Positions 1 to 64,000 of a stretch of DNA of 64,000 nt are shown here, one piece after another; the first letter of the stretch is position 1; each line of letters starts with the position of its first letter. The stretch lies in NCBI GenBank assembly GCA_035283685.1, contig DATETJ010000009.1, positions 186,001-250,000 of the forward strand, given 5' to 3'. Origin of the DNA: Candidatus Bathyarchaeia archaeon. GTDB taxonomy: Archaea > Thermoproteota > Bathyarchaeia > Bathyarchaeales > Bathyarchaeaceae. The notes under the pieces are model-generated. The model searched no databases. It was not told the DNA's origin and was given only the letters and a program-made list of their open reading frames with translations. The position numbers were made by a program, and so were the translations under genes.

Positions 1-885
1 TCTCGCCGGCGGAATGCCTGAGGCTTCATTGTTGAAATAAGTGGTCACATGATATTGGAGAAGCTCAGAAAGGTCTTGTATAATGAGCGTGGGGGCACCT
101 GCTTCCATGTTTTCCTTTAAGCGCTGGTTGATGCGGATGATGTCCACGAGTTTGTGAGTCAAGTCGTCTTCTGAGCGAATGCCCGATTCCAATGTGATGG
201 ACGGCCTAACATAGACTGGGGGAACAGGCAACACTTGAAGGACCATCCATTCAGGTCGCGCCACAAGTGGATTGAAGCCGAACAATTCCAAGTCATCGTT
301 AGATATGCGTTCAAGTCGCTCCCGTATCATGCTAGGTGTCGATCTGGACGCGCCTTCGTCGCCAATCTCATGGAAAGTCGTAGGCTTGGTGAACTCAAGC
401 TTATATTGAGGCGCGCCACAATGAGGACACTCTTTGCTCTTTGATTCGTGGAAGACCTTTTTGTAAAGATCGTCCGGCACCAATCCTAAGAGCTTGCGTG
501 TCTTCTCGATTTTCAGTTTCAACCTCCCAATGCGTTGCTCGGAAAGCATAATTCGACCGCAGTTTCGACATGTGGAATTCAGTAAGTCATGGACTATTTT
601 TGTGAACTCCACATGGATGATTGGTGCCGCGAGTTCGATTTGCCCAAAATGCCCTGGGCATCGGATGGCAGTGTTGCCGCAGGTTTTGCATCTTTGTCTT
701 GGTTCCAGCGTTCCTAGGCGACCGTCCATAAGCCCAGATGTGATTGGGGCGCCATCTTCGTCGTAGGTGTCGGCTGTGTGAATTTCGGCAACGGATAGCC
801 TACGAATGTCCTGTGGGGACATTACGCCAAAGTAGACTTGATCAACAATCTTGTGAACTGATTCTTCTCCAGCTGTAGCTGCCAT
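1..885 (-). CDS. rpoA1: DNA-directed RNA polymerase subunit A' (N-terminal part, cut by window edge)
   Basis: Reading frame open from an ATG at 885 to the window edge, about 295 codons. It encodes the N-terminal clamp region of the archaeal largest RNA polymerase subunit: the product begins MAATAGEESVHKIVDQ and has the zinc sites RCKTCGNTAIRCPGHFG, CRNCGRIM and CPHCG. The start is two bases downstream of the rpoB stop codon, the usual archaeal rpoB-rpoA1 order, so the two are surely cotranscribed. The catalytic NADFDGD loop would lie outside the window. Identity is secure; only the length is unknown. Confidence 0.95.
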   Translation of the reverse strand, partial: MAATAGEESVHKIVDQVYFGVMSPQDIRRLSVAEIHTADTYDEDGAPITSGLMDGRLGTLEPRQRCKTCGNTAIRCPGHFGQIELAAPIIHVEFTKIVHDLLNSTCRNCGRIMLSEQRIGRLKLKIEKTRKLLGLVPDDLYKKVFHESKSKECPHCGAPQYKLEFTKPTTFHEIGDEGASRSTPSMIRERLERISNDDLELFGFNPLVARPEWMVLQVLPVPPVYVRPSITLESGIRSEDDLTHKLVDIIRINQRLKENMEAGAPTLIIQDLSELLQYHVTTYFNNEASGIPPAR

Positions 886-887
886 GC

Positions 888-3800
888 TTATGCCCGCTCC
901 TTTAGTTTCAGTTTCGGGGTTACACACAGGCTCATAAGTTCTTGTAAGAGCAGCTTGAAAGCGTAAGACACGACGACTGGCGAAACGCTGCCCTTGTCCT
1001 CGCATACACGGCACACGTACTTGCGCTGTTTGATATCGTAGAAAGCGATGTAGCCACAGTTTTCACAGATGTAGAGTAAATATCGATCGGATTCTTCGAG
1101 CAGTCGGTCGCGCAGCAACATAGCAGCGCCGTGTCCTATTAGGCAGTCTCTTTCCATTTCGCCGAATCGCAAGCCGCCGCCTCGAGCTCTGCCCTCAGTC
1201 GGCTGCCTAGTCAACATCTGCACCTGTCCTCGTGCCCTAGCGTGAATCTTGTCAGCGACCATGTGATGCAGTTTCTGATAATATACGACGCCCATGAAAA
1301 TGTCAACACCGAATCGTTCACCTGTGATGCCGTTGTACAAGGTGTCTCTGCCTGTGTGGCTGAAGCCCAGATCTTTGAGCATGCGCTTGAGATCGTCTGG
1401 TTTTTCGTTAACAAACGGCGTGCCATCAACTGGTTTGCCTCTGGCTGAGCCGACCTTTCCAGCGATTGATTCTAGGAATTGCCCAATGGTCATGCGTGAA
1501 GGCATTGCGTGAGGGTTAATTATGATATCTGGAACTACGCCATCCAAGCTGAACGGCATGTCCTCTTGGGGAATAATCATACCAATAACGCCCTTCTGCC
1601 CATGTCTTGAAGCAAATTTGTCGCCTAGTTCGGGAACGCGCTGGTCGCGCACTCGCACTTTGACTAGTTTGCTGCCTTCGCCGGTTTCAGTTATAAAAAT
1701 CTGATCTACAACTCCTGTCTCAGCAGGCCGCACGTCCACCGAGGTGTCGCGCATGGTAGGGCCTTTGATCTCGAACTCTTTGTATTCTTCCAAGAATCTG
1801 GGTGGACTTGTGCGTCCTATTAGTACGTCGCCGCCATTTACAGGGGCTTCGAGTCCAATGATGCCGTCTGGCTCCAGCAAACGATAATATTGTTCGCCCC
1901 TATAGCCTCTTATGCCAGCCTCCGGGGTTAGGAATTTGTCTTTTAACCCGCCCAAGTATTGGCGGCACTCGCCCTCATAGATTCTGTAGAACGTTGAGCG
2001 CCCTAAGCCTCGCTCAATTGACGCTTTGTTGAATATGAGAGCGTCTTCCATGTTGTAGCCTTCAAACGACAAAACAGCCAAAATTGCGTTTTGTCCAGAT
2101 GGCTGCATGTCATAGCCGATAATGTCCATGGCCCGCGTGTTAACCATTGGTTTTTGAGGATAATGCAGAATATGTGAGCGAGAGTCGACACGCATCAGGA
2201 AATTGGTCGAATGAATGCCCAAGGCTTGTTTGGCCATTGCTGCTTCATAGGAGTTGCGCGGCGACTGATTGTGTTCAGGATAGGGAATTATAGAGGCGCA
2301 TATGCCAAGTATCGTGTACGTCGTGATTTCCGCGTGGGTGTGGTCGGGTTTGACCTCGTCGTAGTTCAAAGCGATGTATAGGTTCTCTTCTTCCTCTGCA
2401 TCGATATATTCGATGATACCCTGCTTTGCTAGGTCTTCCCACGTCCATTCGCCAGCGCGGACTTTTTCAACGTGTTCAAGTGTGAGTTTAGGCGCGCCGT
2501 TTTCAACTTTAATTAATGGTCGGCGCACTCTGCCTTCGTCGCCGTTAAGGTAGATTTCGTCCTTTTCCTTTCCGTATTCTTTTGAGAAGTGCGCAATGTT
2601 CACTTCAGTTGAGATTTCTCCAACGCGGCGTTTTTGTCGGACTTCAGACACAAGTTCGTTGGGTGTGAGACTTGATCCAATTAGGTTGCCGTCGACAAAC
2701 ACTTTGGCGCCTGAGATCTTAACGGAGTCATTGGCATCCTGAATTGGGATTACTCCAAGCCTGTAGAGGAAGTGTTTGACTTTCTCAGGGTTCACACTTA
2801 CGGATATGCATGAGCCTAATGCAAGGTTCTTCACCAAGCCGCAGTTTGAGCCTTCAGGTGTCTCGTTAGGACACAATCTGCCCCAATGTGTGGGGTGAAG
2901 GTCTCGGGCCTCAAAGTTGGGCTGGCTTCGGCTGAGCGGTGACTGTAACCGTCTGAGGTGACTCAGTGTAGAGGTGCGATTTGTTCTGTCCAGTAGTTGT
3001 GTTATGCCTACGCGTCCTCGTCCCCAGTTGCCTGTCGCAACCGCATGCTGGAGCCGTTCGGTGATTATGCCGGGGCGTACTGCTATGGAGACGGAGAGCA
3101 GTTGTCTCTTAACACCCATACGTTCCAGTTGATACTTGATGTCGCGTGTGAGGTTGCGGAATGCAATTCTGAATAGATCCGCCAGCAATGGCCCAGCGAG
3201 TTTCAATCTTTTGTTCTTGAAGTGGTCTTTGTCGTCTGTTTTGCGTTTGCCCAGTTTGAGTTCGATGACTCGGTTAGCCATTTCGCCTAAAAAGAGAGCT
3301 TTTTCCTTTCTTTTGTCGGGCGTTCGCCCTATGTGCGGCAAGAAATTGCGGTCGAGTATTCCCTCGGCTTTCTGGCGTCTGTATTCCTCAACTTGCCCGT
3401 GAGCCACTCGACTTCCAATGTACATTACGGCTTCGGGAACTGTGTCGATGCCTAACGCCTTTTCGAACGACGGCTCAATTTCCATCTGAATCGTTTTTTC
3501 GGGTGAAACTGCTTCTGCAATTTCCCTATCTGATTTCAACCCTAGAGCGCGCATAACGATTACGAATGGTATTTCCGATGGGACTCCTGGCATGGAGACA
3601 TAAATGCAGCCGTCTGATTTCAGATGCAGCTCGATACGGGCTCTAAAGCCTACCGTCGTGGAGAATATCTTTGATTGATACACTGGCGTCGTGCCACGTG
3701 TGTCGATGTCAACTAGTATTCGGTTGGGAGCCAAGTCTTCCAAGGCGACTATAACTCTTTCAGAGCCGTTTATGACAAAGTAGCCACCTGGATCGTTTGG

Positions 3801-4259
3801 GTCTTCGCCGTGGGATATCAGTTCTTCAGGCAAGAGCTGAGATAAGACGCAGAGTTTCGATTTGAGCATGACAGGCAAGTTGCCGATTAAGACGAGTTCG
3901 GTTTCTTGTTCTCTGCCGTCTACAATCGGCGTCATCTCCAATGAAAGCGGGGCTGAGTAAGAGAGATTGCGGAATCTCCCTTCGAGTGGGTAAATTTCGT
4001 GTTTTGTGCCGTCAACCTCAGTCATGTATGGTCCGCTTATCTTGGACTGAGGGTCAATTATCCATATTTGTCCAAGTTTGATTTTGTAGGGCTGCTCTGG
4101 TACTTCGATGTTGATTTCGTTGTTTTCGTTTATGACTTCTTGCAAGCCTTTTTCAATGAACTCGTTGTATGAGTCCAAATGCTGTCTAACTAGACCTTTC
4201 TCTTTAAAGAACGCTTTCTGTAACAGGAGAAAATCATCTTGCGCCAAATTCGTTTCCAA
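888..4259 (-). CDS. rpoB: DNA-directed RNA polymerase subunit B (single-chain)
   Basis: Second-largest RNA polymerase subunit, about 1123 residues in one chain, not split into B' and B'' as in many euryarchaea. Visible hallmarks are EGYNMEDALIFNKAS, GDKFASRHGQKGVIG, HAMPSRMTIGQFLESIAGK and the C-terminal zinc site CENCGYIAF...CRVCEDKG. No ATG is near the 5' end. A TTG at 4268 is possible, but GGAG at 4270-4273 is only one base from it, whereas the TTG at 4259 has a 10-base spacing, so I chose 4259; the difference is three residues. No rpoH lies directly upstream. Confidence 0.96.
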   Translation of the reverse strand: METNLAQDDFLLLQKAFFKEKGLVRQHLDSYNEFIEKGLQEVINENNEINIEVPEQPYKIKLGQIWIIDPQSKISGPYMTEVDGTKHEIYPLEGRFRNLSYSAPLSLEMTPIVDGREQETELVLIGNLPVMLKSKLCVLSQLLPEELISHGEDPNDPGGYFVINGSERVIVALEDLAPNRILVDIDTRGTTPVYQSKIFSTTVGFRARIELHLKSDGCIYVSMPGVPSEIPFVIVMRALGLKSDREIAEAVSPEKTIQMEIEPSFEKALGIDTVPEAVMYIGSRVAHGQVEEYRRQKAEGILDRNFLPHIGRTPDKRKEKALFLGEMANRVIELKLGKRKTDDKDHFKNKRLKLAGPLLADLFRIAFRNLTRDIKYQLERMGVKRQLLSVSIAVRPGIITERLQHAVATGNWGRGRVGITQLLDRTNRTSTLSHLRRLQSPLSRSQPNFEARDLHPTHWGRLCPNETPEGSNCGLVKNLALGSCISVSVNPEKVKHFLYRLGVIPIQDANDSVKISGAKVFVDGNLIGSSLTPNELVSEVRQKRRVGEISTEVNIAHFSKEYGKEKDEIYLNGDEGRVRRPLIKVENGAPKLTLEHVEKVRAGEWTWEDLAKQGIIEYIDAEEEENLYIALNYDEVKPDHTHAEITTYTILGICASIIPYPEHNQSPRNSYEAAMAKQALGIHSTNFLMRVDSRSHILHYPQKPMVNTRAMDIIGYDMQPSGQNAILAVLSFEGYNMEDALIFNKASIERGLGRSTFYRIYEGECRQYLGGLKDKFLTPEAGIRGYRGEQYYRLLEPDGIIGLEAPVNGGDVLIGRTSPPRFLEEYKEFEIKGPTMRDTSVDVRPAETGVVDQIFITETGEGSKLVKVRVRDQRVPELGDKFASRHGQKGVIGMIIPQEDMPFSLDGVVPDIIINPHAMPSRMTIGQFLESIAGKVGSARGKPVDGTPFVNEKPDDLKRMLKDLGFSHTGRDTLYNGITGERFGVDIFMGVVYYQKLHHMVADKIHARARGQVQMLTRQPTEGRARGGGLRFGEMERDCLIGHGAAMLLRDRLLEESDRYLLYICENCGYIAFYDIKQRKYVCRVCEDKGSVSPVVVSYAFKLLLQELMSLCVTPKLKLKERA

Positions 4260-4268
4260 ATCTAACAA

Positions 4269-4455
4269 ACTCCTTTCAAATTTCCGATTAGAGAATCAGC
4301 TTCATAGGAACGGACGATGAGGGATTCTTTCAAACTATGAGGTTCCTCCAGCGGGCCGGTGTCATCCGACCTGAAAAGTCTGGTCTCCAATGGGCTACCC
4401 CATTTTATCTATGGGGCTAAAACGTAAACGACACATCACGCCTATAAACTTTGCT
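4269..4455 (-). promoter_or_regulatory. Promoter and structured leader of rpoB
   Basis: On the minus strand a box A-like AAAGTTTATAGG lies near 4441-4452, which would place transcription start near 4420. The leader that follows contains two short hairpins: CCCCAT/ATGGGG stems at 4398-4403 and 4411-4416, and a GACC...GGTC stem interrupted by one mismatch around 4370-4387. The leader would be about 160 bases, long for an archaeal mRNA. Box A assignment is by eye; the hairpins are seen directly; a regulatory role is inference. Confidence 0.4.
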
Positions 4456-4503
4456 TTTGACAACTCGTTTCTTTTGCTGAAATAAGCTTAGAGTAAGTTG
4501 AAG

Positions 4504-4509
4504 AAAAAA
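4504..4509 (-). terminator. T-run terminator after the 4529-6043 gene
   Basis: A run of six A on the + strand (T on the transcript strand) lies about 20 bases past the stop codon of the upstream surface-protein gene. Archaeal intrinsic termination typically uses such U-tracts without a strong hairpin. Confidence 0.4.
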
Positions 4510-4528
4510 GAGGGTGGGAAAAACGGTT

Positions 4529-6043
4529 TTAGCTGGTTGCCGTGGGTTGAGTTGGCGGTTGAAGCGTTTGTGTTTTGGCGCCCCGTCTCTTCATGACAAG
4601 AATGACGGCTATGGCGATTACAGCGATTATGCCGCCTATTAGTAGAAGCCCGAACCAGTTGCCTGACAATGGTGCTGTGCCTGCGGTCGTTCCTATGTAC
4701 GCTGTGTATGTTGGGTCATGCTTAACCTTGAAGCCACTGTACTCTGGGTAGGAGATGAGGTAGAAGTAGTCGGCGTACGTCATGTTCAGCATGTATTCCT
4801 TTGCTTTCTGATACAATGCTGGAGCCATATGTTGCACAATCAGTGGCACGTATCTCAACAGGGCGACGTGGATGCTGAACAATGGGTTTTTGGCGTATCC
4901 AGGTCTGGGTGCGGTTCGAGCCACTGCGTCGTGCTCGGTGTATTCTGTTTCTGTTGGGTCAGCCGTGTAATTGTACAGTTGGTATGTTGCTTTTGTGCCG
5001 AAGTCTGTTTTGAATATTTCTTCATTGCCCGCTTTAGTTGATATTTCCCCGTTGCCTACGTCGACTTCTGCGTCGGTGACGTTTTGGTTGTTGTGGCTGC
5101 TTTGGGTTTTTATGTCACCGAGGACAAGCGAGTTCTGGAACAGGACAATGCTCATTTTGATGTGTTGTTTATCCAGGAACTGGTAAATGTTTTCGTTGCT
5201 GATTTTGGTTTTTCCGTTCGGCGTGTAGGCTCCAGTGGCATTATAATGGACGACAACTGGAATTATGAAGAGCCAGCGGATAAGCCAGAGGTTAGTCATT
5301 CTGCCTATGACGTAATTGCCTGTGACTGTAGCTGTATGGTTGTTCGGATCTATGTCTAATTGGTAGGTAAACGTTAGTTCGTCGTAGGTTGTGATTGCTA
5401 TGGGCAACGCTTCAAAACGTGGGTTAGCTGGATCTGTCCACATTCTCCACCATACGGCTGTGAGGTTTGTGTATCGCATGCCCCATGTCCACGTTAGTTC
5501 GTTGTTTGACGAAGTCAACGGTATGATCTCTGTTTTGCTGCTCAAGGCTGGTTTGGTGGCGTTGCCATAAATCGGCGTTAGATCGAGTCCCAAGGAGAAC
5601 GAAGCGTAGAGATTGTCGTTCAAGTCAGGCGAGTCAGGGTGTTTAGATGTGGCGGTGTCGTTGAAGGCTAAGAGCATGATGAAAGATGAGCTTGTGAGCA
5701 CGTCTTTACCGTTGGGCGTCTTGTAATGCTCGATAAAGCTCTGCACCGGAATGGTTAGCGCGCCAGTTCCAGCTGTAATATTGACCAAGCCGCTGTAGTA
5801 TAATTGAAAACCGCTTGTATTGATATAGGTTTGATAAAGGTAAGCATGCCAGTTGCTGGGTGGAATAGGCTTGCCTGCGGCTGCAGCATATGAACGTGCA
5901 AAATCAAAGAAGTCCACTGTCTTGCTGAAGCTTTTTAGCTTAAAGTCGTTTGGCGTTAAAGTGTCTGCAGTTGCGGGTTTAACTGTTAATGTAGCTGACA
6001 GTGTTAGCACTAGCAATATACCGTATAATGCTTTCCTCTGCAT
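4529..6043 (-). CDS. Secreted, C-terminally membrane-anchored protein of unknown function
   Basis: About 504 residues. The ATG at 6043 gives MQRKALYG followed by a hydrophobic signal segment ending near PATADT; a longer frame reaches 6163 but would put 40 non-hydrophobic residues before the signal, so it is not preferred. The body is Thr/Asn/Tyr-rich with many N-glycosylation sequons (NTT, NIT, NLT), typical of archaeal surface proteins. The C-terminus has one membrane segment (GLLLIGGIIAVIAIAVILV) followed by KRR and a short Pro/Thr tail inside. No known domain recognised. It is divergent from the surface protein at 6224, sharing the intergenic promoter region. Confidence 0.8.
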   Translation of the reverse strand: MQRKALYGILLVLTLSATLTVKPATADTLTPNDFKLKSFSKTVDFFDFARSYAAAAGKPIPPSNWHAYLYQTYINTSGFQLYYSGLVNITAGTGALTIPVQSFIEHYKTPNGKDVLTSSSFIMLLAFNDTATSKHPDSPDLNDNLYASFSLGLDLTPIYGNATKPALSSKTEIIPLTSSNNELTWTWGMRYTNLTAVWWRMWTDPANPRFEALPIAITTYDELTFTYQLDIDPNNHTATVTGNYVIGRMTNLWLIRWLFIIPVVVHYNATGAYTPNGKTKISNENIYQFLDKQHIKMSIVLFQNSLVLGDIKTQSSHNNQNVTDAEVDVGNGEISTKAGNEEIFKTDFGTKATYQLYNYTADPTETEYTEHDAVARTAPRPGYAKNPLFSIHVALLRYVPLIVQHMAPALYQKAKEYMLNMTYADYFYLISYPEYSGFKVKHDPTYTAYIGTTAGTAPLSGNWFGLLLIGGIIAVIAIAVILVMKRRGAKTQTLQPPTQPTATS

Positions 6044-6223
6044 TTTGATTTCACGACTCGAAGAGAGGTGGATGTCCGAAGATAATAGGATTACGGAGGT
6101 GAAATCAACGTTTGATGAAGGGCAGTTCCATGCATCCGAGTCCAATGTGGATTCTGAGTTCATAAACGACTTAACCAGACTTGCATAGGTTCATTCGTCA
6201 AAGCAGTGCAGAGGAAAAAAGAA

Positions 6224-8311
6224 ATGTCACTAGAGTTGTTGAAAAAGCCAGTCAATTGTGGCAGAGTATTCGTCTTGATCCTACTCTTTTCAATGATTGC
6301 AGCCTCGAACATTCAAACAGCAAAAGCAGACCCGATAACCATCAATGTTTCACCAGCCAGCGCCCCTGTTGGCACCATCGTGACGGTCACGGGAGTTAAC
6401 GCAACGGCAGGCGCGGAGGTAAGAATCTATTTAATTGGATTTCTGCTTCTGAAAACCACTACGGCTAACGAGACGGGAGGCTACTCTGTCAACATCACAG
6501 TGCCTGCGGTTCCTTTCGGCATGTACTTAATCATGGCATTAGACGTGGCTGAAGGAGACACGGCGTCTACAACGTTCACCGCTGAGCCCATCATAACTCT
6601 GAATCCCACGATGGGAGGATATAACACCCAGGTTTTTATCAGAGGAGATGGCTTCCAAGGATTCAGCGACATAACCATACTATTTGATGGAACAGATGTC
6701 ACGCCAAGCCCAACGCCCCAAACAGATCCTATTGGATCCTTTGAAACCAGTTTCTTTGTTATTTCGGCGCCCAATGGAACGTACACGGTGACGGCTTCTG
6801 ACATGTGGGGAAATTCAGCCTCAACTGAGTTCAACGTTGTTCCAAGGATAATGTGTGTATGGCCTGGAGCAAGTGGCTCCCCATCCACTTTGGTTGTTCT
6901 TGATGGTTTTGGGTTTGGGTCTTCGGTCAACATCACTTTGCGTTTCGGTTCAGTTGATTTCACGCCGTATCCTTGGATGTTAACGAACTTTGATGGTTCG
7001 TTTGAATTGCCGTTCTTTGTTCCCGACGTGCCTGATGGAATCTACACTATTGAAGCGAATGACACCGATGGAAACATGGCTTTCCTCCAGTTCATGGTGC
7101 CATCGCCAATTCTGACGTTAACACCGAACAGGACTTCTGAGGCGTCGCTTGTCGTGGCGAGAGGAATCGGCTTCATGCCCAATGCGCGTATACTGCTTTA
7201 CTTGGAAGACGTAGCAATGACGCATTTGATCGATTTGATGTGGATGTCTCCGAACCTAATTGTAATGGATGACGGATCATTTGAGTATTCTTTCATAGTC
7301 CCAGTAACTGAGCCCGGAGTCTATACGGTTACAGCGTTTATGATGCTCGGCGCTCCAACTGATCTAAAGGAACTAGCTTCTGCTCCACTGACAATCAATG
7401 ACAATTCTCCCATAGACATGGAAGTGAATGTTGGCGCCATACACTTCAGAGGTGAAATAGCTGAGTTCTATGTCAAAACAGCGTTTGGCGGAAACTTGGT
7501 CAACGGCAAAATCGATGTTGCGAAGCTCTATTACTCAAGTGGTGCGGCTAGTCTTGATCTGACATCAAGCGTTCAGGGCATAGCCACTGGGCTGTTTAGA
7601 ATTCCGTATTCAATACCTGGCAACGCGTCACAGGGAACTTATACGCTGGTGGTTGAGGCACACTATTACGCAGACGGTGTAGAAGCTTATGGCGCTGCAT
7701 CAGGCAGCTTTCTCATAAGCCCCACTCTGACGAGTGCAAATGCGCAACTTATTGATGTCAACGACCAAATTGGCACAATTGTGATTCCTGACCTTGGCGT
7801 GATAAAGGTCAACTTGACCTCTATCAACGCACGGTTGGTGAGTGTTCAAGGGACAGAAGCAACAATACAATCTGATATTGGCACCTTGAAGACAACTGCT
7901 GACGCAATCAACGCCGAAGTCACTTCAATCGATGGAGATGTGGCGACGATCTCAAGCGACTTGGGCACAGTCAAGTCCCATGTAACCACAACTGGATTTC
8001 AACTGGAAACAGCTACGTTGATCGTGGCATTGGTTGCAGCTGCAGGATCGATGCTCTCGTTTCTTTTCATCCGAAAAATGAAGCCGCCAGTGCCAACGCC
8101 ACCGTCGAGCCCAGCGCAGCCACCAGCAGACCCTGCGGAGCCGAAGTCTCTGACGCAGCAGACAACCGCGGTGGAAACAGCGGCTCTGACAGAAACATTG
8201 ACTCCGACGGAATCCACTACTCCAGCGGAACCAGCTGGGGCAGTGGAACAGCCAGCGACATCAGAGCAGTCGTTGAAACCAAGTGTCTTCGACAACGTCC
8301 GAGACGAGTGA
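6224..8311 (+). CDS. Surface protein with repeated Ig-like domains and C-terminal coiled coil/TM anchor
   Basis: About 695 residues. GAGG ahead of the ATG at 6224 favours it over a GTG at 6206. Signal peptide (VFVLILLFSMIAASNIQTAKA), then four or so beta-sandwich repeats with recurring ITLNPTMGGYNTQVFIRGDGF / LTLTPNRTSEASLVVARGIGF-like openings and G-x-Y-T-V-T-A endings, resembling IPT/TIG or Big-type domains. Around residue 520 it changes to a helical region (IGTIVIPDLGVIKVNL, then IGTLKT and LGTVKS heptads), one membrane helix (TLIVALVAAAGSMLSFLFI) and a Pro/Thr/Glu-rich tail. The helical stalk and anchor resemble those of the protein at 61778. Probably an S-layer-associated or adhesin-like protein; function unknown. 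Confidence 0.8.
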   Translation: MSLELLKKPVNCGRVFVLILLFSMIAASNIQTAKADPITINVSPASAPVGTIVTVTGVNATAGAEVRIYLIGFLLLKTTTANETGGYSVNITVPAVPFGMYLIMALDVAEGDTASTTFTAEPIITLNPTMGGYNTQVFIRGDGFQGFSDITILFDGTDVTPSPTPQTDPIGSFETSFFVISAPNGTYTVTASDMWGNSASTEFNVVPRIMCVWPGASGSPSTLVVLDGFGFGSSVNITLRFGSVDFTPYPWMLTNFDGSFELPFFVPDVPDGIYTIEANDTDGNMAFLQFMVPSPILTLTPNRTSEASLVVARGIGFMPNARILLYLEDVAMTHLIDLMWMSPNLIVMDDGSFEYSFIVPVTEPGVYTVTAFMMLGAPTDLKELASAPLTINDNSPIDMEVNVGAIHFRGEIAEFYVKTAFGGNLVNGKIDVAKLYYSSGAASLDLTSSVQGIATGLFRIPYSIPGNASQGTYTLVVEAHYYADGVEAYGAASGSFLISPTLTSANAQLIDVNDQIGTIVIPDLGVIKVNLTSINARLVSVQGTEATIQSDIGTLKTTADAINAEVTSIDGDVATISSDLGTVKSHVTTTGFQLETATLIVALVAAAGSMLSFLFIRKMKPPVPTPPSSPAQPPADPAEPKSLTQQTTAVETAALTETLTPTESTTPAEPAGAVEQPATSEQSLKPSVFDNVRDE

Positions 8312-8338
8312 GACGCAAGACGCGAAGTAACAACTCCC

Positions 8339-8345
8339 TTTTTTT
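8339..8345 (+). terminator. T-run terminator after the 6224-8311 gene
   Basis: Seven consecutive T 28 bases after the stop codon, preceded by CTCCC, at the junction with the convergent glycosyltransferase gene. Confidence 0.5.
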
Positions 8346-8358
8346 CCACTATGGTTCG

Positions 8359-9501
8359 TTAAGTTGAGAGAGTGTTCTCAATGACTTTTGTGGCTTCATT
8401 CAAACCGTTGAATCTTCTCGAGAATGTGCTCAGCCTTTGAACGCTTTGCTTGTAGGCTTTGATGTTGCTTTCTATATCCTTGAGGGCTGAAACCAATTCT
8501 TTCTTGTTCTTAACAAGGACTGAACACTCTAATTCCTGAAGTTTCTTGCCGTTTCCCATCTGTTCAGGCTGGGTTGGAACGATGACGCTTGGCTTGACGT
8601 GTTTTATGGTTTCGAAGCATGTTGCGTGTCCGCCGCTGAACAAGATAAGTTTTGAGTCAGCCATGCATTTGCGGCGTTGTTCTGGAGTCAGCCATGTGTG
8701 AACTTCACAGTTTCCAACAGTCTTGGTTATTTTCTTGCCTGGCTGTCCTAAGCTTATGATGCTCTTGGTTTTCAGTTTCTGCAGAACAGGTAGAATTGTT
8801 TGGGTGAGTTGGGCTCTTGTGCCTAATGGTCCACTGATCGGCGCGAAAATACGTTCCTCGCTGCCTTTGACAGGGGTTAGGTCTATGAAGCTGCCCGCGA
8901 AGTCAACTTTGTCGTTTAGCCGCATAGCGGTTAAGTTACCGAGATTGTGTTCACAGATGGTATATGGGCTGGGATTATCTGGAACGATTATCCTTGTGCA
9001 CTTCTTGACGTAGCGTTCCGTGAACCTTTCACCTGGAATGAGGAACGGTGAGAAGGAGTAGCTTGGTCGAATTATGTTGGTTACGTAAACTGATGGGATT
9101 CTCCACCTGTGGGCCAGCCTAAGCGCATGCATGTCGCCATCGGAGATTAGCAAGTCGGGTTTGATTTTTCGTATTTGTCTTCTGAGGTCGTAGTACCGTT
9201 GTATTGTTTCTGCTGCGCTTGAGCTCTTGATCTTCAGCCGACCCTTCTCGTGGTTGAAGAATGGGAGTGGAAGAAGAATGTTCAGAACAGATGCTGAGGC
9301 TATGACTCCGTGCGCCGTTTCGTACCATGCCACAGGCGTGCACGGGTAAACGTTCTCGAACTCTTTTCTTAGGAGTTGGTAAGCTGTTCCTCCTGAGAAG
9401 AAGTGGAGTTCGTGTCCTCTTTCTGAAAGTTTTTTGCCGAGCGCTATGAGTCTTGTTACGTGTCCTAAGCCTAACTCGGTGCAGCTGAGGAGCAGCTTCA
9501 T
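8359..9501 (-). CDS. MJ1255-type glycosyltransferase (GT-B fold)
   Basis: 380 residues. The N-terminus MKLLLSCTELGLGHVTRLIALGKKL has the GxGHVTR motif of the MJ1255/VC2487 family of nucleotide-sugar glycosyltransferases, related to MurG and UDP-GlcNAc transferases. The second half has the donor-site loop FSGGHATCFETIKH followed by VIVPTQPEQMGNGKKLQ, as expected for a GT-B C-terminal Rossmann domain. Likely a cytoplasmic enzyme that glycosylates a lipid carrier or surface glycan. It starts a region rich in envelope-carbohydrate genes. Sugar specificity cannot be read from sequence. Confidence 0.85.
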   Translation of the reverse strand: MKLLLSCTELGLGHVTRLIALGKKLSERGHELHFFSGGTAYQLLRKEFENVYPCTPVAWYETAHGVIASASVLNILLPLPFFNHEKGRLKIKSSSAAETIQRYYDLRRQIRKIKPDLLISDGDMHALRLAHRWRIPSVYVTNIIRPSYSFSPFLIPGERFTERYVKKCTRIIVPDNPSPYTICEHNLGNLTAMRLNDKVDFAGSFIDLTPVKGSEERIFAPISGPLGTRAQLTQTILPVLQKLKTKSIISLGQPGKKITKTVGNCEVHTWLTPEQRRKCMADSKLILFSGGHATCFETIKHVKPSVIVPTQPEQMGNGKKLQELECSVLVKNKKELVSALKDIESNIKAYKQSVQRLSTFSRRFNGLNEATKVIENTLST

Positions 9502-9541
9502 AGTCGTTTACAAGAGTGTATGCCGTTTATTTTGGTTGTCC

Positions 9542-9886
9542 TTAGAAGAAACCTAGGTATTTGAGGGCGAATACGGTTACAAGCGCGATGCCGACGATGC
9601 CACCTATCAAGACTATTGTTCCTTTTGACAGCGAGGGCAGACCTGACGATTCTGCTGATTCTTCGATTTGGAAGCCTTTAATCTCGCCTGTTGCGACATC
9701 CACTTGAACCGTAGCTGTTCGCTTTTGCACGTCAACTTCGACTAGGTATCGTTCGCCTTCTAGGCTGACTTTTCTTGGACGTAGCTGCGTGCGTCTGTAC
9801 CCCAGTCGATTCAGGAAGCCTTGGGCTAGCCAAGTGACTCGTTCGGCGTCTAACCGCCTCTTGCCAGCTTCCACTTCAGAAGACAT
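9542..9886 (-). CDS. Small PepSY-like membrane protein
   Basis: 114 residues. The first ~75 residues hold YLVEVDVQKRTATVQVDVATGEIKG, a pattern like the PepSY/YpeB propeptide fold in which a short beta-hairpin ends in a D-x-x-T-G-E-I turn. One membrane helix follows at the C-terminus (GTIVLIGGIVGIALVTVFALKYL). With no signal peptide it should be tail-anchored with the soluble part inside, or outside if the chain inverts. Function unknown. Confidence 0.65.
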   Translation of the reverse strand: MSSEVEAGKRRLDAERVTWLAQGFLNRLGYRRTQLRPRKVSLEGERYLVEVDVQKRTATVQVDVATGEIKGFQIEESAESSGLPSLSKGTIVLIGGIVGIALVTVFALKYLGFF

Positions 9887-9964
9887 TACAACTCTACTGA
9901 GAACCTTACGTTCGGAGCGTTTTAGGAGTTATGAAATGGCAATTCATATAGTCTTTTTTTATTT

Positions 9965-10084
9965 GTGATTCATGAAATCGATCTCGACGGCAAAAACGAA
10001 GTAAGCTTTGGGCATTCAGTGAGCACTATCCGTGCAAACCATGAGGTTAAGCGTGAAGTTCGGAAGCGAAGGATGATAAAATAG
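9965..10084 (+). CDS. Possible 39-residue basic protein
   Basis: GTG-initiated frame (VIHEIDLDGKNEVSFGHS...) with a strongly basic C-terminal end (REVRKRRMIK) in the gap between two minus-strand genes. Composition looks protein-like rather than random, but there is no ribosome-binding site and no recognised family. It could be a remnant of a longer gene. The rest of the 9887-10096 gap shows nothing else. Confidence 0.25.
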   Translation: MIHEIDLDGKNEVSFGHSVSTIRANHEVKREVRKRRMIK

Positions 10085-10096
10085 AGAGTGCTTCTG

Positions 10097-10282
10097 CTAT
10101 TTCTTGCTTTTCAGCGTGCCAGCTGTGGCGAAGTGTGTCTTGGGCATGTCCACGAACTCTATCCACACGTCATCTTTTGAAACGCCTAAGACCTCAAATA
10201 ACGTGTCCGTGAAAGCTTTTGCGATTTTTTCTCTTTGTTCGTTGGTTCTTCCTTCGATCATGTGCACTTCAACGTAAGGCAT
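10097..10282 (-). CDS. 4-oxalocrotonate tautomerase family protein
   Basis: 61 residues starting MPYVEVHMIEGRT; after Met removal Pro1 is the catalytic base of the tautomerase superfamily. GGGAGGT upstream supports the ATG at 10282 rather than the longer frame to 10366, and Pro1 requires it. The length matches the 60-65 residues of the hexameric 4-OT subunit. The pattern RTNEQREKIAKAFTDTL is the usual first helix. Substrate unknown. Confidence 0.88.
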   Translation of the reverse strand: MPYVEVHMIEGRTNEQREKIAKAFTDTLFEVLGVSKDDVWIEFVDMPKTHFATAGTLKSKK

Positions 10283-10409
10283 TTTTTGGATGCAACCTCC
10301 CTTCTGCTCTGGCAATTTTAGGCTATTTTCCGTAATAAGTTTGGTGCATGTAACCGATGGGTTCAAATCTCAGTATGACATATGACATTTTTCAACGAGG
10401 ACCCCAAAC

Positions 10410-11276
10410 ATGTCAAGAGTTGCCATTGTCAAGAACGAGGACCCAATCGACGCGACGGTTACCGCCTTGAAGATGGTCGAGTCAGATGTTGCCAGCGCCC
10501 TCACTCAGTCTGGGATGAAAACGGTTTTGATCAAGCCCAATTACATCAATTCCAAGCATCCGTCAACAGGCATAACAACAGACAGCAGAGTAATCGAAGG
10601 AATAGTTCAGTTCTTAAAAGAACGCAACGCGGCAAATAACATAATCATAGGCGAGGGTTGTGGTTTCGCAGACACTTTCTATGCTTTTAAGGTTGCAGGA
10701 GTGGACGCCGTTGCTGAACGTTGGAACGTGAAATTAGTCGACTTAAATCACGACGAGTTTGTTGAGGTTTATCCGCCTAATCCCTTGAATCTGAAGAAGA
10801 CCAAGGTTGCCAAAACGGCGCTGGAGAGCACGATTATCAGTGTGCCCAAGCTGAAACCTCATCGAATAGCCACTGTAACCTTGAGTTTGAAGAACATGAT
10901 GGGAGCCTTGGCTTCGAAGGGTTCGATGCACAAGGGGACTAGCCTAAGCGAGAACATCGCCGATTTGGCTTCTGTGATAAAGCCCAACATAGCCGTCATT
11001 GATGGTATAATCGCAGGCGAGGGACACGAAACCAGCGGCAACCCCGTGCCCATGAATCTAGTCATCGCTGGAATAGACCCGGTAGCAGTTGACGCTGTAG
11101 GCGCCGCGATAATGGGCATTCAACCAACCGATGTCAAACACTTACGGCTAGCTGAAAAAAAGGGACTGGGAACTTGCACGTTGAATAACATCACGGTTTT
11201 AGGCGAACCTATAGAGAAGGTCTGCAGAAAGTTCCATAGATCACTCTCATCCCGGGTGCTCGCGCACATCGGCTAA
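10410..11276 (+). CDS. DUF362 domain protein
   Basis: 288 residues with the DUF362 pattern: KTVLIKPNYINSKHPSTGITTD near residue 40, a central IIGEGCG, VPKLKPHRIATVTLSLKNMMG, and IDGIIAGEGHETSGNPVPMN near residue 200. In other archaea DUF362 is often joined to ferredoxin domains; none is here, so this is the stand-alone form. GAGGA precedes the ATG. Its last 30 bases overlap the convergent glycosyltransferase gene. A decayed relative lies at 25221-25463. Biochemical role not established. Confidence 0.85.
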   Translation: MSRVAIVKNEDPIDATVTALKMVESDVASALTQSGMKTVLIKPNYINSKHPSTGITTDSRVIEGIVQFLKERNAANNIIIGEGCGFADTFYAFKVAGVDAVAERWNVKLVDLNHDEFVEVYPPNPLNLKKTKVAKTALESTIISVPKLKPHRIATVTLSLKNMMGALASKGSMHKGTSLSENIADLASVIKPNIAVIDGIIAGEGHETSGNPVPMNLVIAGIDPVAVDAVGAAIMGIQPTDVKHLRLAEKKGLGTCTLNNITVLGEPIEKVCRKFHRSLSSRVLAHIG

Positions 11277-12419
11277 AGGTCGCACGTGCGGTATCTTACT
11301 GAACTCAGCTTTAACTCCACGACGCTCCAAGATGACCGCTTTTATGAAGTACCAGATGACAAAGAAGAGGTAAAAGTAGCCCAGAACTGGTAGGGCTAAG
11401 ACATTTCCTATATTGTTCTCAGCAAGAGAATTTGCGAGAAAGACGACGACGGTGTAAATTGCTGTAGCTAGTATGGCTATGTTCATAAGGAGTGGTTCGC
11501 TCAGAACGTAGCAGATGAGAATGAACGTCAGAGTGGCAGCCCAAACTAGCGGCAACATGTACCCCAACGCCATTAAGAACAAGCCTATGAAGCCAACGTG
11601 CCTAAACACTCTTTTTGAGAATCCCTTGTGCCTAAGACTGGCCTGCACAGCGCCCCTTGTCCATTTTTCTCTTTGTCGTTTAAAAAGGGAAAGCGAGGGC
11701 GGCGGGGAGACGTAACTGATCGCTTGGGGTTCAAACTCTATTTTGTAGCCCTTAGACGCGATGTCCACTGAAAAGTCGAAGTCTTCGGTCAACGCGTCCT
11801 CATTGAATGAAGCCAGTTCTCGCCTCATGCTGAAAAAGGCTCCATGAAGTATTGGAAAAAAATCGAACCTGCTAGAGAAGGGATGAAAAAGGTTGAAGCA
11901 TAGACTGAATTCTAAGGCTGTAAGCCTGCTAACAAATCCGTTGGAATGAATCTTGGTCACTCCTGTAACAACTGCCACATCTTTTGAGTCGAAGTGTTTG
12001 AGCAGATGTTTGATGCAGTCTTTTTCGGGGCGGTTGTCGGCATCTAGGACGACTATGATGTCTTCTTTGGCAATCTTTGCGCCCGTGTTTAAGCTGGCTG
12101 CTTTTCCAAGCTTCGCTTCGTTGCGGATTACGGTGGCGTTCATCTTTTTGGCCACCTCGTACGTGGAGTCTATCGAATGGTCATCTACCACGATTGTTTC
12201 AGCGATGGAGAAGCTTGAGTTTCTGAGGTTTTGAAGCAAGCTCTCGACCACGCCTTCTTCGTTGTAGGCTGGGATAATTACGGAGACCTTGAGAGGATTA
12301 ATGTCTGAATATCTGCGAGTTTTGGGTTTGCGAAATGCGAAATACGATGTGATAACGTAAAAGGCCACCAAGAAAGCGGTGACAACGACCAAAAAGACTC
12401 TCAGCGCTGCGATTAACAC
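11247..12419 (-). CDS. Membrane GT2 family glycosyltransferase
   Basis: 390 residues. One N-terminal membrane helix, then a GT-A domain with VSVIIPAYNEEGVVES, the ETIVVDDHS nucleotide-binding Asp, VVLDADNRPE (DxD), LTEDFDFS (acceptor-side ED) and KRQREKWTRGA, a form of the QxxRW motif. Three or four C-terminal membrane helices follow. This matches processive or polyprenol-linked GT2 synthases such as chitin/hyaluronan-synthase-like proteins. Seven bases overlap the deacetylase gene upstream, so the two are translationally coupled and probably build and trim the same surface glycan. Confidence 0.9.
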   Translation of the reverse strand: MLIAALRVFLVVVTAFLVAFYVITSYFAFRKPKTRRYSDINPLKVSVIIPAYNEEGVVESLLQNLRNSSFSIAETIVVDDHSIDSTYEVAKKMNATVIRNEAKLGKAASLNTGAKIAKEDIIVVLDADNRPEKDCIKHLLKHFDSKDVAVVTGVTKIHSNGFVSRLTALEFSLCFNLFHPFSSRFDFFPILHGAFFSMRRELASFNEDALTEDFDFSVDIASKGYKIEFEPQAISYVSPPPSLSLFKRQREKWTRGAVQASLRHKGFSKRVFRHVGFIGLFLMALGYMLPLVWAATLTFILICYVLSEPLLMNIAILATAIYTVVVFLANSLAENNIGNVLALPVLGYFYLFFVIWYFIKAVILERRGVKAEFSKIPHVRPLADVREHPG

Positions 12420-13258
12420 AATTGTTTCCCAGATGCTTGTATGTAATAAGCTTCAGTTGTTCCAAGACGGGCGTGCTCTTCTGTTATTTGCTGCAAGGTC
12501 AAACTGTCCAATCCATTCTCTTTGATGCACAGAAAGAGCTCTTTGAGAATTTGTAAACCCCATTTTGATAAGGCGTCAATGTGGGAATCGATCACGATGT
12601 ATCCAGTCTCCATTTGTGAAACGCTGTTCTGCAGGAATGCCTGAAAGCAGTTTACTTCACACTTTAGATTGTGCCAAGTAAACTCATGCGTAATCGGTAT
12701 CTCCAACAGTTTCAGGTTCATTGGGTGAAACATTTTCGACGCAGTGAGTCCGTGTCTTCTTGAAAACCAGATCGCTCTTAACGGCGGGACATAAGAGAGA
12801 AGAATCTTTGTCAGAGCCATTTTGGACGAGTCATAAAGAAAGTCTAGGTCGTTGAGCGCCTGCAATAGGCTTCTGTTTATTTGATGATAAGGCGCTCTAA
12901 ACCCTTTGGGGGTTATCTCCAGTTTTTCATTGAAGATCTGTAGTCCCATCGAGATTTTTTCTCTGATCGCTGAGTAGCATGGACTGAGTGGGCCTAGCGG
13001 GTTCCATGTTTCGAAGGGATAATGACTAAGACCATGAAGGGCTATTTCATGGCCACTAGCTTGAGCGTGATTTAGAAGCGTTGCTATTGAACTGCGTGAG
13101 CTCCATTCGCTGTGACTCTTAGGGATTACAAAGAAGGTGGCGGTTATGTCGAATCTATCGATTGTGCTAAGTAACTCTCTTAACTTTTCAGCCTTTGTTG
13201 TCGGGGAGATGTCATCACAGGTGAAGGCTATTTTGGGTTTGTGCATTGATTTGCACAT
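12413..13258 (-). CDS. Polysaccharide deacetylase (NodB-like)
   Basis: 281 residues. FTCDDIS near the N-terminus carries the catalytic Asp pair, and EIALHGLSHYPFE provides the metal-binding HxxxH of the NodB/carbohydrate-esterase-4 fold; GFRAPYHQINRSLL is the RxPY motif. No signal peptide, so the site of action would be cytoplasmic, or close to the membrane on lipid-linked sugars. The start is ambiguous between 13258 and the ATG at 13246. Coupled to the GT2 gene by a 7-base overlap. Confidence 0.88.
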   Translation of the reverse strand: MCKSMHKPKIAFTCDDISPTTKAEKLRELLSTIDRFDITATFFVIPKSHSEWSSRSSIATLLNHAQASGHEIALHGLSHYPFETWNPLGPLSPCYSAIREKISMGLQIFNEKLEITPKGFRAPYHQINRSLLQALNDLDFLYDSSKMALTKILLSYVPPLRAIWFSRRHGLTASKMFHPMNLKLLEIPITHEFTWHNLKCEVNCFQAFLQNSVSQMETGYIVIDSHIDALSKWGLQILKELFLCIKENGLDSLTLQQITEEHARLGTTEAYYIQASGKQLC

Positions 13259-13317
13259 GGCTATTATGGTTAAAGCATAATTAAGAGTATTCTAGATAAT
13301 AGTTTGGAGCAGGTTAA

Positions 13318-14370
13318 TTGAGTCGAGCCCTATCGGCAATTCCATTATCAGGGCTTCTCGCTGCTTCGCTTCTGAAGCTTCGGAAAGCCAAATGGAAACA
13401 ATATTCTCTAGTGGTTTCCAAATCACACAAGCACGGTCCGCCTATAGCCATGTGGGCTATTACGACACGTTGCAACTGCCGATGCTATTTCTGTAAGGTT
13501 TGGCGTAAACGAGTAGTTGAACCCAGCCTTAAGCAGGCTTTACAAACTATTGACACATTGAACAGTCTGGGATGCTACAGCCTTAGCATAACGGGAGGAG
13601 AGCCGCTGCTCTATCCCTACCTCGCGGAAGTTGTCAATTACGCGCACGACAAGGGTTTCATTGTCCAGATAAACACCAACGGGTCACTTTTGACTGAGAG
13701 CATTCCGAAAATCTCCAAAGCAGACCTTGTGACAATCTCACTGGACTATCCAGACGAGGGGCACGATAAGGCACGTGAGCATCCACACCTGTTAGAGAAA
13801 GCGCTTAACGGCGCAAACGCGTGTAGGCGTGCCAACCTGCGAGTAGACTTCAGCACGCTGCTTCTTGGTGACCAAGAAATAGCAAAGCTTGTGGAAGTCA
13901 CTAGGAATTTCAAAGCCAGTTTGGTCTTGTCCTATCCCGAGGTCGGAGGTTCACTTCACGCGGATTCTTGGGCTGTGCCCTCGAAACAATGGTTGATTAA
14001 ATGCTTTAAGTCAGCGTTGGCTCTGAAGGAAAGAGGCAACCCCATCTTTAATACAAAGCTTGGACTTCGCGATGCAATCCAGTATCTAGAAACGGGGAAG
14101 CGTTCTATTCCATGTTTTGCAGGTGAAAGCATAATCTACATAGACTGGAACGGATGGGTCTATCCATGCCTTCACTTGCCCAAAACTTGCCGAATAGAGC
14201 AACTAGCTGAAAAGTATCCAAGTTTTCCGAAATTTTATTCGTGCACCGAATGTTACGACCAGGCTTGGCTTGACCTTTCAGCGATAGAATGGACTTTGAC
14301 CAATTTTAGACCAGATTTGAGTTTTCAAGACTTGCTGCAAATAAGCAAGATAGCCCTAAAAATGGTGTAG
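13318..14370 (+). CDS. Radical SAM/SPASM-like protein
   Basis: 350 residues from a TTG at 13318, with GGAGCAGG just upstream. The 4Fe-4S cluster motif is CNCRCYFC (CxxxCxxC), followed by SITGGEPLLYPYL (GGE SAM-binding loop) and a C-terminal Cys set (CFAG...CLHLPKTC...CTECYDQ) of SPASM/twitch type that would hold an auxiliary cluster. It faces away from the deacetylase/GT2 pair across a 59-base gap. The family includes enzymes that modify peptides, lipids and sugars; a role in envelope lipid or glycan modification is inference from neighbours. Confidence 0.87.
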   Translation: MSRALSAIPLSGLLAASLLKLRKAKWKQYSLVVSKSHKHGPPIAMWAITTRCNCRCYFCKVWRKRVVEPSLKQALQTIDTLNSLGCYSLSITGGEPLLYPYLAEVVNYAHDKGFIVQINTNGSLLTESIPKISKADLVTISLDYPDEGHDKAREHPHLLEKALNGANACRRANLRVDFSTLLLGDQEIAKLVEVTRNFKASLVLSYPEVGGSLHADSWAVPSKQWLIKCFKSALALKERGNPIFNTKLGLRDAIQYLETGKRSIPCFAGESIIYIDWNGWVYPCLHLPKTCRIEQLAEKYPSFPKFYSCTECYDQAWLDLSAIEWTLTNFRPDLSFQDLLQISKIALKMV

Positions 14371-14386
14371 AAGGCGGAACCCCATT

Positions 14387-14917
14387 TCAGTAGCGGGCGT
14401 ACACAGCCCACATCAAAAGAAGCAAGCTCAAACCTATAGCTGACCCGATGAACATGTCCACTAGCAAAGTGTGCTCGTGACCAGAAACAAACGAGACAAG
14501 CCACGCAATCGACCAAGGAACAGGTCGCCCGCCAACTGGGTACGGGTCCATCCACCACCAGTTAGGGTAGTTCAACCAGTTCAGAGGTCCGTTTCCACGA
14601 ATGCTTTCAATCACCGAAGCGCTGACCAAATCCAAAAAACCACAGCTAACTAGAATTGCAGGAGTGGCTAAAAGAAGAATTACTCCAGTGTAGTTCTCCC
14701 CGAGGGTCTGCCAAAAATTTCTTTTCCAAAAAAGTGGAGTCAACGTCATCATGAAAGTTAAGAGAAACATCACCAAACTCACAGGAATCCAATATGCAGG
14801 GGCCTGGGGCTCTGGAATTATCGCACCAAACAAGGTCGCATCCGCAAGTGCATAAAAAAGTGTGCTGAATGCAAAAGAAAGAAGGGCAAGCCGCGTGATT
14901 TGCTTTTTCCTATTCAA
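14387..14917 (-). CDS. Multi-pass membrane protein of unknown function
   Basis: 176 residues with four or five hydrophobic segments (ALLSFAFSTLFYALADATLF, YWIPVSLVMFLLTFMMTL, ...GVILLLATPAILVSCGF, DMFIGSAIGLSLLLLMWAV) and a Trp/Pro-rich loop (NYPNWWWMDPYP) between the third and last. No family recognised. It converges on the radical SAM gene with a 16-base gap. Confidence 0.7.
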   Translation of the reverse strand: MNRKKQITRLALLSFAFSTLFYALADATLFGAIIPEPQAPAYWIPVSLVMFLLTFMMTLTPLFWKRNFWQTLGENYTGVILLLATPAILVSCGFLDLVSASVIESIRGNGPLNWLNYPNWWWMDPYPVGGRPVPWSIAWLVSFVSGHEHTLLVDMFIGSAIGLSLLLLMWAVYARY

Positions 14918-14984
14918 CCAACGTACGCCAAATAAGATCTTTGGACCCAGATCTAATTAGCGTTTACGCGACGGAGCGCCATCA

Positions 14985-17900
14985 TCACCATCTTTGTCCG
15001 AGAGAACCATTGATTATTCGGATGTCGTCGTTGTCCACTGTTCCGTCGTTGTTTATGTCCGCGTTGGGGTTCCATTCAGGATCGGTTTTGTCAGAGGCGT
15101 AAGCTTTTCCCAGTTCCCACATGTCATGGACGTCGACTAATCGGTCGTTGTTTACGTCGCCTGGAATGGTCACGAACACGTTGGTGGAGTTTAAGGTGTT
15201 GTCTGATATGTCGGTTTCGCCTAGTACCGGAGTGGCGTAGGAGCTTATCACATAGTTGGCTAAAGAGAAACCTGTGGTGTTCCAAGAAGCATTGACTGTC
15301 GAAGATTGCCCCCTTCCTAAGGTGACGCTAAGAGTGTCAACCGCTGTGTCGTTGGCGAAAACCGTCAGGTTAACGTCTTCCGTGAAATCGCCTTGGTTGG
15401 CTACGGTTACGTTGATTGGCAGAAAATATCCTCTACCCGTGCTGGTCTCTGAAGGTGATATGTTGATGACTGCGATATCATGCAGCAGCGGAGCGGTCAC
15501 TTCGAAGGAGTTCAGCGCGTCAAATGAGCTGTCATAGAGCCCGTTTTCGAAGACGTCAAGGATGATGTCATAGTTCCCAACTAAAGTTGAATTCCAGATG
15601 AGCGTTGGCTGAATGTCCCCAAGATTGTCTGAATAGACGGTGCTGGTTGTGCCTGTTATGCGTGTGGGAATGGGGTCTCCGTCGTTCCATTGGGCAACGT
15701 CATTTACGATGTAGATTTTGTAGTCTGTGTTTTCTTTCAGGTTGCTTCCTTTAACATAGAGTGCTTCGCCTGCACTGAAGCTGGCTTTCATGTTGCCCGA
15801 AGAATCGCAGCTTTGAATGGTGGCGGGTTCCTCCTCAGCTCCGAATGTTGCTGCAGGAGGCAGTGACGCGTGCTTACGGACTCGCAGAAGATCAACAAAC
15901 ATTTTTGTCTGTTGCATGGTGTCGAAGTAAATTCTGTCGGAGCTGATTTGAGCCGCTGAGACTGAGTGTTCGATGCCGTTGATGACGACTCTGCTGTTGG
16001 TTCCACTCCAGACTACGGTTATGGGATACCACGTGTTCCAGCTTCCATAATGCAGGAGCGTGTACAGTCCTTCTCGGTACCAGTAGAATTTGGCTCCAGA
16101 TTCTTCGTAATAGTATAGTGCGCCATTGTTGGGGTTGTTCGCGTCGGCGAGAAGCAGTCTTCCTTTTGGCTGCGTTGTGTTCACTCCAAGAGCGTCGGTT
16201 ACGTCCCAGTAAAAGTCTACGGCGCATGTAGAGAAGTTCTGTGGATGCTCTGCAAACTGTATCGATGAGGTCTCATTTTCGTAAACCAGTAACCCGTAAC
16301 CGCCTTCATACTTTGCAGAAGGATCTCTCTTGACTTTGCTGGGGTCTGAGAAATTCCATGGTGATTCAATCCAAGTGTCAGTGGCTGGGTCATACTGCTC
16401 ATTGTAGTTTAATCCAGTCGGGATTTCACCTTCACGGATGACGACCCCTCCGATCACATACATCTTATTGTTGATCACAGCCGCGGCTGATCCAGCTCTT
16501 GGATGAACCGCAGGTGACTTCTGCTCCCACGAGTTGGTTGAAGGATCGTATACGTAGTTGCTGACATAGAATTCTACGCTTCGTCCGTGTGTCACGTATA
16601 TTCTGCCATTTATGACTGGTTGCTCTCTGCCTCCTCCATATTTGCCGGTTGGCATGGGTGCTTGGGTTGTCCAACTGTTTGTTGCGGGATCGTAGGCTTC
16701 ATTCGCGTTTACTGCGCCGACTGTGTCGCGGTATCCGCCAATGAGATATATTCTGTTGCCCACTACGGCGCATGCTGCCCATGTTCGGGGAGTCGGCATA
16801 GGTGCCTTTGGAGTGTACGAGTCAGTTGCGGGATCGTACTCGTAGTGGTTGAGATTGTAGAAAAGGTGGATTCTGTCACCGTACTTTGCTGCCATCAAGC
16901 CTTGGTTCGAATAGAAGGGCGGTGGGTTTTTTGTTGTCCATGTCTCCGTGGTGGGGTTGTAGACTTCGTTCACGTTTACTGTGCCGCTGAAAACGTATAT
17001 TAACCCGTTGAATTCAACTGCGATTGGTCCCCAACGAGCTGAGGGCATGTCGGCTTTCCGGGTCCATGAATTCAACAAGGGATCGTATTCGTATGTTTCC
17101 CTTCTCACATCGCCAGTGCCGAAGTAGTAGCCTCCAAAAACGTAAATCTTGCCATTGTACACTGCGGCTGAGGGGTCAGCTCTAGGATCTGGCAGAGGTT
17201 GCTTGTCAGTCCATAGTGAGGGACCTTCATACTCGGTTTCAAAGTCTTCGTAAAATTCGAACGTGGCTTTTCCATTGGCAATGCTGTTAGTTGAGGGGTT
17301 ACCGTAGTACATGTATATTGTTTGGTTGCCAGAAGCAGGAATGTTTGGAACTTTTATCCACACCACTGCTGAGACTGAGGGTATGGCGCTTTCAATCCAG
17401 TAAGGGAGAATAGATGTTTGATCTTTGTCGATGAATCTCAAATCGGAGAAGTCTGGGTTCATTTTCGACGCGATGTAGTCTATGGTCAGCTTGACCTGAT
17501 AATTACTTAAGGTGGTGCCAGAGTTTTCAGTTAGGTTTATGGGTTTTCTGTAGCGCCAAACAGGATTCCACCAGGTGATTTTGGCTTTCATTCTGTAGTC
17601 TTCTTCAAAGCCGACTTGGCTTGTGGGTTCAAGTGGGGTGTACTTGCGGATTCGCATGTTGCTTTCTTGAACGTAGTCTATGTAGGAGTTGGGTTCCCAT
17701 GCGCCAGCGATTATGGCAAGTTTTGAAACTGATGAAGATATGGGAGCCTCCAAATAGGGTCCGTCGTTGTCATAGAATCTCAGGGTGCTTCCATTGTTCA
17801 TAATTCTCCAATTCGTAGAGTCTGTGGCTGAAACGCCCTTGAAGTAAATACGATTGTACGTGCTTATGCCTAGACTCAATGAAGACGCCGCGTTTTCAAC

Positions 17901-18704
17901 TACAACCGCTCTTGACGGTGAAATTGCGTCGTTGTGATCTTGATGTCCTGCAACGCCTATCACCGTGTTGTCTGGCGCGAGCAGACCGAAAAATCCTTGG
18001 CCTCTATCGGTTGCTGTAAGATCGTTGATTCTTGATGTGAAATCCACGATAAAGTTGCTTATCGGGGTCCACTGTGCGTGGTGTTGGCTTCCTCTGCCAT
18101 TTCCATCAGCTATCCAATAGGTTTGGCCGCTTTTGGTTGCGTCTTCGAATCTGAAGTAGTTGTTGACTGTGTGAGTTATGTTGCCGACGGCGTCTTCAGT
18201 CCATTTGGTTGGGTTTAGGCTGTTTCCGGGGAAGTTGTCGAAGAACTCGAAGCTGTCTGTTCCGTTGCTTGCATCGGATGCAATCGGGTTGTCGTAGTAC
18301 ATGTGGATGGTTGTGGTGTTGGATGCGGGAATGTTTGGCACTCTGATCCATATTGTCGCGGAAGTTGAAGGCGTGTAACTTTCGATCCAGTAGGGAATTA
18401 ATGTTGAGTTTCCGGTTTCGGTGAACCTGAGGTCTGAGAAATCGGTTTTCATGTCTGAATCGTAGTTGAGGTTGATTTTGATTTGAAAGTTGGTCAGGTT
18501 GTTTGGGTTTAGTGTGTTATCGATTGTTATGGGTCTTCTTTTGTGCCAGTCTGCGTTGTACCATGTTTGCGATTCGTTTTGAGGTTGAGCCGAGGGAACG
18601 ATTATGGATGCTAAGGGCGCTATGAGCAAGAGTGCAATTAATGCGTAGCCGATGTTTCTTTTGCGGCTGAAAAGTAAAGGAAGTTTTTCTTGCACTTTAG
18701 CCAT
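14985..18704 (-). CDS. Large exoprotein: two DUF2341 domains, Kelch propeller, CARDB domain, dockerin
   Basis: About 1239 residues from the ATG at 18704; the frame extends to 18830 but the signal segment (GYALIALLLIAPLASIIVPS) sits best behind MAKVQEK. DUF2341 domains open with WYNADWHKRRPITI (residue ~50) and WWNPVWRYRKPINL (~380), each followed by YWIESYxPSxSATIWIRVP-like strands. Residues ~500-770 are Kelch repeats (IYVFGGYYFGTG, IYLIGGYRDTVG). A CARDB-like domain precedes a C-terminal type I dockerin with two EF-hand-like loops, DVNNDRLVDVHD and DINNDGTVDNDD. The dockerin implies docking to a cohesin protein on or outside the cell; no cohesin is in the window. Probably carbohydrate-binding. 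Confidence 0.88.
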   Translation of the reverse strand: MAKVQEKLPLLFSRKRNIGYALIALLLIAPLASIIVPSAQPQNESQTWYNADWHKRRPITIDNTLNPNNLTNFQIKINLNYDSDMKTDFSDLRFTETGNSTLIPYWIESYTPSTSATIWIRVPNIPASNTTTIHMYYDNPIASDASNGTDSFEFFDNFPGNSLNPTKWTEDAVGNITHTVNNYFRFEDATKSGQTYWIADGNGRGSQHHAQWTPISNFIVDFTSRINDLTATDRGQGFFGLLAPDNTVIGVAGHQDHNDAISPSRAVVVENAASSLSLGISTYNRIYFKGVSATDSTNWRIMNNGSTLRFYDNDGPYLEAPISSSVSKLAIIAGAWEPNSYIDYVQESNMRIRKYTPLEPTSQVGFEEDYRMKAKITWWNPVWRYRKPINLTENSGTTLSNYQVKLTIDYIASKMNPDFSDLRFIDKDQTSILPYWIESAIPSVSAVVWIKVPNIPASGNQTIYMYYGNPSTNSIANGKATFEFYEDFETEYEGPSLWTDKQPLPDPRADPSAAVYNGKIYVFGGYYFGTGDVRRETYEYDPLLNSWTRKADMPSARWGPIAVEFNGLIYVFSGTVNVNEVYNPTTETWTTKNPPPFYSNQGLMAAKYGDRIHLFYNLNHYEYDPATDSYTPKAPMPTPRTWAACAVVGNRIYLIGGYRDTVGAVNANEAYDPATNSWTTQAPMPTGKYGGGREQPVINGRIYVTHGRSVEFYVSNYVYDPSTNSWEQKSPAVHPRAGSAAAVINNKMYVIGGVVIREGEIPTGLNYNEQYDPATDTWIESPWNFSDPSKVKRDPSAKYEGGYGLLVYENETSSIQFAEHPQNFSTCAVDFYWDVTDALGVNTTQPKGRLLLADANNPNNGALYYYEESGAKFYWYREGLYTLLHYGSWNTWYPITVVWSGTNSRVVINGIEHSVSAAQISSDRIYFDTMQQTKMFVDLLRVRKHASLPPAATFGAEEEPATIQSCDSSGNMKASFSAGEALYVKGSNLKENTDYKIYIVNDVAQWNDGDPIPTRITGTTSTVYSDNLGDIQPTLIWNSTLVGNYDIILDVFENGLYDSSFDALNSFEVTAPLLHDIAVINISPSETSTGRGYFLPINVTVANQGDFTEDVNLTVFANDTAVDTLSVTLGRGQSSTVNASWNTTGFSLANYVISSYATPVLGETDISDNTLNSTNVFVTIPGDVNNDRLVDVHDMWELGKAYASDKTDPEWNPNADINNDGTVDNDDIRIINGSLGQRW

Positions 18705-18915
18705 TTTGCTGCGACGCCCATCTTTTGTTTTGTCACGTCTGAATGTTGGATTCGCGTTTCGTATCCAAGTTTTCACCAAGCATGAATGACGGTAAGCTAA
18801 AAGGGTTGTGGAACTTGTAAGACGAGGCACTAGAATACTGGTATAGAGTTATCCTTTATGGCATAGACTCCAAAATGGCAATGAATCGAGTCTTGATATA
18901 TCGGGGCCAGTCTGG

Positions 18916-19629
18916 TTACTCTTCGAATGAAGCGGGCATCCACGGGACGACGCGAATAGATGGGTCTTGCAGGTTGTTCAGGATTGCCGCGTTAAGAAGC
19001 AATGGCGTTAAGGATTCGATTAGCTTGGAGTTTTCTAGAGGACCTACTTTGAGCGGTCTCAGGTTGGGTATGTCACTGATTAGCTTGGAGGCTAAGGCGA
19101 AAGCTTGATTGTGGTTGCTGGCAACGAGGACGTCAATGTTCATGACGGAGTCGATGTTGTTCAAGTAGGTTGCTGGGACAGTTTGGAAGGCGGAGACCAC
19201 GGGCACCGGGTTAACTATTTCTTGAATTACTTCTGCAGCTGACTTCTCCTGACGCTCACGTGCAACTTCTGACAGAGGCGTGTAGACAAACAGTCCTTTG
19301 CTTTTCTTCATGGAAACTACTGTGGACACGATGATTTGGTTCGGCTGCAGATGTCGCTTGAGTTCCTTCATGGCTGGAACCACGGCTTCAGCGGGGAGAG
19401 TGACTACTACAATGTCGGATTGTACAACTGCTTCACTGTTGAGAGCGCCTTTGATGCTGCCCTTGAAATCTGCTTGGTAAAATCCTCTCGCAACGTTTTC
19501 TTGTTCCTTCGCAATTAAGCGGGCTTTGTCTAGGGATCTGGAGCCGACGAGGATGTCGTGCTTCAACGCCCATCGAATCGTCAGGCCTCTGCCCATGTTT
19601 CCTGTGCCGCCTAAGATGCCGATCTTCAT
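18916..19629 (-). CDS. fno: F420H2:NADP+ oxidoreductase
   Basis: About 237 residues starting MKIGILGGTGNMGRGL, the NADP-binding loop of the F420-dependent NADP reductase (Fno/NpdG) family; LVGSRSLDKA follows and sets 2'-phosphate specificity. Further family blocks are VVVTLPAEAVVP and VPVVSAFQTVPA. AAAGGTG lies six bases ahead of the ATG at 19629; the upstream 30 codons are not conserved-looking. The enzyme passes hydride between reduced F420 and NADP+, so this organism should make coenzyme F420. Confidence 0.9.
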   Translation of the reverse strand: MKIGILGGTGNMGRGLTIRWALKHDILVGSRSLDKARLIAKEQENVARGFYQADFKGSIKGALNSEAVVQSDIVVVTLPAEAVVPAMKELKRHLQPNQIIVSTVVSMKKSKGLFVYTPLSEVARERQEKSAAEVIQEIVNPVPVVSAFQTVPATYLNNIDSVMNIDVLVASNHNQAFALASKLISDIPNLRPLKVGPLENSKLIESLTPLLLNAAILNNLQDPSIRVVPWMPASFEE

Positions 19630-19838
19630 GAGTGACACCTTTTCGATAAAGTTATCAGAAGATGATGATCTTTCTGGTGAAATAATGCTTTCTGCATTCG
19701 AGTCGCGATTTGGATTCATTCTTTGGCTGTGGCTTCAGTACACATGTGGTTTGGTCTGCAACCGTGTGAAAACGTCTTGTTTAAGTTTCTTAGGTTTGTA
19801 AGCTTTTATCATGTGTGCATTTAATGGAGGTGTGATTT

Positions 19839-20327
19839 GTGACTGCTAGTCAAGAAGTGTCGAAGGGCGGTGTTAGAGTAGGTGATGTTGCGCCTGACTT
19901 TGCGCTTCCGACTCAGTCTGGCCACGTGTTCAAGCTTGGAGACTTGATTGGCAAGGAATCTATTGTCTTGTATTTTTATCCTAGGGATTTTTCTCGTGGG
20001 TGTACTGCTGAGGCTTGTGCGTTTCGGGATAGTTATGAGGCTTTTAAGGGTGCTGGGGCGGAAGTGGTTGGGGTGAGTTCGCAGTCTGTTGACTCGCATA
20101 GTCGGTTTGCTTCGGCGTATATGCTTCCTTTTATTCTGCTTAGTGATGTGGATGGGAAGGTTAGGAAGTTGTACGGGGTTCCTTCGTCTTTTGGGCTTGT
20201 TCCCGGAAGAGTAACCTACGTCATCGATAAGAAAGGAATAGTCAGATACATCTTTAACTCTCAGTTTAACCCGACAAAGCACATTGAGGAAGCTTTGAGA
20301 ATCTTGGTTGAAGTTAAGAAAGACTGA
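19839..20327 (+). CDS. bcp: Peroxiredoxin, BCP/PrxQ type
   Basis: 162 residues from a GTG at 19839 behind GGAGGTG. APDFALPTQSGHVFKLGDL and YFYPRDFSRGCTAEACAFRD identify the thioredoxin-fold peroxiredoxin: the first Cys of GCTAEAC is peroxidatic and the second, five residues on, is the PrxQ resolving Cys. It reduces peroxides using a thiol donor. Base use changes abruptly inside the gene near 20205: the first two-thirds is G+T-rich on the coding strand, the last third is not. Confidence 0.93.
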   Translation: MTASQEVSKGGVRVGDVAPDFALPTQSGHVFKLGDLIGKESIVLYFYPRDFSRGCTAEACAFRDSYEAFKGAGAEVVGVSSQSVDSHSRFASAYMLPFILLSDVDGKVRKLYGVPSSFGLVPGRVTYVIDKKGIVRYIFNSQFNPTKHIEEALRILVEVKKD

Positions 20328-20344
20328 GACTCGCTGGACGTTGT

Positions 20345-20725
20345 CTACTCTTTGATTTTCGTGTCTTCATGGCTGTAGGGTGGGCTGCAGATACATAGGA
20401 TTAGCAAGTCTTCTTTGCCCGTGTTCGTCACTGTGTGTCTAGTCTTAGCGGGTATGTGGACCAATGTGTTTTCTTCAAGAGACTCCTTCCGGGAATTCAA
20501 TTGTATGACTCCGACTCCTCTGGTTATGTAATAGAATTCAGCAGAGGCTTCATGAATATGCTTGAGTGTTCTTTTGCCCGGTTTCACAGTTGCCAAGGCT
20601 ATGCTGAAAGGGAGGTTCTTGGGCACTTTACCTGAAGCTTCATGAAGTGGATGAAAAAATTCCTGAATCAGCGACTCATCCTTTGTAACAAATGGTTCAA
20701 GATCAGATGATCTGCGTAGGAGCAT
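20345..20725 (-). CDS. Cupin-2 domain protein
   Basis: 126 residues with the small cupin metal site: KHIHEASAEFYYITRG gives HxHxxxxE and HIPAKTRHTVTN gives the fourth ligand His of motif 2. The fold is a single beta barrel binding one divalent metal. Substrate unknown. It converges on the peroxiredoxin gene with an 18-base gap. Confidence 0.85.
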   Translation of the reverse strand: MLLRRSSDLEPFVTKDESLIQEFFHPLHEASGKVPKNLPFSIALATVKPGKRTLKHIHEASAEFYYITRGVGVIQLNSRKESLEENTLVHIPAKTRHTVTNTGKEDLLILCICSPPYSHEDTKIKE

Positions 20726-20772
20726 GAAAGCAGTTGAATGGTGTGGCTTTAAATTTCTTTTCCATCAGCCGC

Positions 20773-20811
20773 CTATTGTTCTATCCAACCGTATGAGTCG
20801 ATGAGAATCAA
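20773..20811 (-). pseudogene. Remnant of a VapC PIN-domain toxin start
   Basis: TTG-initiated LILIDSYGWIEQ then TAG. The sequence LIDSYGWIE is the first strand and catalytic Asp of archaeal VapC PIN ribonucleases, normally ~130 residues. The TTG overlaps the TGA of the antitoxin remnant (TTGA), the usual vapB-vapC junction. The rest of the toxin is missing; the cupin gene begins 48 bases further on. Confidence 0.6.
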
Positions 20812-21016
20812 AAGCGATCCTCTTCATGTCTCAGCTTGTCTGTGATTACTCCTTTAACAAATCCCCTCAAATTCTTCATGGGCTACTCGGGTATCAGGTG
20901 GATCACGCCGTCTTTTCCGAGGACAACGACTTTTTGTCCCGGCTTCAAGTTCATCTTCCACCTAACATCCTGAGGGATAACAATCTGGTACTTGAAGGAA
21001 GCGTGACGACACTCAT
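20808..21016 (-). pseudogene. Decayed AbrB/VapB-type antitoxin
   Basis: Conceptual product: MSVVTLP, then after a one-base frame change SFKYQIVIPQDVRWKMNLKP and GQKVVVLGKDGVIHLIPE, an in-frame TAG at 20883-20885, then PMKNLRGFVKGVITDKLRHE and EDRF. This is the full SpoVT/AbrB swapped-hairpin domain plus the ELRGFLKG-like toxin-binding tail common in archaeal VapB proteins. Two lesions (frameshift near 20998 and the TAG) make it non-functional unless they are assembly errors. Confidence 0.7.
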
Positions 21017-21129
21017 CCGTGAAGGCTTCAATCGTTTAACGAGGTCACTATCGATATTTAGACCTTCTTCCGATTCAACCACTATGCGCATACTGGCTTT
21101 GTATGTTCGATGTGATGTTGCTAGGTATT

Positions 21130-21609
21130 TTATTCTTTGAAGGATGGGTCGTAGACGAGGCAGTGGGGGAACTTTGTTCTTATTTCGGTTGTCCATTTTG
21201 CGATGAGTTCCGCTTGGTTCCTGTTTTTGAGCTTCATCAAGTCTTGTTTTATTGTGGGGTAGTTTTTCGTCAACCGGTCATACCTGTCGCATTCGGCTAG
21301 TTGGTTGCATTCGCTGCAGTCGTTGATGCGCTTTTCTAAGGCGCAGATTCGAATGGTGCAGTTGGGTGGTCCTCCGCCTTTTCGGCATCCTGTGCATATT
21401 GCTGTGGCTTGTAGGGAGCCGAGTCCTTTCATGAATTCTTTGAAGTTGAAGTCTTTTGGAACCCATTTTTCCAGTCCGTAGCCTTTGACGGTTTTTTCGA
21501 ATCGCTTTGCCATTTCAATTATGGCTCCGTTGCCGGATGCGCAGCTGCCGCACCAGATTCCACAGAAGCCGATCTGATTTCTCACATTCTTTACAGGCTC
21601 AGCTTCCAA
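21130..21609 (-). CDS. DUF3795 cysteine-rich protein
   Basis: About 159 residues. The TTG at 21609 has GGAG nine bases upstream; the frame continues to 21837 but that part overlaps the divergent GNAT gene and is not protein-like. Cys motifs IGFCGIWCGSCASG, CTGCRKGGGPPNC and CALEKRINDCSECNQLAEC are those of DUF3795, a family thought to bind metal or an iron-sulfur cluster. Function unknown. Confidence 0.8.
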   Translation of the reverse strand: MEAEPVKNVRNQIGFCGIWCGSCASGNGAIIEMAKRFEKTVKGYGLEKWVPKDFNFKEFMKGLGSLQATAICTGCRKGGGPPNCTIRICALEKRINDCSECNQLAECDRYDRLTKNYPTIKQDLMKLKNRNQAELIAKWTTEIRTKFPHCLVYDPSFKE

Positions 21610-21689
21610 GAGAAATATCTCCAAGGTCCTAAGCGGATTTAAACATCGTTTTGATATAACTGTTTTGAACAGAAGACAGAGGGTAGCGG

Positions 21690-22658
21690 TTGAAAATAGT
21701 TGTGAGTGTTCGGCGTTTCTTGAAGGGTGTTGATGAGCCTGCGTGGGTTGAGTTGTTGAACGCGGAGTACCGAGATTATGCGAGCTGGTGGAGGGGCACC
21801 ACTGTGGAGGAGATGCTTGAGCTTGAGAAGAACCCAAGTTTTGATTTTGAAGGCCGCTTTGTTGCTGAGCTTGATGGAAAACCTGTTGGCATAATGCATG
21901 TGCATGTTGAGAGAGCGGGCGAGGAGAAACGGGGCTTCATCAAGGATTTTTGTGTCCTTCAGACTCTGCGCGGTAGTGGGGTTGAAGAGCAGCTTTTGGA
22001 AGCAGCCATAAACGAGTTTAGGAAGCATGGGATGAGCCGTGTGCGTGCTTGGACTGGAGTCGAGAGGGCAGATCGTATTCGGTTTTTGGAGAAGAGTGGT
22101 TTCAAGTTTTCTCATAGAACCCTTGACATGAGAATTAGGTTGGCGGACATGCCTTTCAATATAGGTGAAAACGTGGAGGTGGCTATTCGACCCCTTAAGA
22201 CGGAAGTGGGAGGGGACATTGAGGCGCTTAATTGGCTTGTTAACGAGTGTTTCAAGGATGATCCGCTTCATGTTCCCGAGACGGTTGAAGAGACTCGTCG
22301 GTCTTTGTTGGATAATCCGATTCTTAGGTGGCAGGAGTTCTTCTTCGCTGGGCTTGACAACAGGAATGTGGGCTATATTGGCGTAGGGATTGATGAAAGA
22401 TACAATGTTCAACATGACGTGAAAACTGGGTTTGTCAGCGGAATCGGCGTGTTGGCAGCCTACAGAAGAAGAGGCATTGGAACCAAATTACTGCTGCATG
22501 TGTTGAAGCGGCTCAAAGCCAAGGGAATGGCTAGTGCCTCGTTAGACACTGAGGATGCTAACCCGACAAGAGCTGTGACATTGTATGAAAAGGTGGGGTT
22601 CCAAGTGCTGCAGGAATACGTAACGTACGCGAAGGATGTTGCACGCGCTACATCGTAG
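21690..22658 (+). CDS. Tandem GNAT acetyltransferase
   Basis: 322 residues from a TTG. Two GNAT folds: residues ~1-150 (GFIKDFCVLQTLRGSGVEEQ, a weak acetyl-CoA loop) and ~160-322 with the intact Q/RxxGxG/A motif AAYRRRGIGTKLL and the following ANPTRAVTLYEKVGFQV. The first domain's loop (LRGSGVEEQ) is degenerate, so the second is likely the active one. Acceptor unknown. Confidence 0.82.
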   Translation: MKIVVSVRRFLKGVDEPAWVELLNAEYRDYASWWRGTTVEEMLELEKNPSFDFEGRFVAELDGKPVGIMHVHVERAGEEKRGFIKDFCVLQTLRGSGVEEQLLEAAINEFRKHGMSRVRAWTGVERADRIRFLEKSGFKFSHRTLDMRIRLADMPFNIGENVEVAIRPLKTEVGGDIEALNWLVNECFKDDPLHVPETVEETRRSLLDNPILRWQEFFFAGLDNRNVGYIGVGIDERYNVQHDVKTGFVSGIGVLAAYRRRGIGTKLLLHVLKRLKAKGMASASLDTEDANPTRAVTLYEKVGFQVLQEYVTYAKDVARATS

Positions 22659-22670
22659 ATGCAGCAGTGC

Positions 22671-23138
22671 TTATTGGTGGAGTTTGTTTGCTAGTTCTTC
22701 GGCGTATTTTTTCGCTTTCTCTAGTTCTCCTTCTTTCAGGTACATTTCATACACGTTCTTGCCTTCTACGTAGGTGATCAGAGGTGGCATGATTATTTTG
22801 AAGCCGAGTTTTTCGAGTTTCTTCTCTATCCCCTTTGCGGCGTTTCCACTCATCATTCTCTGTAATTGTGTGTCAAAAGCCGCCGCGATTTTCCCGGAAA
22901 ACTCGTCTTTGGCAAACTTGTCAAGAAATTGCATAATGGGTCAAGTTGCCTTGAGCCACTGCGTAGGCGCTCCAGCTAGGACGCAATCATAATTCTTCAC
23001 ACTTGCCTGGTCAACGTCCTTAACGTGTACGCAGTCGACATCAAACCCTTTTCATTTGAGAACCTCACTCATCGCCATGGCAACTTTCTCGGTGTTTCTG
23101 ATCTTGGAACTCGTGTCGTATACGACCAGAATCTTCAA
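22671..23138 (-). pseudogene. Flavodoxin-like gene with two in-frame TGA codons
   Basis: A single reading frame of 156 codons from a TTG at 23138 (GAGG upstream), the normal flavodoxin length. It begins LKILVVYDTSSKIRNTEKVA (FMN phosphate loop), has CVLAGAPTQWLKAT in the position of the SPTWGG loop, and ends as an intact helix/strand region (FAKDEFSGKIAAAF...). TGA stops interrupt it at 23052-23054 and 22941-22943, with no frameshift. Only the C-terminal 87 codons remain as an open frame. Recent inactivation or assembly error is more likely than recoding. Confidence 0.75.
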
Positions 23139-23257
23139 GCAGTATTCCTCAGGTCTTAGTGAGAGGCGAAATCTTTTGAGTTTTTCGAAAGCGCGTTGAA
23201 AACTGTTAAACATTGGTGTGAGGCAGTATTCGCTGGTTGGCTGTGGGTGAGGCTTTG

Positions 23258-23452
23258 ATGAGTGAATGTCCTAACATGAAGATTAACTTGGGTGATTGTC
23301 CGTGCACGTATTCTTGCGATTTGAAGGGCAGATGCTGCGAGTGTGTTAGAAGTCACAGGGAGCATAAGGAGCTTCCAGCCTGCTACTTTCCGCCTGAAAT
23401 TGAAAAAACATACGACAGATCCATCAAGAGATTCGTATCACTCAACAAATGA
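23258..23452 (+). CDS. DUF6485 small cysteine-rich protein
   Basis: About 64 residues from ATG 23258, behind GAGG. The product [20 protein letters not shown] continues with [20 protein letters not shown] and EIEKTYDRS, the recognised pattern of a small family found in anaerobic bacteria and archaea, with eight Cys that probably bind zinc or a cluster. Function unknown. Confidence 0.8.
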
Positions 23453-23585
23453 CTAGAGCGCGATGCATCTCACATTTATTATCTCAAATTCATCGCGAAC
23501 GTGGATTATGATGCTCTAGACGTGATGCAAACCCATCTCACAACACAATTGATCGCAACCATGTGTCAAGAAAGAAAGACCAAAG

Positions 23586-23828
23586 ATGAAAGATCAGGAA
23601 AGAGATGTTCTCCGCAAAACCATTCTTGAACTCGTCAAGAAGGGTCATGTGCACTACACGGATATTGAGAAAAAAGCCTGTGCAACATGCCTAAGCTTCG
23701 CAACAACAAACACAGTCAGAAAACAGTTCTATCACTATCTACTACCCAACGGTTACGTTGTGCGAGTCAGCCGAGGCGTCTACAAAATCACCCAAAAGGG
23801 AGAAAAACTCTTAGAAATTCTTAGTTAG
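23586..23828 (+). CDS. Small winged-helix protein
   Basis: 80 residues. The sequence MKDQERDVLRKTILELVKKG-HVHYTDIEKKACATCLSFATTNTVRKQFYHYL reads as helix-turn-helix, and NGYVVRVSRGVYKITQKGEKLLEIL as the wing and closing helix. Probably a DNA-binding regulator; target unknown. Two Cys (CATC) in the HTH region could sense redox or metal, which is speculation. Confidence 0.65.
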   Translation: MKDQERDVLRKTILELVKKGHVHYTDIEKKACATCLSFATTNTVRKQFYHYLLPNGYVVRVSRGVYKITQKGEKLLEILS

Positions 23829-23879
23829 AATTTTTCCTTTCATTGCATAGATAATCTGGACTGCTTTCGCCTATCTCTT

Positions 23880-24230
23880 TTAATGACGTGAAGGAACCCA
23901 AGTTGTGCGAAGTATTTTTTCAACGTAGTATTTAGAAATCTGATTAGGTGTTAATCGGGTTTCATCTTCTATTTTAAGCACAGTTTTGTGCCATATTTCT
24001 CTAATAGCCTTCAATCTTCTGTCAAAATCTCTCACTGAAAAGCTCCTAATACTCATTGCTTACCTAATGAGCTCCTTGTAACCTTCCGGCAGCCATTTCA
24101 GACCATAAGAGTAGATCATTCTCCACTTTGGTGCGGGCAAAAATTCCCACTGCTCAGCTCTTTTCTGAACTGGTGAAAGAAAAATCGGCACAAAGATGCT
24201 TCTGTATTGTTCAGGTATCCTGCTTAGCAA
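23880..24230 (-). pseudogene. Frame of ~115 codons split by one TAA; unrecognised
   Basis: Immediately after the mgtE stop, a frame from TTG 24230 runs LLSRIPEQYRSIFVPIFLSP to ELIR, meets TAA at 24060-24062, and resumes in the same frame at ATG 24056 (MSIRSFSVRDFDRRLKAIRE) to a stop at 23880. Both halves look protein-like (Trp/Tyr/Arg-rich, amphipathic). Either two small adjacent genes (56 and 58 residues) or one gene broken by a nonsense codon. No family recognised. Confidence 0.35.
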
Positions 24231-24235
24231 TCTCT

Positions 24236-25243
24236 CTAACCAAGCAACAAAGTGGCTATAACCAAATAGATTACTATGCTCATCGCATCTGAAACAACTG
24301 TGGCAAAAGGACCACCTCCAAGAGCAGGGTCCAATTTCATCTTGTTTAATGTAAAGACTATTGAAAGAGCTGAAGACGTGGAGAATATGAAGGCTACTAT
24401 CATAGACAAGGCGACAATGAATCCTATGAAGGGGTCCCCCCAAAAAACTGAAACAATAGAAAAGACTATTCCACCAATTATCAAGCCTACTACAAAGCAG
24501 GTTGACAACTGCTTGAGAAAGTAGAGCCTGAACCTAATTTCCTTTCCTAAGAATGCTATGTCTCGAACAAAAAGAGTTGTGGTTTGCTCTCCCATTGCAG
24601 CACTCATGTACACAACTGCGGGAATAAAAGACGTAAGTATAAGGACTTTTTCCAAGGTTGTCTCAAAGGCGCTTATGAAGCCTGCAGTTAGGATTATCCC
24701 AAAAAGACCGACTAAAAGCCATGGGATGCGATGTTTAATTCTCTGAAGAAAAGGCTCAGCCATGGTGTTTTCAAAATCAAGATGAGATTTATGGATTCCA
24801 GCAAAATGAAATATGTCTTCAAGTAGCGTTCTATTCAGGATTGACAACATTCTGTCTGATGGAACAACGCCCAAAAGCTTTCTGTTCTTGACAACTGGAA
24901 CCGCTTTTATGTTGTGCTTTAGACCTATGTCAGCCACCTTCGCCTCATCAGTTTCCGGGCTGACCGTGATCAAATTTCTCCTCATTATTTTTTCCAGTTC
25001 GGTTTCTTTAGGGTGGGTAAAGATTTCCCTTATAGATATGACTCCGATTAATCTTTCATTTTCATCTACTACGTATATGTAGTTGATAGTCTTCAAATGC
25101 TGACTTTCTTTCCCTAACCTATCCATAATATTCTCAACAGTTTCGTTCTCTCCTGCAATTGGAACTTCTGTAATCATTCTTCTTCCAGCAGAACGAAGTG
25201 GATAATCTGTATGATGGTCTCTAGAAGCGGAATTCTTTATCAT
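24236..25243 (-). CDS. MgtE-like divalent cation transporter with CBS pair
   Basis: 335 residues. Two CBS domains (MITEVPIAGENETVENIMDR... and IMRRNLITVSPETDEAKVAD...) are followed by the five-helix MgtE membrane domain with TSFIPAVVYMSAAMGEQTTT and the conserved DPALGGGPFATVVSDAMS near the C-terminus. Mg2+ passes through the dimer and the CBS pair gates it by cytosolic Mg2+. The N-terminal superhelical MgtE_N domain is absent, as in several archaeal homologues. Confidence 0.9.
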   Translation of the reverse strand: MIKNSASRDHHTDYPLRSAGRRMITEVPIAGENETVENIMDRLGKESQHLKTINYIYVVDENERLIGVISIREIFTHPKETELEKIMRRNLITVSPETDEAKVADIGLKHNIKAVPVVKNRKLLGVVPSDRMLSILNRTLLEDIFHFAGIHKSHLDFENTMAEPFLQRIKHRIPWLLVGLFGIILTAGFISAFETTLEKVLILTSFIPAVVYMSAAMGEQTTTLFVRDIAFLGKEIRFRLYFLKQLSTCFVVGLIIGGIVFSIVSVFWGDPFIGFIVALSMIVAFIFSTSSALSIVFTLNKMKLDPALGGGPFATVVSDAMSIVIYLVIATLLLG

Positions 25244-25463
25244 GACTTGAACCCTCTGTGATTCCTGAATTTAAAGCGCGCGCAAACAGCAAGCGCAGTG
25301 TGTCGCCATCCGTGAAGAGGCCAAGATTTACCTGCACCTAATTGGGCTTGATAATCACCGTGTCTGTCTTCAGCCATGGGTCTTTGAAAATGCGTTTAAG
25401 GTCAGCTGCGTTCCGAGCTCTCGCCAGTTTGACTGAACCAAATTGCTGCTTGTTTCGAGACAC
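25221..25463 (-). pseudogene. Truncated DUF362 gene with amber codon at conserved Trp
   Basis: From a GTG at 25463 (GAGAGG upstream) the frame reads SVKLARARNAADLKRIFKDP, TDTVIIKPN, TAG (25338-25340), VQVNLGLFTDGDTLRLLF and ITEG. This is the start of a DUF362 domain, in which IKPNW is conserved; TAG replaces the expected TGG. Sequence after ITEG is lost and the frame runs into the start of mgtE. A full-length DUF362 gene is at 10410. Confidence 0.65.
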
Positions 25464-25544
25464 AATAAACCTCTCTCTGAGGTTATTTCAAGTTGAAGAT
25501 AAGACCTTTTCTGCAAGGACCAAAAACAGAAAAAAGGGATTTTG

Positions 25545-25603
25545 TGGGAGTCGGTGGTGCCATCACCACTCCTCATAGGGTTCAAATCCCACACCCGGCG
25601 CCA
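25545..25603 (+). repeat. tRNA-Ser-like 3' fragment (variable arm, T-arm, acceptor, CCA)
   Basis: GTGGTG-CCAT-CACCAC forms a long variable-arm-type hairpin at 25554-25569, then GGGTTCAAATCCC (T-arm) and ACCCGGC-G-CCA (3' acceptor strand, discriminator G, CCA). No matching 5' half (GCCGGGT) is found upstream, so this is a fragment rather than a gene. Discriminator G and the long arm fit tRNA-Ser; the T-stem is imperfect (three pairs). It marks the left side of a one-gene cassette. Confidence 0.55.
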
Positions 25604-25682
25604 ACAACATTCTTTAGAACGAACACCGCAAGAGACAAGAGTTAAACTAAGCTTCATCAATGTTAAGAGTGGAGGTAAAGAA

Positions 25683-25898
25683 GTGCCAAGGTGTCTGACA
25701 AAAGGTGAATGGTGGTTTAGCCACATCTGCTTCGTTTCAGGTTTAATCTTCATCAGTCTTGCAATATGGTTCTCCTCTCCAGGCATCGCTCTACCCTTGG
25801 TTGGAGGCATTTGGCTATTATCAGGTGGCTTCTGCGCTATGGCGGGTGCCTTATTCGAAAGACTGAAGAAAATTGAAGCAAGATTGGAAAAATCCTAA
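25683..25898 (+). CDS. Small two-helix membrane protein in a tRNA-fragment cassette
   Basis: 71 residues from GTG 25683, with GGAGGT seven bases upstream. Two membrane helices (FSHICFVSGLIFISLAIWFS and LPLVGGIWLLSGGFCAMAGAL) and a charged tail FERLKKIEARLEKS that could form a coiled coil. A longer frame from 25542 would read through the tRNA fragment and is rejected. It is the only gene between the tRNA-Ser-like fragments at 25545 and 25937. Function unknown. Confidence 0.65.
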   Translation: MPRCLTKGEWWFSHICFVSGLIFISLAIWFSSPGIALPLVGGIWLLSGGFCAMAGALFERLKKIEARLEKS

Positions 25899-25936
25899 CA
25901 GATCCCGAAATAGAAAAAAGTGAGTTCGCGGGGGAT

Positions 25937-25982
25937 ATCACCAGTTTCTCGAGTGTTCAAATCCACTCCTTGCAGGTGCCCA
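25937..25982 (+). repeat. Second, degenerate tRNA-Ser-like 3' fragment
   Basis: Aligns with the fragment at 25545-25603 over the variable arm and T-arm: CACCA..CTC.AG.GTTCAAATCC.AC, same orientation, followed by TGCCCA in place of CGCCA. The T-stem GAGTG/CACTC pairs around an 8-base loop. More diverged than the first copy. The two copies bracket the small membrane gene. Confidence 0.4.
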
Positions 25983-26094
25983 TTGACCAGATCTGGCGCA
26001 ATTTAAGAACGTGTTTTCGACATGGTTCTATTCCTACGGTTCTTTTCGCCAAAATAGGTTAAATTTGGCTTTTCCCCCGTGATGTACGTAGTAA

Positions 26095-26274
26095 GTGGGG
26101 CTAGAGTCAGCTTTGGCAAGTGTTTCCGTTGATGATGCACGTGACGTGATTAATGTTAGTTCAGCTGAGGTTCCAGACGCTAAGGTTTTGAAGATGATTA
26201 AGCGTGCTGAGGTCACGCTTGAACTAGAGACAGCAGAGGGGGTAAACTCCAGTAGTAAACCCGAGTTGCTATGA
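26095..26274 (+). CDS. Possible 59-residue protein or gene remnant
   Basis: GTG-initiated frame GLESALASVSVDDARDVINV, SSAEVPDAKVLKMIKRAEVT, LELETAEG. The sequence looks like a helical N-terminal domain, and its end abuts the tRNA-Asp fragment at 26276. No clear ribosome-binding site. It may be the 5' end of a gene cut off by the event that left the tRNA fragment. Confidence 0.3.
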   Translation: MGLESALASVSVDDARDVINVSSAEVPDAKVLKMIKRAEVTLELETAEGVNSSSKPELL

Positions 26275-26275
26275 A

Positions 26276-26291
26276 TATGGCGCCCTGGCCG
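26276..26291 (-). repeat. tRNA-Asp 3'-end fragment (possible attachment site)
   Basis: Sixteen bases (TATGGCGCCCTGGCCG on the + strand) identical to 30674-30689, which is the T-stem end, acceptor strand, discriminator G, CCA and two flanking bases of tRNA-Asp. Same orientation as the intact gene, 4.4 kb away. The 1320-residue exoprotein gene is the only large gene between the two copies. The match stops sharply on the T-arm side. Confidence 0.6.
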
Positions 26292-26416
26292 AGAACCGAT
26301 AAAAACTTCAAATCCCTGAACAAACCACGGATTTTGGTGGTGCCGGGAGATAACCCGAAAAAAATTCGGAAACAGATATCTGTATTCCCTTTGTCGGCAG
26401 CACATGATCCAAATCT

Positions 26417-26424
26417 AAAAAAAA
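26417..26424 (-). terminator. T-run terminator of the 26445-30407 gene
   Basis: Eight A on the + strand (U8 in the transcript) 20 bases beyond the stop codon, followed upstream by ACCCTC on the transcript strand. Confidence 0.5.
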
Positions 26425-26444
26425 GAGGGTTGTGACTTAAGCTT

Positions 26445-29400
26445 CTATTGATTTTGTTCGAGTTGGTCTATCCAGTCTTCGCGGCTGATGTTCCATGACC
26501 AGTGCCATGCGCTTTTGACTGTGCACTGAGAGTAGTAGAAGGTGGTTTTGTAGTAGTCGACGGCTTTTGAGAGCCAGCCTTTTGTAAGCCAGTAATCAGC
26601 TTGGGCAAGGTATTGGTCTATGTATGCGATTTCGTTCCACAGCCAAGGCGCGTATTTACCTCTTGCCTCTGCGTCTTGTATCGCTGCAACAGCGAGCATC
26701 TTTTCGGCGTATGCTTCAGACTTGGCTATTTGGGTCATTTCGTTGTTTATGGCTGTTAGTTGTTGAATGATCTGGTTGGCGAGGTCGCTGGGCATTTGGC
26801 CGTACTTAACCCAGTTTTGCAGGTCCTTTATGAGATACTCTAGTCTGAGGACGCCTGATTTTAGGGTGTTGAGGCCTTCGACTTTGTCATCGAATCCTGG
26901 TCTGACTGTTTCGAGATAGTTTAGTATGTCGCCAACATTGATCTCAGTTTTGCCGAGATCACTCATTATGCGTTCGAACTTGTACTGGTTTATGTTTCCG
27001 CTTTCGTACAGGGAGGTGACGTATTCTCTTAGACTTGTGATCATGCTTGACAGAGGATGTATGTGGGAACCAACGATTAAGTCTGCGTCTGCCATGCCTA
27101 AGACAGGGGGGTCGGCTTGAGACGTTGCTATTAGGGTGAATCTGTAACCACCATAGGCTGCCGTGTACGGTGCTGAAATTGTAAAAGACACCGTTTCAGT
27201 TTGGTCTGGACTAAGTGTGACTGAATGTGGCATCGAGCACCATGCGGGATTTATTCCGTACAGTGCAAGGTTGTATGTATCTTCGGTGTTTCCTAGGTGA
27301 TGGATGACGATGTTATAGGTTGCGGTTTGTCCTAGAAAGGCGAAAGCCGCTTCTGGGTCGATGGAGATTTCTACTCCTGTGTTGATTGTTAATGTGTCTG
27401 TTCCAGTGTCGCCGTTGTTGTCTGTGATTCTTAGGGTGGCTGTGTATTTTCCAGCTTCAGAGTATGCGTGGGTTGGCGTCAACGTGCCAGTGGCTGTTGT
27501 GCCGTCGCCGAAGTTCCATTCAATCGTGTGGGTGTCTACCACCCCGGGATCTGTGAAGCTGCCGCTAAAGTGGACTTCACTGCCCGGAGCCACAAGTTGG
27601 TCTGGTCCGGCGTTAGCTGTCGGTGCTACATTGGAGACGGTGGCTGTGGCTGTTGCGGTGTCGGTATATGTTCGGGCTCCGACTTCAACTTTGACTGTGC
27701 CTGTCCAGTCATCGAGCCACATGTGAGACGCGGTTGGACTGCTTGACCAGTCGGTGTCCCATGTTCCGTCGTTTTCGAAGTCCCATCTGTACGTTATTGG
27801 GTCACGGTTTGGGTCGTTGGAGCTGCTTGCGTCGAAGTTGATTGTTGCGCTCTCTGTTGCTGCGTAGGGTCCTCCTGCATTAGCATTGGGTGGAAGGTCA
27901 ACTCCAAAACTACTTGACACGGTTGTTATTGGCGCTGATGGAACTGCGTTCACCAGCGTGTCTTTAACCAGCCATGAGAACCGAGGTGCGGGTGTAGGCC
28001 AGATTTGTAAAGGCTCGTGCTTACGATATCTTGTGAGTACTGCGATTGAACAGCGGTCTGTCAAGGTGGCTTCTTCGGTCCGCGACATTTGGAAAGTGTA
28101 GGTTCCCCCTTTTCTGCTGTCGAAGACGAACACTGTATCCTCGACCCCGTCGTCGTCTATGTCAATGTTCCAGAAGCTGGCTCCAGGAATTTCGTTATAT
28201 ATATCTGTGACCATTAAGTCGACTTCGATAGGTATTTGAAGAGTTCTAAGAAAGCGACGGAGATGCCTATACATGCCGATTCTCTGACCGTCGGGGTCTG
28301 TCATGAACAACTGCTCCTGGCCTAGTACAACCACTACCATGTCGGGTTGCCCATCAAGCCAACACCAGAAGTACGGGCCGTTAGGTTGGGCGGAGTCAAA
28401 AAAGTCTCCTGTGTCAATCATTGCATAGTTTATTGCGGAATTGTCGTGGATTGTTGCCTGCCACTGAGAGAACGAGTCTGTAGGCGCTGTCTCTACGTGA
28501 GTTGGAGGCCGCCCATAATCTACAGCTGCTTCATGTGGTCCCCAAGATGCCTGGGTGAGATCTAACGCAACTGTTGCGACGATTAAAACGTTTATCCCAT
28601 AGTCGCTGTTCTCGTACCATCCTTCGGCAAGAGTGTATGTCCCAGGGTCAGTGGGAACGGTGAAGGGCCCAAGCCAGACATGACCCAGCGCGTCATCTGG
28701 TCCATAGTCGTCGTCGCGTCCGCGTGTGTGCAGCCTCACTGGCTCTCCAGGCGTGACAGGAATGCTGTGCCAGAGATCTCCGCCGCCTGGAATGTTGAGG
28801 GCTAGTACGCCGTCTCCCCAACCGTAGTTTTCGTCGGGATGCAGTGGATAGTAGCTTCCAGGGCCTGGTTCACGATGTCGAGGTACGTACATGTTGCCGT
28901 GTCCTTCTGGGCCTTGGCCGTCTCGCCCGTCGCTGACAAAGGTTTCGATGTAAAGCTCCACATCTCCGTCGCCTGAGGTCCTTTTGACTTTGACGTATCT
29001 CACGATGAAATCCACTACGGCCCCGTAGTATGCGACGCCTGTGCCAGAAAGGGTGTAATGGAAGACTTGAGGCGCCCCTTCCTGCCTAAGGTAAATTGTA
29101 TCGTCGTCCGCATTCGTCAATCCCATCAGATTTCTGACTTGACACGAGACGGTCTTCAAATCGTCCCCTGCTGAAAGAGTCCAAGGCTTCGTGTTAGAGA
29201 TTGTCTCCCAATTGTCGTGCCAAGCTTCGTTTTCGTTTCTGAATCTGCACTCCAAGTCGCTGGCTAGTTCAGCTGCTCCCACGCTATATTGCAGGTTAAG
29301 TTTAACCCATCTCCAATGGGCTTCATCGTCTCCGCTATAGTCTGAGATTGTCACTTCCACCTGAGGCCAGTTGACCGATTCATAGAAGATCTGGTAGAGA

Positions 29401-30407
29401 GTCGCAATTGCACGTATGCCGTAGACCATCACATACTTGGCGATCTCGGAAAGTTGAAAGTCACGGTCGTTGTCATCATCGTCCAGTGTGTCACCCCAAT
29501 ATCCGTGATCGTTGTCCTCCAGATCTCCTATATATACGGGGGAAGATGGCCAAGCCCTATATCCGCCCATCCAGACTTCAGGGTCATCCTTGTCGCCGTC
29601 GTAGTCGTCTGAAGCGAAATAGTCGGCGTGCTGATTTGCGGTGTACATCAGATAGTACACTGCAGCAGCCCAATCTCCATTCCGCATATTTTGTTCAACA
29701 GTCTCGGGAAACTTGACCAAGCCACCTCTTACTGGAGACAAAAGCCACGATGGAGAGTCGACATACCAATTGGCATAAGCATTTGTCTCGTAAATCCAGT
29801 GTTCGTAGCAGTCGTCTCCCCCAGGCAGATTGACGCCCTCATAAGACACATGGAAGTCTTCATGAACATGCGCAGGAATCATGTCTCCGATGAGGTGAGC
29901 CACATGACCCAGATACTCGTAAGCCATAGACTTGTCATTGTCAACCAAGTAAGCAACACGAGCGTAGTGAAACAACGCGCTCGCTTTTTGGTAGGCGTTG
30001 GGGAATTCGTCTGGTATCTCACCGTATATTCGTTCCAAAGATTGTTCCAAAGCTTCGGGAAGACCTTTTACCGGATCATTTGGACCCCCGTCAGCATCCC
30101 AAAAGTGCGGAATAGCGAGCACACCCATTATATCATGTGTTAAATGGGAGTAGACGTGATCGAGTTCATCCTCATGAGTGGCTCCAGCCCGTATCTGACC
30201 AATGAAGGTGTCAATCTCATTGCGCATCGATGAAAGCGAAGGAACAAGGCTCGCAGCCTGCGAGCACATCCACGGATGAATCTGCTTGTGTTCAAGAGCA
30301 GAAACACTTGGCGCTTGAAACGGCAGCGAAGCGAACGAAACCAGAGCAACAAGCAAAGCAATTTTTGTCAATCGAGCAATTTTCTTAGAGTTCAACACTT
30401 TTTTCAC
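26445..30407 (-). CDS. Secreted zinc-dependent phospholipase C-like protein with PKD domains
   Basis: 1320 residues from a GTG at 30407 behind GGAAAGA. A signal peptide (IALLVALVSFASLPFQAPSVSA) precedes a zinc-dependent phospholipase C domain with the metal ligands in order: IHPW, LAIPHFWDADG, HVAHLIGDMIPAHVHED (HxxxD plus PAH) and EHWIYETNAY (HxxxE). Residues ~300-830 are beta-rich and unassigned. PKD domains start near 839 (NAGGPYAATESATINFDASS) and 929 (NAGPDQLVAPGSEVHFSGS). The last 200 residues are helical. No membrane anchor, so freely secreted or bound by the helical tail. It fills the segment between the tRNA-Asp fragment and the intact tRNA-Asp. Confidence 0.88.
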   Translation of the reverse strand: MKKVLNSKKIARLTKIALLVALVSFASLPFQAPSVSALEHKQIHPWMCSQAASLVPSLSSMRNEIDTFIGQIRAGATHEDELDHVYSHLTHDIMGVLAIPHFWDADGGPNDPVKGLPEALEQSLERIYGEIPDEFPNAYQKASALFHYARVAYLVDNDKSMAYEYLGHVAHLIGDMIPAHVHEDFHVSYEGVNLPGGDDCYEHWIYETNAYANWYVDSPSWLLSPVRGGLVKFPETVEQNMRNGDWAAAVYYLMYTANQHADYFASDDYDGDKDDPEVWMGGYRAWPSSPVYIGDLEDNDHGYWGDTLDDDDNDRDFQLSEIAKYVMVYGIRAIATLYQIFYESVNWPQVEVTISDYSGDDEAHWRWVKLNLQYSVGAAELASDLECRFRNENEAWHDNWETISNTKPWTLSAGDDLKTVSCQVRNLMGLTNADDDTIYLRQEGAPQVFHYTLSGTGVAYYGAVVDFIVRYVKVKRTSGDGDVELYIETFVSDGRDGQGPEGHGNMYVPRHREPGPGSYYPLHPDENYGWGDGVLALNIPGGGDLWHSIPVTPGEPVRLHTRGRDDDYGPDDALGHVWLGPFTVPTDPGTYTLAEGWYENSDYGINVLIVATVALDLTQASWGPHEAAVDYGRPPTHVETAPTDSFSQWQATIHDNSAINYAMIDTGDFFDSAQPNGPYFWCWLDGQPDMVVVVLGQEQLFMTDPDGQRIGMYRHLRRFLRTLQIPIEVDLMVTDIYNEIPGASFWNIDIDDDGVEDTVFVFDSRKGGTYTFQMSRTEEATLTDRCSIAVLTRYRKHEPLQIWPTPAPRFSWLVKDTLVNAVPSAPITTVSSSFGVDLPPNANAGGPYAATESATINFDASSSNDPNRDPITYRWDFENDGTWDTDWSSSPTASHMWLDDWTGTVKVEVGARTYTDTATATATVSNVAPTANAGPDQLVAPGSEVHFSGSFTDPGVVDTHTIEWNFGDGTTATGTLTPTHAYSEAGKYTATLRITDNNGDTGTDTLTINTGVEISIDPEAAFAFLGQTATYNIVIHHLGNTEDTYNLALYGINPAWCSMPHSVTLSPDQTETVSFTISAPYTAAYGGYRFTLIATSQADPPVLGMADADLIVGSHIHPLSSMITSLREYVTSLYESGNINQYKFERIMSDLGKTEINVGDILNYLETVRPGFDDKVEGLNTLKSGVLRLEYLIKDLQNWVKYGQMPSDLANQIIQQLTAINNEMTQIAKSEAYAEKMLAVAAIQDAEARGKYAPWLWNEIAYIDQYLAQADYWLTKGWLSKAVDYYKTTFYYSQCTVKSAWHWSWNISREDWIDQLEQNQ

Positions 30408-30675
30408 TCTCTTTCCTTTTTTTTAGCACGCTCACCTGAGAGAAACAAGCGAAACATTCCCCGTTGCCAGTCAGTAGTCACCAATAATGCAGGTGTCTTT
30501 TGACACGATTTTCCCATAACAGTCAACCCGTTTCCTACATTTCTCTCTTAAGAGCGTCCAAAAATCATGATTTAGGACATTGTGCATATATGCCTTATGG
30601 AAACATGTTCTAGAACATCAAAGTCGAACAAATTAATCTCCCAAATGAATCATAATACACAACCACGTGAAATTA

Positions 30676-30812
30676 TGGCGCCCTGGCCGGGATTTGAACC
30701 CGGCTCTTGTCACAAAGCATATTTTCTCTGTGATGTCCAGCGGGCGACAGCCGCTTATACTATTCCGGCATTGAGGAAGTTCCTCACTGTGACCGGACTA
30801 TACTACCAGGGC
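30676..30812 (-). tRNA. tRNA-Asp (GTC) with two apparent introns, CCA encoded
   Basis: Acceptor strands GCCCTGG (30806-30812) and CCAGGGC pair fully; discriminator G and CCA are encoded. The T-arm is CCGGG-TTCAAAT-CCCGG and the anticodon arm AGCGG-CTGTCGC-CCGCT, anticodon GTC. The gene is 137 bases instead of ~77. About 28 extra bases sit in the D-loop (30765-30792, TCACAG...CCGG with a TGAGG/CCTCA hairpin flanked by CCGG pairs), and about 30 in the variable loop around 30705-30735 (an 8-bp TCACAGAG/CTTTGTGA hairpin). Both fit bulge-helix-bulge introns at non-canonical sites; exact borders are uncertain by a few bases. Confidence 0.85.
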
Positions 30813-30919
30813 TGCCTTGTCGGGCCAGAAGCGCCGTTTGCAATAATGAAAAACATCGATTAATTAAGCTTTCTTGAACCACACAACAACTTCTGAAAGA
30901 ACTCAGCCTCTGAACCGAA

Positions 30920-31440
30920 ACCACCTCGGTATTATTACTTGTTCTAAGCCGAAGTTAATAACATCTGAAACAGAAACCAGCCCCACACGCCGTCCTTGAC
31001 GAAACCATGCCTAAACAGTGACGAGACCTGACACAAGACAACGCGCAAACAGAACCCAAAACACCATACAAAAACCCGAACAGACTCCAAAGCACAATGC
31101 CCAACCTTGTTGATGTCACTAGGAACAGTTTGACGACGACATCCACACAGCCTTTAGCCGCTAAATGCACTACAAAATGGTAGAAGAAAGTATAAGGGGA
31201 TTAGCGCCTTCTTCTTTTGAAATTCGTTTTCCCGCAACCGCTCAACATGCCCGACAGCCACGCATAACTATGTTAAATGCCACGCTAAACTATGTTGAAC
31301 CGCACCACAAAACACGCGCAAACAGCCCGGGAAACACCATACAGAACCAGCAACAAACCCCAAAACACAAACAGAAAAGTCTAGCTTTAACACTGAAAAA
31401 TTTTTTCTGCACTCATACTAACCCTACTCCCACACGTTAA
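30920..31440. repeat. Long intergenic repeat, copy 1 (5' side of tRNA-Asp)
   Basis: Shares with 52397-52850 a ~65-base block (30925-30987, including GTTAATAACATCTGAAACAG) and a ~260-base block (from 31177: GGTAGAAGA..., CTTCTTCTTTTGAAAT, two 22-bp iterons at 31259-31302, GAAACACCATACAGAACCA, GAAAAATTTTTTC, ACTCATACTAACCCT). The ~190 bases between the blocks are not alike. No convincing ORF on either strand. The remaining 30440-31509 sequence outside the tRNA and this repeat shows nothing recognisable. Confidence 0.75.
31259..31302. repeat. Two 22-bp iterons (copy 1)
   Basis: Units at 31259-31280 and 31281-31302, both of the form CACGC.TAACTATGTT.AA, with a partial third (CACCACA...) after them. 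The same period and placement occur at 52678-52721. Confidence 0.6.
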
Positions 31441-31509
31441 ACATTAACAAAAGTCCATCACTTTCTCCATATTCCGAATCAGTATTCCTATGTCGCAAAC
31501 TATTAGCCC

Positions 31510-31779
31510 ATGAAAACATCATCTAAAACACCCTCAAACACAACACAAAAAGGAGACCTGAAACAAAAAATGAACGAAGCACTCTACATGGCATGTAAAG
31601 AATTAATCGACGACGCAAAAAACGGCAGCAGCGACAAAGTCTTCAAAGAAATCACACTCGAAATCCTAGCCCGAGCCAAAAACATACTCACTGATGTGCA
31701 ATTCAGAGAACTCACACAATACGCAGCAGAAAAAATGAAAGAAAGAACCGAAATCACCCAAGCCACACTACCATACTAG
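31510..31779 (+). CDS. Small helical protein of unknown function
   Basis: 89 residues, mostly charged amphipathic helix (MNEALYMACKELIDDAKNGS, VFKEITLEILARAKNILTDV, FRELTQYAAEKMKER) after a Thr/Ser-rich start. Adenine/cytosine-rich coding sequence like the whole patch to its right. It is the first gene after repeat copy 1. An inner start at the ATG 31570 is possible. No family recognised. Confidence 0.55.
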   Translation: MKTSSKTPSNTTQKGDLKQKMNEALYMACKELIDDAKNGSSDKVFKEITLEILARAKNILTDVQFRELTQYAAEKMKERTEITQATLPY

Positions 31780-31790
31780 ACAATAAGCCA

Positions 31791-32399
31791 CTATAGCTTA
31801 TCAAAACCCATCAAAAACAATTCACTGCTCGTTTTCCGACTAGCCTTAGGCTTCAAAAACCGAACCACACGAAACTCCCGACGCATATCAGAAACAAAAC
31901 CATCCAACATATCACCCTGAAAAACCTTAAAAAAAACATTCCCACCCCTCCTCAACACACACGCAGCCACATACAACGAACGCCGAGCCAAATCCAACTG
32001 CCTCGCCTGATCAACCTCCCAAATACCTGACACATTAGGCGAAACATCAGACACCACCACATCCGCTAAGCCATCCGGCAAAAAACCACGAATAGTATCA
32101 ACAACCTCAGGCTCAGTCACATCAGCAATAATGGACCGGGAATTCTCAGCCTCAAACGGCTCAACAGACCGGACATCCACACCCAAAACAAAACCACGCT
32201 CACCCACAGCCCACAACGCCGCCACCATCCAACCACCAGGCGCAGCGCCTAAATCCACAACCACATCACCCCGCCTAATCAAACGGTACCGCTCAACAGC
32301 CTCAGACAACTTAAACGCAGCACGAGAACGAAGCTGCTCCTCCTTAGCCCGACGATAAAAATAATCCCTCTGACGCTCACGCGCCCAACTCTTAGGCAC
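31791..32399 (-). CDS. rlmE: 23S rRNA (uridine-2'-O) methyltransferase, RlmE/FtsJ family
   Basis: 202 residues. SRAAFKLSEAVERYRLIRRG (catalytic Lys) and VVVDLGAAPGGWMVAALW (SAM motif I) open the domain; VVVSDVSPNVSG (catalytic Asp), FFKVFQGD (Lys) and KTSSELFLMG (Glu) complete the K-D-K-E tetrad of FtsJ 2'-O-methyltransferases. It probably methylates the A-loop uridine of 23S rRNA. Two bases separate it from the TFE-beta-like gene upstream. Confidence 0.92.
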   Translation of the reverse strand: MPKSWARERQRDYFYRRAKEEQLRSRAAFKLSEAVERYRLIRRGDVVVDLGAAPGGWMVAALWAVGERGFVLGVDVRSVEPFEAENSRSIIADVTEPEVVDTIRGFLPDGLADVVVSDVSPNVSGIWEVDQARQLDLARRSLYVAACVLRRGGNVFFKVFQGDMLDGFVSDMRREFRVVRFLKPKASRKTSSELFLMGFDKL

Positions 32400-32401
32400 G
32401 G

Positions 32402-32779
32402 CTAGGCGTCACCAATAGGAACCAACGGCTCCCCAGCCAAAACATGAACCCAATCAGTCAAAGAGGCACAGACAATCGGAGAAACCGCGCCAAAAGCCCC
32501 ACAACGCGGATCATTACTACACATGAGACACGGACACTCAATAATCGAATTAATCGACGACGGCTGACGCTTCGGAAACAACCGATAAGTCCAACGCCCA
32601 CCACGAAGCTCACGCTCACGCCGCACCAAACCCTTAACCTCCAACTTCAAAGCAATCCGCGAACCCTCACGACTACTAGCCCCCAACCTACGCCACAAAT
32701 CAGACTGCAACACACCCTGACTCCGAGTATGCGAAATAAAATACAAAGCCTTGTACTCCAAATCATCACGCTTAGGCAT
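32402..32779 (-). CDS. TFE-beta / RPC39-like winged-helix Fe-S protein
   Basis: 125 residues. The N-terminal winged helix (GVLQSDLWRRLGASSREGSR...LVRRERELRGGRWTYRLFP) is followed by a Cys cluster CPCLMCSNDPRCG...C (Cys 82, 84, 87, 93, 104). This is the layout of archaeal TFE-beta and the eukaryotic Pol III subunit RPC39, where the Cys hold a 4Fe-4S cluster; TFE-beta pairs with TFE-alpha to help open promoters. Assignment is by pattern only. Cotranscribed with rlmE. Confidence 0.72.
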   Translation of the reverse strand: MPKRDDLEYKALYFISHTRSQGVLQSDLWRRLGASSREGSRIALKLEVKGLVRRERELRGGRWTYRLFPKRQPSSINSIIECPCLMCSNDPRCGAFGAVSPIVCASLTDWVHVLAGEPLVPIGDA

Positions 32780-32802
32780 AGATCAAACGAACCCTTACAA
32801 TC

Positions 32803-32855
32803 TTCCCCTTAAATCTACAGACATATATGTATACAACAATAGAATAAAAATCTAC
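32803..32855. promoter_or_regulatory. Divergent promoter region, TFE-beta-like / kae1
   Basis: On the minus strand GATTTAAGGG (32803-32812) sits ~25-30 bases from the TFE-beta-like start, so that mRNA may be leaderless. On the plus strand AT-rich ACATATATGTATAC (32821-32834) and GAATAAAAATC (~32843-32853) are candidate box A elements for kae1. ATATAT is palindromic and could serve either direction. Confidence 0.4.
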
Positions 32856-32893
32856 GTGTTTCCACCCAAAAAAACCATGGAGCCAACCGCAAC

Positions 32894-33916
32894 GTGCCCA
32901 AAGAGCCCATACACATACTTGGAATAGAATCCACAGCCGACGACTTCAGCACAGGCATAACCACATCCCAAGGCAAAATCCTAGCCAACATCACCAGCAC
33001 CTTCATACCAACCCAAGGCGGCATCCACCCAAGAGAAGCAGCAAGACACCACGCCGAAGTAGCCGGCGAAGTCATACACAACGCACTAAAAAAAGCCAAA
33101 ATCCACCCCAACCAAATCAAAGCAGTAGCCTTCTCACAAGGACCCGGACTAGGACCATGCCTACGCACAGGCGCCACAGCCGCCCGCGCCACAGCTACAT
33201 ACCTGCACATCCCACTAGTCGGCATCAACCACAGCATAGCCCACATCGAAATAGGCAAACTAATCACAGGCGCAAAAGACCCAGTCACACTATACGTGTC
33301 AGGCGGCAACACAATCATCTCAGCCTACGAAGACAGATACTACCGCGTATTCGGCGAAACCCTAGACATCGCAGTTGGCAACTGCCTCGACGTATTCGCA
33401 CGAGAAGCAGAACTAAAGCAAAGCCCAGGCAGACCCTTCGGCGCCATCATAGAGGAACTAGCGAGAGCAGGCAAAACTTTGGTTCCGCTCCCGCTCACAA
33501 TCAAAGGCATGGACCTTTCTTTCAGCGGCTTGCTCACAGCCGCAGTTCAAGCCTTGCGCAGCGCAAAGCACGGTCTGGGAGATCTTTGCTTCAGCCTTCA
33601 AGAAGTCGCGTTCTCAATGCTAACCGAAGTGACAGAGCGCACCTTGGCGCACACAGAAAAACCCGAGGTCCTATTAACAGGCGGCGTCGCAGCCAACAAA
33701 CGACTGCAAACCATGCTGAAAATCATCGCAAAGGAACACAACGCTCGCTTCAACGTCGTGCCCAAAGAATACGCCTTAGACAACGGAGCCATGATTGCAT
33801 GGACAGGCGCCTTAACCTACAAAAGCGGAATCACCACTCCAATAGAGAAAAGCATCGTCAAACTGAAATGGCGACTAGACCAAGTTCCAGTACCGTGGGT
33901 CGAAGAGGCAGAGTGA
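32894..33916 (+). CDS. kae1: KEOPS subunit Kae1 (t6A37 threonylcarbamoyltransferase)
   Basis: 340 residues from a GTG. ILGIESTADDFSTGI (ASKHA phosphate 1), HPREAARHHAEVA and INHSIAHIE (metal-binding His), VSGGNTIISAY and LLTGGVAANKRL identify Kae1/TsaD, which transfers threonylcarbamoyl to A37 of ANN-decoding tRNAs. Nine bases separate it from bud32, so the two KEOPS genes are an operon but not fused as in Methanocaldococcus. The first half is extremely A+C rich on the coding strand; the second half is normal. Confidence 0.95.
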   Translation: MPKEPIHILGIESTADDFSTGITTSQGKILANITSTFIPTQGGIHPREAARHHAEVAGEVIHNALKKAKIHPNQIKAVAFSQGPGLGPCLRTGATAARATATYLHIPLVGINHSIAHIEIGKLITGAKDPVTLYVSGGNTIISAYEDRYYRVFGETLDIAVGNCLDVFAREAELKQSPGRPFGAIIEELARAGKTLVPLPLTIKGMDLSFSGLLTAAVQALRSAKHGLGDLCFSLQEVAFSMLTEVTERTLAHTEKPEVLLTGGVAANKRLQTMLKIIAKEHNARFNVVPKEYALDNGAMIAWTGALTYKSGITTPIEKSIVKLKWRLDQVPVPWVEEAE

Positions 33917-33925
33917 AAAAACTCA

Positions 33926-34561
33926 ATGGTGCTCATTAGAAAAGGCGCCGAAGCCGACCTCCACCTCGAACAGTGGCACGGTCACAAAGTCGTAATGAAA
34001 CGGCGACTCCCAAAAGCATATCGACTGCCACAACTTGACCTAGCTGTAAGAACCCAGCGCACACTTCGCGAACCCGCACTCATTCACCGAGCCAAAGAAG
34101 CCGGAGTCCCAACACCCACAATCTACATGATAGACTTAGCAGAGTCAAACATCATCATGGAATACGTCGAAGGCAAACAGGTCAAACAGGTCTTGAACAC
34201 CTTGCCACCCGAGGAAAAACTACGCTTATGCCGCCACATCGGCACATTAATCGGACGCCTCCACAAACACGGAATAATACACGGCGACTTAACCACATCA
34301 AACATGATTCTCACATCTTACAGGAAAATCTACCTTGTAGACTTTGGACTGGGCGAACACTCCGAGGAACTGGAGATTCGCGGAGTCGACCTTCACCTAA
34401 TGAAAAGAGCACTTCAAAGCACACACCACAGATTAGCCAAAAAGTGCTTCGAAGCCGTGACAACCGGATACACTGAGACCGTCGGAAAGGAAACCGCAGC
34501 CAAAGTCCTCGCAAAAATCCAAGAAATCGAGCGCAGGGGACGTTATATTGAGGAAAGGTAA
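33926..34561 (+). CDS. bud32: KEOPS subunit Bud32 (piD261/Bud32-type kinase)
   Basis: 211 residues. An atypical small protein kinase: LIRKGAEADLHL (short P-loop), VVMKRRLPKAYR (Lys), EYVEGKQ hinge, HKHGIIHGDLTTSNMI (catalytic HGD.TTSN) and IYLVDFGLGE (DFG). In KEOPS it acts mainly as an ATPase that supports Kae1. Its 3' end overlaps the next gene by 14 bases. Confidence 0.94.
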   Translation: MVLIRKGAEADLHLEQWHGHKVVMKRRLPKAYRLPQLDLAVRTQRTLREPALIHRAKEAGVPTPTIYMIDLAESNIIMEYVEGKQVKQVLNTLPPEEKLRLCRHIGTLIGRLHKHGIIHGDLTTSNMILTSYRKIYLVDFGLGEHSEELEIRGVDLHLMKRALQSTHHRLAKKCFEAVTTGYTETVGKETAAKVLAKIQEIERRGRYIEER

Positions 34562-35141
34562 AATAGCATTCTTCGTCACAGGCAACGTGGGCAAGTTTCA
34601 CGAAGCACGAGCCGTGCTCAAAGAGTTCGACATTTCAACCGCCATGCTCAGCATGGAAACCAAAGAGATCCAAGCCGATGATATAGACGCAATTGCCAAA
34701 GCCAGCGCGTTAGAAGCAGCAATGAAATCAAAAATGCATATCTTCGTCGAAGACGCTGGACTCTTCATCCAAGCCCTCAACGGTTTCCCAGGACCCTACT
34801 CCTCTTACGTTCACAAAACACTGGGCAACGAGGGCATTTTGAAAGTGATGAAAAACACCATCAAACGAGAGGCATACTTTCACTCCATTGTGGCTTTTTG
34901 TGACTCTGGCAAATCAAGCTCGCTTAAATGTTTCAGCGGCAGAATCGACGGAAAGATAACCGCTAAAGAGCAAGGAAAACATGGCTTCGGCTTCGACCCC
35001 ATCTTTGCACCATCAGCCCAACTCGACAGGACTTTCGCAGAAATGACGCAGCAAGAAAAGAACAACCACTCCCACAGGGCTCAAGCGCTGCGAAAATTCG
35101 GAGCTTGGTTTCGTCAAAAGTACACTCGATCTAAACTCTGA
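34548..35141 (+). CDS. rdgB: XTP/dITP diphosphatase (RdgB/HAM1)
   Basis: 197 residues from a TTG inside the end of bud32. IAFFVTGNVGKFHEA (the TxNxxK motif), IFVEDAGLFIQALNGFPGPYSS and KHGFGFDPIFAP are diagnostic of the Ham1 family, which removes non-canonical purine triphosphates such as ITP and XTP. Third gene of the kae1-bud32 operon. Confidence 0.93.
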   Translation: MRKGKIAFFVTGNVGKFHEARAVLKEFDISTAMLSMETKEIQADDIDAIAKASALEAAMKSKMHIFVEDAGLFIQALNGFPGPYSSYVHKTLGNEGILKVMKNTIKREAYFHSIVAFCDSGKSSSLKCFSGRIDGKITAKEQGKHGFGFDPIFAPSAQLDRTFAEMTQQEKNNHSHRAQALRKFGAWFRQKYTRSKL

Positions 35142-35350
35142 AAGCAATAGAAAAAGAGGAAAAGAGAAACAGAATTGTTTCGCTTAGGCTCCAGTTGGCT
35201 TTCTTTTGCTCATGTAAATTAGCACAGTGACCCAGAGCTCAGATTTCTAACGCCAAGATATGTCGCCTCGTGAAATCGAGCCAACCATCATCAAAATGGC
35301 TGTGGAAAACTGGTGGAAGGAAAATAAGAGAGTGAGGTGTCATGAGGCGC

Positions 35351-36673
35351 CTATTTTGGCCTTGTTATTTGGACGTCTTTCATGAGTATGTATGGCGATA
35401 GTGATGGCGGATCTGCTTCTCCCCACCAGTGCACGTGTTGGCGTTCCTTGGATATGCCCGCGACATTGTTGAGCATTTGGAGCGCGTTGTCGCTTAAGCG
35501 TACGTCTTTCCATGATTGTGTGATTTCGCCGTTTTCTATGAGGAAGATGCCGTCTCTAGGTATCGTTGAGAAGTCTCCTTTAGCATAGTTTTGGAACCGA
35601 GTATACCACGTGTTTGTTAGGTACAGGCCGCGTTTCATGTCTTTGAACATTTCTTCTCTGCTCATGTCACCTGCGTCTAGTTCAAGGTTCCATGGACTCG
35701 GGAACACGAGTCCAGCGTTGCCTGTGGTTTCAGTTTTGAAGATCTTAGCTGTTGAGGTGTTGTGCACGAAGGTTTTGAGCATGCCTTTGTGGATTAACAC
35801 GTTTTCCTTCACTGGCGCTCCTTCATCGTCAAACACTCGATTGCTCATTGAATACCGAGCGGGAACGTCACGCATGGTTACCATATCAGACGCAACCTTC
35901 TGACCTAGTTTGTCAACGAAGATGGACATTTGAATCATCACGGCGTAAGCGGACGTCATGCCACCCCACGTTCCCAATAGCGCACCCGTGAACAATGGGT
36001 CGAAGATAATGTCGTAGCGTCCTTCTACTCCTGCTTTTGGCTTCTTCGCCATTTTAGCGATTTCTCCAGCTTTTTTGCCCGCTCTAGCCGGGTCGAAGCC
36101 TTTAGCGGTTGAGCTGCATTCAACACCATGTCCAGAGGCTTCTTGCTGAGAAAAGGCTCTGATCGATAATTCAATCGCCGATCGGCGGTCTTCGCCCGTC
36201 GGACCTTCAGAAGATGCCAGATAGACGTCTTCAAGCTTTGTGAATAGAATTCCTCCAGCGTTCAAGTCGGGTCCAGCTTCTTTGCGTGCGGCTTCTATGG
36301 ATTCATGAACATATTCTGCTTGATTCAAGTTCTCAAGAGACTTGTCCGCCTTGCTTCTTTCGTAGCGAAACTTGCCCTTGGCAACGCCGCCGTACATTGG
36401 ATTCTCTTTTGAAGCTTTTGCCAACTGATAGAGGCGTTTCATTGTTGCGTCAATGTCCTTGAAATCGTGTATCTGCGTTGCTACTAGACGTTTTTGCCAA
36501 GAAAGCGCCACATCGGTGACGTAGTCATTCCATGCTACTGTGATGTCCACTTCATTGTTGCTGAACCTTGTTTGACGGTAACGCCCTAACGTTGTTCTAG
36601 CGATGACTTCGTCTGCGCCAAGTGTTTTGCCTTTCTTAACGATTGCTTCAGTTTTTGCTAGTTGCTCGCTCAT
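35351..36673 (-). CDS. pmbA: TldD/PmbA family, PmbA-like subunit
   Basis: 440 residues. YDIIFDPLFTGALLGTWGGM, GAPVKENVLIHKGML and STAKIFKTETTGNAGLVFPS fit PmbA/TldE, the non-catalytic partner of TldD. Its start codon lies within the last four bases of tldD (36670-36673), a typical coupled pair. TldD/E complexes cleave unfolded or modified peptides. The 209-base gap to the left (35142-35350) holds only a 41-codon frame at 35260-35385 of doubtful value. Confidence 0.88.
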   Translation of the reverse strand: MSEQLAKTEAIVKKGKTLGADEVIARTTLGRYRQTRFSNNEVDITVAWNDYVTDVALSWQKRLVATQIHDFKDIDATMKRLYQLAKASKENPMYGGVAKGKFRYERSKADKSLENLNQAEYVHESIEAARKEAGPDLNAGGILFTKLEDVYLASSEGPTGEDRRSAIELSIRAFSQQEASGHGVECSSTAKGFDPARAGKKAGEIAKMAKKPKAGVEGRYDIIFDPLFTGALLGTWGGMTSAYAVMIQMSIFVDKLGQKVASDMVTMRDVPARYSMSNRVFDDEGAPVKENVLIHKGMLKTFVHNTSTAKIFKTETTGNAGLVFPSPWNLELDAGDMSREEMFKDMKRGLYLTNTWYTRFQNYAKGDFSTIPRDGIFLIENGEITQSWKDVRLSDNALQMLNNVAGISKERQHVHWWGEADPPSLSPYILMKDVQITRPK

Positions 36674-38088
36674 TTCACATACACCCCTCTCAACCTGATG
36701 ATGGGTCCACCAGTATAGACAGGGACGCCCTGCATGGGGTCACTCTTGCCGCAGGTAGCTGCGTTGTACTCAATCTTCTTGGAAACGGCGTCCACGGCGG
36801 TCCAGAAGATCTTTGTAGTAGTCTCGATGACGGGTCGAGCTATAGGATGCTTTAGCTCGCCCTTTTCGATCCAGTAAGCTTCGCGTCCTACGTAACGCTG
36901 GTTGAACCGTTTGTCGTCGATGTTCCATTCGGTGAACGATTTCATGTATATGCCTTGCTTAACGTCCTTGAAGATTTCTTCCTCGGTGAAGTCGCCAGGT
37001 TCAACAAACGTGTTTGCCATTCTCACAATGGCTTCGCGATCATAATTGTTAGCCCGTGAAGAACCGTTGCTTCTCGCTTTCAACCTTGCCCCAGTCTCGC
37101 GATTGTGCAAAAACTCGTTGATCACGCCATTTTTGTACAAGCATCTGCGCCCAGCCTTGATGCCTTCGTCATCATACTCGTAGTAGCCAAAACTATTCTT
37201 AACCGTGGGGTCATCAACGACAGTAACTGCTTCGCTGCCGATTCTTGTTCCCAACCAGAAGGACCCGCCTGGGTAGATGAACGATCGCCCTGCCTGACTC
37301 ATCTCTCTTCCCAAAATTCGGTCGGCTTCCATTGGGTGTCCACAAGACTCATGCGCCGCGATGCCCGCGACCTCACATCCGCAAACCAAATCCATCTTGC
37401 CGGGGTTGACAGCCTTGGCTTCTTTGATCACGCGCTGTAGCACTTTTGCTTCGTTAATCATCTGCTCACTCATTTTCCAGTGGTCGAGCGCTTCCCATCC
37501 GCCAGCATAGCCAAACTGCTTGTACGCCTGTTCTGGTTTGCCGTTTTCAACCACTGTTACGAAGGCGAAAGCGTTGATTCGCGGAACATACGATGAAATC
37601 ACCGAGCCTTCAGTGTTTGCAAAGTATTTTTCTACTAGATTTGAGCCGAAGTTGAGCATTCTCGATGGAACATTTATTCCCTGCGAGGTCAAGTCTTTGT
37701 CGATTTCTGCCATTGTTTCAATTCGGGTTTCAGACGATATGTTTGCTATCTTCTTTTTCTCCTCAGCTTTCCAGTTGGCTTTGACGCTTTTTTCTTCAGC
37801 AAACGTGATTTTTTCCATGCGTTTTGCCGTCTTAGCGAATTTGTGCGCCATGTCAACAATTGTTTTGGCCTCGTTCTTTGTCCACTTGTTAGTTGAAGCG
37901 AAGCCAATGCCACCGTCTGCTAGAATCCGCACACAGAAGCCGTCGTCTACTGATGAAACGTAGGCGTCTAAGAGGCCGTTTTTCATAACTAGGCCTTCTT
38001 GTTTCTCAGTGTGCGCTCTGACCTCTGCGTAGTCAACTTTCTTGCTTTGGGCATACGTTAATGCGAAATCTGCTATGTCTTTGTCCAT
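36670..38088 (-). CDS. tldD: Metalloprotease TldD
   Basis: About 472 residues. CEVAGIAAHESCGHPMEADR carries the HExxxH zinc motif of TldD, and a downstream Cys region (AATCGKSDPMQGVPV) completes the C-terminal domain. ATG 38088 follows GAGGGGAG with a seven-base gap; the frame extends to 38112 without such a site. Forms a heterodimer with the downstream PmbA-like product. Confidence 0.92.
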   Translation of the reverse strand: MDKDIADFALTYAQSKKVDYAEVRAHTEKQEGLVMKNGLLDAYVSSVDDGFCVRILADGGIGFASTNKWTKNEAKTIVDMAHKFAKTAKRMEKITFAEEKSVKANWKAEEKKKIANISSETRIETMAEIDKDLTSQGINVPSRMLNFGSNLVEKYFANTEGSVISSYVPRINAFAFVTVVENGKPEQAYKQFGYAGGWEALDHWKMSEQMINEAKVLQRVIKEAKAVNPGKMDLVCGCEVAGIAAHESCGHPMEADRILGREMSQAGRSFIYPGGSFWLGTRIGSEAVTVVDDPTVKNSFGYYEYDDEGIKAGRRCLYKNGVINEFLHNRETGARLKARSNGSSRANNYDREAIVRMANTFVEPGDFTEEEIFKDVKQGIYMKSFTEWNIDDKRFNQRYVGREAYWIEKGELKHPIARPVIETTTKIFWTAVDAVSKKIEYNAATCGKSDPMQGVPVYTGGPIIRLRGVYVK

Positions 38089-38229
38089 TTCGGTTCTCCC
38101 CTCGTGAATCATTGGATACAGTTTTGTAGAGGTAGAAAAGCTTTTTCCAAAAAGCGGCTTTTCATCTTGAAATTCGGCTCAGATCAGAACTCACATAACT
38201 GGTGCGCAAGGGACGAGTTGTTGTTTTTC

Positions 38230-38739
38230 CTACAATGAAGGCAACTTACGTGTCATTATGGCGGCGTCTTCGCCGTCAGCGTAATAGCCCTGCACTGTTC
38301 TTGAGGTGTCGAAGCCTAGTTTCTTGTAGAGGTTTATGGCAGGCGTGTTGCTGACACGTACTTCAAGGTAGCAGTCTTTAGCCTTGTACGTTCGCATGCG
38401 CACCATGGCTTCGCGAATCAGAGCTTCGCCCACGCCCCTCCGTTGGTATTGGGGCAAAACAGCGACTGAAATGACATGCCCACGTTTGGTTATGCCGAGC
38501 AAGCCGAAGTCTGGAAGCCCGGTTTCTATGCGGCACGTAATGTAGCCTACAATTTCAGTAGCAACTTCAGCTACGACGAACGCTTCGGGATAGCGTTCAT
38601 ACAGTTCCATGAAGAAGTAGGTAGAGTAGTTTTCTGGCAGGCACACCTGGTTGATATGCATGACTTTCTCCAAATCGTCCGGTTGGAAGCGCCTCAACGT
38701 GAACGTTGTTTGAACCATTTGCGTGCCATCTGACTTCAT
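38230..38739 (-). CDS. rimI: RimI/Ard1-type N-alpha-acetyltransferase
   Basis: 169 residues with one GNAT domain: HVISVAVLPQYQRRGVGEALI is the acetyl-CoA loop (QxxGxG) and LEVRVSNTPAINLYKKLGFD is the typical RimI/Naa10 motif B. Archaeal homologues acetylate protein N-termini. It is often found near KEOPS genes, as here at 5 kb distance. Confidence 0.85.
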   Translation of the reverse strand: MKSDGTQMVQTTFTLRRFQPDDLEKVMHINQVCLPENYSTYFFMELYERYPEAFVVAEVATEIVGYITCRIETGLPDFGLLGITKRGHVISVAVLPQYQRRGVGEALIREAMVRMRTYKAKDCYLEVRVSNTPAINLYKKLGFDTSRTVQGYYADGEDAAIMTRKLPSL

Positions 38740-38759
38740 TGGTTAATTACTGCTTTGAG

Positions 38760-40049
38760 TTAAGCGTTTTGTACTGGCTGTTCAGATGTTTGAATAATGG
38801 GCAGAGTGATATTTCCATGCGGCATCACCCAAACCCTTGCATCTTTGCCCACAATATCGAAAGCGTCTCTTAAGGCGTCATTTAACGCTCTAGCCGTTCG
38901 AAGTCTGAAAGTTCCAACAGCATGGTAATCGGGCAAGGTAGAAACCAGGATGACTTGAACTCGTTGCAGTGCTTTGACCAAGTAGTACGCTTTGTGCCCG
39001 CCTAGTTTGAAATGACGCTTGATTTCGGTTTCCATTTCTTTCGGATCTTTGAACTTGGTCATCCAGTCATAGAAGATTTCGTTGCCATGACCATCCGGGC
39101 ATTCAGCCACCCAAATAATTGCTCCGCCTCGTTTCGTGGCTTCTAGCGCGTTTTCCAGTCCTTTGTGTGCTTGGTAAAGGTCAATGTCGTGTGGATGTCC
39201 ACCTGAACTCGCAACAACTATGTCTGCTCTTCGTTCGATTTGGACTTTGTACATCTCGTCGACTAGTTTGACCCCTTCGGAGAACGCTTGTACGAGATCG
39301 CCGGCGAAGGCTTTGACGATTTCGTTCCTACTGTTGGTTACAGCGTTAACGATAAAGTCAGCCTTGGCTAGTCTGGCTGCCTCAACCATGTCCTCATGCA
39401 CAGGGTTGCCCTCCAACACGCCAGTTTTTGCTTTTGGGTTCAGAATCATAGCGTGATTGTGTTGGATTGTTTCCTCTCCTGAGACAGCTGGCAGCACGCT
39501 TTTTCTTCCGCCACCGTAACCAGCATAATAATGCAGTTCAATGCTGTTTGTCAGGATGCGAAAGTCAGCTTCCGCAAAAACTTTGTTGACGTAAACTTTG
39601 TTCAGATGCGTTTTGGTTCTACTTAAATAGACTAGGTCTTTGGCTTTGCAGTCATGGCTTACTGTTTTGATTCTTCCGAGGGTTTCTTCGCCTAGGATGA
39701 CTTTCTGTTCCTCAGGCTTTGGTGCTCTGTGGGTTCCGCATCCGAAAACTATTGTTATGTCGGAATCCGGGATGCCTGCTTTGTTCAAGTCTTCGATGAC
39801 AGGTGGCAAGATCAAATGGCTGGGTGTGGAGCGGGTTTGATCGTTAACCACAATGACAACTTTGCTGCCTGGATTGACCATTTCAGCTAGCCGTTTAGTT
39901 CCGATCGGTTCGTTTAGCGCTCGCGTAATTTCTGCCTTTGGGTCTTTGACGCCTTCTTTTTCTTTCGGTTCAATGTTGCCCAAATAGTTGCGTGTTGGAA
40001 TGCGTGCGCAGATCTCGGTTTTACCGTAGGGCACCCAGATGTCAACCAA
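38760..40049 (-). CDS. LarA-like nickel-pincer racemase family protein
   Basis: 429 residues. VIVVNDQTRSTPSHLILPPV, FGCGTHRAPKPEE, ELHYYAGYGGGRKSVLPAVSG and ASSGGHPHDIDLYQAHKG are the conserved blocks of LarA/DUF2088, in which His and Lys residues bind the nickel-pincer cofactor. LarA proper racemises lactate; archaeal relatives act on other 2-hydroxyacids. No larB/C/E cofactor genes are nearby, so substrate and cofactor status remain open. Confidence 0.85.
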   Translation of the reverse strand: MVDIWVPYGKTEICARIPTRNYLGNIEPKEKEGVKDPKAEITRALNEPIGTKRLAEMVNPGSKVVIVVNDQTRSTPSHLILPPVIEDLNKAGIPDSDITIVFGCGTHRAPKPEEQKVILGEETLGRIKTVSHDCKAKDLVYLSRTKTHLNKVYVNKVFAEADFRILTNSIELHYYAGYGGGRKSVLPAVSGEETIQHNHAMILNPKAKTGVLEGNPVHEDMVEAARLAKADFIVNAVTNSRNEIVKAFAGDLVQAFSEGVKLVDEMYKVQIERRADIVVASSGGHPHDIDLYQAHKGLENALEATKRGGAIIWVAECPDGHGNEIFYDWMTKFKDPKEMETEIKRHFKLGGHKAYYLVKALQRVQVILVSTLPDYHAVGTFRLRTARALNDALRDAFDIVGKDARVWVMPHGNITLPIIQTSEQPVQNA

Positions 40050-40180
40050 GGCTGCTTCCTTCTTTCTGAAATGTAAGTGGATTATGAAAGATTAGGATTT
40101 CTTTTAAACATAGCGGAATGACCGCTTTCATCTGAAAGTTACAGTGGCAGCAAAGAAAAAGAGAAGGTGTGAAGGCGGGT

Positions 40181-41344
40181 TTATTTGCCCACTGCTTCGG
40201 CGTCTACCAATCCATGGCCGAACATTATGTCGAGTCCTGGGTCTCCTAGGTCTTCGGCTTCGTCGAACATGAGTTGAACTATTTCTGAGCTCGTCATTTC
40301 AGGGTGTGCTGCAAGTGCTAAGGCTGCTGATGCGCTCACATGCGGGGTGGCCATGCTTGTGCCGCTCCATGTTGCGTATTGTCCTCTAAGATAGGTTGAT
40401 GTTATGCGTGAGCCAGGTGCTGCCAGGTCGATTTCGGGTCCGCGGTTGCTCCAGCTGGTTATCTGGTCAGTCATGTTCATGGCTGAGACAGCTATTACGA
40501 AGGGCAAAGCGGCTGGATAGATCACTGCGCCTCCTTCGTTGCCCGCGGCTGCAACTAGGATTATGCCCATATCCCACGCCTCGTGAAGCATTTCATCCTC
40601 AGCTTGGGAGTAGCCACCGCCGTAGCTCATGGACACCACCTGTATGTTGTTGTTTAGGTCACTATCAAACCAAGTGTTGATGACAAAGTCATAGGACTCC
40701 AGCAAATCTTTGAGTTGGAGAATGCCGCCCGCAGAAGCCTTGATTATCCAGAGGTCGATTCTTGGTCCCACACCGATTACGCCGATTTCATTGTTGACAG
40801 CTGCTATTGTGCCTGCAACGTGTGTGCCATGTCCGTAGTGATCGTCAACTGTGTCCGCTTTTGGCGGCACCGCTGAGAATACGCCTTCAATATTACCTAT
40901 CAAATCGGGGTGATCTGGGTCCACGCCCGTGTCGATTATGGCGATGTTGGTGCCTTCGCCTTCGTTTCTGTGCCACACTCGATCAGCGTCTATGCGGTCG
41001 ACGCCCCAAGGCAAAGTTTGAGGAGGCTGCACACTGCCCGGTTTTGCTTGAACCTCGTTTAACCGTCCTTGAATGCGCCTTTCCTTGTCGGTTTCAACGT
41101 AGGCTATGTTTGGATTTGTTCGCAAAACGTCAACTGACGCAGCGTCTACGTGAGCTGCAAGGGCAGGTATTGATTTGTAGGTTTTTAGGATTTGGCCATT
41201 TGCTTTCGCTATTGTTTCGGTGTCGATTTTATCTTTGAATCGCACTATGATTGAAACCTTGTCAGTTGCTGGCCTCAACGCGATTGCTGAGGAGATGAAG
41301 ATGCCGAATAGGATCAACGCTAGAAGTAACGCCTTCAGTTTCAT
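40181..41344 (-). CDS. Secreted subtilisin-like serine protease
   Basis: About 387 residues from ATG 41344 (GGAGA eight bases upstream; the frame extends to 41410). Signal peptide (ALLLALILFGIFISSAIA), an inhibitor-I9-type propeptide (VSIIVRFKDKIDTETIAKAN), and the S8 catalytic triad: AIIDTGVDPDHPD (Asp), HYGHGTHVAGTIAA (His) and WSGTSMATPHVSA (Ser); the oxyanion Asn is in VAAAGNEG. No C-terminal anchor. Likely a secreted protein-degrading enzyme. Confidence 0.93.
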   Translation of the reverse strand: MKLKALLLALILFGIFISSAIALRPATDKVSIIVRFKDKIDTETIAKANGQILKTYKSIPALAAHVDAASVDVLRTNPNIAYVETDKERRIQGRLNEVQAKPGSVQPPQTLPWGVDRIDADRVWHRNEGEGTNIAIIDTGVDPDHPDLIGNIEGVFSAVPPKADTVDDHYGHGTHVAGTIAAVNNEIGVIGVGPRIDLWIIKASAGGILQLKDLLESYDFVINTWFDSDLNNNIQVVSMSYGGGYSQAEDEMLHEAWDMGIILVAAAGNEGGAVIYPAALPFVIAVSAMNMTDQITSWSNRGPEIDLAAPGSRITSTYLRGQYATWSGTSMATPHVSASAALALAAHPEMTSSEIVQLMFDEAEDLGDPGLDIMFGHGLVDAEAVGK

Positions 41345-41453
41345 TTCCAATCTCTCCAACAAAGATGTTGAATAAGGCTGCAGAAGAACGTTTCGGCTAC
41401 AATGCTCCATATGTTGACGACTAGGAAAAAATGTTGAATGGCGTGGCGCACAA

Positions 41454-41711
41454 TCAGACTATCTTGTACACGGAGTCTGTTTCTCGAACGTGCTCTTTGA
41501 CCTTCAACCCGATGCTTTGGCCTGCTTTCGCCGCCTTCACGTTTTGGTGTTCGATCTGCATAGATTCGACTGTCTGCTCGAAATCTGTGGTTGGACCCAT
41601 AATGCGTATCTTGTCTCCAGCAGAGAGCGGCGCCGTCAACTCAACTACAGCCACACCTATTTTGGTGAAGTAATGCGTGACTTTGCCTATCTCCTGAGGC
41701 TGTTCTTCCAT
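41454..41711 (-). CDS. EF-Tu domain-2-like small beta-barrel protein
   Basis: 85 residues from ATG 41711 behind GGGTGG. The sequence IGVAVVELTAPLSAGDKIRI, then SMQIEHQNVKAAKAGQSIGL is that of the translation-factor domain-2 beta barrel, here standing alone. Such proteins occur widely in archaea next to U32 peptidases or alone. Function unknown; an RNA- or protein-binding role is inference. Confidence 0.75.
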   Translation of the reverse strand: MEEQPQEIGKVTHYFTKIGVAVVELTAPLSAGDKIRIMGPTTDFEQTVESMQIEHQNVKAAKAGQSIGLKVKEHVRETDSVYKIV

Positions 41712-41800
41712 GTTTGAGTTCCACCCTCTGAACAATAAGAGTGAATGGCAACGCATATAACGCTTATCAGAAGAGCTTGCATTTGCAGAGATGATCGCAT

Positions 41801-42127
41801 ATGACCTTGACTTTGCAGGATGCGCAACATGCTTCATGGAAGATTTTCCGTAAGATCAATGATAGACTGGGAGTTGAGAACGGCAAAAGCCGTGACGCAT
41901 TTGTCATTGTCGCCGACTTGCTTGAAGAGGCGGGAGAAGTGGCAGCTGTCGTCAAAGGTTTGGAGAGCTTTAGGCCTCCTAACGAAAGGAAGCCCAAAGA
42001 GACGTTGGCGAAAGAGTTGAACGATGTGCTCTATTGCGTGTTTGTTTTGGCCGAGCATTACGGACTCGATTTGGAAGAGAGTTTTTTGGAGCAGGTGAAC
42101 GACCACCTGCTGAGGTTGCTCACCTAA
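41801..42127 (+). CDS. MazG-like nucleotide pyrophosphohydrolase
   Basis: 108 residues in an all-alpha fold: ADLLEEAGEVAAVVKGLE and ELNDVLYCVFVLAEHYGLDL supply the ExxE...ExxD metal site of the MazG superfamily. It probably hydrolyses a (d)NTP to the monophosphate. Single-domain length fits the archaeal/bacterial short MazG group rather than tandem MazG. Confidence 0.85.
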   Translation: MTLTLQDAQHASWKIFRKINDRLGVENGKSRDAFVIVADLLEEAGEVAAVVKGLESFRPPNERKPKETLAKELNDVLYCVFVLAEHYGLDLEESFLEQVNDHLLRLLT

Positions 42128-42249
42128 AATCCTGCTGGCTTGGGCTGAGGATTTCTTAAATCTGAATTCTGGTTTCATAAAGCAGAAAATTGTCCCAGTG
42201 CGTTAAAGTGAGAGAATTGTGGAACCCGAAACTGGGAGGACGAAACGAA

Positions 42250-42483
42250 ATGAAGATTGGCTTGAACCGACGCGAGCTTCACTTGTTAAAGCTCTGGTGG
42301 TTGAGTTGCGAAGATATGATGATACCTGAAGGTAGTTGTACATTATGCGAGTTCAAGGACGAGTGCCTTGTAATCAGGAAGAAGCTTTACGGCAAGGACG
42401 GCGGAGCCAAGAGCAAAGATGCAAATGGCGAGTACGTCTACGTGCCGGAAGCTGAAGAACAGGTCCTCCCTCAACCAGCTTAA
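42250..42483 (+). CDS. Small cysteine-containing protein
   Basis: 77 residues from ATG 42250 with GGGAGGA eight bases upstream; the frame extends to 42190 without support. LSCEDMMIPEGSCTLCEFKD carries three Cys, with a fourth in DEC directly after, possibly a zinc site, and the C-terminus is acidic. No family recognised. Confidence 0.6.
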   Translation: MKIGLNRRELHLLKLWWLSCEDMMIPEGSCTLCEFKDECLVIRKKLYGKDGGAKSKDANGEYVYVPEAEEQVLPQPA

Positions 42484-42554
42484 TCCATTCTGAGGATTTT
42501 CTCAAGCTCGGAAGAATGTACTGCGGGTTGGAAGCAAGCGGCAGATCTACGCCT

Positions 42555-42917
42555 CTACTCCAATCTACGTTTGCTTGTTTTCGACAGTATTGAGGCGATT
42601 TCGCGGGCTTCGTCGATTACCAGCACGGATTCCTTCAGTTTCTCAAAATATTTCATCGCTCGCAAGGTTTTGAAAACCGCAAAGCCTCTGTCATTGATTG
42701 CATAGACGCTCTGGTTGCTGTTCAGGAATCTGCGTTTCTCAACTATGCTGTTTGAGACTAGAAACTCCATGCGGCGTCTCAGTTCAGGCACTTCCATGTG
42801 GATTTTGGCGGCGATCTTGTCTATTTTTTGAGGTCGCTCCACCAATACTTCAAGGATGTTGAGGTATTTGTCGAGTTTGGAAGGCGGCATAGGGCATGCC
42901 CTTGTTTTCTTGTTCAA
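42555..42917 (-). CDS. Winged-helix transcriptional regulator
   Basis: 120 residues, possibly starting at the ATG 42890 (MPPSKLDKYLNIL). ERPQKIDKIAAKIHMEVPEL and RRRMEFLVSNSIVEKRRF form the HTH and wing, and a C-terminal helical segment could dimerise. Resembles archaeal HTH_45-like regulators. GGGCATGCCC, a 10-bp palindrome at 42892-42901, lies just before the ATG and could be an operator. Confidence 0.65.
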   Translation of the reverse strand: MNKKTRACPMPPSKLDKYLNILEVLVERPQKIDKIAAKIHMEVPELRRRMEFLVSNSIVEKRRFLNSNQSVYAINDRGFAVFKTLRAMKYFEKLKESVLVIDEAREIASILSKTSKRRLE

Positions 42918-43130
42918 TGGCTATTGGGATAAATGATTTCAGAATTTAGAATACGAATCCAAAACGAGTATTCTGTGCAAGCTTCGGGCATGAAAGAAAT
43001 CGATATCTTTGCGGGCAAAGTTGCCGTTGTACTTAATTCATCCGCACTTGCGATATAGCTGTATCCATGTCGAACAATGAAACAGTTGTCTTTATTATGT
43101 ATTAATACTCAATATTAGTAGGGTCCAGTT

Positions 43131-43487
43131 ATGAAAGTGGAAAACGCTGTTATAGAAAAAGTGGACGAGGCCCAAGCGCAGGCTCCAGAGCGGAAGCAGG
43201 AAGCAGAAAAGCCCGCCAACGGGTCGGGCATGAAGGCTGTTTTAATGAAGAAAGGCGAGTACCATCTCTCCAACAGCATTGTTCTACCTTCCCTCGACCT
43301 GTGCCTAATAGGAGAACAAGACACAATTCTGGTTCCGGGAGATAATGTGCTTCCGATTCTCGGAGTTGGAAACAAGGACATTAAGTGCTCTAAATGTGGC
43401 TATATCTTAGCTATGAAAATAAAGCGACCTCAACTGCAGAACCTTGCAATTAAATGCCCTTCGTGTGGCAGCGTGAACCGATTCTAG
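43131..43487 (+). CDS. Zinc-ribbon protein
   Basis: 118 residues. A disordered Ala/Glu/Lys-rich start is followed by a short beta-rich part and a C-terminal zinc ribbon CSKCGYILAMKIKRPQLQNL...CPSCGSVNRF. ATG 43131 follows an AT-rich promoter-like tract (TATTATGTATTAATAC, ~43092-43110). Possibly a nucleic-acid-associated protein; function unknown. Confidence 0.65.
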   Translation: MKVENAVIEKVDEAQAQAPERKQEAEKPANGSGMKAVLMKKGEYHLSNSIVLPSLDLCLIGEQDTILVPGDNVLPILGVGNKDIKCSKCGYILAMKIKRPQLQNLAIKCPSCGSVNRF

Positions 43488-43505
43488 AAGAAGCTTGAGT
43501 GTGCC

Positions 43506-43778
43506 ATGCTTCGCGCAACCGCTGAGGACAAGGATGACGTATTCATTGAGAACCTTAACACCGCCCTCTTTCTCTTACTAGGAATCCTTGCAGTAGCAGC
43601 CTCAGTGATTCTGCTCGGCTACTCAGCGTTCATTGCTGTCTCCGGTCAACAATTCTCAGAGGGTCTCTTGACCACATCTGGGTTTGCATCATTGCTGCTC
43701 GTGATAGGTTTAGGGTCAGTGCATTTGTTTCGAAGGAGAAGACAGCTCAGAAAAAAGAGAGCTGACTCAATCTTCTGA
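43506..43778 (+). CDS. Small two-helix membrane protein
   Basis: 90 residues: two membrane helices (ALFLLLGILAVAASVILLGY and FASLLLVIGLGSVHLF) and a strongly basic tail RRRRQLRKKR on the inside. Probably cotranscribed with the zinc-ribbon gene 18 bases upstream. Unknown function. Confidence 0.6.
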   Translation: MLRATAEDKDDVFIENLNTALFLLLGILAVAASVILLGYSAFIAVSGQQFSEGLLTTSGFASLLLVIGLGSVHLFRRRRQLRKKRADSIF

Positions 43779-43779
43779 G

Positions 43780-44952
43780 TTAAGACGCGTCTTTCAAGGG
43801 TGACATTACTCCTCCGGCAGTTCTCTGGTTCAGTGGAGTCATCGAGTGGCATTGTTTTGTTTTGACCTGCTTTCCTAAGGTGAATGCGCCAACGCTTCTT
43901 GCCTTTGAGTGTATTTCATTAAGTATGTCTGATTTTACGTTGCTCAGGAGCAGTATCTTGATGAATGGTTCTTCGAGGTCCCAGATTCCGATGACTCGTC
44001 CGTCGAGTAGAATGGTTGATGTGGCGTTGCCGGAGCGGTCGAAAACGAAATTGTGGTGTTCAGGGTTGAGGTAGCGCTCTCGGTCTTTGTATCCCATCAG
44101 GTAGGGATCAAGGCTGGGCAGAATGCTTACCACAGGGTTTCTGGGCGGCTTGCTTGAAAGCAATGAGGATTTGTCTGAAGAGGCTACTAGGAAGTCTTAT
44201 TTCAGGCCAGCGACTTCAATGTGAGTCATCCTGTTTTTCATGTCACTGATCATTTGTGTGACTTGGCGTTTTGGGAATCCTGTCCACCAGCAAACATCGT
44301 TCTCCGTGGCTGGCCCGAAGGAGGCTATGTATTGTTTCACGATGTGTTCTCGTGCTTTTTCTTCGTTGTCTGCTTTCAGGTTTATGTCTGGGAAGTGTTC
44401 GTTGAACAAGTAGTACGTGTGGAGGTTGCTTTTCCATCCTTTTTCTGGAGGCCCGCGGATCAATAGGAATTGGTCGCACATGAGGTTCAAGATTGGCGAG
44501 AGGTTGAGGGTCGTGTCTAGTTCGTTTCTTAGTTGTTTTGTGGTCATTTTTCTGCCTTTGAGGGTTTCTATGACTTTCTTTGAGGTCTCTTCATATTGCT
44601 GTTGGGTGATTCCCAAGTATCTGCAGTATTGTGTGGATGTAAGTTGGAGTGTTTTGATGGTTGCAGCGTATGCAGTTGGAATCATGTCTTTTGAGAGGAT
44701 GTGTACTGTTTGCCTCACAAAGCGAATCTTGCCTAGTCTTCTCCTAGAATAGAGTTCGTGGTCCAAGGTTCGTTGTTGGAAGTTTCTCGTTCGTGCAAAC
44801 AATGAGAGGTAGGGCGTTGTGGGGCTGGTAGCGTGCAGACCGATTAGGTCTTTGACGATTTGGACAACGTCGTTTGTCTTGGCTCGGTCGGTCAGATGCT
44901 GCTTGGACAGCACGTAAGTGTTCAATTGGCGTAGGCTCAGTTTGCTCAGCAT
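43780..44952 (-). pseudogene. AlkZ/YcaQ-like winged-helix gene broken by one TAA
   Basis: One frame of 391 codons, full length for the HTH_42 (AlkZ/YcaQ DNA glycosylase-like) family. LIGLHATSPTTPYLSLFAR, FVRQTVHILSKDM and FGPATENDVCWWTGFP lie before an in-frame TAA at 44197-44199; ILPSLDPYLMGYKDRER and NATSTILLDGRVIGIWD lie after it. AlkZ itself removes interstrand-crosslinked bases. Everything else is intact, so inactivation is recent, or the stop is an assembly error. Confidence 0.78.
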
Positions 44953-45152
44953 GTTCTCACTTGTTGGCGCTTGTTGTGTTGTCGAATCTGGCTTAATATG
45001 CTGTGTAGCACGACCTAATTTCCATTTTGGGCGGGAGGTACTGGCTTAGCTTCTTAACACTTGCATGAGCAAGTTGGAACCAAGTATCCACGCTTTGAGA
45101 AGTCTTATTTTTTCTGAACTCTATTCTAGGATGTGGAGGGGTGATGTGATAA

Positions 45153-45320
45153 TTGAAGGAATGGAAATGCGTAGCTGTTGGACATCATGAAAACGTGGGC
45201 AAAGTGATTGAAGAATGGGAAAAGCAAGGCTGGCGGCTGCACACCTATCAAGCAGCCGGCATGGGCGGAGCAATCCACTACACCGTGAATCACTACCTAC
45301 TATTCGAAAGAGATCATTAA
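45153..45320 (+). CDS. DUF4177 small protein
   Basis: 55 residues from TTG 45153 with GGAGGGG ten bases upstream; a stop codon directly precedes it in frame. KEWKCVAVGHHENVGKVIEE and WEKQGWRLHTYQ are the DUF4177 pattern (a short beta-alpha-beta unit with a conserved GW). Function unknown. Confidence 0.65.
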   Translation: MKEWKCVAVGHHENVGKVIEEWEKQGWRLHTYQAAGMGGAIHYTVNHYLLFERDH

Positions 45321-45403
45321 AAACGCAGTCATCTATGATATTCTTTCTTGCTTCGCTCGATGGCTAGTCGTGTGGTTTCAAGGTATCACTTGTGCATTTG
45401 TGA

Positions 45404-46111
45404 TTATTCAATCAGTTTCAGCAGGTCTTCTAAGATGTAATTCATGAGTTCCTCTGTCGAGCTTTTGCTGAACGATGTGATCACGGTGTTTCTTGTGATT
45501 CCGACCACTATGCCTTGTTTTTGAGCTTCGAAGACTGCGTACCAGATTTGTCCATGTTTCATGTAGTCCCGGTAAAGTGTCGTGTCAGCTATGCTAGGTC
45601 CGGCTAAGCAGAGCTTTTCCACGCCTGGTATGTCAACTTGGTCGAACCATATGAGTTTTGTCGCCTGTGGACTGGACTCATGGAGGTTTTGCAGGGTCTC
45701 GTGTGAAATTCTTGTTTCAACGATTGCGTGTGGTGTTATGAAGAGAGCTTTGCTGAGTCTATTGGCTACAGAGTTTGTTAGCAGCTTCTTCACGCCGCGC
45801 GCAACTGATGGCCCCTGCACAATAAGGAAAAGCCTTTGCCGAAATGGTTTAACCCAAAACGGTGCTTCCTCGGTCATTGGCGTCTCAACGAGTTCGCGTC
45901 TGTACAAGCGTTGACGAATGAAATCCTTGCTGAAAACGCCTGACAAGGCGTCTCCGTTTCTTTTAAGGTCTAGGATTTCCGTGACAAGTGTGATCTTTTC
46001 TTTTTCCTTGGTTGTGTAAAGCTCTTCTTCACGGAAGCGTTTAAGTTTGCCAGCTATGAGTTCGATGTCGGCTTCCTCTTTGATCTCAAAGACTTTGGCG
46101 GGCAGAACCAT
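45404..46111 (-). CDS. Conserved-looking hypothetical protein
   Basis: 235 residues, soluble, no signal or membrane segment. N-terminal helix IELIAGKLKRFREEELYTTK; a middle beta region (VKPFRQRLFLIVQGPSVARG, LFITPHAIVETRISHETLQN); and a C-terminal helix EELMNYILEDLLKLIE. No family recognised. It is the last gene before the tRNA-Ala-delimited array. Confidence 0.6.
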   Translation of the reverse strand: MVLPAKVFEIKEEADIELIAGKLKRFREEELYTTKEKEKITLVTEILDLKRNGDALSGVFSKDFIRQRLYRRELVETPMTEEAPFWVKPFRQRLFLIVQGPSVARGVKKLLTNSVANRLSKALFITPHAIVETRISHETLQNLHESSPQATKLIWFDQVDIPGVEKLCLAGPSIADTTLYRDYMKHGQIWYAVFEAQKQGIVVGITRNTVITSFSKSSTEELMNYILEDLLKLIE

Positions 46112-46191
46112 ACAAGCTGTTCTTGCTGCTCAGTTCTTATGGCTTGCGCAAGAAGTCCCTAGTCGATCTTCAGCAAGGGGAGTCCCATTTT

Positions 46192-46219
46192 GACGGGGGC
46201 GGGATTTGAACTCGCGGCC
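46192..46219 (-). repeat. tRNA-Ala T-arm/acceptor fragment, distal end of array
   Basis: 28 bases (GACGGGGGCGGGATTTGAAC...) matching 27 bases of tRNA-Ala at 52110-52136 with one extra G and one C-to-T change, same orientation. It covers the acceptor 3' strand and whole T-arm but lacks the CCA end. The rest of the 46112-46408 gap shows nothing else. Confidence 0.65.
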
Positions 46220-46408
46220 ATATTTCAACAAAGCGCCTGCTAACAGAACGTTGAAAAAGGGTCAACTGAAAGCTACTCTGAGCGTGAGTTGACGGGTCAT
46301 TTTTTGACAACTCTCTGAGTTCTTCTCTTTTCCTCACGACTATAGCTAAAGGCAGTATGTTTAACGGTAGTTATGTGAAATACCATGACGAATGCAAGGA
46401 GGAGTGAC

Positions 46409-46897
46409 ATGAAAGTTAGATGGGAGATACGTCACCATATTGAGCCTGGGGATATAGGTTATGTCACTTATCTTCATGGTATCTTGTATGCAAGAGAGTG
46501 TGCCTACGACCAAACATTCGAGGCGTATGTTGCAGTCGGGCTGGCAGAATTTGTTCAATCGTTTAGTCCTGACAAAGATCGAATTTGGCTGGCAGCGACA
46601 AACGGTCGGATTATTGGTTCCATCGCCATTGTTGGGCATTCAAAGACAACTGCTCAACTTCGCTGGTTCCTAGTTCATCCCGACTATCGAGGGCTTGGAA
46701 TCGGAAAAGAGCTCCTAGAAGACGCGATTCAATTCTGCAAGGAGCGGAAGTACAAAACCATATTCCTCTGGACGACAAGCGAACTGAAAGAAGCGGGTCA
46801 TCTCTACGCGTGTTTTGGCTTCAAGAAAACCGAAGAGAAAACGCGCAAGATTTGGGGAAAGAGAGTAACCGAAGAAAGATACGAGCTGCACCTGTGA
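46409..46897 (+). CDS. GNAT acetyltransferase
   Basis: 162 residues from ATG 46409, with GGAGGAG just upstream. LRWFLVHPDYRGLGIGKELL is the acetyl-CoA-binding motif; LYACFGFKKTEEKTRKIWGK is motif B. Resembles the acetyltransferase domains fused to MarR regulators in bacteria. First gene of the accessory array; substrate unknown. Confidence 0.83.
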   Translation: MKVRWEIRHHIEPGDIGYVTYLHGILYARECAYDQTFEAYVAVGLAEFVQSFSPDKDRIWLAATNGRIIGSIAIVGHSKTTAQLRWFLVHPDYRGLGIGKELLEDAIQFCKERKYKTIFLWTTSELKEAGHLYACFGFKKTEEKTRKIWGKRVTEERYELHL

Positions 46898-47000
46898 AGC
46901 GATTTGTCGAAAATGAGCAAATGTGTGCCTTTCTAATCCTGTTATGGATCTATACATTCTTACGAAGATAGTGCGTAGGCAAATGCCGCTTTTCCGATGC

Positions 47001-48206
47001 TCATCTAGCATTCGCAACTCTGAGAAAGGCAGATGCTAAAGCAGAGAGCAGTAATACAGCGGTTATTGCAGGAAATGAGCCTTGGTATCCTAGGTTTGTT
47101 GCAATCAACATCCCAGTGATGAGAGGTCCTACTGTCTGCCCAACATCCATTGTCATGCCGAGAAAACCCATTGCTGTTCCGGTGAGGTTACTAGGAGAAA
47201 GTTCGCTGATTAAGGCGGGGGTGGACGAGGTTACCATTGCAAAGCCAAGCCCATATGTTATGGACAGAAGCAGCAGAGTTATGCTCTGGGTTGAGAAGGG
47301 AATTATGAGCAACGGCAGTCCACTCACTGTGGAACCAACAATTATTGGGGTTCGCCTTCCAGTCTTGTCTGAAACCCATCCCATGAACGGTTTAGCGAGG
47401 ATAACAGCGATTATTTGACTTCCCATTATGATGCCGATTTGAAATGCATCTAGATGAACAAGATCCTTTAGATAGCCCACTAGGAAGTATTCCACCGCGC
47501 CAAAGGCATAGTATTGACTTGCTTGGATGAAACTAACCGCTAGGATGCTTGGGTTTCCTGCGACAGTCCTCCATCCAAACAGCATTTTTCCAACAGTTTT
47601 CTCTGAACTGCTGGGTTGAAAATCAGGGTTTTTCATATCAGTCACAAGGAAGAGAGTTGTCATGAAAGCGGTTACGCCAGCTATTCCCACAGCCAAATAG
47701 AGAGTGTTATAACTATAGTCTGTCGCGAAGAGGATGTAACCACCCAGAAAAGGCGCGGCTGCTCGCCCAAGGTTTGTTGCTGAAGAGAATAAGGATATGC
47801 GTTCCCCACGTTTGGCTGGAAATAGCTCAGCTACTGAGGCTTCAGTTACAGGGACAAAGATTGCTGTGGCAAAACCGTGGTAGAATCGAACCAGTACGAG
47901 TTGCCACCACACTGATATGAGAAGATAAAGGAATGGGGCAGAGGCAAAGACAACTGCCGATGCCAATAAGACCTTTTTTCTGCCGAAAAAGTCTGAAAGG
48001 GAAGCAGCGGGTAAGCTGACTAATATTCCTGGGATTGTTGAGGCGGAGGCAACGAAACCCGTCCAGAAACCTTCAGGGGTTTCAAGCTTGGCTGCGAATG
48101 GTTTCAATACTGGATTCTTAGCCATCGTTGAACTCAGAATCGCGAATATTCCAGCTATGCAGAGTGTTAGGAGTATGCTGGTTCTCGCATCTTTTGCACT
48201 TAGCAT
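47001..48206 (-). CDS. MFS transporter
   Basis: 401 residues, twelve membrane helices. ASLSDFFGRKKVLLAS is the loop 2-3 motif A of major facilitator transporters and GWVSDKTGRRTPIIV its copy in the second half. The type fits drug or metabolite efflux. It lies 61 bases downstream of the ChrB-like gene on the same strand. Confidence 0.88.
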   Translation of the reverse strand: MLSAKDARTSILLTLCIAGIFAILSSTMAKNPVLKPFAAKLETPEGFWTGFVASASTIPGILVSLPAASLSDFFGRKKVLLASAVVFASAPFLYLLISVWWQLVLVRFYHGFATAIFVPVTEASVAELFPAKRGERISLFSSATNLGRAAAPFLGGYILFATDYSYNTLYLAVGIAGVTAFMTTLFLVTDMKNPDFQPSSSEKTVGKMLFGWRTVAGNPSILAVSFIQASQYYAFGAVEYFLVGYLKDLVHLDAFQIGIIMGSQIIAVILAKPFMGWVSDKTGRRTPIIVGSTVSGLPLLIIPFSTQSITLLLLSITYGLGFAMVTSSTPALISELSPSNLTGTAMGFLGMTMDVGQTVGPLITGMLIATNLGYQGSFPAITAVLLLSALASAFLRVANAR

Positions 48207-48267
48207 CAGGAATCAACTTTGTGTTAACTGAAATTCAAGCTAATAAGAATAGACGGAGATGAAATCG

Positions 48268-48792
48268 TTAACTCGTCGCTTTCTCTCTCATCTTTGCGGT
48301 TAGGAAAGTCCTTCGTTCCGTCCAGCTCATTTTCGCCAATTCATCTTTGTATTTCTCTTGAAGCAACTTAGATTTGCAGTAACTGTAGAGTGCATCATAA
48401 ACGTATGCAGCTTTCTCAACGGCTTCAAAATCATCTTTGACGTTGAACCTCGCTCCAGTCATTGTTGCACTTAACCCTAGCCCTTCTGGAGCCAACGTAG
48501 TGTCACGTGTATCGGCTGAATGCACGATTTTGGCAAGCTCGTGAAGCACGGGATCCTTCAGCTTGTATTCTTCTATTATGGTTTCGAAACTGCACTTTCC
48601 ATCTCTATGTCCAAGTCTGACTCCAGGTGCATCAAAGGGTGTTGCGTCTTGGTCTTTCGCTATTTCCTCTATCTTCTCTGTAGGAACGAAGATGAACTCC
48701 GCTTGTGGATCTATGATTTTTCTAATTAGCCAAGGGCATGCTGTTCTGTCAACATGTACGAATTCGCGAGTCACCCACTTCACATTACTCAC
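48268..48792 (-). CDS. ChrB-like (chromate resistance) C-terminal domain protein
   Basis: 174 residues. WVTREFVHVDRTACPWLIRK and IDPQAEFIFVPTE open the ChrB C-terminal domain, and FDAPGVRLGHRDGKCSFETI follows. In bacteria this domain is fused to a regulatory N-terminus near chromate transporters; here it stands alone next to an MFS gene. Role in metal or oxyanion response is inference. Confidence 0.82.
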   Translation of the reverse strand: MSNVKWVTREFVHVDRTACPWLIRKIIDPQAEFIFVPTEKIEEIAKDQDATPFDAPGVRLGHRDGKCSFETIIEEYKLKDPVLHELAKIVHSADTRDTTLAPEGLGLSATMTGARFNVKDDFEAVEKAAYVYDALYSYCKSKLLQEKYKDELAKMSWTERRTFLTAKMREKATS

Positions 48793-48904
48793 CCGTCTGG
48801 AATATCTATAGCTAGCAGTAAAACAATATTTCAGTTCCTTGGGGTGGAAATGCTCATGCTCTACTGAGTGCTTTGACGTAATCCCATATGGAAAGATTAA
48901 TGCA

Positions 48905-48915
48905 TGGTGGACGGG
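48905..48915 (-). repeat. tRNA-Ala 3'-end fragment (acceptor strand + CCA)
   Basis: TGGTGGACGGG, exactly the CCA, discriminator and seven acceptor bases of tRNA-Ala (52105-52115), same orientation. The following bases (CTGGGTTCAAAAC) still resemble the T-arm in part. It lies between the ChrB-like start and the ArsR operator. Confidence 0.55.
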
Positions 48916-48956
48916 CTGGGTTCAAAACTTACAGGAACGTTTAAAAGGATATTCAT

Positions 48957-48968
48957 ATATTCGAATAT
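48957..48968. promoter_or_regulatory. Candidate ArsR operator
   Basis: ATATTCGAATAT is a perfect 12-bp palindrome 15 bases before the arsR ATG, directly after a TTTAAAAGG box A-like element (~48940-48948). Position over the expected transcription start fits autorepression. Confidence 0.55.
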
Positions 48969-48982
48969 TGGCGACTCTAACG

Positions 48983-49312
48983 ATGAAGGGGAAGGTTGAT
49001 GCAACAGTTTTTCAGTTGCATGCTGAGATTTGCAAGACCTTGTCGAATTCTACGAGGTTGATGATTCTTGATTCTTTGCGGGACGGAGAGAAATCTGTGG
49101 GTGAATTGGCTGCGTTGGTTGGGGCGCAGCAAGCCAATGTTTCTCAGCATTTAGCCGTGTTGAGGCAGAGAGGAGTTGTGACAACTCGGAAGCATGGAGC
49201 AAACATCTATTACACCGTTACGAATCCCAAGATTATCCGGGCTTGCGACACGATAAGAGAAGTGTTGTTCGAACAACTGGCGAAAGCCAAAGAGTTAACA
49301 AAAAGGATTTGA
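48983..49312 (+). CDS. ArsR-family metal-responsive repressor
   Basis: 109 residues from ATG 48983; the longer frame to 48839 would read through a tRNA fragment and the promoter. CKTLSNSTRLMILDSLRDGE and AQQANVSQHLAVLRQRGVVT form the ArsR winged helix. One Cys (EICKTLSN) lies before the HTH and one near the C-terminus (IRACDTIRE); there is no ELCVCDL motif, so the metal site differs from classic ArsR/SmtB. Heads a four-gene operon. Confidence 0.85.
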   Translation: MKGKVDATVFQLHAEICKTLSNSTRLMILDSLRDGEKSVGELAALVGAQQANVSQHLAVLRQRGVVTTRKHGANIYYTVTNPKIIRACDTIREVLFEQLAKAKELTKRI

Positions 49313-49322
49313 GCGAGAGTGG

Positions 49323-49685
49323 ATGTTTTTGGAAACGTTAACCATCATTGTTAATGATCCTCCGTATGGCACCGAGCGAGTTTGGAATGCCTTAAGACTT
49401 GCATCGTCACTTGTTTCCGCAGCAGTAGGTATGAGTGTAAACATCTTTTTGCTTGGAGACGCCGTAAGCGCCGCTAAGAAACGTCAGAAAACGCCCGAAG
49501 GGTACTACAACTTGGAGCAGATGCTCATCGATCTCCTCAAACGAGGTGCAAGAGTTTCAGCATGTGGCACATGCATTCAGGCAAGGGGCTTAGCTAAAGA
49601 AGACGTTATTGAAGGCGTGGAAATAGGGTCAATGCTTGGACTCGCCCAATGGATAAAAGAGAGCCAAAAGGTACTCTCATTTTAG
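49323..49685 (+). CDS. DsrE-family protein
   Basis: 120 residues. LTIIVNDPPYGTERVWNALR and VNIFLLGDAVSAAKK are the DsrE/F-like fold; GARVSACGTCIQARGL carries the conserved Cys pair used for sulfur transfer. Second gene of the ArsR operon, ten bases after arsR. Confidence 0.82.
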   Translation: MFLETLTIIVNDPPYGTERVWNALRLASSLVSAAVGMSVNIFLLGDAVSAAKKRQKTPEGYYNLEQMLIDLLKRGARVSACGTCIQARGLAKEDVIEGVEIGSMLGLAQWIKESQKVLSF

Positions 49686-49696
49686 TGGGGATATAC

Positions 49697-50344
49697 ATGA
49701 ACAAAGTGGGGAAGATCCAAAGAGAAGACATTCTTGCAGCAAAAAAACACCGGTTCCCTGCCGCAGCATTGTTTGTTCTTGTTATCGGATTGACGGCTGT
49801 AACTGCTGTTGTTTTGCTTCAATTTTCGCCCATTCTTTATGGCGCCACTCGCGTCAACAGTTTAGACCAAGCTAAGCAGTTGGCTAATCAATATTTGGGG
49901 ACAAGTTCAGACTTGAGGATCAAGGAGATAATGGAGTTCTCAAACAACTTCTATGTTATAGTTCAGGAGAGTAGCACGGGAATAAATGCTTTTGAGCTTT
50001 TGGTGGACAGGCACACTGGCAGAGTGATGCCTGAATACGGACCGAATATGATGTGGAACACGAAGTATGGAATGATGCAGCGAATGATGGGGAGATCCAA
50101 AGGAACACCCACAGCTGACATGCCCATAACCGCACACAATGCCTCTGAATACGCCCAGAAATGGTTGGATGTTAGCAATCCAGGCGCTGTGGTCGAGGAG
50201 CCAGAGACATTCTACGGTTATTACACATTTGATGTGGCAAAGGACGGAAGCACGTATGGGATGCTCAGTGTGAACGGTTCTACGGGCGATGTTTGGTTTC
50301 ACAGTTGGCATGGCAAGTTTATTGGTATGGTTGAATACGATTAG
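49697..50344 (+). CDS. Membrane-anchored PepSY-like protein with Met-rich segment
   Basis: 215 residues from ATG 49697 (GTGGGG upstream; a frame from 49649 overlaps the DsrE gene and is not preferred). One N-terminal membrane helix (LFVLVIGLTAVTAVVLLQFS) anchors two PepSY-like units (FELLVDRHTGRVMPEYG and MLSVNGSTGDVWFHSWHG), outside the cell. Between them is NMMWNTKYGMMQRMMGR, a Met cluster of the kind that binds Cu(I) or other soft metals. Confidence 0.68.
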   Translation: MNKVGKIQREDILAAKKHRFPAAALFVLVIGLTAVTAVVLLQFSPILYGATRVNSLDQAKQLANQYLGTSSDLRIKEIMEFSNNFYVIVQESSTGINAFELLVDRHTGRVMPEYGPNMMWNTKYGMMQRMMGRSKGTPTADMPITAHNASEYAQKWLDVSNPGAVVEEPETFYGYYTFDVAKDGSTYGMLSVNGSTGDVWFHSWHGKFIGMVEYD

Positions 50345-50359
50345 GAGGAGGTGGAATAA

Positions 50360-50746
50360 TTGAATTCGCAAGAAACTCCTATCACTGCATTTATCTTATC
50401 CTTGATTGGTGGTGTGCTGATATTCTTGGGCGGCGTCGTGTCATCTCTGTGGTTTATGTCTGGAGGATATGGCATGGGCGGAATGATGGGCGGAGGCATG
50501 ATGGGCGGTTGGGGGGCTCCCTTTGGTTTCATGAGCGGTCTTTCACTCATAGGACTAGTTGCGGGGATAGTCGTTATCATCGGTGCACTGATGCTTAATG
50601 CGAGAGCAAGAGAACATACAGCTTGGGGCGTGATAATACTTGTCTTCTCAATAGTAAGCTTCCTAGGCATGGGCGGATTCTTCATAGGCGCTGCATTGGG
50701 AATATCGGGTGGCGCCTTGGCGCTGAGCTGGAGACCAACGTCCTGA
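50360..50746 (+). CDS. Gly/Met-rich membrane protein
   Basis: 128 residues from a TTG behind GGAGGAGGTGG. Four membrane helices, with the loop GGYGMGGMMGGGMMGGWG between the first and second. Repeated GMxxMM is a plausible soft-metal ligand. Last gene of the arsR-dsrE-PepSY operon; 16 bases after the PepSY-like gene. No named family. Confidence 0.65.
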   Translation: MNSQETPITAFILSLIGGVLIFLGGVVSSLWFMSGGYGMGGMMGGGMMGGWGAPFGFMSGLSLIGLVAGIVVIIGALMLNARAREHTAWGVIILVFSIVSFLGMGGFFIGAALGISGGALALSWRPTS

Positions 50747-50862
50747 AAGCCGACGCAGAACAAGCTCCATAATTGAACTTTATGAGACTCCGAATCCCTC
50801 AAATTAAGTTTGTTTCTTAGGAGATATCGATGATTCAAGCATGTTTCTCAAAAAGGAATCAT

Positions 50863-50872
50863 GTGGACGGGG
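50863..50872 (-). repeat. tRNA-Ala 3'-end fragment, degenerate
   Basis: GTGGACGGGG followed by GCTAGGTTTAC, alignable with the acceptor and T-arm side of tRNA-Ala, same orientation; one base of CCA lost. Lies between the metal operon and the relE stop codon. Short, so supported mainly by its place in the series. Confidence 0.4.
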
Positions 50873-50913
50873 GCTAGGTTTACACTTTCGTTTAGATTCT
50901 TCGTTTTCACAAC

Positions 50914-51168
50914 TCATTCATAAATCGTTTTTCTCAGTCCTACGTCCAAGAAGACTACTGCTTTCTCTCTCTCGTCTATCATGTAGATCATGCGATATTT
51001 GCCTAACCTCCATCTCCATAATCCTTCAAGTTTTCCCCGCAACTTGGTTCCTAGATAAGGGTTTTCTGCAGCTTTCTCCAGAGCTTCTCGGATTCTTTCC
51101 TTAACTGTTCTGGGCAGTTTATCGAATTCCTTGCTGAAGCTTCGGGTAAGAACTGACTTGTACGGCAA
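50914..51168 (-). CDS. relE: RelE/ParE-family toxin
   Basis: 84 residues. SFSKEFDKLPRTVKERIREA, LRGKLEGLWRWRLGKYRMIY and VVFLDVGLRKTIYE are the RelE fold, with the usual basic/aromatic active side (Arg, Lys, Tyr). A ribosome-dependent mRNA endonuclease in well-studied members. Five bases after the antitoxin gene. Confidence 0.87.
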   Translation of the reverse strand: MPYKSVLTRSFSKEFDKLPRTVKERIREALEKAAENPYLGTKLRGKLEGLWRWRLGKYRMIYMIDEREKAVVFLDVGLRKTIYE

Positions 51169-51173
51169 AAGTG

Positions 51174-51395
51174 TTAAGCCTTCATCAAGGCTTCTCTGAT
51201 ATCCTCAGGACGTTTTACAGTCGTATACTCTTTCTTTTTGTATTCCTGAAGGCTTTTCTCTATTCTCTCTAATCCTTCCTTGTTCGCAAGTTCTTCTAAA
51301 GTAGCCAAGATCTCATCTATCTTTGCAAAATGCTCATAAAGTTCTTTCAGCAAAGATCGAGGAACCAAAACAGTCTCAGTCAAACCCAGCACCAT
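51174..51395 (-). CDS. Antitoxin partner of the RelE-like toxin
   Basis: 73 residues from ATG 51395 (frame extends to 51416). A short strand LTETVLVPRSLLKELYEHFA, a long helical middle and a basic-acidic tail typical of antitoxins that wrap their toxin. Partner assignment is from adjacency and size. Confidence 0.68.
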   Translation of the reverse strand: MVLGLTETVLVPRSLLKELYEHFAKIDEILATLEELANKEGLERIEKSLQEYKKKEYTTVKRPEDIREALMKA

Positions 51396-51451
51396 TTGAA
51401 AATAGATGAGTAACAAGATAATTAAGCTATCCGAAAAAGGCTGATCAAACT

Positions 51452-51462
51452 TGGTGGACGGG
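51452..51462 (-). repeat. tRNA-Ala 3'-end fragment (acceptor strand + CCA)
   Basis: TGGTGGACGGG, identical to 52105-52115, same orientation; the AAACTT just before it also resembles the base order beyond the intact tRNA (AAACTTG at 52099). Separates the toxin pair from the nucleotidyltransferase gene. Confidence 0.55.
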
Positions 51463-51506
51463 TCTCTCTTTCCTCAATAGTCGCTTTTGAAAACATTCTC
51501 TTAACC

Positions 51507-52058
51507 TCATAGCCGCACCACCGGCAAGTTACCCTTCATGGCGATGCCGTCAATTAATATTCTTTCGTAGAACGCTTTGTCTTTTCTAGCTTTTTCATCC
51601 CATTCATTGGGTTCATAGACCAGCAACGTGATCTTCCTTTCAAACCTTCTTTCAAATGTGTTTAATTCAGCTTTTTCTTTTTTCCTCGATATGACCAGAA
51701 GGTCTATGTCGCTCTTCGGGTCGTCCTCTCCTCTTGCGCAACTTCCATACAACACGATAGAAGAGTTCGGGTAGACTTCGCTCAGATAATCCATCAGCGA
51801 ACGCACTTTTGAAATGAAGTAGCCTACTTTCATGTACCTGAAAGCAGGGTTTTCCACGCTTGCTTTGAATAACGCGAGATTGGCTTTTCTCTGCATTTGA
51901 AGAAAATCCTCTTCAACATAGAAATCAAGAAACCTCTTCGCAGTCCCCGAACCCACCTCTGCACATCTAGCTACTTCTCTCAGATGAAACTCCCTGTAGG
52001 GCTCGTTGAAAAAAACGAGAAGGACCCGCAAGCCAGGATAAGAGAACGGATCTTTCAT
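51507..52058 (-). CDS. Winged-helix/nucleotidyltransferase fusion
   Basis: 183 residues from ATG 52058; a frame reaching 52094 would code through the operator repeats. The N-terminal winged helix (EFHLREVARCAEVGSGTAKR) is followed by a minimal nucleotidyltransferase with VLYGSCARGEDDPKSDIDLL, the GSxARG...SDxDL signature. Such proteins occur in MNT/HEPN and AbiE-like toxin-antitoxin systems; no HEPN partner is beside it, so it may act alone or be an orphan. Confidence 0.83.
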   Translation of the reverse strand: MKDPFSYPGLRVLLVFFNEPYREFHLREVARCAEVGSGTAKRFLDFYVEEDFLQMQRKANLALFKASVENPAFRYMKVGYFISKVRSLMDYLSEVYPNSSIVLYGSCARGEDDPKSDIDLLVISRKKEKAELNTFERRFERKITLLVYEPNEWDEKARKDKAFYERILIDGIAMKGNLPVVRL

Positions 52059-52095
52059 AGAACAATCGTTCCATACATAGAACAATAGTTCCATA
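52056..52095. promoter_or_regulatory. Tandem 20-bp operator at the nucleotidyltransferase start
   Basis: CATAGAACAATCGTTCCATA (52056-52075) and CATAGAACAATAGTTCCATA (52076-52095): two adjacent 20-bp copies with one difference, each containing GAAC-N4-GTTC. One copy ends on the start codon. Likely bound by the gene's own winged helix. Confidence 0.65.
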
Positions 52096-52104
52096 AGAAA
52101 CTTG

Positions 52105-52182
52105 TGGTGGACGGGGCGGGATTTGAACCCGCGGCCTCAGCGATGCCAACGCTGCGATCATACCAAACTGATCTACCCGCCC
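52105..52182 (-). tRNA. tRNA-Ala (GGC), CCA encoded
   Basis: GGGCGGG...CCCGTCC acceptor (one G-U pair), D-arm GATC/GATC, anticodon arm CAGCG-TTGGCAT-CGCTG (anticodon GGC), T-arm GCGGG-TTCAAAT-CCCGC, discriminator A, CCA. No intron. Its 3' end is at the lower coordinate, facing the accessory array that carries copies of that end. Confidence 0.96.
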
Positions 52183-52396
52183 GACTGTTGGCATACGCAT
52201 ACCACGTCAAAAAACTATTAAACTTTACCTAACAACTTCCCAAAGCCTCCGAGAACCAACACAATTGCTGTATATGTAAACTGCTCCAAGCGAAAACCAA
52301 CAACCCATGAACATGCACACGTCGCTGCAAGGAACGCTAACAAACATGAAAGTAGTAGTCAACACACACGCGGCGCTGACTACTACTTCTGAGCAA

Positions 52397-52850
52397 AGCC
52401 AGCTCGGTGTTATTACCAATTCTAAGCGAAAGTTAATAACATCTGAAACAGAAACCACTCCCACAACATCACCTCAACATTCAAGAAGTTGTTGCGGCAA
52501 ACCCTTCAACGTCAACAACAACACCCACACAAACAGTCTGCGCTTGCATGTTCAACTACAACTGTCCAAGCCGCCCGCAGCCCAAACCACAACACGGTAG
52601 AAGAGGGCGCTAAGCGATTGCTCCCTTCTTCTTTTGAAATCTCTTTTCCCGCAGAACCGTTCTACATACTCGAACACCACGCATACCAACATTAAACGTC
52701 ACGCATGCCAACATAGAACGTCACGCAAGAACACGAGCCAACAGCGCCAGAAACACCATACAGAACCACGAACAGCCCCAGAGAAACAAACTGAAAAGTT
52801 CAACTTTCACCGCAAAAAAATTTTTCCAGACTCATACTAACCCTCTTTCC
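52397..52850. repeat. Long intergenic repeat, copy 2 (5' side of tRNA-Ala)
   Basis: Same two blocks as copy 1 (30920-31440), in the same orientation and at a similar distance from a tRNA 5' end, including iterons at 52678-52699 and 52700-52721, CACCATACAGAACCA, an AAAAAAATTTTTCC tract and ACTCATACTAACCCT. The 52183-52396 sequence before it shows nothing recognisable. No convincing ORF. Confidence 0.75.
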
Positions 52851-52918
52851 CACCAAAACGAGACAACACCCCTTCAACATAAAACCACAAATACGCCGTT
52901 GATCCTAACCTTTCAACC

Positions 52919-54979
52919 ATGAACCCCGAACTCAAAAAACTCGTCAAAGAGGAACTCTCAGGCGAAAAAGCCAAAGAACACGTAGCACAAATCAGCCAGT
53001 ACCACCGCATCCAAGCCTCCACAATGTTCCACCAAGCCGCAGAACACGTAAAACAGCAACTACTAGACATAGGCTTACAGGACGCCAAAATCGAACAGTT
53101 CACATCTGACGGCGCCACAAAATACTGGACCCACATATCACCCATGGGCTGGGAAGCCAAAAGCGCCGAACTACGCCTAATCGAACCAGAACAGCAACTC
53201 ATTGTCCGCTACGCTGACATCCCCACATCCCTGCACACATGCAGCAACGCCACACCACCCGAAGGCACAACAGCCGAACTAATCGACGTAGGCATAGGCA
53301 CAAAACCCGAACACTACGAGGGCTTGGACGTCAAAAACAAATTCGTACTCGCAACAGGACGCGCCCGAACAGTACACGAGGAAGCCGTCTACAAACACGG
53401 AGCCGCAGGCGTCATAACCGACACACTCGCACAGGAAATGAAAAACGTACGCGAAAGCATAGACATACCCGACGCCCACGGATACCAAGGAATATGGCCC
53501 ACAGCCGACATACTAGATAAGATCCGCTTCGGCTTCTCACTCTCAAAACGCCAAGGAAACCACCTCAGAGCCCTACTACGCGACAAAAAAACCGTCAAAC
53601 TCCGAGCCAAAGTCGACGCCCGCCTATTCCCAGGAAACATGGATGTAGTCGTGACCACCATTCAGGGCTCAACCAAGACCAACGAGGAAATCTTCATAAT
53701 AGCCCACCTCTGCCACCCCCAACCCAGCGCCAACGACAACGCCTCAGGAAGCGGACTCCTCATCGAAATCGCCCGAACAATACAAACCCTAATCGACACA
53801 AACAAAATACCCAGACCACAACGAACCATACGCTTCATATGGGTCCCAGAATTCAGCGGCACCATAGCCTACCTACACCAACACCAAGACCTACCACAAC
53901 ACCTCATCGCAGGAATCAACCTAGACATGGTAGGACAAAACCAAGAACAATGCAAATCCACGCTGAACATAGACCGCACACCCGATTCCCATCCCTCATA
54001 CCTCAACGACCTAATCCTAAACCTAACAGAGGACACCATCAAAGAATTCGACCACGACACAGACTTCGGCACATCCTCAACCTTCCGCTACGCCGAAAGC
54101 ATGCACAGCGGCGGAAGCGACCACCACATATTCGTAGACTCCACCATAGCCGTACCCTGCATCATGCTGCTACAATGGCCAGACCTATTCTACCATACCA
54201 GCATGGACACGATAGACAGAGTAAGCCCAGAAAGCCTCAAACGCGTAGGCTGGATAACCACAGTAGCCACGCTCACATTAGCCAACGCAGACATCGACAC
54301 AGCAGTCTACCTACTAAACCAAACCTGCAGCCGCGGACTAACCCGAATACAAACAGCCCAACACCAAGCAATCCAAGAACTCTACGAAAAAAAGCACGAC
54401 CCAAAAACCAAAACAAACCAGCCAGAACACGCCACAACCCTAACCAAAACAGCCAAACACCACAAAAACAAAATCGAACACATCACACAACGAGAAACCC
54501 AAGCACTGCACTCAGTCAAAAAACTCGCAAACACCCCGGAACTCGACACCTTGATCCAAAAATTCACCAAAAACATCGAAGAGGCAGGAAACCAAGCAAT
54601 CGCAAGGGTTCATGAAACAGTATTATTCATAAGCAGGTCACTCGGCATCACCCTGCCAGCCCAAATCGCAGAGACAGACACTGAAAAACAGGCCAAAACC
54701 ATAGTGCCACAACGCCTAGTCAAATGCACCTTATCCATGGAAACCTTCAAAAAACTCCTCGGCGACGAACCATACAAATGGTACGAAGAAACCAGCGAAA
54801 AAGACACCAAACTCGGCTTGAAACAATTCGAAATCCTCAACTTCATGAACGGCAAACGAAACCTCCACGACATAATCCAAGCAGTCTCAGCAGAATACGG
54901 AGAAACCAACATGGAACACGCCCTGAGATTCATCAAAGACCTAGAAAAAACAGGATTCGCAACGCTGCAAACCAGTTGA
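52919..54979 (+). CDS. M28-type zinc aminopeptidase with PA-like insert
   Basis: 686 residues. Zinc site of M28 peptidases: FIIAHLCHPQPSANDNASGS (His, bridging Asp), FIWVPEFSG (catalytic/ligand Glu), INLDMVG (Asp) and FYHTSMDTIDRV (His). A PA-like domain (KFVLATGRARTVHEEAVYKHGAAGVITD) lies before it, and a ~200-residue helical C-terminus with a winged-helix-like end (FEILNFMNGKRNLHDIIQAV) after it. No signal peptide, so cytoplasmic. The coding strand is more than 80% A+C in places. Confidence 0.86.
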   Translation: MNPELKKLVKEELSGEKAKEHVAQISQYHRIQASTMFHQAAEHVKQQLLDIGLQDAKIEQFTSDGATKYWTHISPMGWEAKSAELRLIEPEQQLIVRYADIPTSLHTCSNATPPEGTTAELIDVGIGTKPEHYEGLDVKNKFVLATGRARTVHEEAVYKHGAAGVITDTLAQEMKNVRESIDIPDAHGYQGIWPTADILDKIRFGFSLSKRQGNHLRALLRDKKTVKLRAKVDARLFPGNMDVVVTTIQGSTKTNEEIFIIAHLCHPQPSANDNASGSGLLIEIARTIQTLIDTNKIPRPQRTIRFIWVPEFSGTIAYLHQHQDLPQHLIAGINLDMVGQNQEQCKSTLNIDRTPDSHPSYLNDLILNLTEDTIKEFDHDTDFGTSSTFRYAESMHSGGSDHHIFVDSTIAVPCIMLLQWPDLFYHTSMDTIDRVSPESLKRVGWITTVATLTLANADIDTAVYLLNQTCSRGLTRIQTAQHQAIQELYEKKHDPKTKTNQPEHATTLTKTAKHHKNKIEHITQRETQALHSVKKLANTPELDTLIQKFTKNIEEAGNQAIARVHETVLFISRSLGITLPAQIAETDTEKQAKTIVPQRLVKCTLSMETFKKLLGDEPYKWYEETSEKDTKLGLKQFEILNFMNGKRNLHDIIQAVSAEYGETNMEHALRFIKDLEKTGFATLQTS

Positions 54980-54994
54980 GAAACAGAGAGACAT

Positions 54995-55531
54995 ATGAAA
55001 ATCGAAATCGCTGAAATTTCCCGAAACGACAAACCCCTACCCAAACTGAAATACGAGTACACCACAAACAGCCACTACCAACTCACGATAACCCAAACAA
55101 CGAAATCCTGGACAGCAAAACTAACCCTCAAACCTCTGCCCAAACCACTGAAAAAACAGTTCGAAAGCGAATTATTCGCAGACTACGTGGAAGAACCCAG
55201 AGCCTTCACAGCAATCCTCAACCACGAACCAGTCGGCTGGATCGAAATCGGCTACCACAAATGGAACAACCGCATGCGAGTCTGGCAACTCCTAGTAAAA
55301 GAGGCACACAGAGGCAAAAGTATCGGCACACAACTACTCAAGCACGCCATCAAAACAGCCAAAGAGAAAAGCGCAAGAATGCTAATCCTAGAAACACAAA
55401 GCTGCAATGCGAAAGCCATAGGTTTCTACCTTGCACACGGATTCCAACTCATCGGCTTCGACACCACAGCCTACTCAAACCACGACATCGAAAAAGGGGA
55501 AATCCGCCTCGAACTAGGTCTCAAACTCTAA
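54995..55531 (+). CDS. GNAT acetyltransferase
   Basis: 178 residues. VWQLLVKEAHRGKSIGTQLL is the acetyl-CoA loop and NAKAIGFYLAHGFQLIGFDT motif B. Fifteen bases after the M28 peptidase, so cotranscribed. Substrate unknown. Confidence 0.83.
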   Translation: MKIEIAEISRNDKPLPKLKYEYTTNSHYQLTITQTTKSWTAKLTLKPLPKPLKKQFESELFADYVEEPRAFTAILNHEPVGWIEIGYHKWNNRMRVWQLLVKEAHRGKSIGTQLLKHAIKTAKEKSARMLILETQSCNAKAIGFYLAHGFQLIGFDTTAYSNHDIEKGEIRLELGLKL

Positions 55532-55654
55532 CTCGTCGTCACTAGGCATGAGCTATGACGACACCCGCACAGAAAGTCGCCTAGATACAAAAACACCTAA
55601 ACCAAAGCTTACACAAAGTTAACATCGAAAACCAGCCTGGGATGTCCAGCAGAC

Positions 55655-55966
55655 ATGGCACACATCAAAGCTGGCGAAGCAGTCTCAACTGGAGTAGGAC
55701 TAGGCCTTGGACTAGCAATTTCAAGCTACATGTTTCAAGCCCTGAAACAGCCAGAAAGCACAGCCAAACCGCTAGTCGTGTGTCTCAATTGCAGACGCAG
55801 AAATTCGATGGAAAACAAATACTGCTGGCAATGCGGGCAATCCCTCTATCCGCTACCCACAACACAATGCGCTAAGTGCAAAGCCAAAGTACCTTCAATG
55901 AAATACTGTGGAAACTGCGGTGCACAACTAAGAAAAGTGAAACAAAAAAAGGATGTTCGCGGCTAA
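55655..55966 (+). CDS. Small double zinc-ribbon protein
   Basis: 103 residues. A hydrophobic N-terminal stretch (GVGLGLGLAISSYMFQAL) precedes two zinc ribbons: CLNCRRRNSMENKYCWQCG and CAKCKAKVPSMKYCGNCGA. The ribbons are of the same type as those of the SPFH protein on the opposite strand, whose stop codon it overlaps by four bases. Confidence 0.75.
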   Translation: MAHIKAGEAVSTGVGLGLGLAISSYMFQALKQPESTAKPLVVCLNCRRRNSMENKYCWQCGQSLYPLPTTQCAKCKAKVPSMKYCGNCGAQLRKVKQKKDVRG

Positions 55967-57030
55967 GCTAGTTTTTCGCCGCAGTTGCCGCAGAACTTCG
56001 TTCCCGCCGAGTTCTTCGTGTTGCATTTTGGACAGTTGACTTCACTAGCAACCATAGGCTTGCCACAGTTACCACAGAACTTCAAATTCGCTGGAACTTC
56101 AGCCTTGCAGTGAGGACACGTAGCCTTCGCCGGTGGCGCCAAACTGCCTCCGCAGCCACCGCAGAACTTGACATTCGCTGGGTTCTTGTTGCCACAACTT
56201 GGACAGACCACTACCTGCTGCGCTGCCTGACCTTGCTGCATCTGCTGAGCCATCATAAACGGCATAGTCAACCCGATACCTGCACCCACGCCCGCTGCAG
56301 CTGCGCCTCCCCCTTGACCGTCCTTAAGCTCCGCCGCGGTTTCCTTCATGTACTGCATAGCCATCGCCTGTGCACCCACGCCAGACGCAAACCTTCTAGC
56401 CTCTTCAGGAATCTTAACGCCTTCAAACACGCAATCAACGATCTTCAGGCCAACTCTAGCCCCTTCGTCGCTGATTTTCAAAGCCACCTTATCCGTAGTC
56501 ACGTCTACATTCTTGACCACCGTGGAAATGTCGTGGTTGCCAAACTCATTTATGATACGCTCGTTAACAAAGCCTCTAATGTAGTTCTCAACATCCCGGG
56601 AATTGCTCGCCGACCGATTACCAAAGAACTCCACAACGAAAAGCTTCGGATCCTCAACCTTGTACAGGAGATAACCAAAGAATCCAAGCTCAGCCTGATA
56701 CTTTATGTCTCCACTGGGCGCCGAGTAAGCGTTCCCCCCAAAATTACCCCCGAACTGACTGCTACTGACAAAAACAACCTCGCACTCATAGATGTCACCT
56801 ATCAAACCTATCTTACGCAAAGCGTTAGTCAACAACGGAATGTTATTGCTTGTAATAGTGTGCCGTCCAGGTCCCATGACATCGTAAGCTTTGCCATCTC
56901 TGAAAAACACAGCCCACTGATTCTCCTTTACCGTCACTTGGCTTCCTGCTTTCAACGACAAATTCGGGAATCTGTAGGCGATATCCTCTGCGCCGGCATA
57001 GTCCCATGCAACTTTCTCAATTAATGGCAT
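55963..57030 (-). CDS. SPFH-domain protein with three C-terminal zinc ribbons
   Basis: 355 residues. The N-terminal SPFH domain (LKAGSQVTVKENQWAVFFRD, VMGPGRHTITSNNIPLL) belongs to the YdjI/'virion core protein' branch; a Gly/Ala/Gln-rich linker (~235-275) leads to ribbons CPSCGNKNPANVKFCGGCGG, CPHCKAEVPANLKFCGNCGK and CPKCNTKNSAGTKFCGNCGE. No membrane helix, so probably peripheral and oligomeric. First identified part of a three-gene minus-strand operon with the next two. Confidence 0.85.
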   Translation of the reverse strand: MPLIEKVAWDYAGAEDIAYRFPNLSLKAGSQVTVKENQWAVFFRDGKAYDVMGPGRHTITSNNIPLLTNALRKIGLIGDIYECEVVFVSSSQFGGNFGGNAYSAPSGDIKYQAELGFFGYLLYKVEDPKLFVVEFFGNRSASNSRDVENYIRGFVNERIINEFGNHDISTVVKNVDVTTDKVALKISDEGARVGLKIVDCVFEGVKIPEEARRFASGVGAQAMAMQYMKETAAELKDGQGGGAAAAGVGAGIGLTMPFMMAQQMQQGQAAQQVVVCPSCGNKNPANVKFCGGCGGSLAPPAKATCPHCKAEVPANLKFCGNCGKPMVASEVNCPKCNTKNSAGTKFCGNCGEKLA

Positions 57031-57038
57031 ATTCTCAG

Positions 57039-57572
57039 CTACACCTCCAAAGGTCTGAACTCTCTCTCACGATTATCCCATTTGGCTTCAAGACCCAATA
57101 TCAGCGACTTGACGTTCTTCACCTTAGGTCGCGCATCAGTCCACTTGTCGGCTTCCATGTCGCCATACAGTTCGTCCACTGCCTTGCTGATGCCTTGAAT
57201 CTCATCGCCCAAAGCCTTGTCATAATTGAAAACCCGAGCCAACTCCGTCTCTCTGATATGTCCCTTGCGATCAAATAAGCCAGCGTAGCCATAGTCAGCG
57301 CGATGAACTTTCTCAGCCACTCTGTCGACAACTTGTATGACTTTTTTGAAATCGTCCCCCAATGCCATTTGCCCAGCATTCAAAGCAGCCAAGTAAATCT
57401 CTTCCCACTTGTGACGCAAACCCTTGAAGTCAGCGTAATAATTGTCCCTCAGCTTCTTGTCCAGCTCGCGCAAGTCCTCTTTTGTGGCGTACCCAAACGT
57501 GAACACGTCTTGAATCTTTCCAAATAACCCCTGTCGCTCTTTCACTTTGTCGATTGTTTCCGCTGTAGACAT
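57039..57572 (-). CDS. Helical protein of the SPFH operon
   Basis: 177 residues from ATG 57572, with GGAGGAAG upstream. Entirely helical and charged (KEDLRELDKKLRDNYYADFK, VIQVVDRVAEKVHRADYGYA, ISKAVDELYGDMEADKW). No family recognised. It lies between the arrestin-like and SPFH genes with gaps of 14 and 8 bases, so it is likely a partner of both. Confidence 0.7.
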   Translation of the reverse strand: MSTAETIDKVKERQGLFGKIQDVFTFGYATKEDLRELDKKLRDNYYADFKGLRHKWEEIYLAALNAGQMALGDDFKKVIQVVDRVAEKVHRADYGYAGLFDRKGHIRETELARVFNYDKALGDEIQGISKAVDELYGDMEADKWTDARPKVKNVKSLILGLEAKWDNREREFRPLEV

Positions 57573-57586
57573 TTCGCATCTTCCTC

Positions 57587-59101
57587 CTACTTGAACTTGA
57601 ACAACGGTCGTCCGCCGCCCAACACCTTGCCTTCGCAGCCGTCGACCAGAATGACATAGTTGTCGCCGCCCAACGAATATTGAATAAACCATATGGGCGA
57701 ATGCACCAGTTCGCCCTCGCCGATAGTCACATTCGTAGAGCACGACTGCAGAGTATCCACCTTGCCGCTGGCAATCAGCCTCTCCTTGGCTTCGATCTCC
57801 GGCTTCACACTGTTCCTCGCTTCCTCCTCATTGAACTCAGTGTTCAGAAACTCAGCATCACTTGGAATCTTTCCCGCATCAAACGGAATCTTCTTAGCAG
57901 CCGGCACATCATAGAAATTGATCTCGCTGATCATGGTCTTCCTAGCTAACATAGGACAGACGTAGTAGTTAGAGAAATTCAGCACAACATTACGCGGTTT
58001 TCTATCTTTCTGCTGCATATCAGCGTACGCACTGGCGCCAGCTATAACCAGCTTGCCAAACTTCGACAACTTACTGCTTCTCTTATCCGACAAGGCTTCC
58101 TGTGCTTGCCGAAGCTCTCCCGCGACCCCTTGCCCGGCCACGCCACTCATCTGAGTCGTTGCGTTGCTGGGGAAAACCCAGAAAGGAATAAAACGCAGCT
58201 TGACGTTAGCGATCTGAGCTTCTTTTGACACGCCTGATCTGAGAATGCCCTTGTCCATGTACTTCTGAGCTGCCTCTACAGCCTGCTGAGTGAGCAAGTG
58301 GTTCTCAAGCATGCTATGGCGTTTGATTTCATCTTGCGTTGCCACAGAAACTGTGTAGCCGCAATAGCGGCACGTGATTATGAGGTCCTCTTGATTTGGG
58401 CTGATGGGTGCGCTGCATCGCGTGCAGCTGGTTATCATTTCTCGTGCAGGCGCAGGCTTCGGCTGAGGCTGAGGTTGGGCAACAGGCACGGCCATAGGCA
58501 TTGGCTGTGCGGAAGCAACACTTGGCTGGACTGAAATAGATGGAGCTGAGGCCGTAGACTGGAGTGCAACTGACGGCAGAGAAACGTGCAAGACTCTTCT
58601 CGCCTCAACATCTGGTCTCCCTCCGATGGATACAACAGCTTTAAGAGCCCATGTCCTCTCGAGCCATTGACCATCCATCCGCACGCCTTGGAACGTTGGT
58701 CCAAGTTGAGACGGAATCCCTATTCTGAAAGGAAACTGCTGGCTGAAACCTCTTGAAACCATAAATCTGTCGTTAACCTTGCTTTGTCCATTGTACATCA
58801 CATACTGCACGGTAGATCCTTTCTGAACCGTCGTGGTTCTTGGGCTGTAGATGCGAGTTTCAAGAGTTTCAGAAGCCCCTCGAATAGGTTCTCCGCCACT
58901 TCGAAGCTGTTCAACGCCATGTAACTCTACGCGTATTTCTTTAGCCTCAAACTCTTCATCTGAAGTGAACGTCAACTCGCCTGTTATCGCTTCGCCCAAC
59001 GCATAATTGTCCTTGGCAATGTTGACTGTAAGCGAGGCCTTCGGAGCTTGGAACGTTTTGAGCAAAGGCAAGAATGTTGTCTCCTTTTTTGGGGTTTTCA
59101 T
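57587..59101 (-). CDS. Arrestin-like N-domain plus zinc-ribbon protein
   Basis: 504 residues from ATG 59101. Residues ~15-180 form an arrestin-N/Spo0M-like beta sandwich (KASLTVNIAKDNYALGEAIT and EELTFTSDEEFEAKEIRVEL-like strands). A Pro/Gln-rich linker (MAVPVAQPQPQPKPAP) leads to a zinc ribbon (CTRCSAPISPNQEDLIITCR-YC) and a C-terminal domain with VCPMLARKTMISEINFY and SPIWFIQYSLGGDNYVILVD, like membrane-protein-associated 'zinc ribbon and PepSY-like' folds. Heads the operon. Confidence 0.72.
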   Translation of the reverse strand: MKTPKKETTFLPLLKTFQAPKASLTVNIAKDNYALGEAITGELTFTSDEEFEAKEIRVELHGVEQLRSGGEPIRGASETLETRIYSPRTTTVQKGSTVQYVMYNGQSKVNDRFMVSRGFSQQFPFRIGIPSQLGPTFQGVRMDGQWLERTWALKAVVSIGGRPDVEARRVLHVSLPSVALQSTASAPSISVQPSVASAQPMPMAVPVAQPQPQPKPAPAREMITSCTRCSAPISPNQEDLIITCRYCGYTVSVATQDEIKRHSMLENHLLTQQAVEAAQKYMDKGILRSGVSKEAQIANVKLRFIPFWVFPSNATTQMSGVAGQGVAGELRQAQEALSDKRSSKLSKFGKLVIAGASAYADMQQKDRKPRNVVLNFSNYYVCPMLARKTMISEINFYDVPAAKKIPFDAGKIPSDAEFLNTEFNEEEARNSVKPEIEAKERLIASGKVDTLQSCSTNVTIGEGELVHSPIWFIQYSLGGDNYVILVDGCEGKVLGGGRPLFKFK

Positions 59102-59377
59102 ATGATATATTGAGATATGCGGCAAAACACATGTTCCAGCGGAATTGTCTTTAAGACTTGTGAATTACAGCTTCAGTTGCAAAATTAACGCCAGAGCTAG
59201 CAGACCCCAGACTAGCGCATGGACGCACGCGCAGGAAGAAGGCGCGATGCACAAGTTCATCTCCTTCCGCGTTGGGGGAAGATCACTTGCCGTAGCCTGC
59301 AAATCGTCTATAATTAACATTCACGGGAACTGGAGACTGAAAGTGTTATTTCCACAGACAGTGTTCTAAATCAGACG

Positions 59378-60763
59378 ATGGAGGATCAGGACTTGCCCAT
59401 TCTGCCGATAGATACAGGTCGCTACGGAACTCCTGAAATGAGAGCAGTTTTCGAGGAAGAAAACCGCCTTCAAATGATGTTGGATGTTGAAGCGGCTCTA
59501 GCTTGGGCGCACGCCGAAGTTGGCAACATTCCTAAAAAGGATGCTCAGAGAATCATGGAGGCAGCGACCACCAAACAGGTCAAGCTCACCCGTGTCAAAG
59601 AAATCGAATCTCAGATAAAACATGATGTGACCTCCATTGTACGCGCCCTGTCGGAAGTCGCCGGGCCAAGTGGGGCATATGTGCATTTGGGGGCCACAAG
59701 TCAAGACATCAACGACACCGCCACTGCATTGCAGCTTCATAAAGCCTCAGAACTGCTTGAGGCAAAACTGAACGATCTTGAGAAAACGCTGCTGGAAAGA
59801 GCTCAGCAGTACAAACAGACGGTGATGATAGGCAGAACTCATGGTCAGCACGCCTTGCCGATTACTTTGGGCTTTAAGTTTGCTATATGGTTGAGAGAAA
59901 GTGCACGTCACATAGAAAGGTTGCGCCAATGCGAGGAACGCGTTCTGGTTGGAAAGATGAGCGGGGCAGTTGGAACTCAAGCTGGATTAGAACCGCGTTC
60001 ACGTGAAATCCAAGAACTGGTCATGAAGAAGCTGGGTTTGAAACCCGCGGACATTTCGAACCAAATCATCCAGAGGGACATACACGCCGAATTGGTGTTG
60101 TTGCTGGCTATGGTTGCCTCGACTTTGGACAAGATTGCTACAGAGATTCGAGAATTGCAGCGGCCGGAAATCGGCGAGTTGGCTGAGCCGTTTGAGAAGA
60201 CGAAGCAGGTGTGCAGTTCAACTATGCCGCACAAACGCAACCCAGAATTGTGCGAACGAATCTCAGGCTTGGCTAAGATTGTCCGAAGCCTTGTTGTGCC
60301 GGCTTTGGAAGATATTCCGACATGGCATGAGAGAGACTTGACTCAAACTTCGGCTGAACGGTTCATTATTCCTGAGTCATGCATTCTTGTGGACTACATG
60401 CTTCATCTTACGATCAATATCCTCGGCGGTCTCCAAGTCAACGAGGAAAGGATGAGAAAGAACATAGACTTGTCGCAGGGACGTGCTATGTCTGAAGCGG
60501 TTATGATTGCTCTGGTGGGCAGGGGAATGAGCCGGCAAGAGGCGCATGAACTGCTGCGAATCCTCGCAATAAAGAGCGAAACCGAGAGACAACCTTTCAA
60601 AAAGGCGCTTCTTGAAGACAAAGTTGTTGCGTCAAAGCTGAGTGAGGAAGATGTTGATAAAGCCTTGAACCCGCACAATTACTTGGGCACTGCCATCAAG
60701 CAGATAGATGTCATTATCAGTATGACACGACATGAAAGGAATCAGAGAGGCGTAATCGATTAA
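59378..60763 (+). CDS. purB: Adenylosuccinate lyase
   Basis: 461 residues. VCSSTMPHKRNPELCERISG is the fumarase/aspartase-superfamily signature loop, and HLGATSQDINDTATA and IGRTHGQHALPITLGFKFA hold the catalytic His regions. Cleaves SAICAR and adenylosuccinate in purine synthesis. The 59125-59377 stretch before it shows no gene. Confidence 0.95.
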   Translation: MEDQDLPILPIDTGRYGTPEMRAVFEEENRLQMMLDVEAALAWAHAEVGNIPKKDAQRIMEAATTKQVKLTRVKEIESQIKHDVTSIVRALSEVAGPSGAYVHLGATSQDINDTATALQLHKASELLEAKLNDLEKTLLERAQQYKQTVMIGRTHGQHALPITLGFKFAIWLRESARHIERLRQCEERVLVGKMSGAVGTQAGLEPRSREIQELVMKKLGLKPADISNQIIQRDIHAELVLLLAMVASTLDKIATEIRELQRPEIGELAEPFEKTKQVCSSTMPHKRNPELCERISGLAKIVRSLVVPALEDIPTWHERDLTQTSAERFIIPESCILVDYMLHLTINILGGLQVNEERMRKNIDLSQGRAMSEAVMIALVGRGMSRQEAHELLRILAIKSETERQPFKKALLEDKVVASKLSEEDVDKALNPHNYLGTAIKQIDVIISMTRHERNQRGVID

Positions 60764-60950
60764 GACAACTTGTACTTTGAAACATAATCTTGCGCTAGTT
60801 ATAAAGCTCGCTCGACTTTGCTGTTATGAGCTATCAAAGGCTATCTGATGTTCTGGGTATCAAATGATTCATGACATGGCTTCTAGAGTTCAGCAAAAGC
60901 CTTTTATTGTCTTCATCTGAATTGTATTATTGTTCGTTAGGTGCAGTTCT

Positions 60951-61625
60951 TTGAACAACGCAACGAAGAAAGATAAGAAGCTCTTGGCCGTTCAAGGAGA
61001 TTTGGCACAACAAGTTATTCAAATAGCTAATAGGAAGGGCATGACTGTTTACAATCTTACTAACGATATCTTGCAGCAGGCGATTAAAGCCGAAGGCATG
61101 AATCGATCTCTAGACGATATTGTTGAACGTTTCAGGCTTCTTGAAATAGAGCGGAGTGGTGGAGCGGTTTTTGCGACAAAGGATACACTGCTTTTTATGG
61201 TGGAGAAGCTTTACCAGCGGGAGAAGGAAGCACTTCTTGAGAACTGGTACGGGTCTGGACGATGGTACGGGAAATATCTGCAGGTCAAGTTTGATGACAG
61301 CGAGCCGTTAGACATGCTTGAAAAGTTCTTGTGTTCTTGCTCTTGGGATTCGGGAGAGATACGGATATCTAAGGATGGAGGCAAGCTTTCGTTGACTAGG
61401 TTATCTCTGAATGATTCCTTAGAGTACACCGAATTGGCTTCAAAGTTCATAGAAGGCATAATATCCACATTCGGATACGAACTCGTAAAGCAGGACGTAT
61501 CAAAGGGATTAACAGTGCAGGAGTTTGAAAGGAAAGAAGCTGAAGAAGAAGGCGCCAGAAAAACTGCAGGCAGAAGGACCAAGGGTAGCGGTAGCCTATC
61601 TGACCCAAAATCGGTTCAAGTTTGA
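60951..61625 (+). CDS. Ribbon-helix-helix-like N-terminus plus unknown domain
   Basis: 224 residues from TTG 60951 (AGGTG eight bases upstream); the frame extends to 60930. KKLLAVQGDLAQQVIQIANR and KGMTVYNLTNDILQQAIKAE look like a ribbon-helix-helix DNA-binding unit. The rest (ENWYGSGRWYGKYLQVKFDD, FLCSCSWDSGEIRIS) is alpha/beta, with a basic/Gly tail. AAAAGCCTTTTATTG near 60895-60909 is a possible promoter. Function unknown. Confidence 0.62.
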   Translation: MNNATKKDKKLLAVQGDLAQQVIQIANRKGMTVYNLTNDILQQAIKAEGMNRSLDDIVERFRLLEIERSGGAVFATKDTLLFMVEKLYQREKEALLENWYGSGRWYGKYLQVKFDDSEPLDMLEKFLCSCSWDSGEIRISKDGGKLSLTRLSLNDSLEYTELASKFIEGIISTFGYELVKQDVSKGLTVQEFERKEAEEEGARKTAGRRTKGSGSLSDPKSVQV

Positions 61626-61777
61626 TGACGATTCTTGGTCAGAAGCGAGTCAACTGAAGTAAACTAAAGTTGCTATTGGTAAAGACTCAACGTCTGAGCG
61701 TTTAGAAGTTTAAACTCAACATATTAGTACTGTATATCTATAATCCATATTACCGATAAACTTTAGGAGAGAGTAAA

Positions 61778-63865
61778 ATGAGAAAGAAATTGATGACATC
61801 GCTATTCATCGTATTCTTTGCAGCAGCATTATGCACGCAAGCGATTCCACTAGTGTTCGCTGAAAGCAATCCCACAGTGTATTGGACGAAAACAGGTAAA
61901 GACAAAATGGCTGTACAGTCAATCCCATGGCCTAATTGGTTCAACTTCACTGTAGCAAATACTGGTGATGCAATCATAAGATTCAAGTTTGTGATTCCAA
62001 AGAACCAATCGGAACTCGCATGGTTCCGCTTCACCCAAAGCGATACGCCATCTGGTTGGACCGCAACTCCAGATGAGTTTGATGGCATGGGATGGCCGAC
62101 AGTCATTATCTTTGATGCACGTACTGCTCCGGGCATTGATCAGACAACAGGTCCTCAGAAATTTGCAGTCAGATTCATCTTAGGCCCAGCTTTCTGCAAC
62201 TATGATTTTCCCATCTACACAGTGGATACTCGTGACGTAACCAATCTCAGATGGCTTTACTTGGAGATTGACAACGTCAAGCCAAAAGTGGAAATACACG
62301 CTCCTGCTGACGGACAAACTGTCAAGGCCATCTGGAACCCCTATCCTCTCAAGCATTACGTATGGATCAACATAACAGCGACCGACGACGTAGATCCCTT
62401 GAAGAAGCACAACACGGGCATATCAACTGTCAAGATCTATTTTGACAATAAATTGATCAAGACGCTAACTGATGTTACCAAGCCCATATCTGAACAATAC
62501 TATGGTCTTGATGGTCCGATAAAAGAAGGCACCCACACAGTCAAGGCAGAAGCTTGGGACGGAGTAGGTAATGCAGCTGTGCCTGACGAGAACAAGTTTA
62601 CGTACGAAATACCTAAGCTGTTCAAGATAACGCCAGACAAAGGAACTGTTGGTCCAACGACAACTTTCGACGAGGAATCAGAGCTATACGTAGGAAGCAT
62701 TTATTCTCACGGAAAGAAAACTCTTGGAACGTTGATTACTGTGGAAGGTCTACCGCCGGCACCTCCATTGTCTAAAGGTTTCACTCCGAAATCTACAGTT
62801 ACCATCTCGGTTGAGGATCCAATACGCGGATCAGCCGAAGTCCTTAGATTAAAAACAGGAGACAAAGGAGAGTTTAAAGGATCATTCTACATGATAACAG
62901 TGCCTTACGGCACCTACATGATCTTAGCCAGAGACTTGGGAGGCGTATCTGATTACAGCTTTTTCACAGTAGACTGGGAAATCATCTATAAGCCTGAAAT
63001 CGTAACCGGGCCAGCTGTGATTGAAGCAAAAGCCACGGGACTTACCAGCGATGGGTACATTGATCGATTCATGATTGACGACACTGACGCCTTGCTCTCA
63101 GTTGACTGGCACTCTGTGGAATATTGGACTTCTACCGAGTTTGGTGTGTTGACGACTTCAATGGCACCCAAGCCAGGTTTCCTCCTGCCACTACTTGAAA
63201 ACGGAGCATATAACATATCATTGCGGATAGTGAATGGGCGCTGGTGGGATGGAACAGCGGTTGAAGGAGGTTGGGAACCCTTCCCAAACAATGAACAAAT
63301 AGTGTTCAACATAGTGCATGTTGCCAATGACTTTGAATCGCTTCTCGACGCTATGGATTCCCTGAAGAAGACAATGGACGAACTCAAGCCAACAATCGAA
63401 AGAATTGACAATAACATCGCTGATATTGTTATTCCAGATGTTGGAACCATCAAGGCAGACGTCAAGAAGGTAATTGCAGACATGACAATACTCATGGACG
63501 GCATTGTTCAAATACTGACGAAACTTGGGACGATTGAAGGCAAGATAGATACAATCGCAGCTAACGTTATCTTGATAAAAACTGATGTTGGTCTAATCAA
63601 AGCCAAAACAGACACAATAGTCTGGGGTAACATTACAACAATAAAGACAGACGTTGGTGACATCAAGGTAAAACTGGCGGATTTCTCATCAGCCCAAATT
63701 GCCGCGATAAAGAAGACTACTGACGACACATTGGCCAACACGAACCAGCTTGTAAGTACTACGACTCTTGGCACACCTATAGCTGCGGTTCTATCAGCAG
63801 TCGCTGCCATAGCTGCCATAGCTGCAGCGGTCGTTGTCACTCGCAGGCTTAAGGTAGCTGCATAA
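61778..63865 (+). CDS. Surface protein with coiled-coil stalk and C-terminal TM anchor
   Basis: 695 residues from ATG, with GGAG in TTAGGAGAGAGTAAA. Signal peptide (LFIVFFAAALCTQAIPLVFA), then beta-rich domains (VEIHAPADGQTVKAIWNPYP; an Ig-like repeat with GTLITVEGLP and GEFKGSFYMITVPYGTYMIL). A helical stalk starts near residue 525 (IADIVIPDVGTIKADVKKVI, then repeated I-x-TDVGxIKxK heptads), and one membrane helix (AVLSAVAAIAAIAAAVVV) with RRLK ends it. Stalk and anchor resemble the 6224 protein. Confidence 0.82.
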   Translation: MRKKLMTSLFIVFFAAALCTQAIPLVFAESNPTVYWTKTGKDKMAVQSIPWPNWFNFTVANTGDAIIRFKFVIPKNQSELAWFRFTQSDTPSGWTATPDEFDGMGWPTVIIFDARTAPGIDQTTGPQKFAVRFILGPAFCNYDFPIYTVDTRDVTNLRWLYLEIDNVKPKVEIHAPADGQTVKAIWNPYPLKHYVWINITATDDVDPLKKHNTGISTVKIYFDNKLIKTLTDVTKPISEQYYGLDGPIKEGTHTVKAEAWDGVGNAAVPDENKFTYEIPKLFKITPDKGTVGPTTTFDEESELYVGSIYSHGKKTLGTLITVEGLPPAPPLSKGFTPKSTVTISVEDPIRGSAEVLRLKTGDKGEFKGSFYMITVPYGTYMILARDLGGVSDYSFFTVDWEIIYKPEIVTGPAVIEAKATGLTSDGYIDRFMIDDTDALLSVDWHSVEYWTSTEFGVLTTSMAPKPGFLLPLLENGAYNISLRIVNGRWWDGTAVEGGWEPFPNNEQIVFNIVHVANDFESLLDAMDSLKKTMDELKPTIERIDNNIADIVIPDVGTIKADVKKVIADMTILMDGIVQILTKLGTIEGKIDTIAANVILIKTDVGLIKAKTDTIVWGNITTIKTDVGDIKVKLADFSSAQIAAIKKTTDDTLANTNQLVSTTTLGTPIAAVLSAVAAIAAIAAAVVVTRRLKVAA

Positions 63866-63894
63866 GCGAAACCGAAAGATCTTCTCATTCTCCC

Positions 63895-63901
63895 TTTTTT
63901 T
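63895..63901 (+). terminator. T-run terminator after the 61778-63865 gene
   Basis: Seven T following CTCCC, 30 bases past the stop codon, the same CTCCC-T7 arrangement as the terminator at 8339. Beyond it, 63902-64000 shows only a short GAGAG/CTCTC inverted repeat. Confidence 0.5.
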
Positions 63902-64000
63902 GTTTCTGCGTAATAGTTGCTTGCAATCTTTGAGAGAGGCCCTCTCCTTTGCTGGAACCCAGAAAGATTCTGAAGCTGATCAGCATCTTACTAGGACTTA

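What the first reader, a model, noticed from the sequence alone, without database searches (positions are those of the whole stretch)
30920..31440. Long repeat with 22-bp iterons sits on the 5' side of both intact tRNAs
Two copies (30920-31440 and 52397-52850) share ~65-base and ~260-base blocks, paired 22-bp iterons at equal positions, and an A/T tract next to ACTCATACTAACCCT. Each is 100-220 bases from the 5' end of the tRNA that anchors a fragment array. Conserved iterons beside an A/T tract suggest protein binding: a recombination accessory site, a replication element, or a non-coding RNA/promoter. The association with tRNA arrays is seen; the function is not.
Basis: partly seen in the sequence, partly recalled or inferred. 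Interest (0 to 1): 0.7.

Follow-up and report, generated by a model that had tools for sequence, protein, structure and literature searches.

The report
Archaeal repeats starting one-sided skew zones
The two repeats are members of a family of about 100 patchwork DNA elements scattered between the genes of a Bathyarchaeia archaeon, and most of them sit at the start of a one-directional stretch of 2-4 kb in which one DNA strand has become extremely rich in A and C whichever way the genes point, suggesting that these elements launch a process that repeatedly mutates or exposes one strand.

Summary
In detail: two copies share modules in one order, with 22-bp iterons, an A/T tract and ACTCATACTAACCCT, at 113 and 220 bp from tRNA-Ser(GGA, intron) and tRNA-Ala. 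tRNA linkage is secondary. The genome (Bathyarchaeia, 2.28 Mb) carries about 99 such intergenic loci; 10 of 41 tRNAs lie within 300 bp of one (about 3-fold over an intergenic null), but about 90% of copies are not near a tRNA. Each copy is a mosaic of stem-loop modules in fixed order, then iterons, then an A/T-tract module D. No homologue in 80 relatives, phages or plasmids; no REP-type Y1 transposase and no reverse transcriptase in the genome. The unexpected finding: elements start unidirectional zones of extreme strand asymmetry. Fourfold-degenerate sites on the element's strand reach about 85% A+C just downstream, decaying over 2.5-4.5 kb, equally for genes pointing either way, with almost nothing upstream of isolated copies. 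Inside one ribosomal-protein operon the skew falls from 0.93 to about 0-0.36 with distance, so expression level is not the cause. Relatives sampled lack such zones. Best reading: origin- or nick-like polar sites from which one strand is repeatedly left single-stranded (or miscopied). The zone is shown; the mechanism is inferred.

The parts
30925..30982 (+). module A, copy 1 (GGTATTATTACT..TTCTAAGC..AAGTTAATAACATCTGAAACAGAAACC)
31045..31130 (+). D'-like internal module, copy 1
31109..31159 (+). module B, copy 1 (GTTGATGTCAC..GGAACA..TGACGACGACATCC)
   Evidence: 38 copies in fetched loci
31182..31215 (+). module C stem-loop, copy 1 (AGAAGAAAG...CCTTCTTCT)
   Evidence: 71 copies in the genome with model R1; hairpin scan of the family
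31258..31301 (+). two 22-bp direct iterons, copy 1
   Evidence: sequence, module alignment
31318..31422 (+). module D, copy 1, with A/T tract 31396-31406 and ACTCATACTAACCCT 31411-31425; sharp 3' end of the repeat
   Evidence: about 50 near-complete copies in the genome; alignment
30675..34866 (+). A/C-rich strand-asymmetry zone opened by copy 1 (peak 0.47), including the minus-strand FtsJ gene 31791-32399
52350..52388 (+). hairpin U, copy 2 (AAGTAGTAGTC...GACTACTACTT)
52402..52458 (+). module A, copy 2
52478..52577 (+). hairpins H3 and H5, copy 2
52594..52660 (+). module C stem-loop, copy 2 (AGAAGAGGG...CCCTTCTTCT)
52678..52727 (+). 22-bp iterons, copy 2 (2.3 units)
52737..52844 (+). module D, copy 2, with A/T tract 52814-52825 and ACTCATACTAACCCT 52830-52844
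52059..55967 (+). A/C-rich strand-asymmetry zone opened by copy 2 (peak 0.47)
30676..30812 (-). tRNA-Ser(GGA) with 43-nt intron, 5' end 113 bp from copy 1 (neighbour, not part of the element)
   Evidence: ARAGORN with intron option
52105..52182 (-). tRNA-Ala(GGC), 5' end 220 bp from module A of copy 2 (neighbour)

Best explanation
Shown: the repeat belongs to a family of about 99 intergenic mosaic elements, found so far only in this genome (ordered stem-loop modules, then 22-bp iterons, then an A/T-tract module), and most of these elements mark the starting points of unidirectional 2-4.5 kb zones in which the element's strand is extremely A+C rich, independent of gene direction. Inferred: the elements are polar, origin-like or nick-like sites. 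A host factor binds the iterons and stem-loops, and DNA is repeatedly opened from the element in its own 5'-to-3' direction (5'-to-3' removal or unwinding of the element strand, or a stalled or repaired fork coming toward the element). The complementary strand is then left single-stranded for a few kb or recopied inaccurately. Its C-to-T and A-to-G changes make it G/T rich and the element strand A/C rich, as on the light strand of vertebrate mtDNA. The length decay of the skew then reflects the processivity of the opening.
For: Skew at fourfold sites downstream of D-ending elements: 0.71, 0.69, 0.57, 0.49, 0.40, 0.23, 0.13, 0.02 from 0-250 bp to 2.5-3 kb; at 0-250 bp A .43 C .43 G .07 T .07. 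Within 2 kb downstream, co-oriented genes +0.50 and oppositely oriented genes -0.48 on their own strand, i.e. the same DNA-strand effect. Isolated full elements: about 0 upstream until roughly 200 bp before module A, then sustained downstream. 66 of 70 elements have positive downstream skew; circular-shift null on C9 mean -0.002, sd 0.026, observed 0.179, above all 5000 shifts. Amino-acid composition is pushed in opposite directions by gene orientation (p 3e-9). Element copies themselves deviate mostly G-to-A (0.107 per G) and T-to-C (0.072 per T) on the element strand. Within the ribosomal-protein operon on C4, skew is .93.88.71 in L22, S3, L29 next to the element and about 0-0.36 further on in the same operon. 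Iterons, A/T tract and stem-loops are parts of known origins (established knowledge). mtDNA precedent for A/C- vs G/T-rich strands by single-strand exposure and deamination of C and A: PMC3269012.
Against: Three of ten strong zones on C9 (peak at least 0.35) have no detectable element, and 14 of 70 elements show 0.1 or less downstream, so the element is neither strictly necessary nor sufficient today. A simple rightward fork or displacement of the element strand would predict the opposite sign, so the geometry needs resection/unwinding of the element strand or a fork moving toward the element; neither was tested. A and C are raised equally, whereas spontaneous deamination favours C-to-T; a miscopying process is equally possible. 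No initiator or nickase was identified. One of two cdc6 genes lies directly downstream of an element, which may be coincidence. Everything rests on one genome (a 12-contig assembly, 98% complete).
Confidence: 0.42

Rival explanations
1. Passive BOX/BIME-like non-autonomous mobile repeats. The zones are produced by something else, and the elements insert, with strand preference, at places where DNA is already single-stranded (as single-strand transposons do).
For: Modular mosaic, purely intergenic, no strict orientation preference to genes, not found in relatives, internal module losses, same-strand clustering (13 vs 2 neighbour pairs within 2 kb), and strong zones without an element.
Against: Elements sit at the start of zones rather than throughout them, with onset within about 200 bp in isolated copies. 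No Y1/HUH transposase of the REP type in the genome. No target duplications or terminal repeats recognised by eye. Copies are about 70-85% identical, so no sign of recent movement.
Confidence: 0.25
2. The elements are strong promoters (module D: A/T tract plus a conserved 12-nt initiator-like motif downstream), and the asymmetry is transcription-associated mutation along a few kb of mostly non-coding transcript.
For: D ends with an A/T tract and the strongly conserved ACTCATACTAACCC; many D copies lie 60-200 bp upstream of a co-oriented gene; gradual decay resembles attenuation; ordinary genes have a weak same-sign skew (+0.06).
Against: Elements without D still open zones, longer ones. Skew collapses within a single ribosomal-protein operon. 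Transcription usually makes the non-template strand G/T rich, the opposite sign (general knowledge). Genes antisense to the putative transcript include housekeeping genes such as ftsJ. Many D copies are followed by a TATA-like box of the next gene (by eye).
Confidence: 0.2
3. A structured non-coding RNA family.
For: Many conserved hairpins with 9-12 bp stems.
Against: No Rfam match. No compensatory changes; GT and AC mismatches in stems about equal (20 vs 23). Modules are dispensable and rearranged.
Confidence: 0.05
4. An accessory site for site-specific recombination at tRNA genes.
For: About 3-fold enrichment near tRNAs, mostly on the 5' side.
Against: About 90% of copies are far from tRNAs; no recombination module recognised at the copies examined.
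Confidence: 0.03

Closest known systems
BOX elements of Streptococcus pneumoniae (PMC3049150)
   Same: Intergenic, about 100 copies, modules of about 50 nt in fixed order with optional modules, stem-loops.
   Different: No sequence relation claimed; longer, with iterons and an A/T-tract module; associated with polar strand-asymmetry zones, of which I know no report for BOX.
REP/BIME palindromes with RAYT transposases (PMC3733652, PMC2817692)
   Same: Mosaics of imperfect palindromes in intergenic DNA.
   Different: Hairpin units are all in one orientation and fixed order; no Y1 (IS200/605-type) transposase in the genome.
Vertebrate mitochondrial control region / OH-OL strand displacement (PMC3269012)
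   Same: A/C-rich versus G/T-rich strands anchored at an initiation region; stem-loop and repeat anatomy.
   Different: About 100 short zones on a cellular chromosome, each decaying over 2-4.5 kb; the sign relative to element polarity does not match simple rightward displacement of the element strand.
Iteron-type and Orc1/Cdc6-type replication origins
   Same: Direct repeats next to an A/T-rich tract; one copy lies immediately upstream of one of two cdc6 genes.
   Different: About 99 copies; no canonical ORB motif identified (not searched formally); the second cdc6 locus has neither element nor skew.

Membership tests
REP/BIME (RAYT-mobilised) | RAYT / Y1 transposase (PF01797) in the genome | tested here: not met
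   0 hits in a 98%-complete genome; 5 of 14 control genomes ring
REP/BIME (RAYT-mobilised) | 20-40 bp palindrome tagged with GTAG/CGTC at one end | tested here: inconclusive
   Stem-loops present but no consistent GTAG/CGTC tag seen by eye; not scored formally
BOX-type modular repeats | Interspersed modules of about 50 nt in fixed order with variable module content | tested here: met
BOX-type modular repeats | Sequence homology to boxA/boxB/boxC | not tested
   BOX sequences were not compared
Structured ncRNA family | Covarying base pairs / strand-specific GU tolerance | tested here: not met
   20 GT vs 23 AC mismatches, no double changes; no Rfam match
Leader of one duplicated gene | Homologous gene downstream of every copy | tested here: not met
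   Different downstream genes: 89-aa orphan, M28 peptidase, ribosomal L22, Cdc6 paralogue; also convergent 3' ends
tRNA-linked recombination site | Copies found at tRNA genes | tested here: not met
   about 10 of 99 loci within 300 bp of a tRNA; enriched about 3-fold but not defining
Retroelement / diversity-generating retroelement target | Reverse transcriptase (PF00078) in the genome | tested here: not met
   0 hits
Replication origin | Iterons plus A/T-rich unwinding region | tested here: met
Replication origin | Initiation of synthesis at the site / initiator binding | not testable with these tools
   needs marker-frequency or single-strand mapping, binding assays
Replication origin | Strand-skew inflection of the usual sign at the site | tested here: inconclusive
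   A strong polar skew starts at the element, but A/C-rich in the element direction, opposite to a simple rightward fork

The most novel reading that the evidence does not exclude
A cellular chromosome carries about 100 dispersed polar initiation elements (stem-loops, iterons, A/T tract), each driving a local, unidirectional, strand-specific mutational process over 2-4.5 kb. It is strong enough to bring neutral sites of the element strand to about 85-95% A+C and to shift protein composition by gene orientation: a mitochondrion-like single-strand exposure system scattered along an archaeal genome.
Probability: 0.45. Interest if true: 0.92.

Novelty: categorically new. Interest (0 to 1): 0.78.

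Why it matters
Strand asymmetry in prokaryotes is normally read as one chromosome-wide signature of replication. Here it is cut into many short, polar, sequence-anchored zones, so the process that makes it can be mapped to defined DNA elements. If elements cause the zones, this is a new kind of cis-acting site (origin-, nick- or resection-like) and a natural strand-specific mutation system that reshapes protein composition by gene orientation. Even if the elements are only passengers, the zones mark where and in which direction this archaeon's DNA is left single-stranded or miscopied.

Tried and rejected
Single gene leader: rejected (different genes, convergent neighbours). tRNA-specific role: rejected as primary. 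Non-coding RNA by covariation: no support. REP/RAYT: no Y1 transposase. Retro-mechanism (RNA copied into error-prone cDNA): attractive for sign and polarity but no RVT_1 gene. Cassette idea (A-B-C ... gene ... D flanking genes as in an integron): only 4 of 39 D-less loci have a lone D within 4 kb downstream on the same strand, above chance (0.4) but not general. Rightward replication fork or R-loop on the element strand: wrong sign of skew. Expression level: rejected by the ribosomal-protein operon. Homologues elsewhere: none convincing in relatives with DNA or the module-A model, none in genome contigs and viral contigs by exact pattern, phages or plasmids. Undetected elements at the element-less zones: sensitive module search found none.

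Full report
WHAT WAS CHECKED. The two repeats are real, at the stated places. They lie 113 and 220 bp from the 5' ends of tRNA-Ser(GGA), which has a 43-nt intron and is found only with ARAGORN's intron option, and tRNA-Ala(GGC). The window is a piece of a 2.28-Mb, 12-contig assembly. Its FtsJ protein is closest to Bathyarchaeota.

COPY NUMBER AND ANATOMY. A BLASTN search of the assembly gave 69 pieces. Profile searches of the fetched loci gave modules A (49), B (38), C (51) and D (41), nearly always in that order and on one strand. Genome-wide models give 71 C, about 50 near-complete D and 70 A (a capped list), which group into 99 loci. Reading all copies side by side shows an ordered mosaic: hairpin U (GAAGTAGTAGTC...GACTACTACTTC), module A, optional hairpins H3/H5 or a D'-like block, module B, hairpin C (AGAAGAAGG...CCTTCTTCT), two to three 22-bp direct iterons, then module D with an A/T tract and a sharp end at ACTCATACTAACCC. 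None of the clusters examined overlaps a predicted gene; flanking genes point either way. Stems are conserved as sequence, not by compensation: mismatches are GT 20 and AC 23. This argues against selection on an RNA strand.

RANGE. No match in 60 relatives by DNA beyond one 24-bp chance-like hit, and none in 80 relatives with the module-A model, 26 of them of the same family. No other genome of the same genus was available. None in genome contigs or viral contigs by exact pattern (records of this genome or very near ones may be left out there), nor in phages or plasmids. The genome has no Y1 transposase and no reverse transcriptase.

tRNA LINK. Ten of 41 tRNA genes have a copy within 300 bp, eight on the 5' side. 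The intergenic null expects 3.4 (p about 0.0025). The link is real but covers only about 10% of the copies.

THE ZONES. While calling genes I found that third codon positions fall into A/C-ending and G/T-ending classes. In the window, (A+C)-(G+T) jumps to 0.39-0.41 at the two repeats and decays over about 4 kb. This generalises: averaged over all elements the skew on the element strand is highest at the element and decays downstream. At fourfold-degenerate sites it falls from 0.71 to 0.02 over 3 kb for D-ending elements, and from about 0.45 to 0.02 over 4-5 kb for D-less ones. Genes pointing either way show the same DNA-strand effect: +0.50 for co-oriented, -0.48 on their own strand for opposed genes. 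Isolated full elements have no skew upstream until about 200 bp before module A. On contig C9 no circular shift of the element positions out of 5000 reached the observed value. Protein composition is pushed in opposite directions by orientation (PTNKQH 29% vs 21%, far genes 25%; p 3e-9). Four relatives sampled over 400 kb have no 800-bp window above 0.3, against 1.8% of the sampled C9 windows.

WHY IT IS NOT EXPRESSION OR CODING. In the ribosomal-protein operon on C4 the element lies just upstream of L22. L22, S3 and L29 have skews of .93.88 and .71, while the following genes of the same operon are at about 0-0.36 (L14 itself located, the other names by eye from the protein starts). Opposed genes such as ftsJ inside the zone are skewed by DNA strand, not by coding strand.

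MECHANISM (INFERENCE). Depletion of both G and T on the element strand equals C-to-T and A-to-G on its complement. The deviations between element copies show the same transitions, G-to-A 0.107 and T-to-C 0.072 per site. This is the pattern explained in mitochondria by long single-strand exposure and deamination (PMC3269012). The sign means that the complement of the element strand is the exposed or miscopied one. A rightward fork or a displaced element strand would give the opposite sign. What fits is removal or unwinding of the element strand from the element onward, or a fork moving toward the element and stalling there. The origin-like anatomy (iterons, A/T tract, stem-loops) supports a protein-bound initiation site. 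No factor was identified.

LIMITS. Some strong zones have no detectable element (C9:267862, 308084, 530481). Fourteen of 70 elements have little or no zone, and lone C modules have little (mean 0.11). Causality is therefore not proven: the elements may make the zones or may have inserted at their starts. Gene calls are from my own coding-potential script, not a standard annotator; promoter and terminal-repeat impressions are by eye. All evidence is from one assembly without close relatives. In the held literature I found no report of such zones in archaea; that library is incomplete.

Noticed in passing
window 30676-30812 (-): tRNA-Ser(GGA) with a 43-nt anticodon-loop intron, missed by the default tRNA scan and by the Rfam tRNA model.
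   Followed up: yes
G000:C2:561341-563023 (L128): An element lies directly upstream of one of the two cdc6 genes and opens a skew zone (0.34, 0.26); the other cdc6 locus (L129) has neither.
   Followed up: partly
G000:C9:267862-272448, 308084-313134, 530481-532711: Strong A/C zones without any detectable element; the second appears by eye to start with a NurA-like gene.
   Followed up: partly
L011 (G000:C2:480041-485819): Genes opposed to an element have G/T-driven proteins very rich in V, G, L, F and W, showing how the skew reshapes protein composition.
   Followed up: partly
window 14985-18830 (-) and 26445-30407 (-): Very large proteins: one with Kelch repeats, DUF2341 and dockerin, one with PKD domains.
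   Followed up: no
G000:C9:294-303 kb, C2:479-491 kb, C4:13-26 kb: Clusters of three to four elements; neighbours within 2 kb are nearly always on the same strand (13 vs 2).
   Followed up: partly
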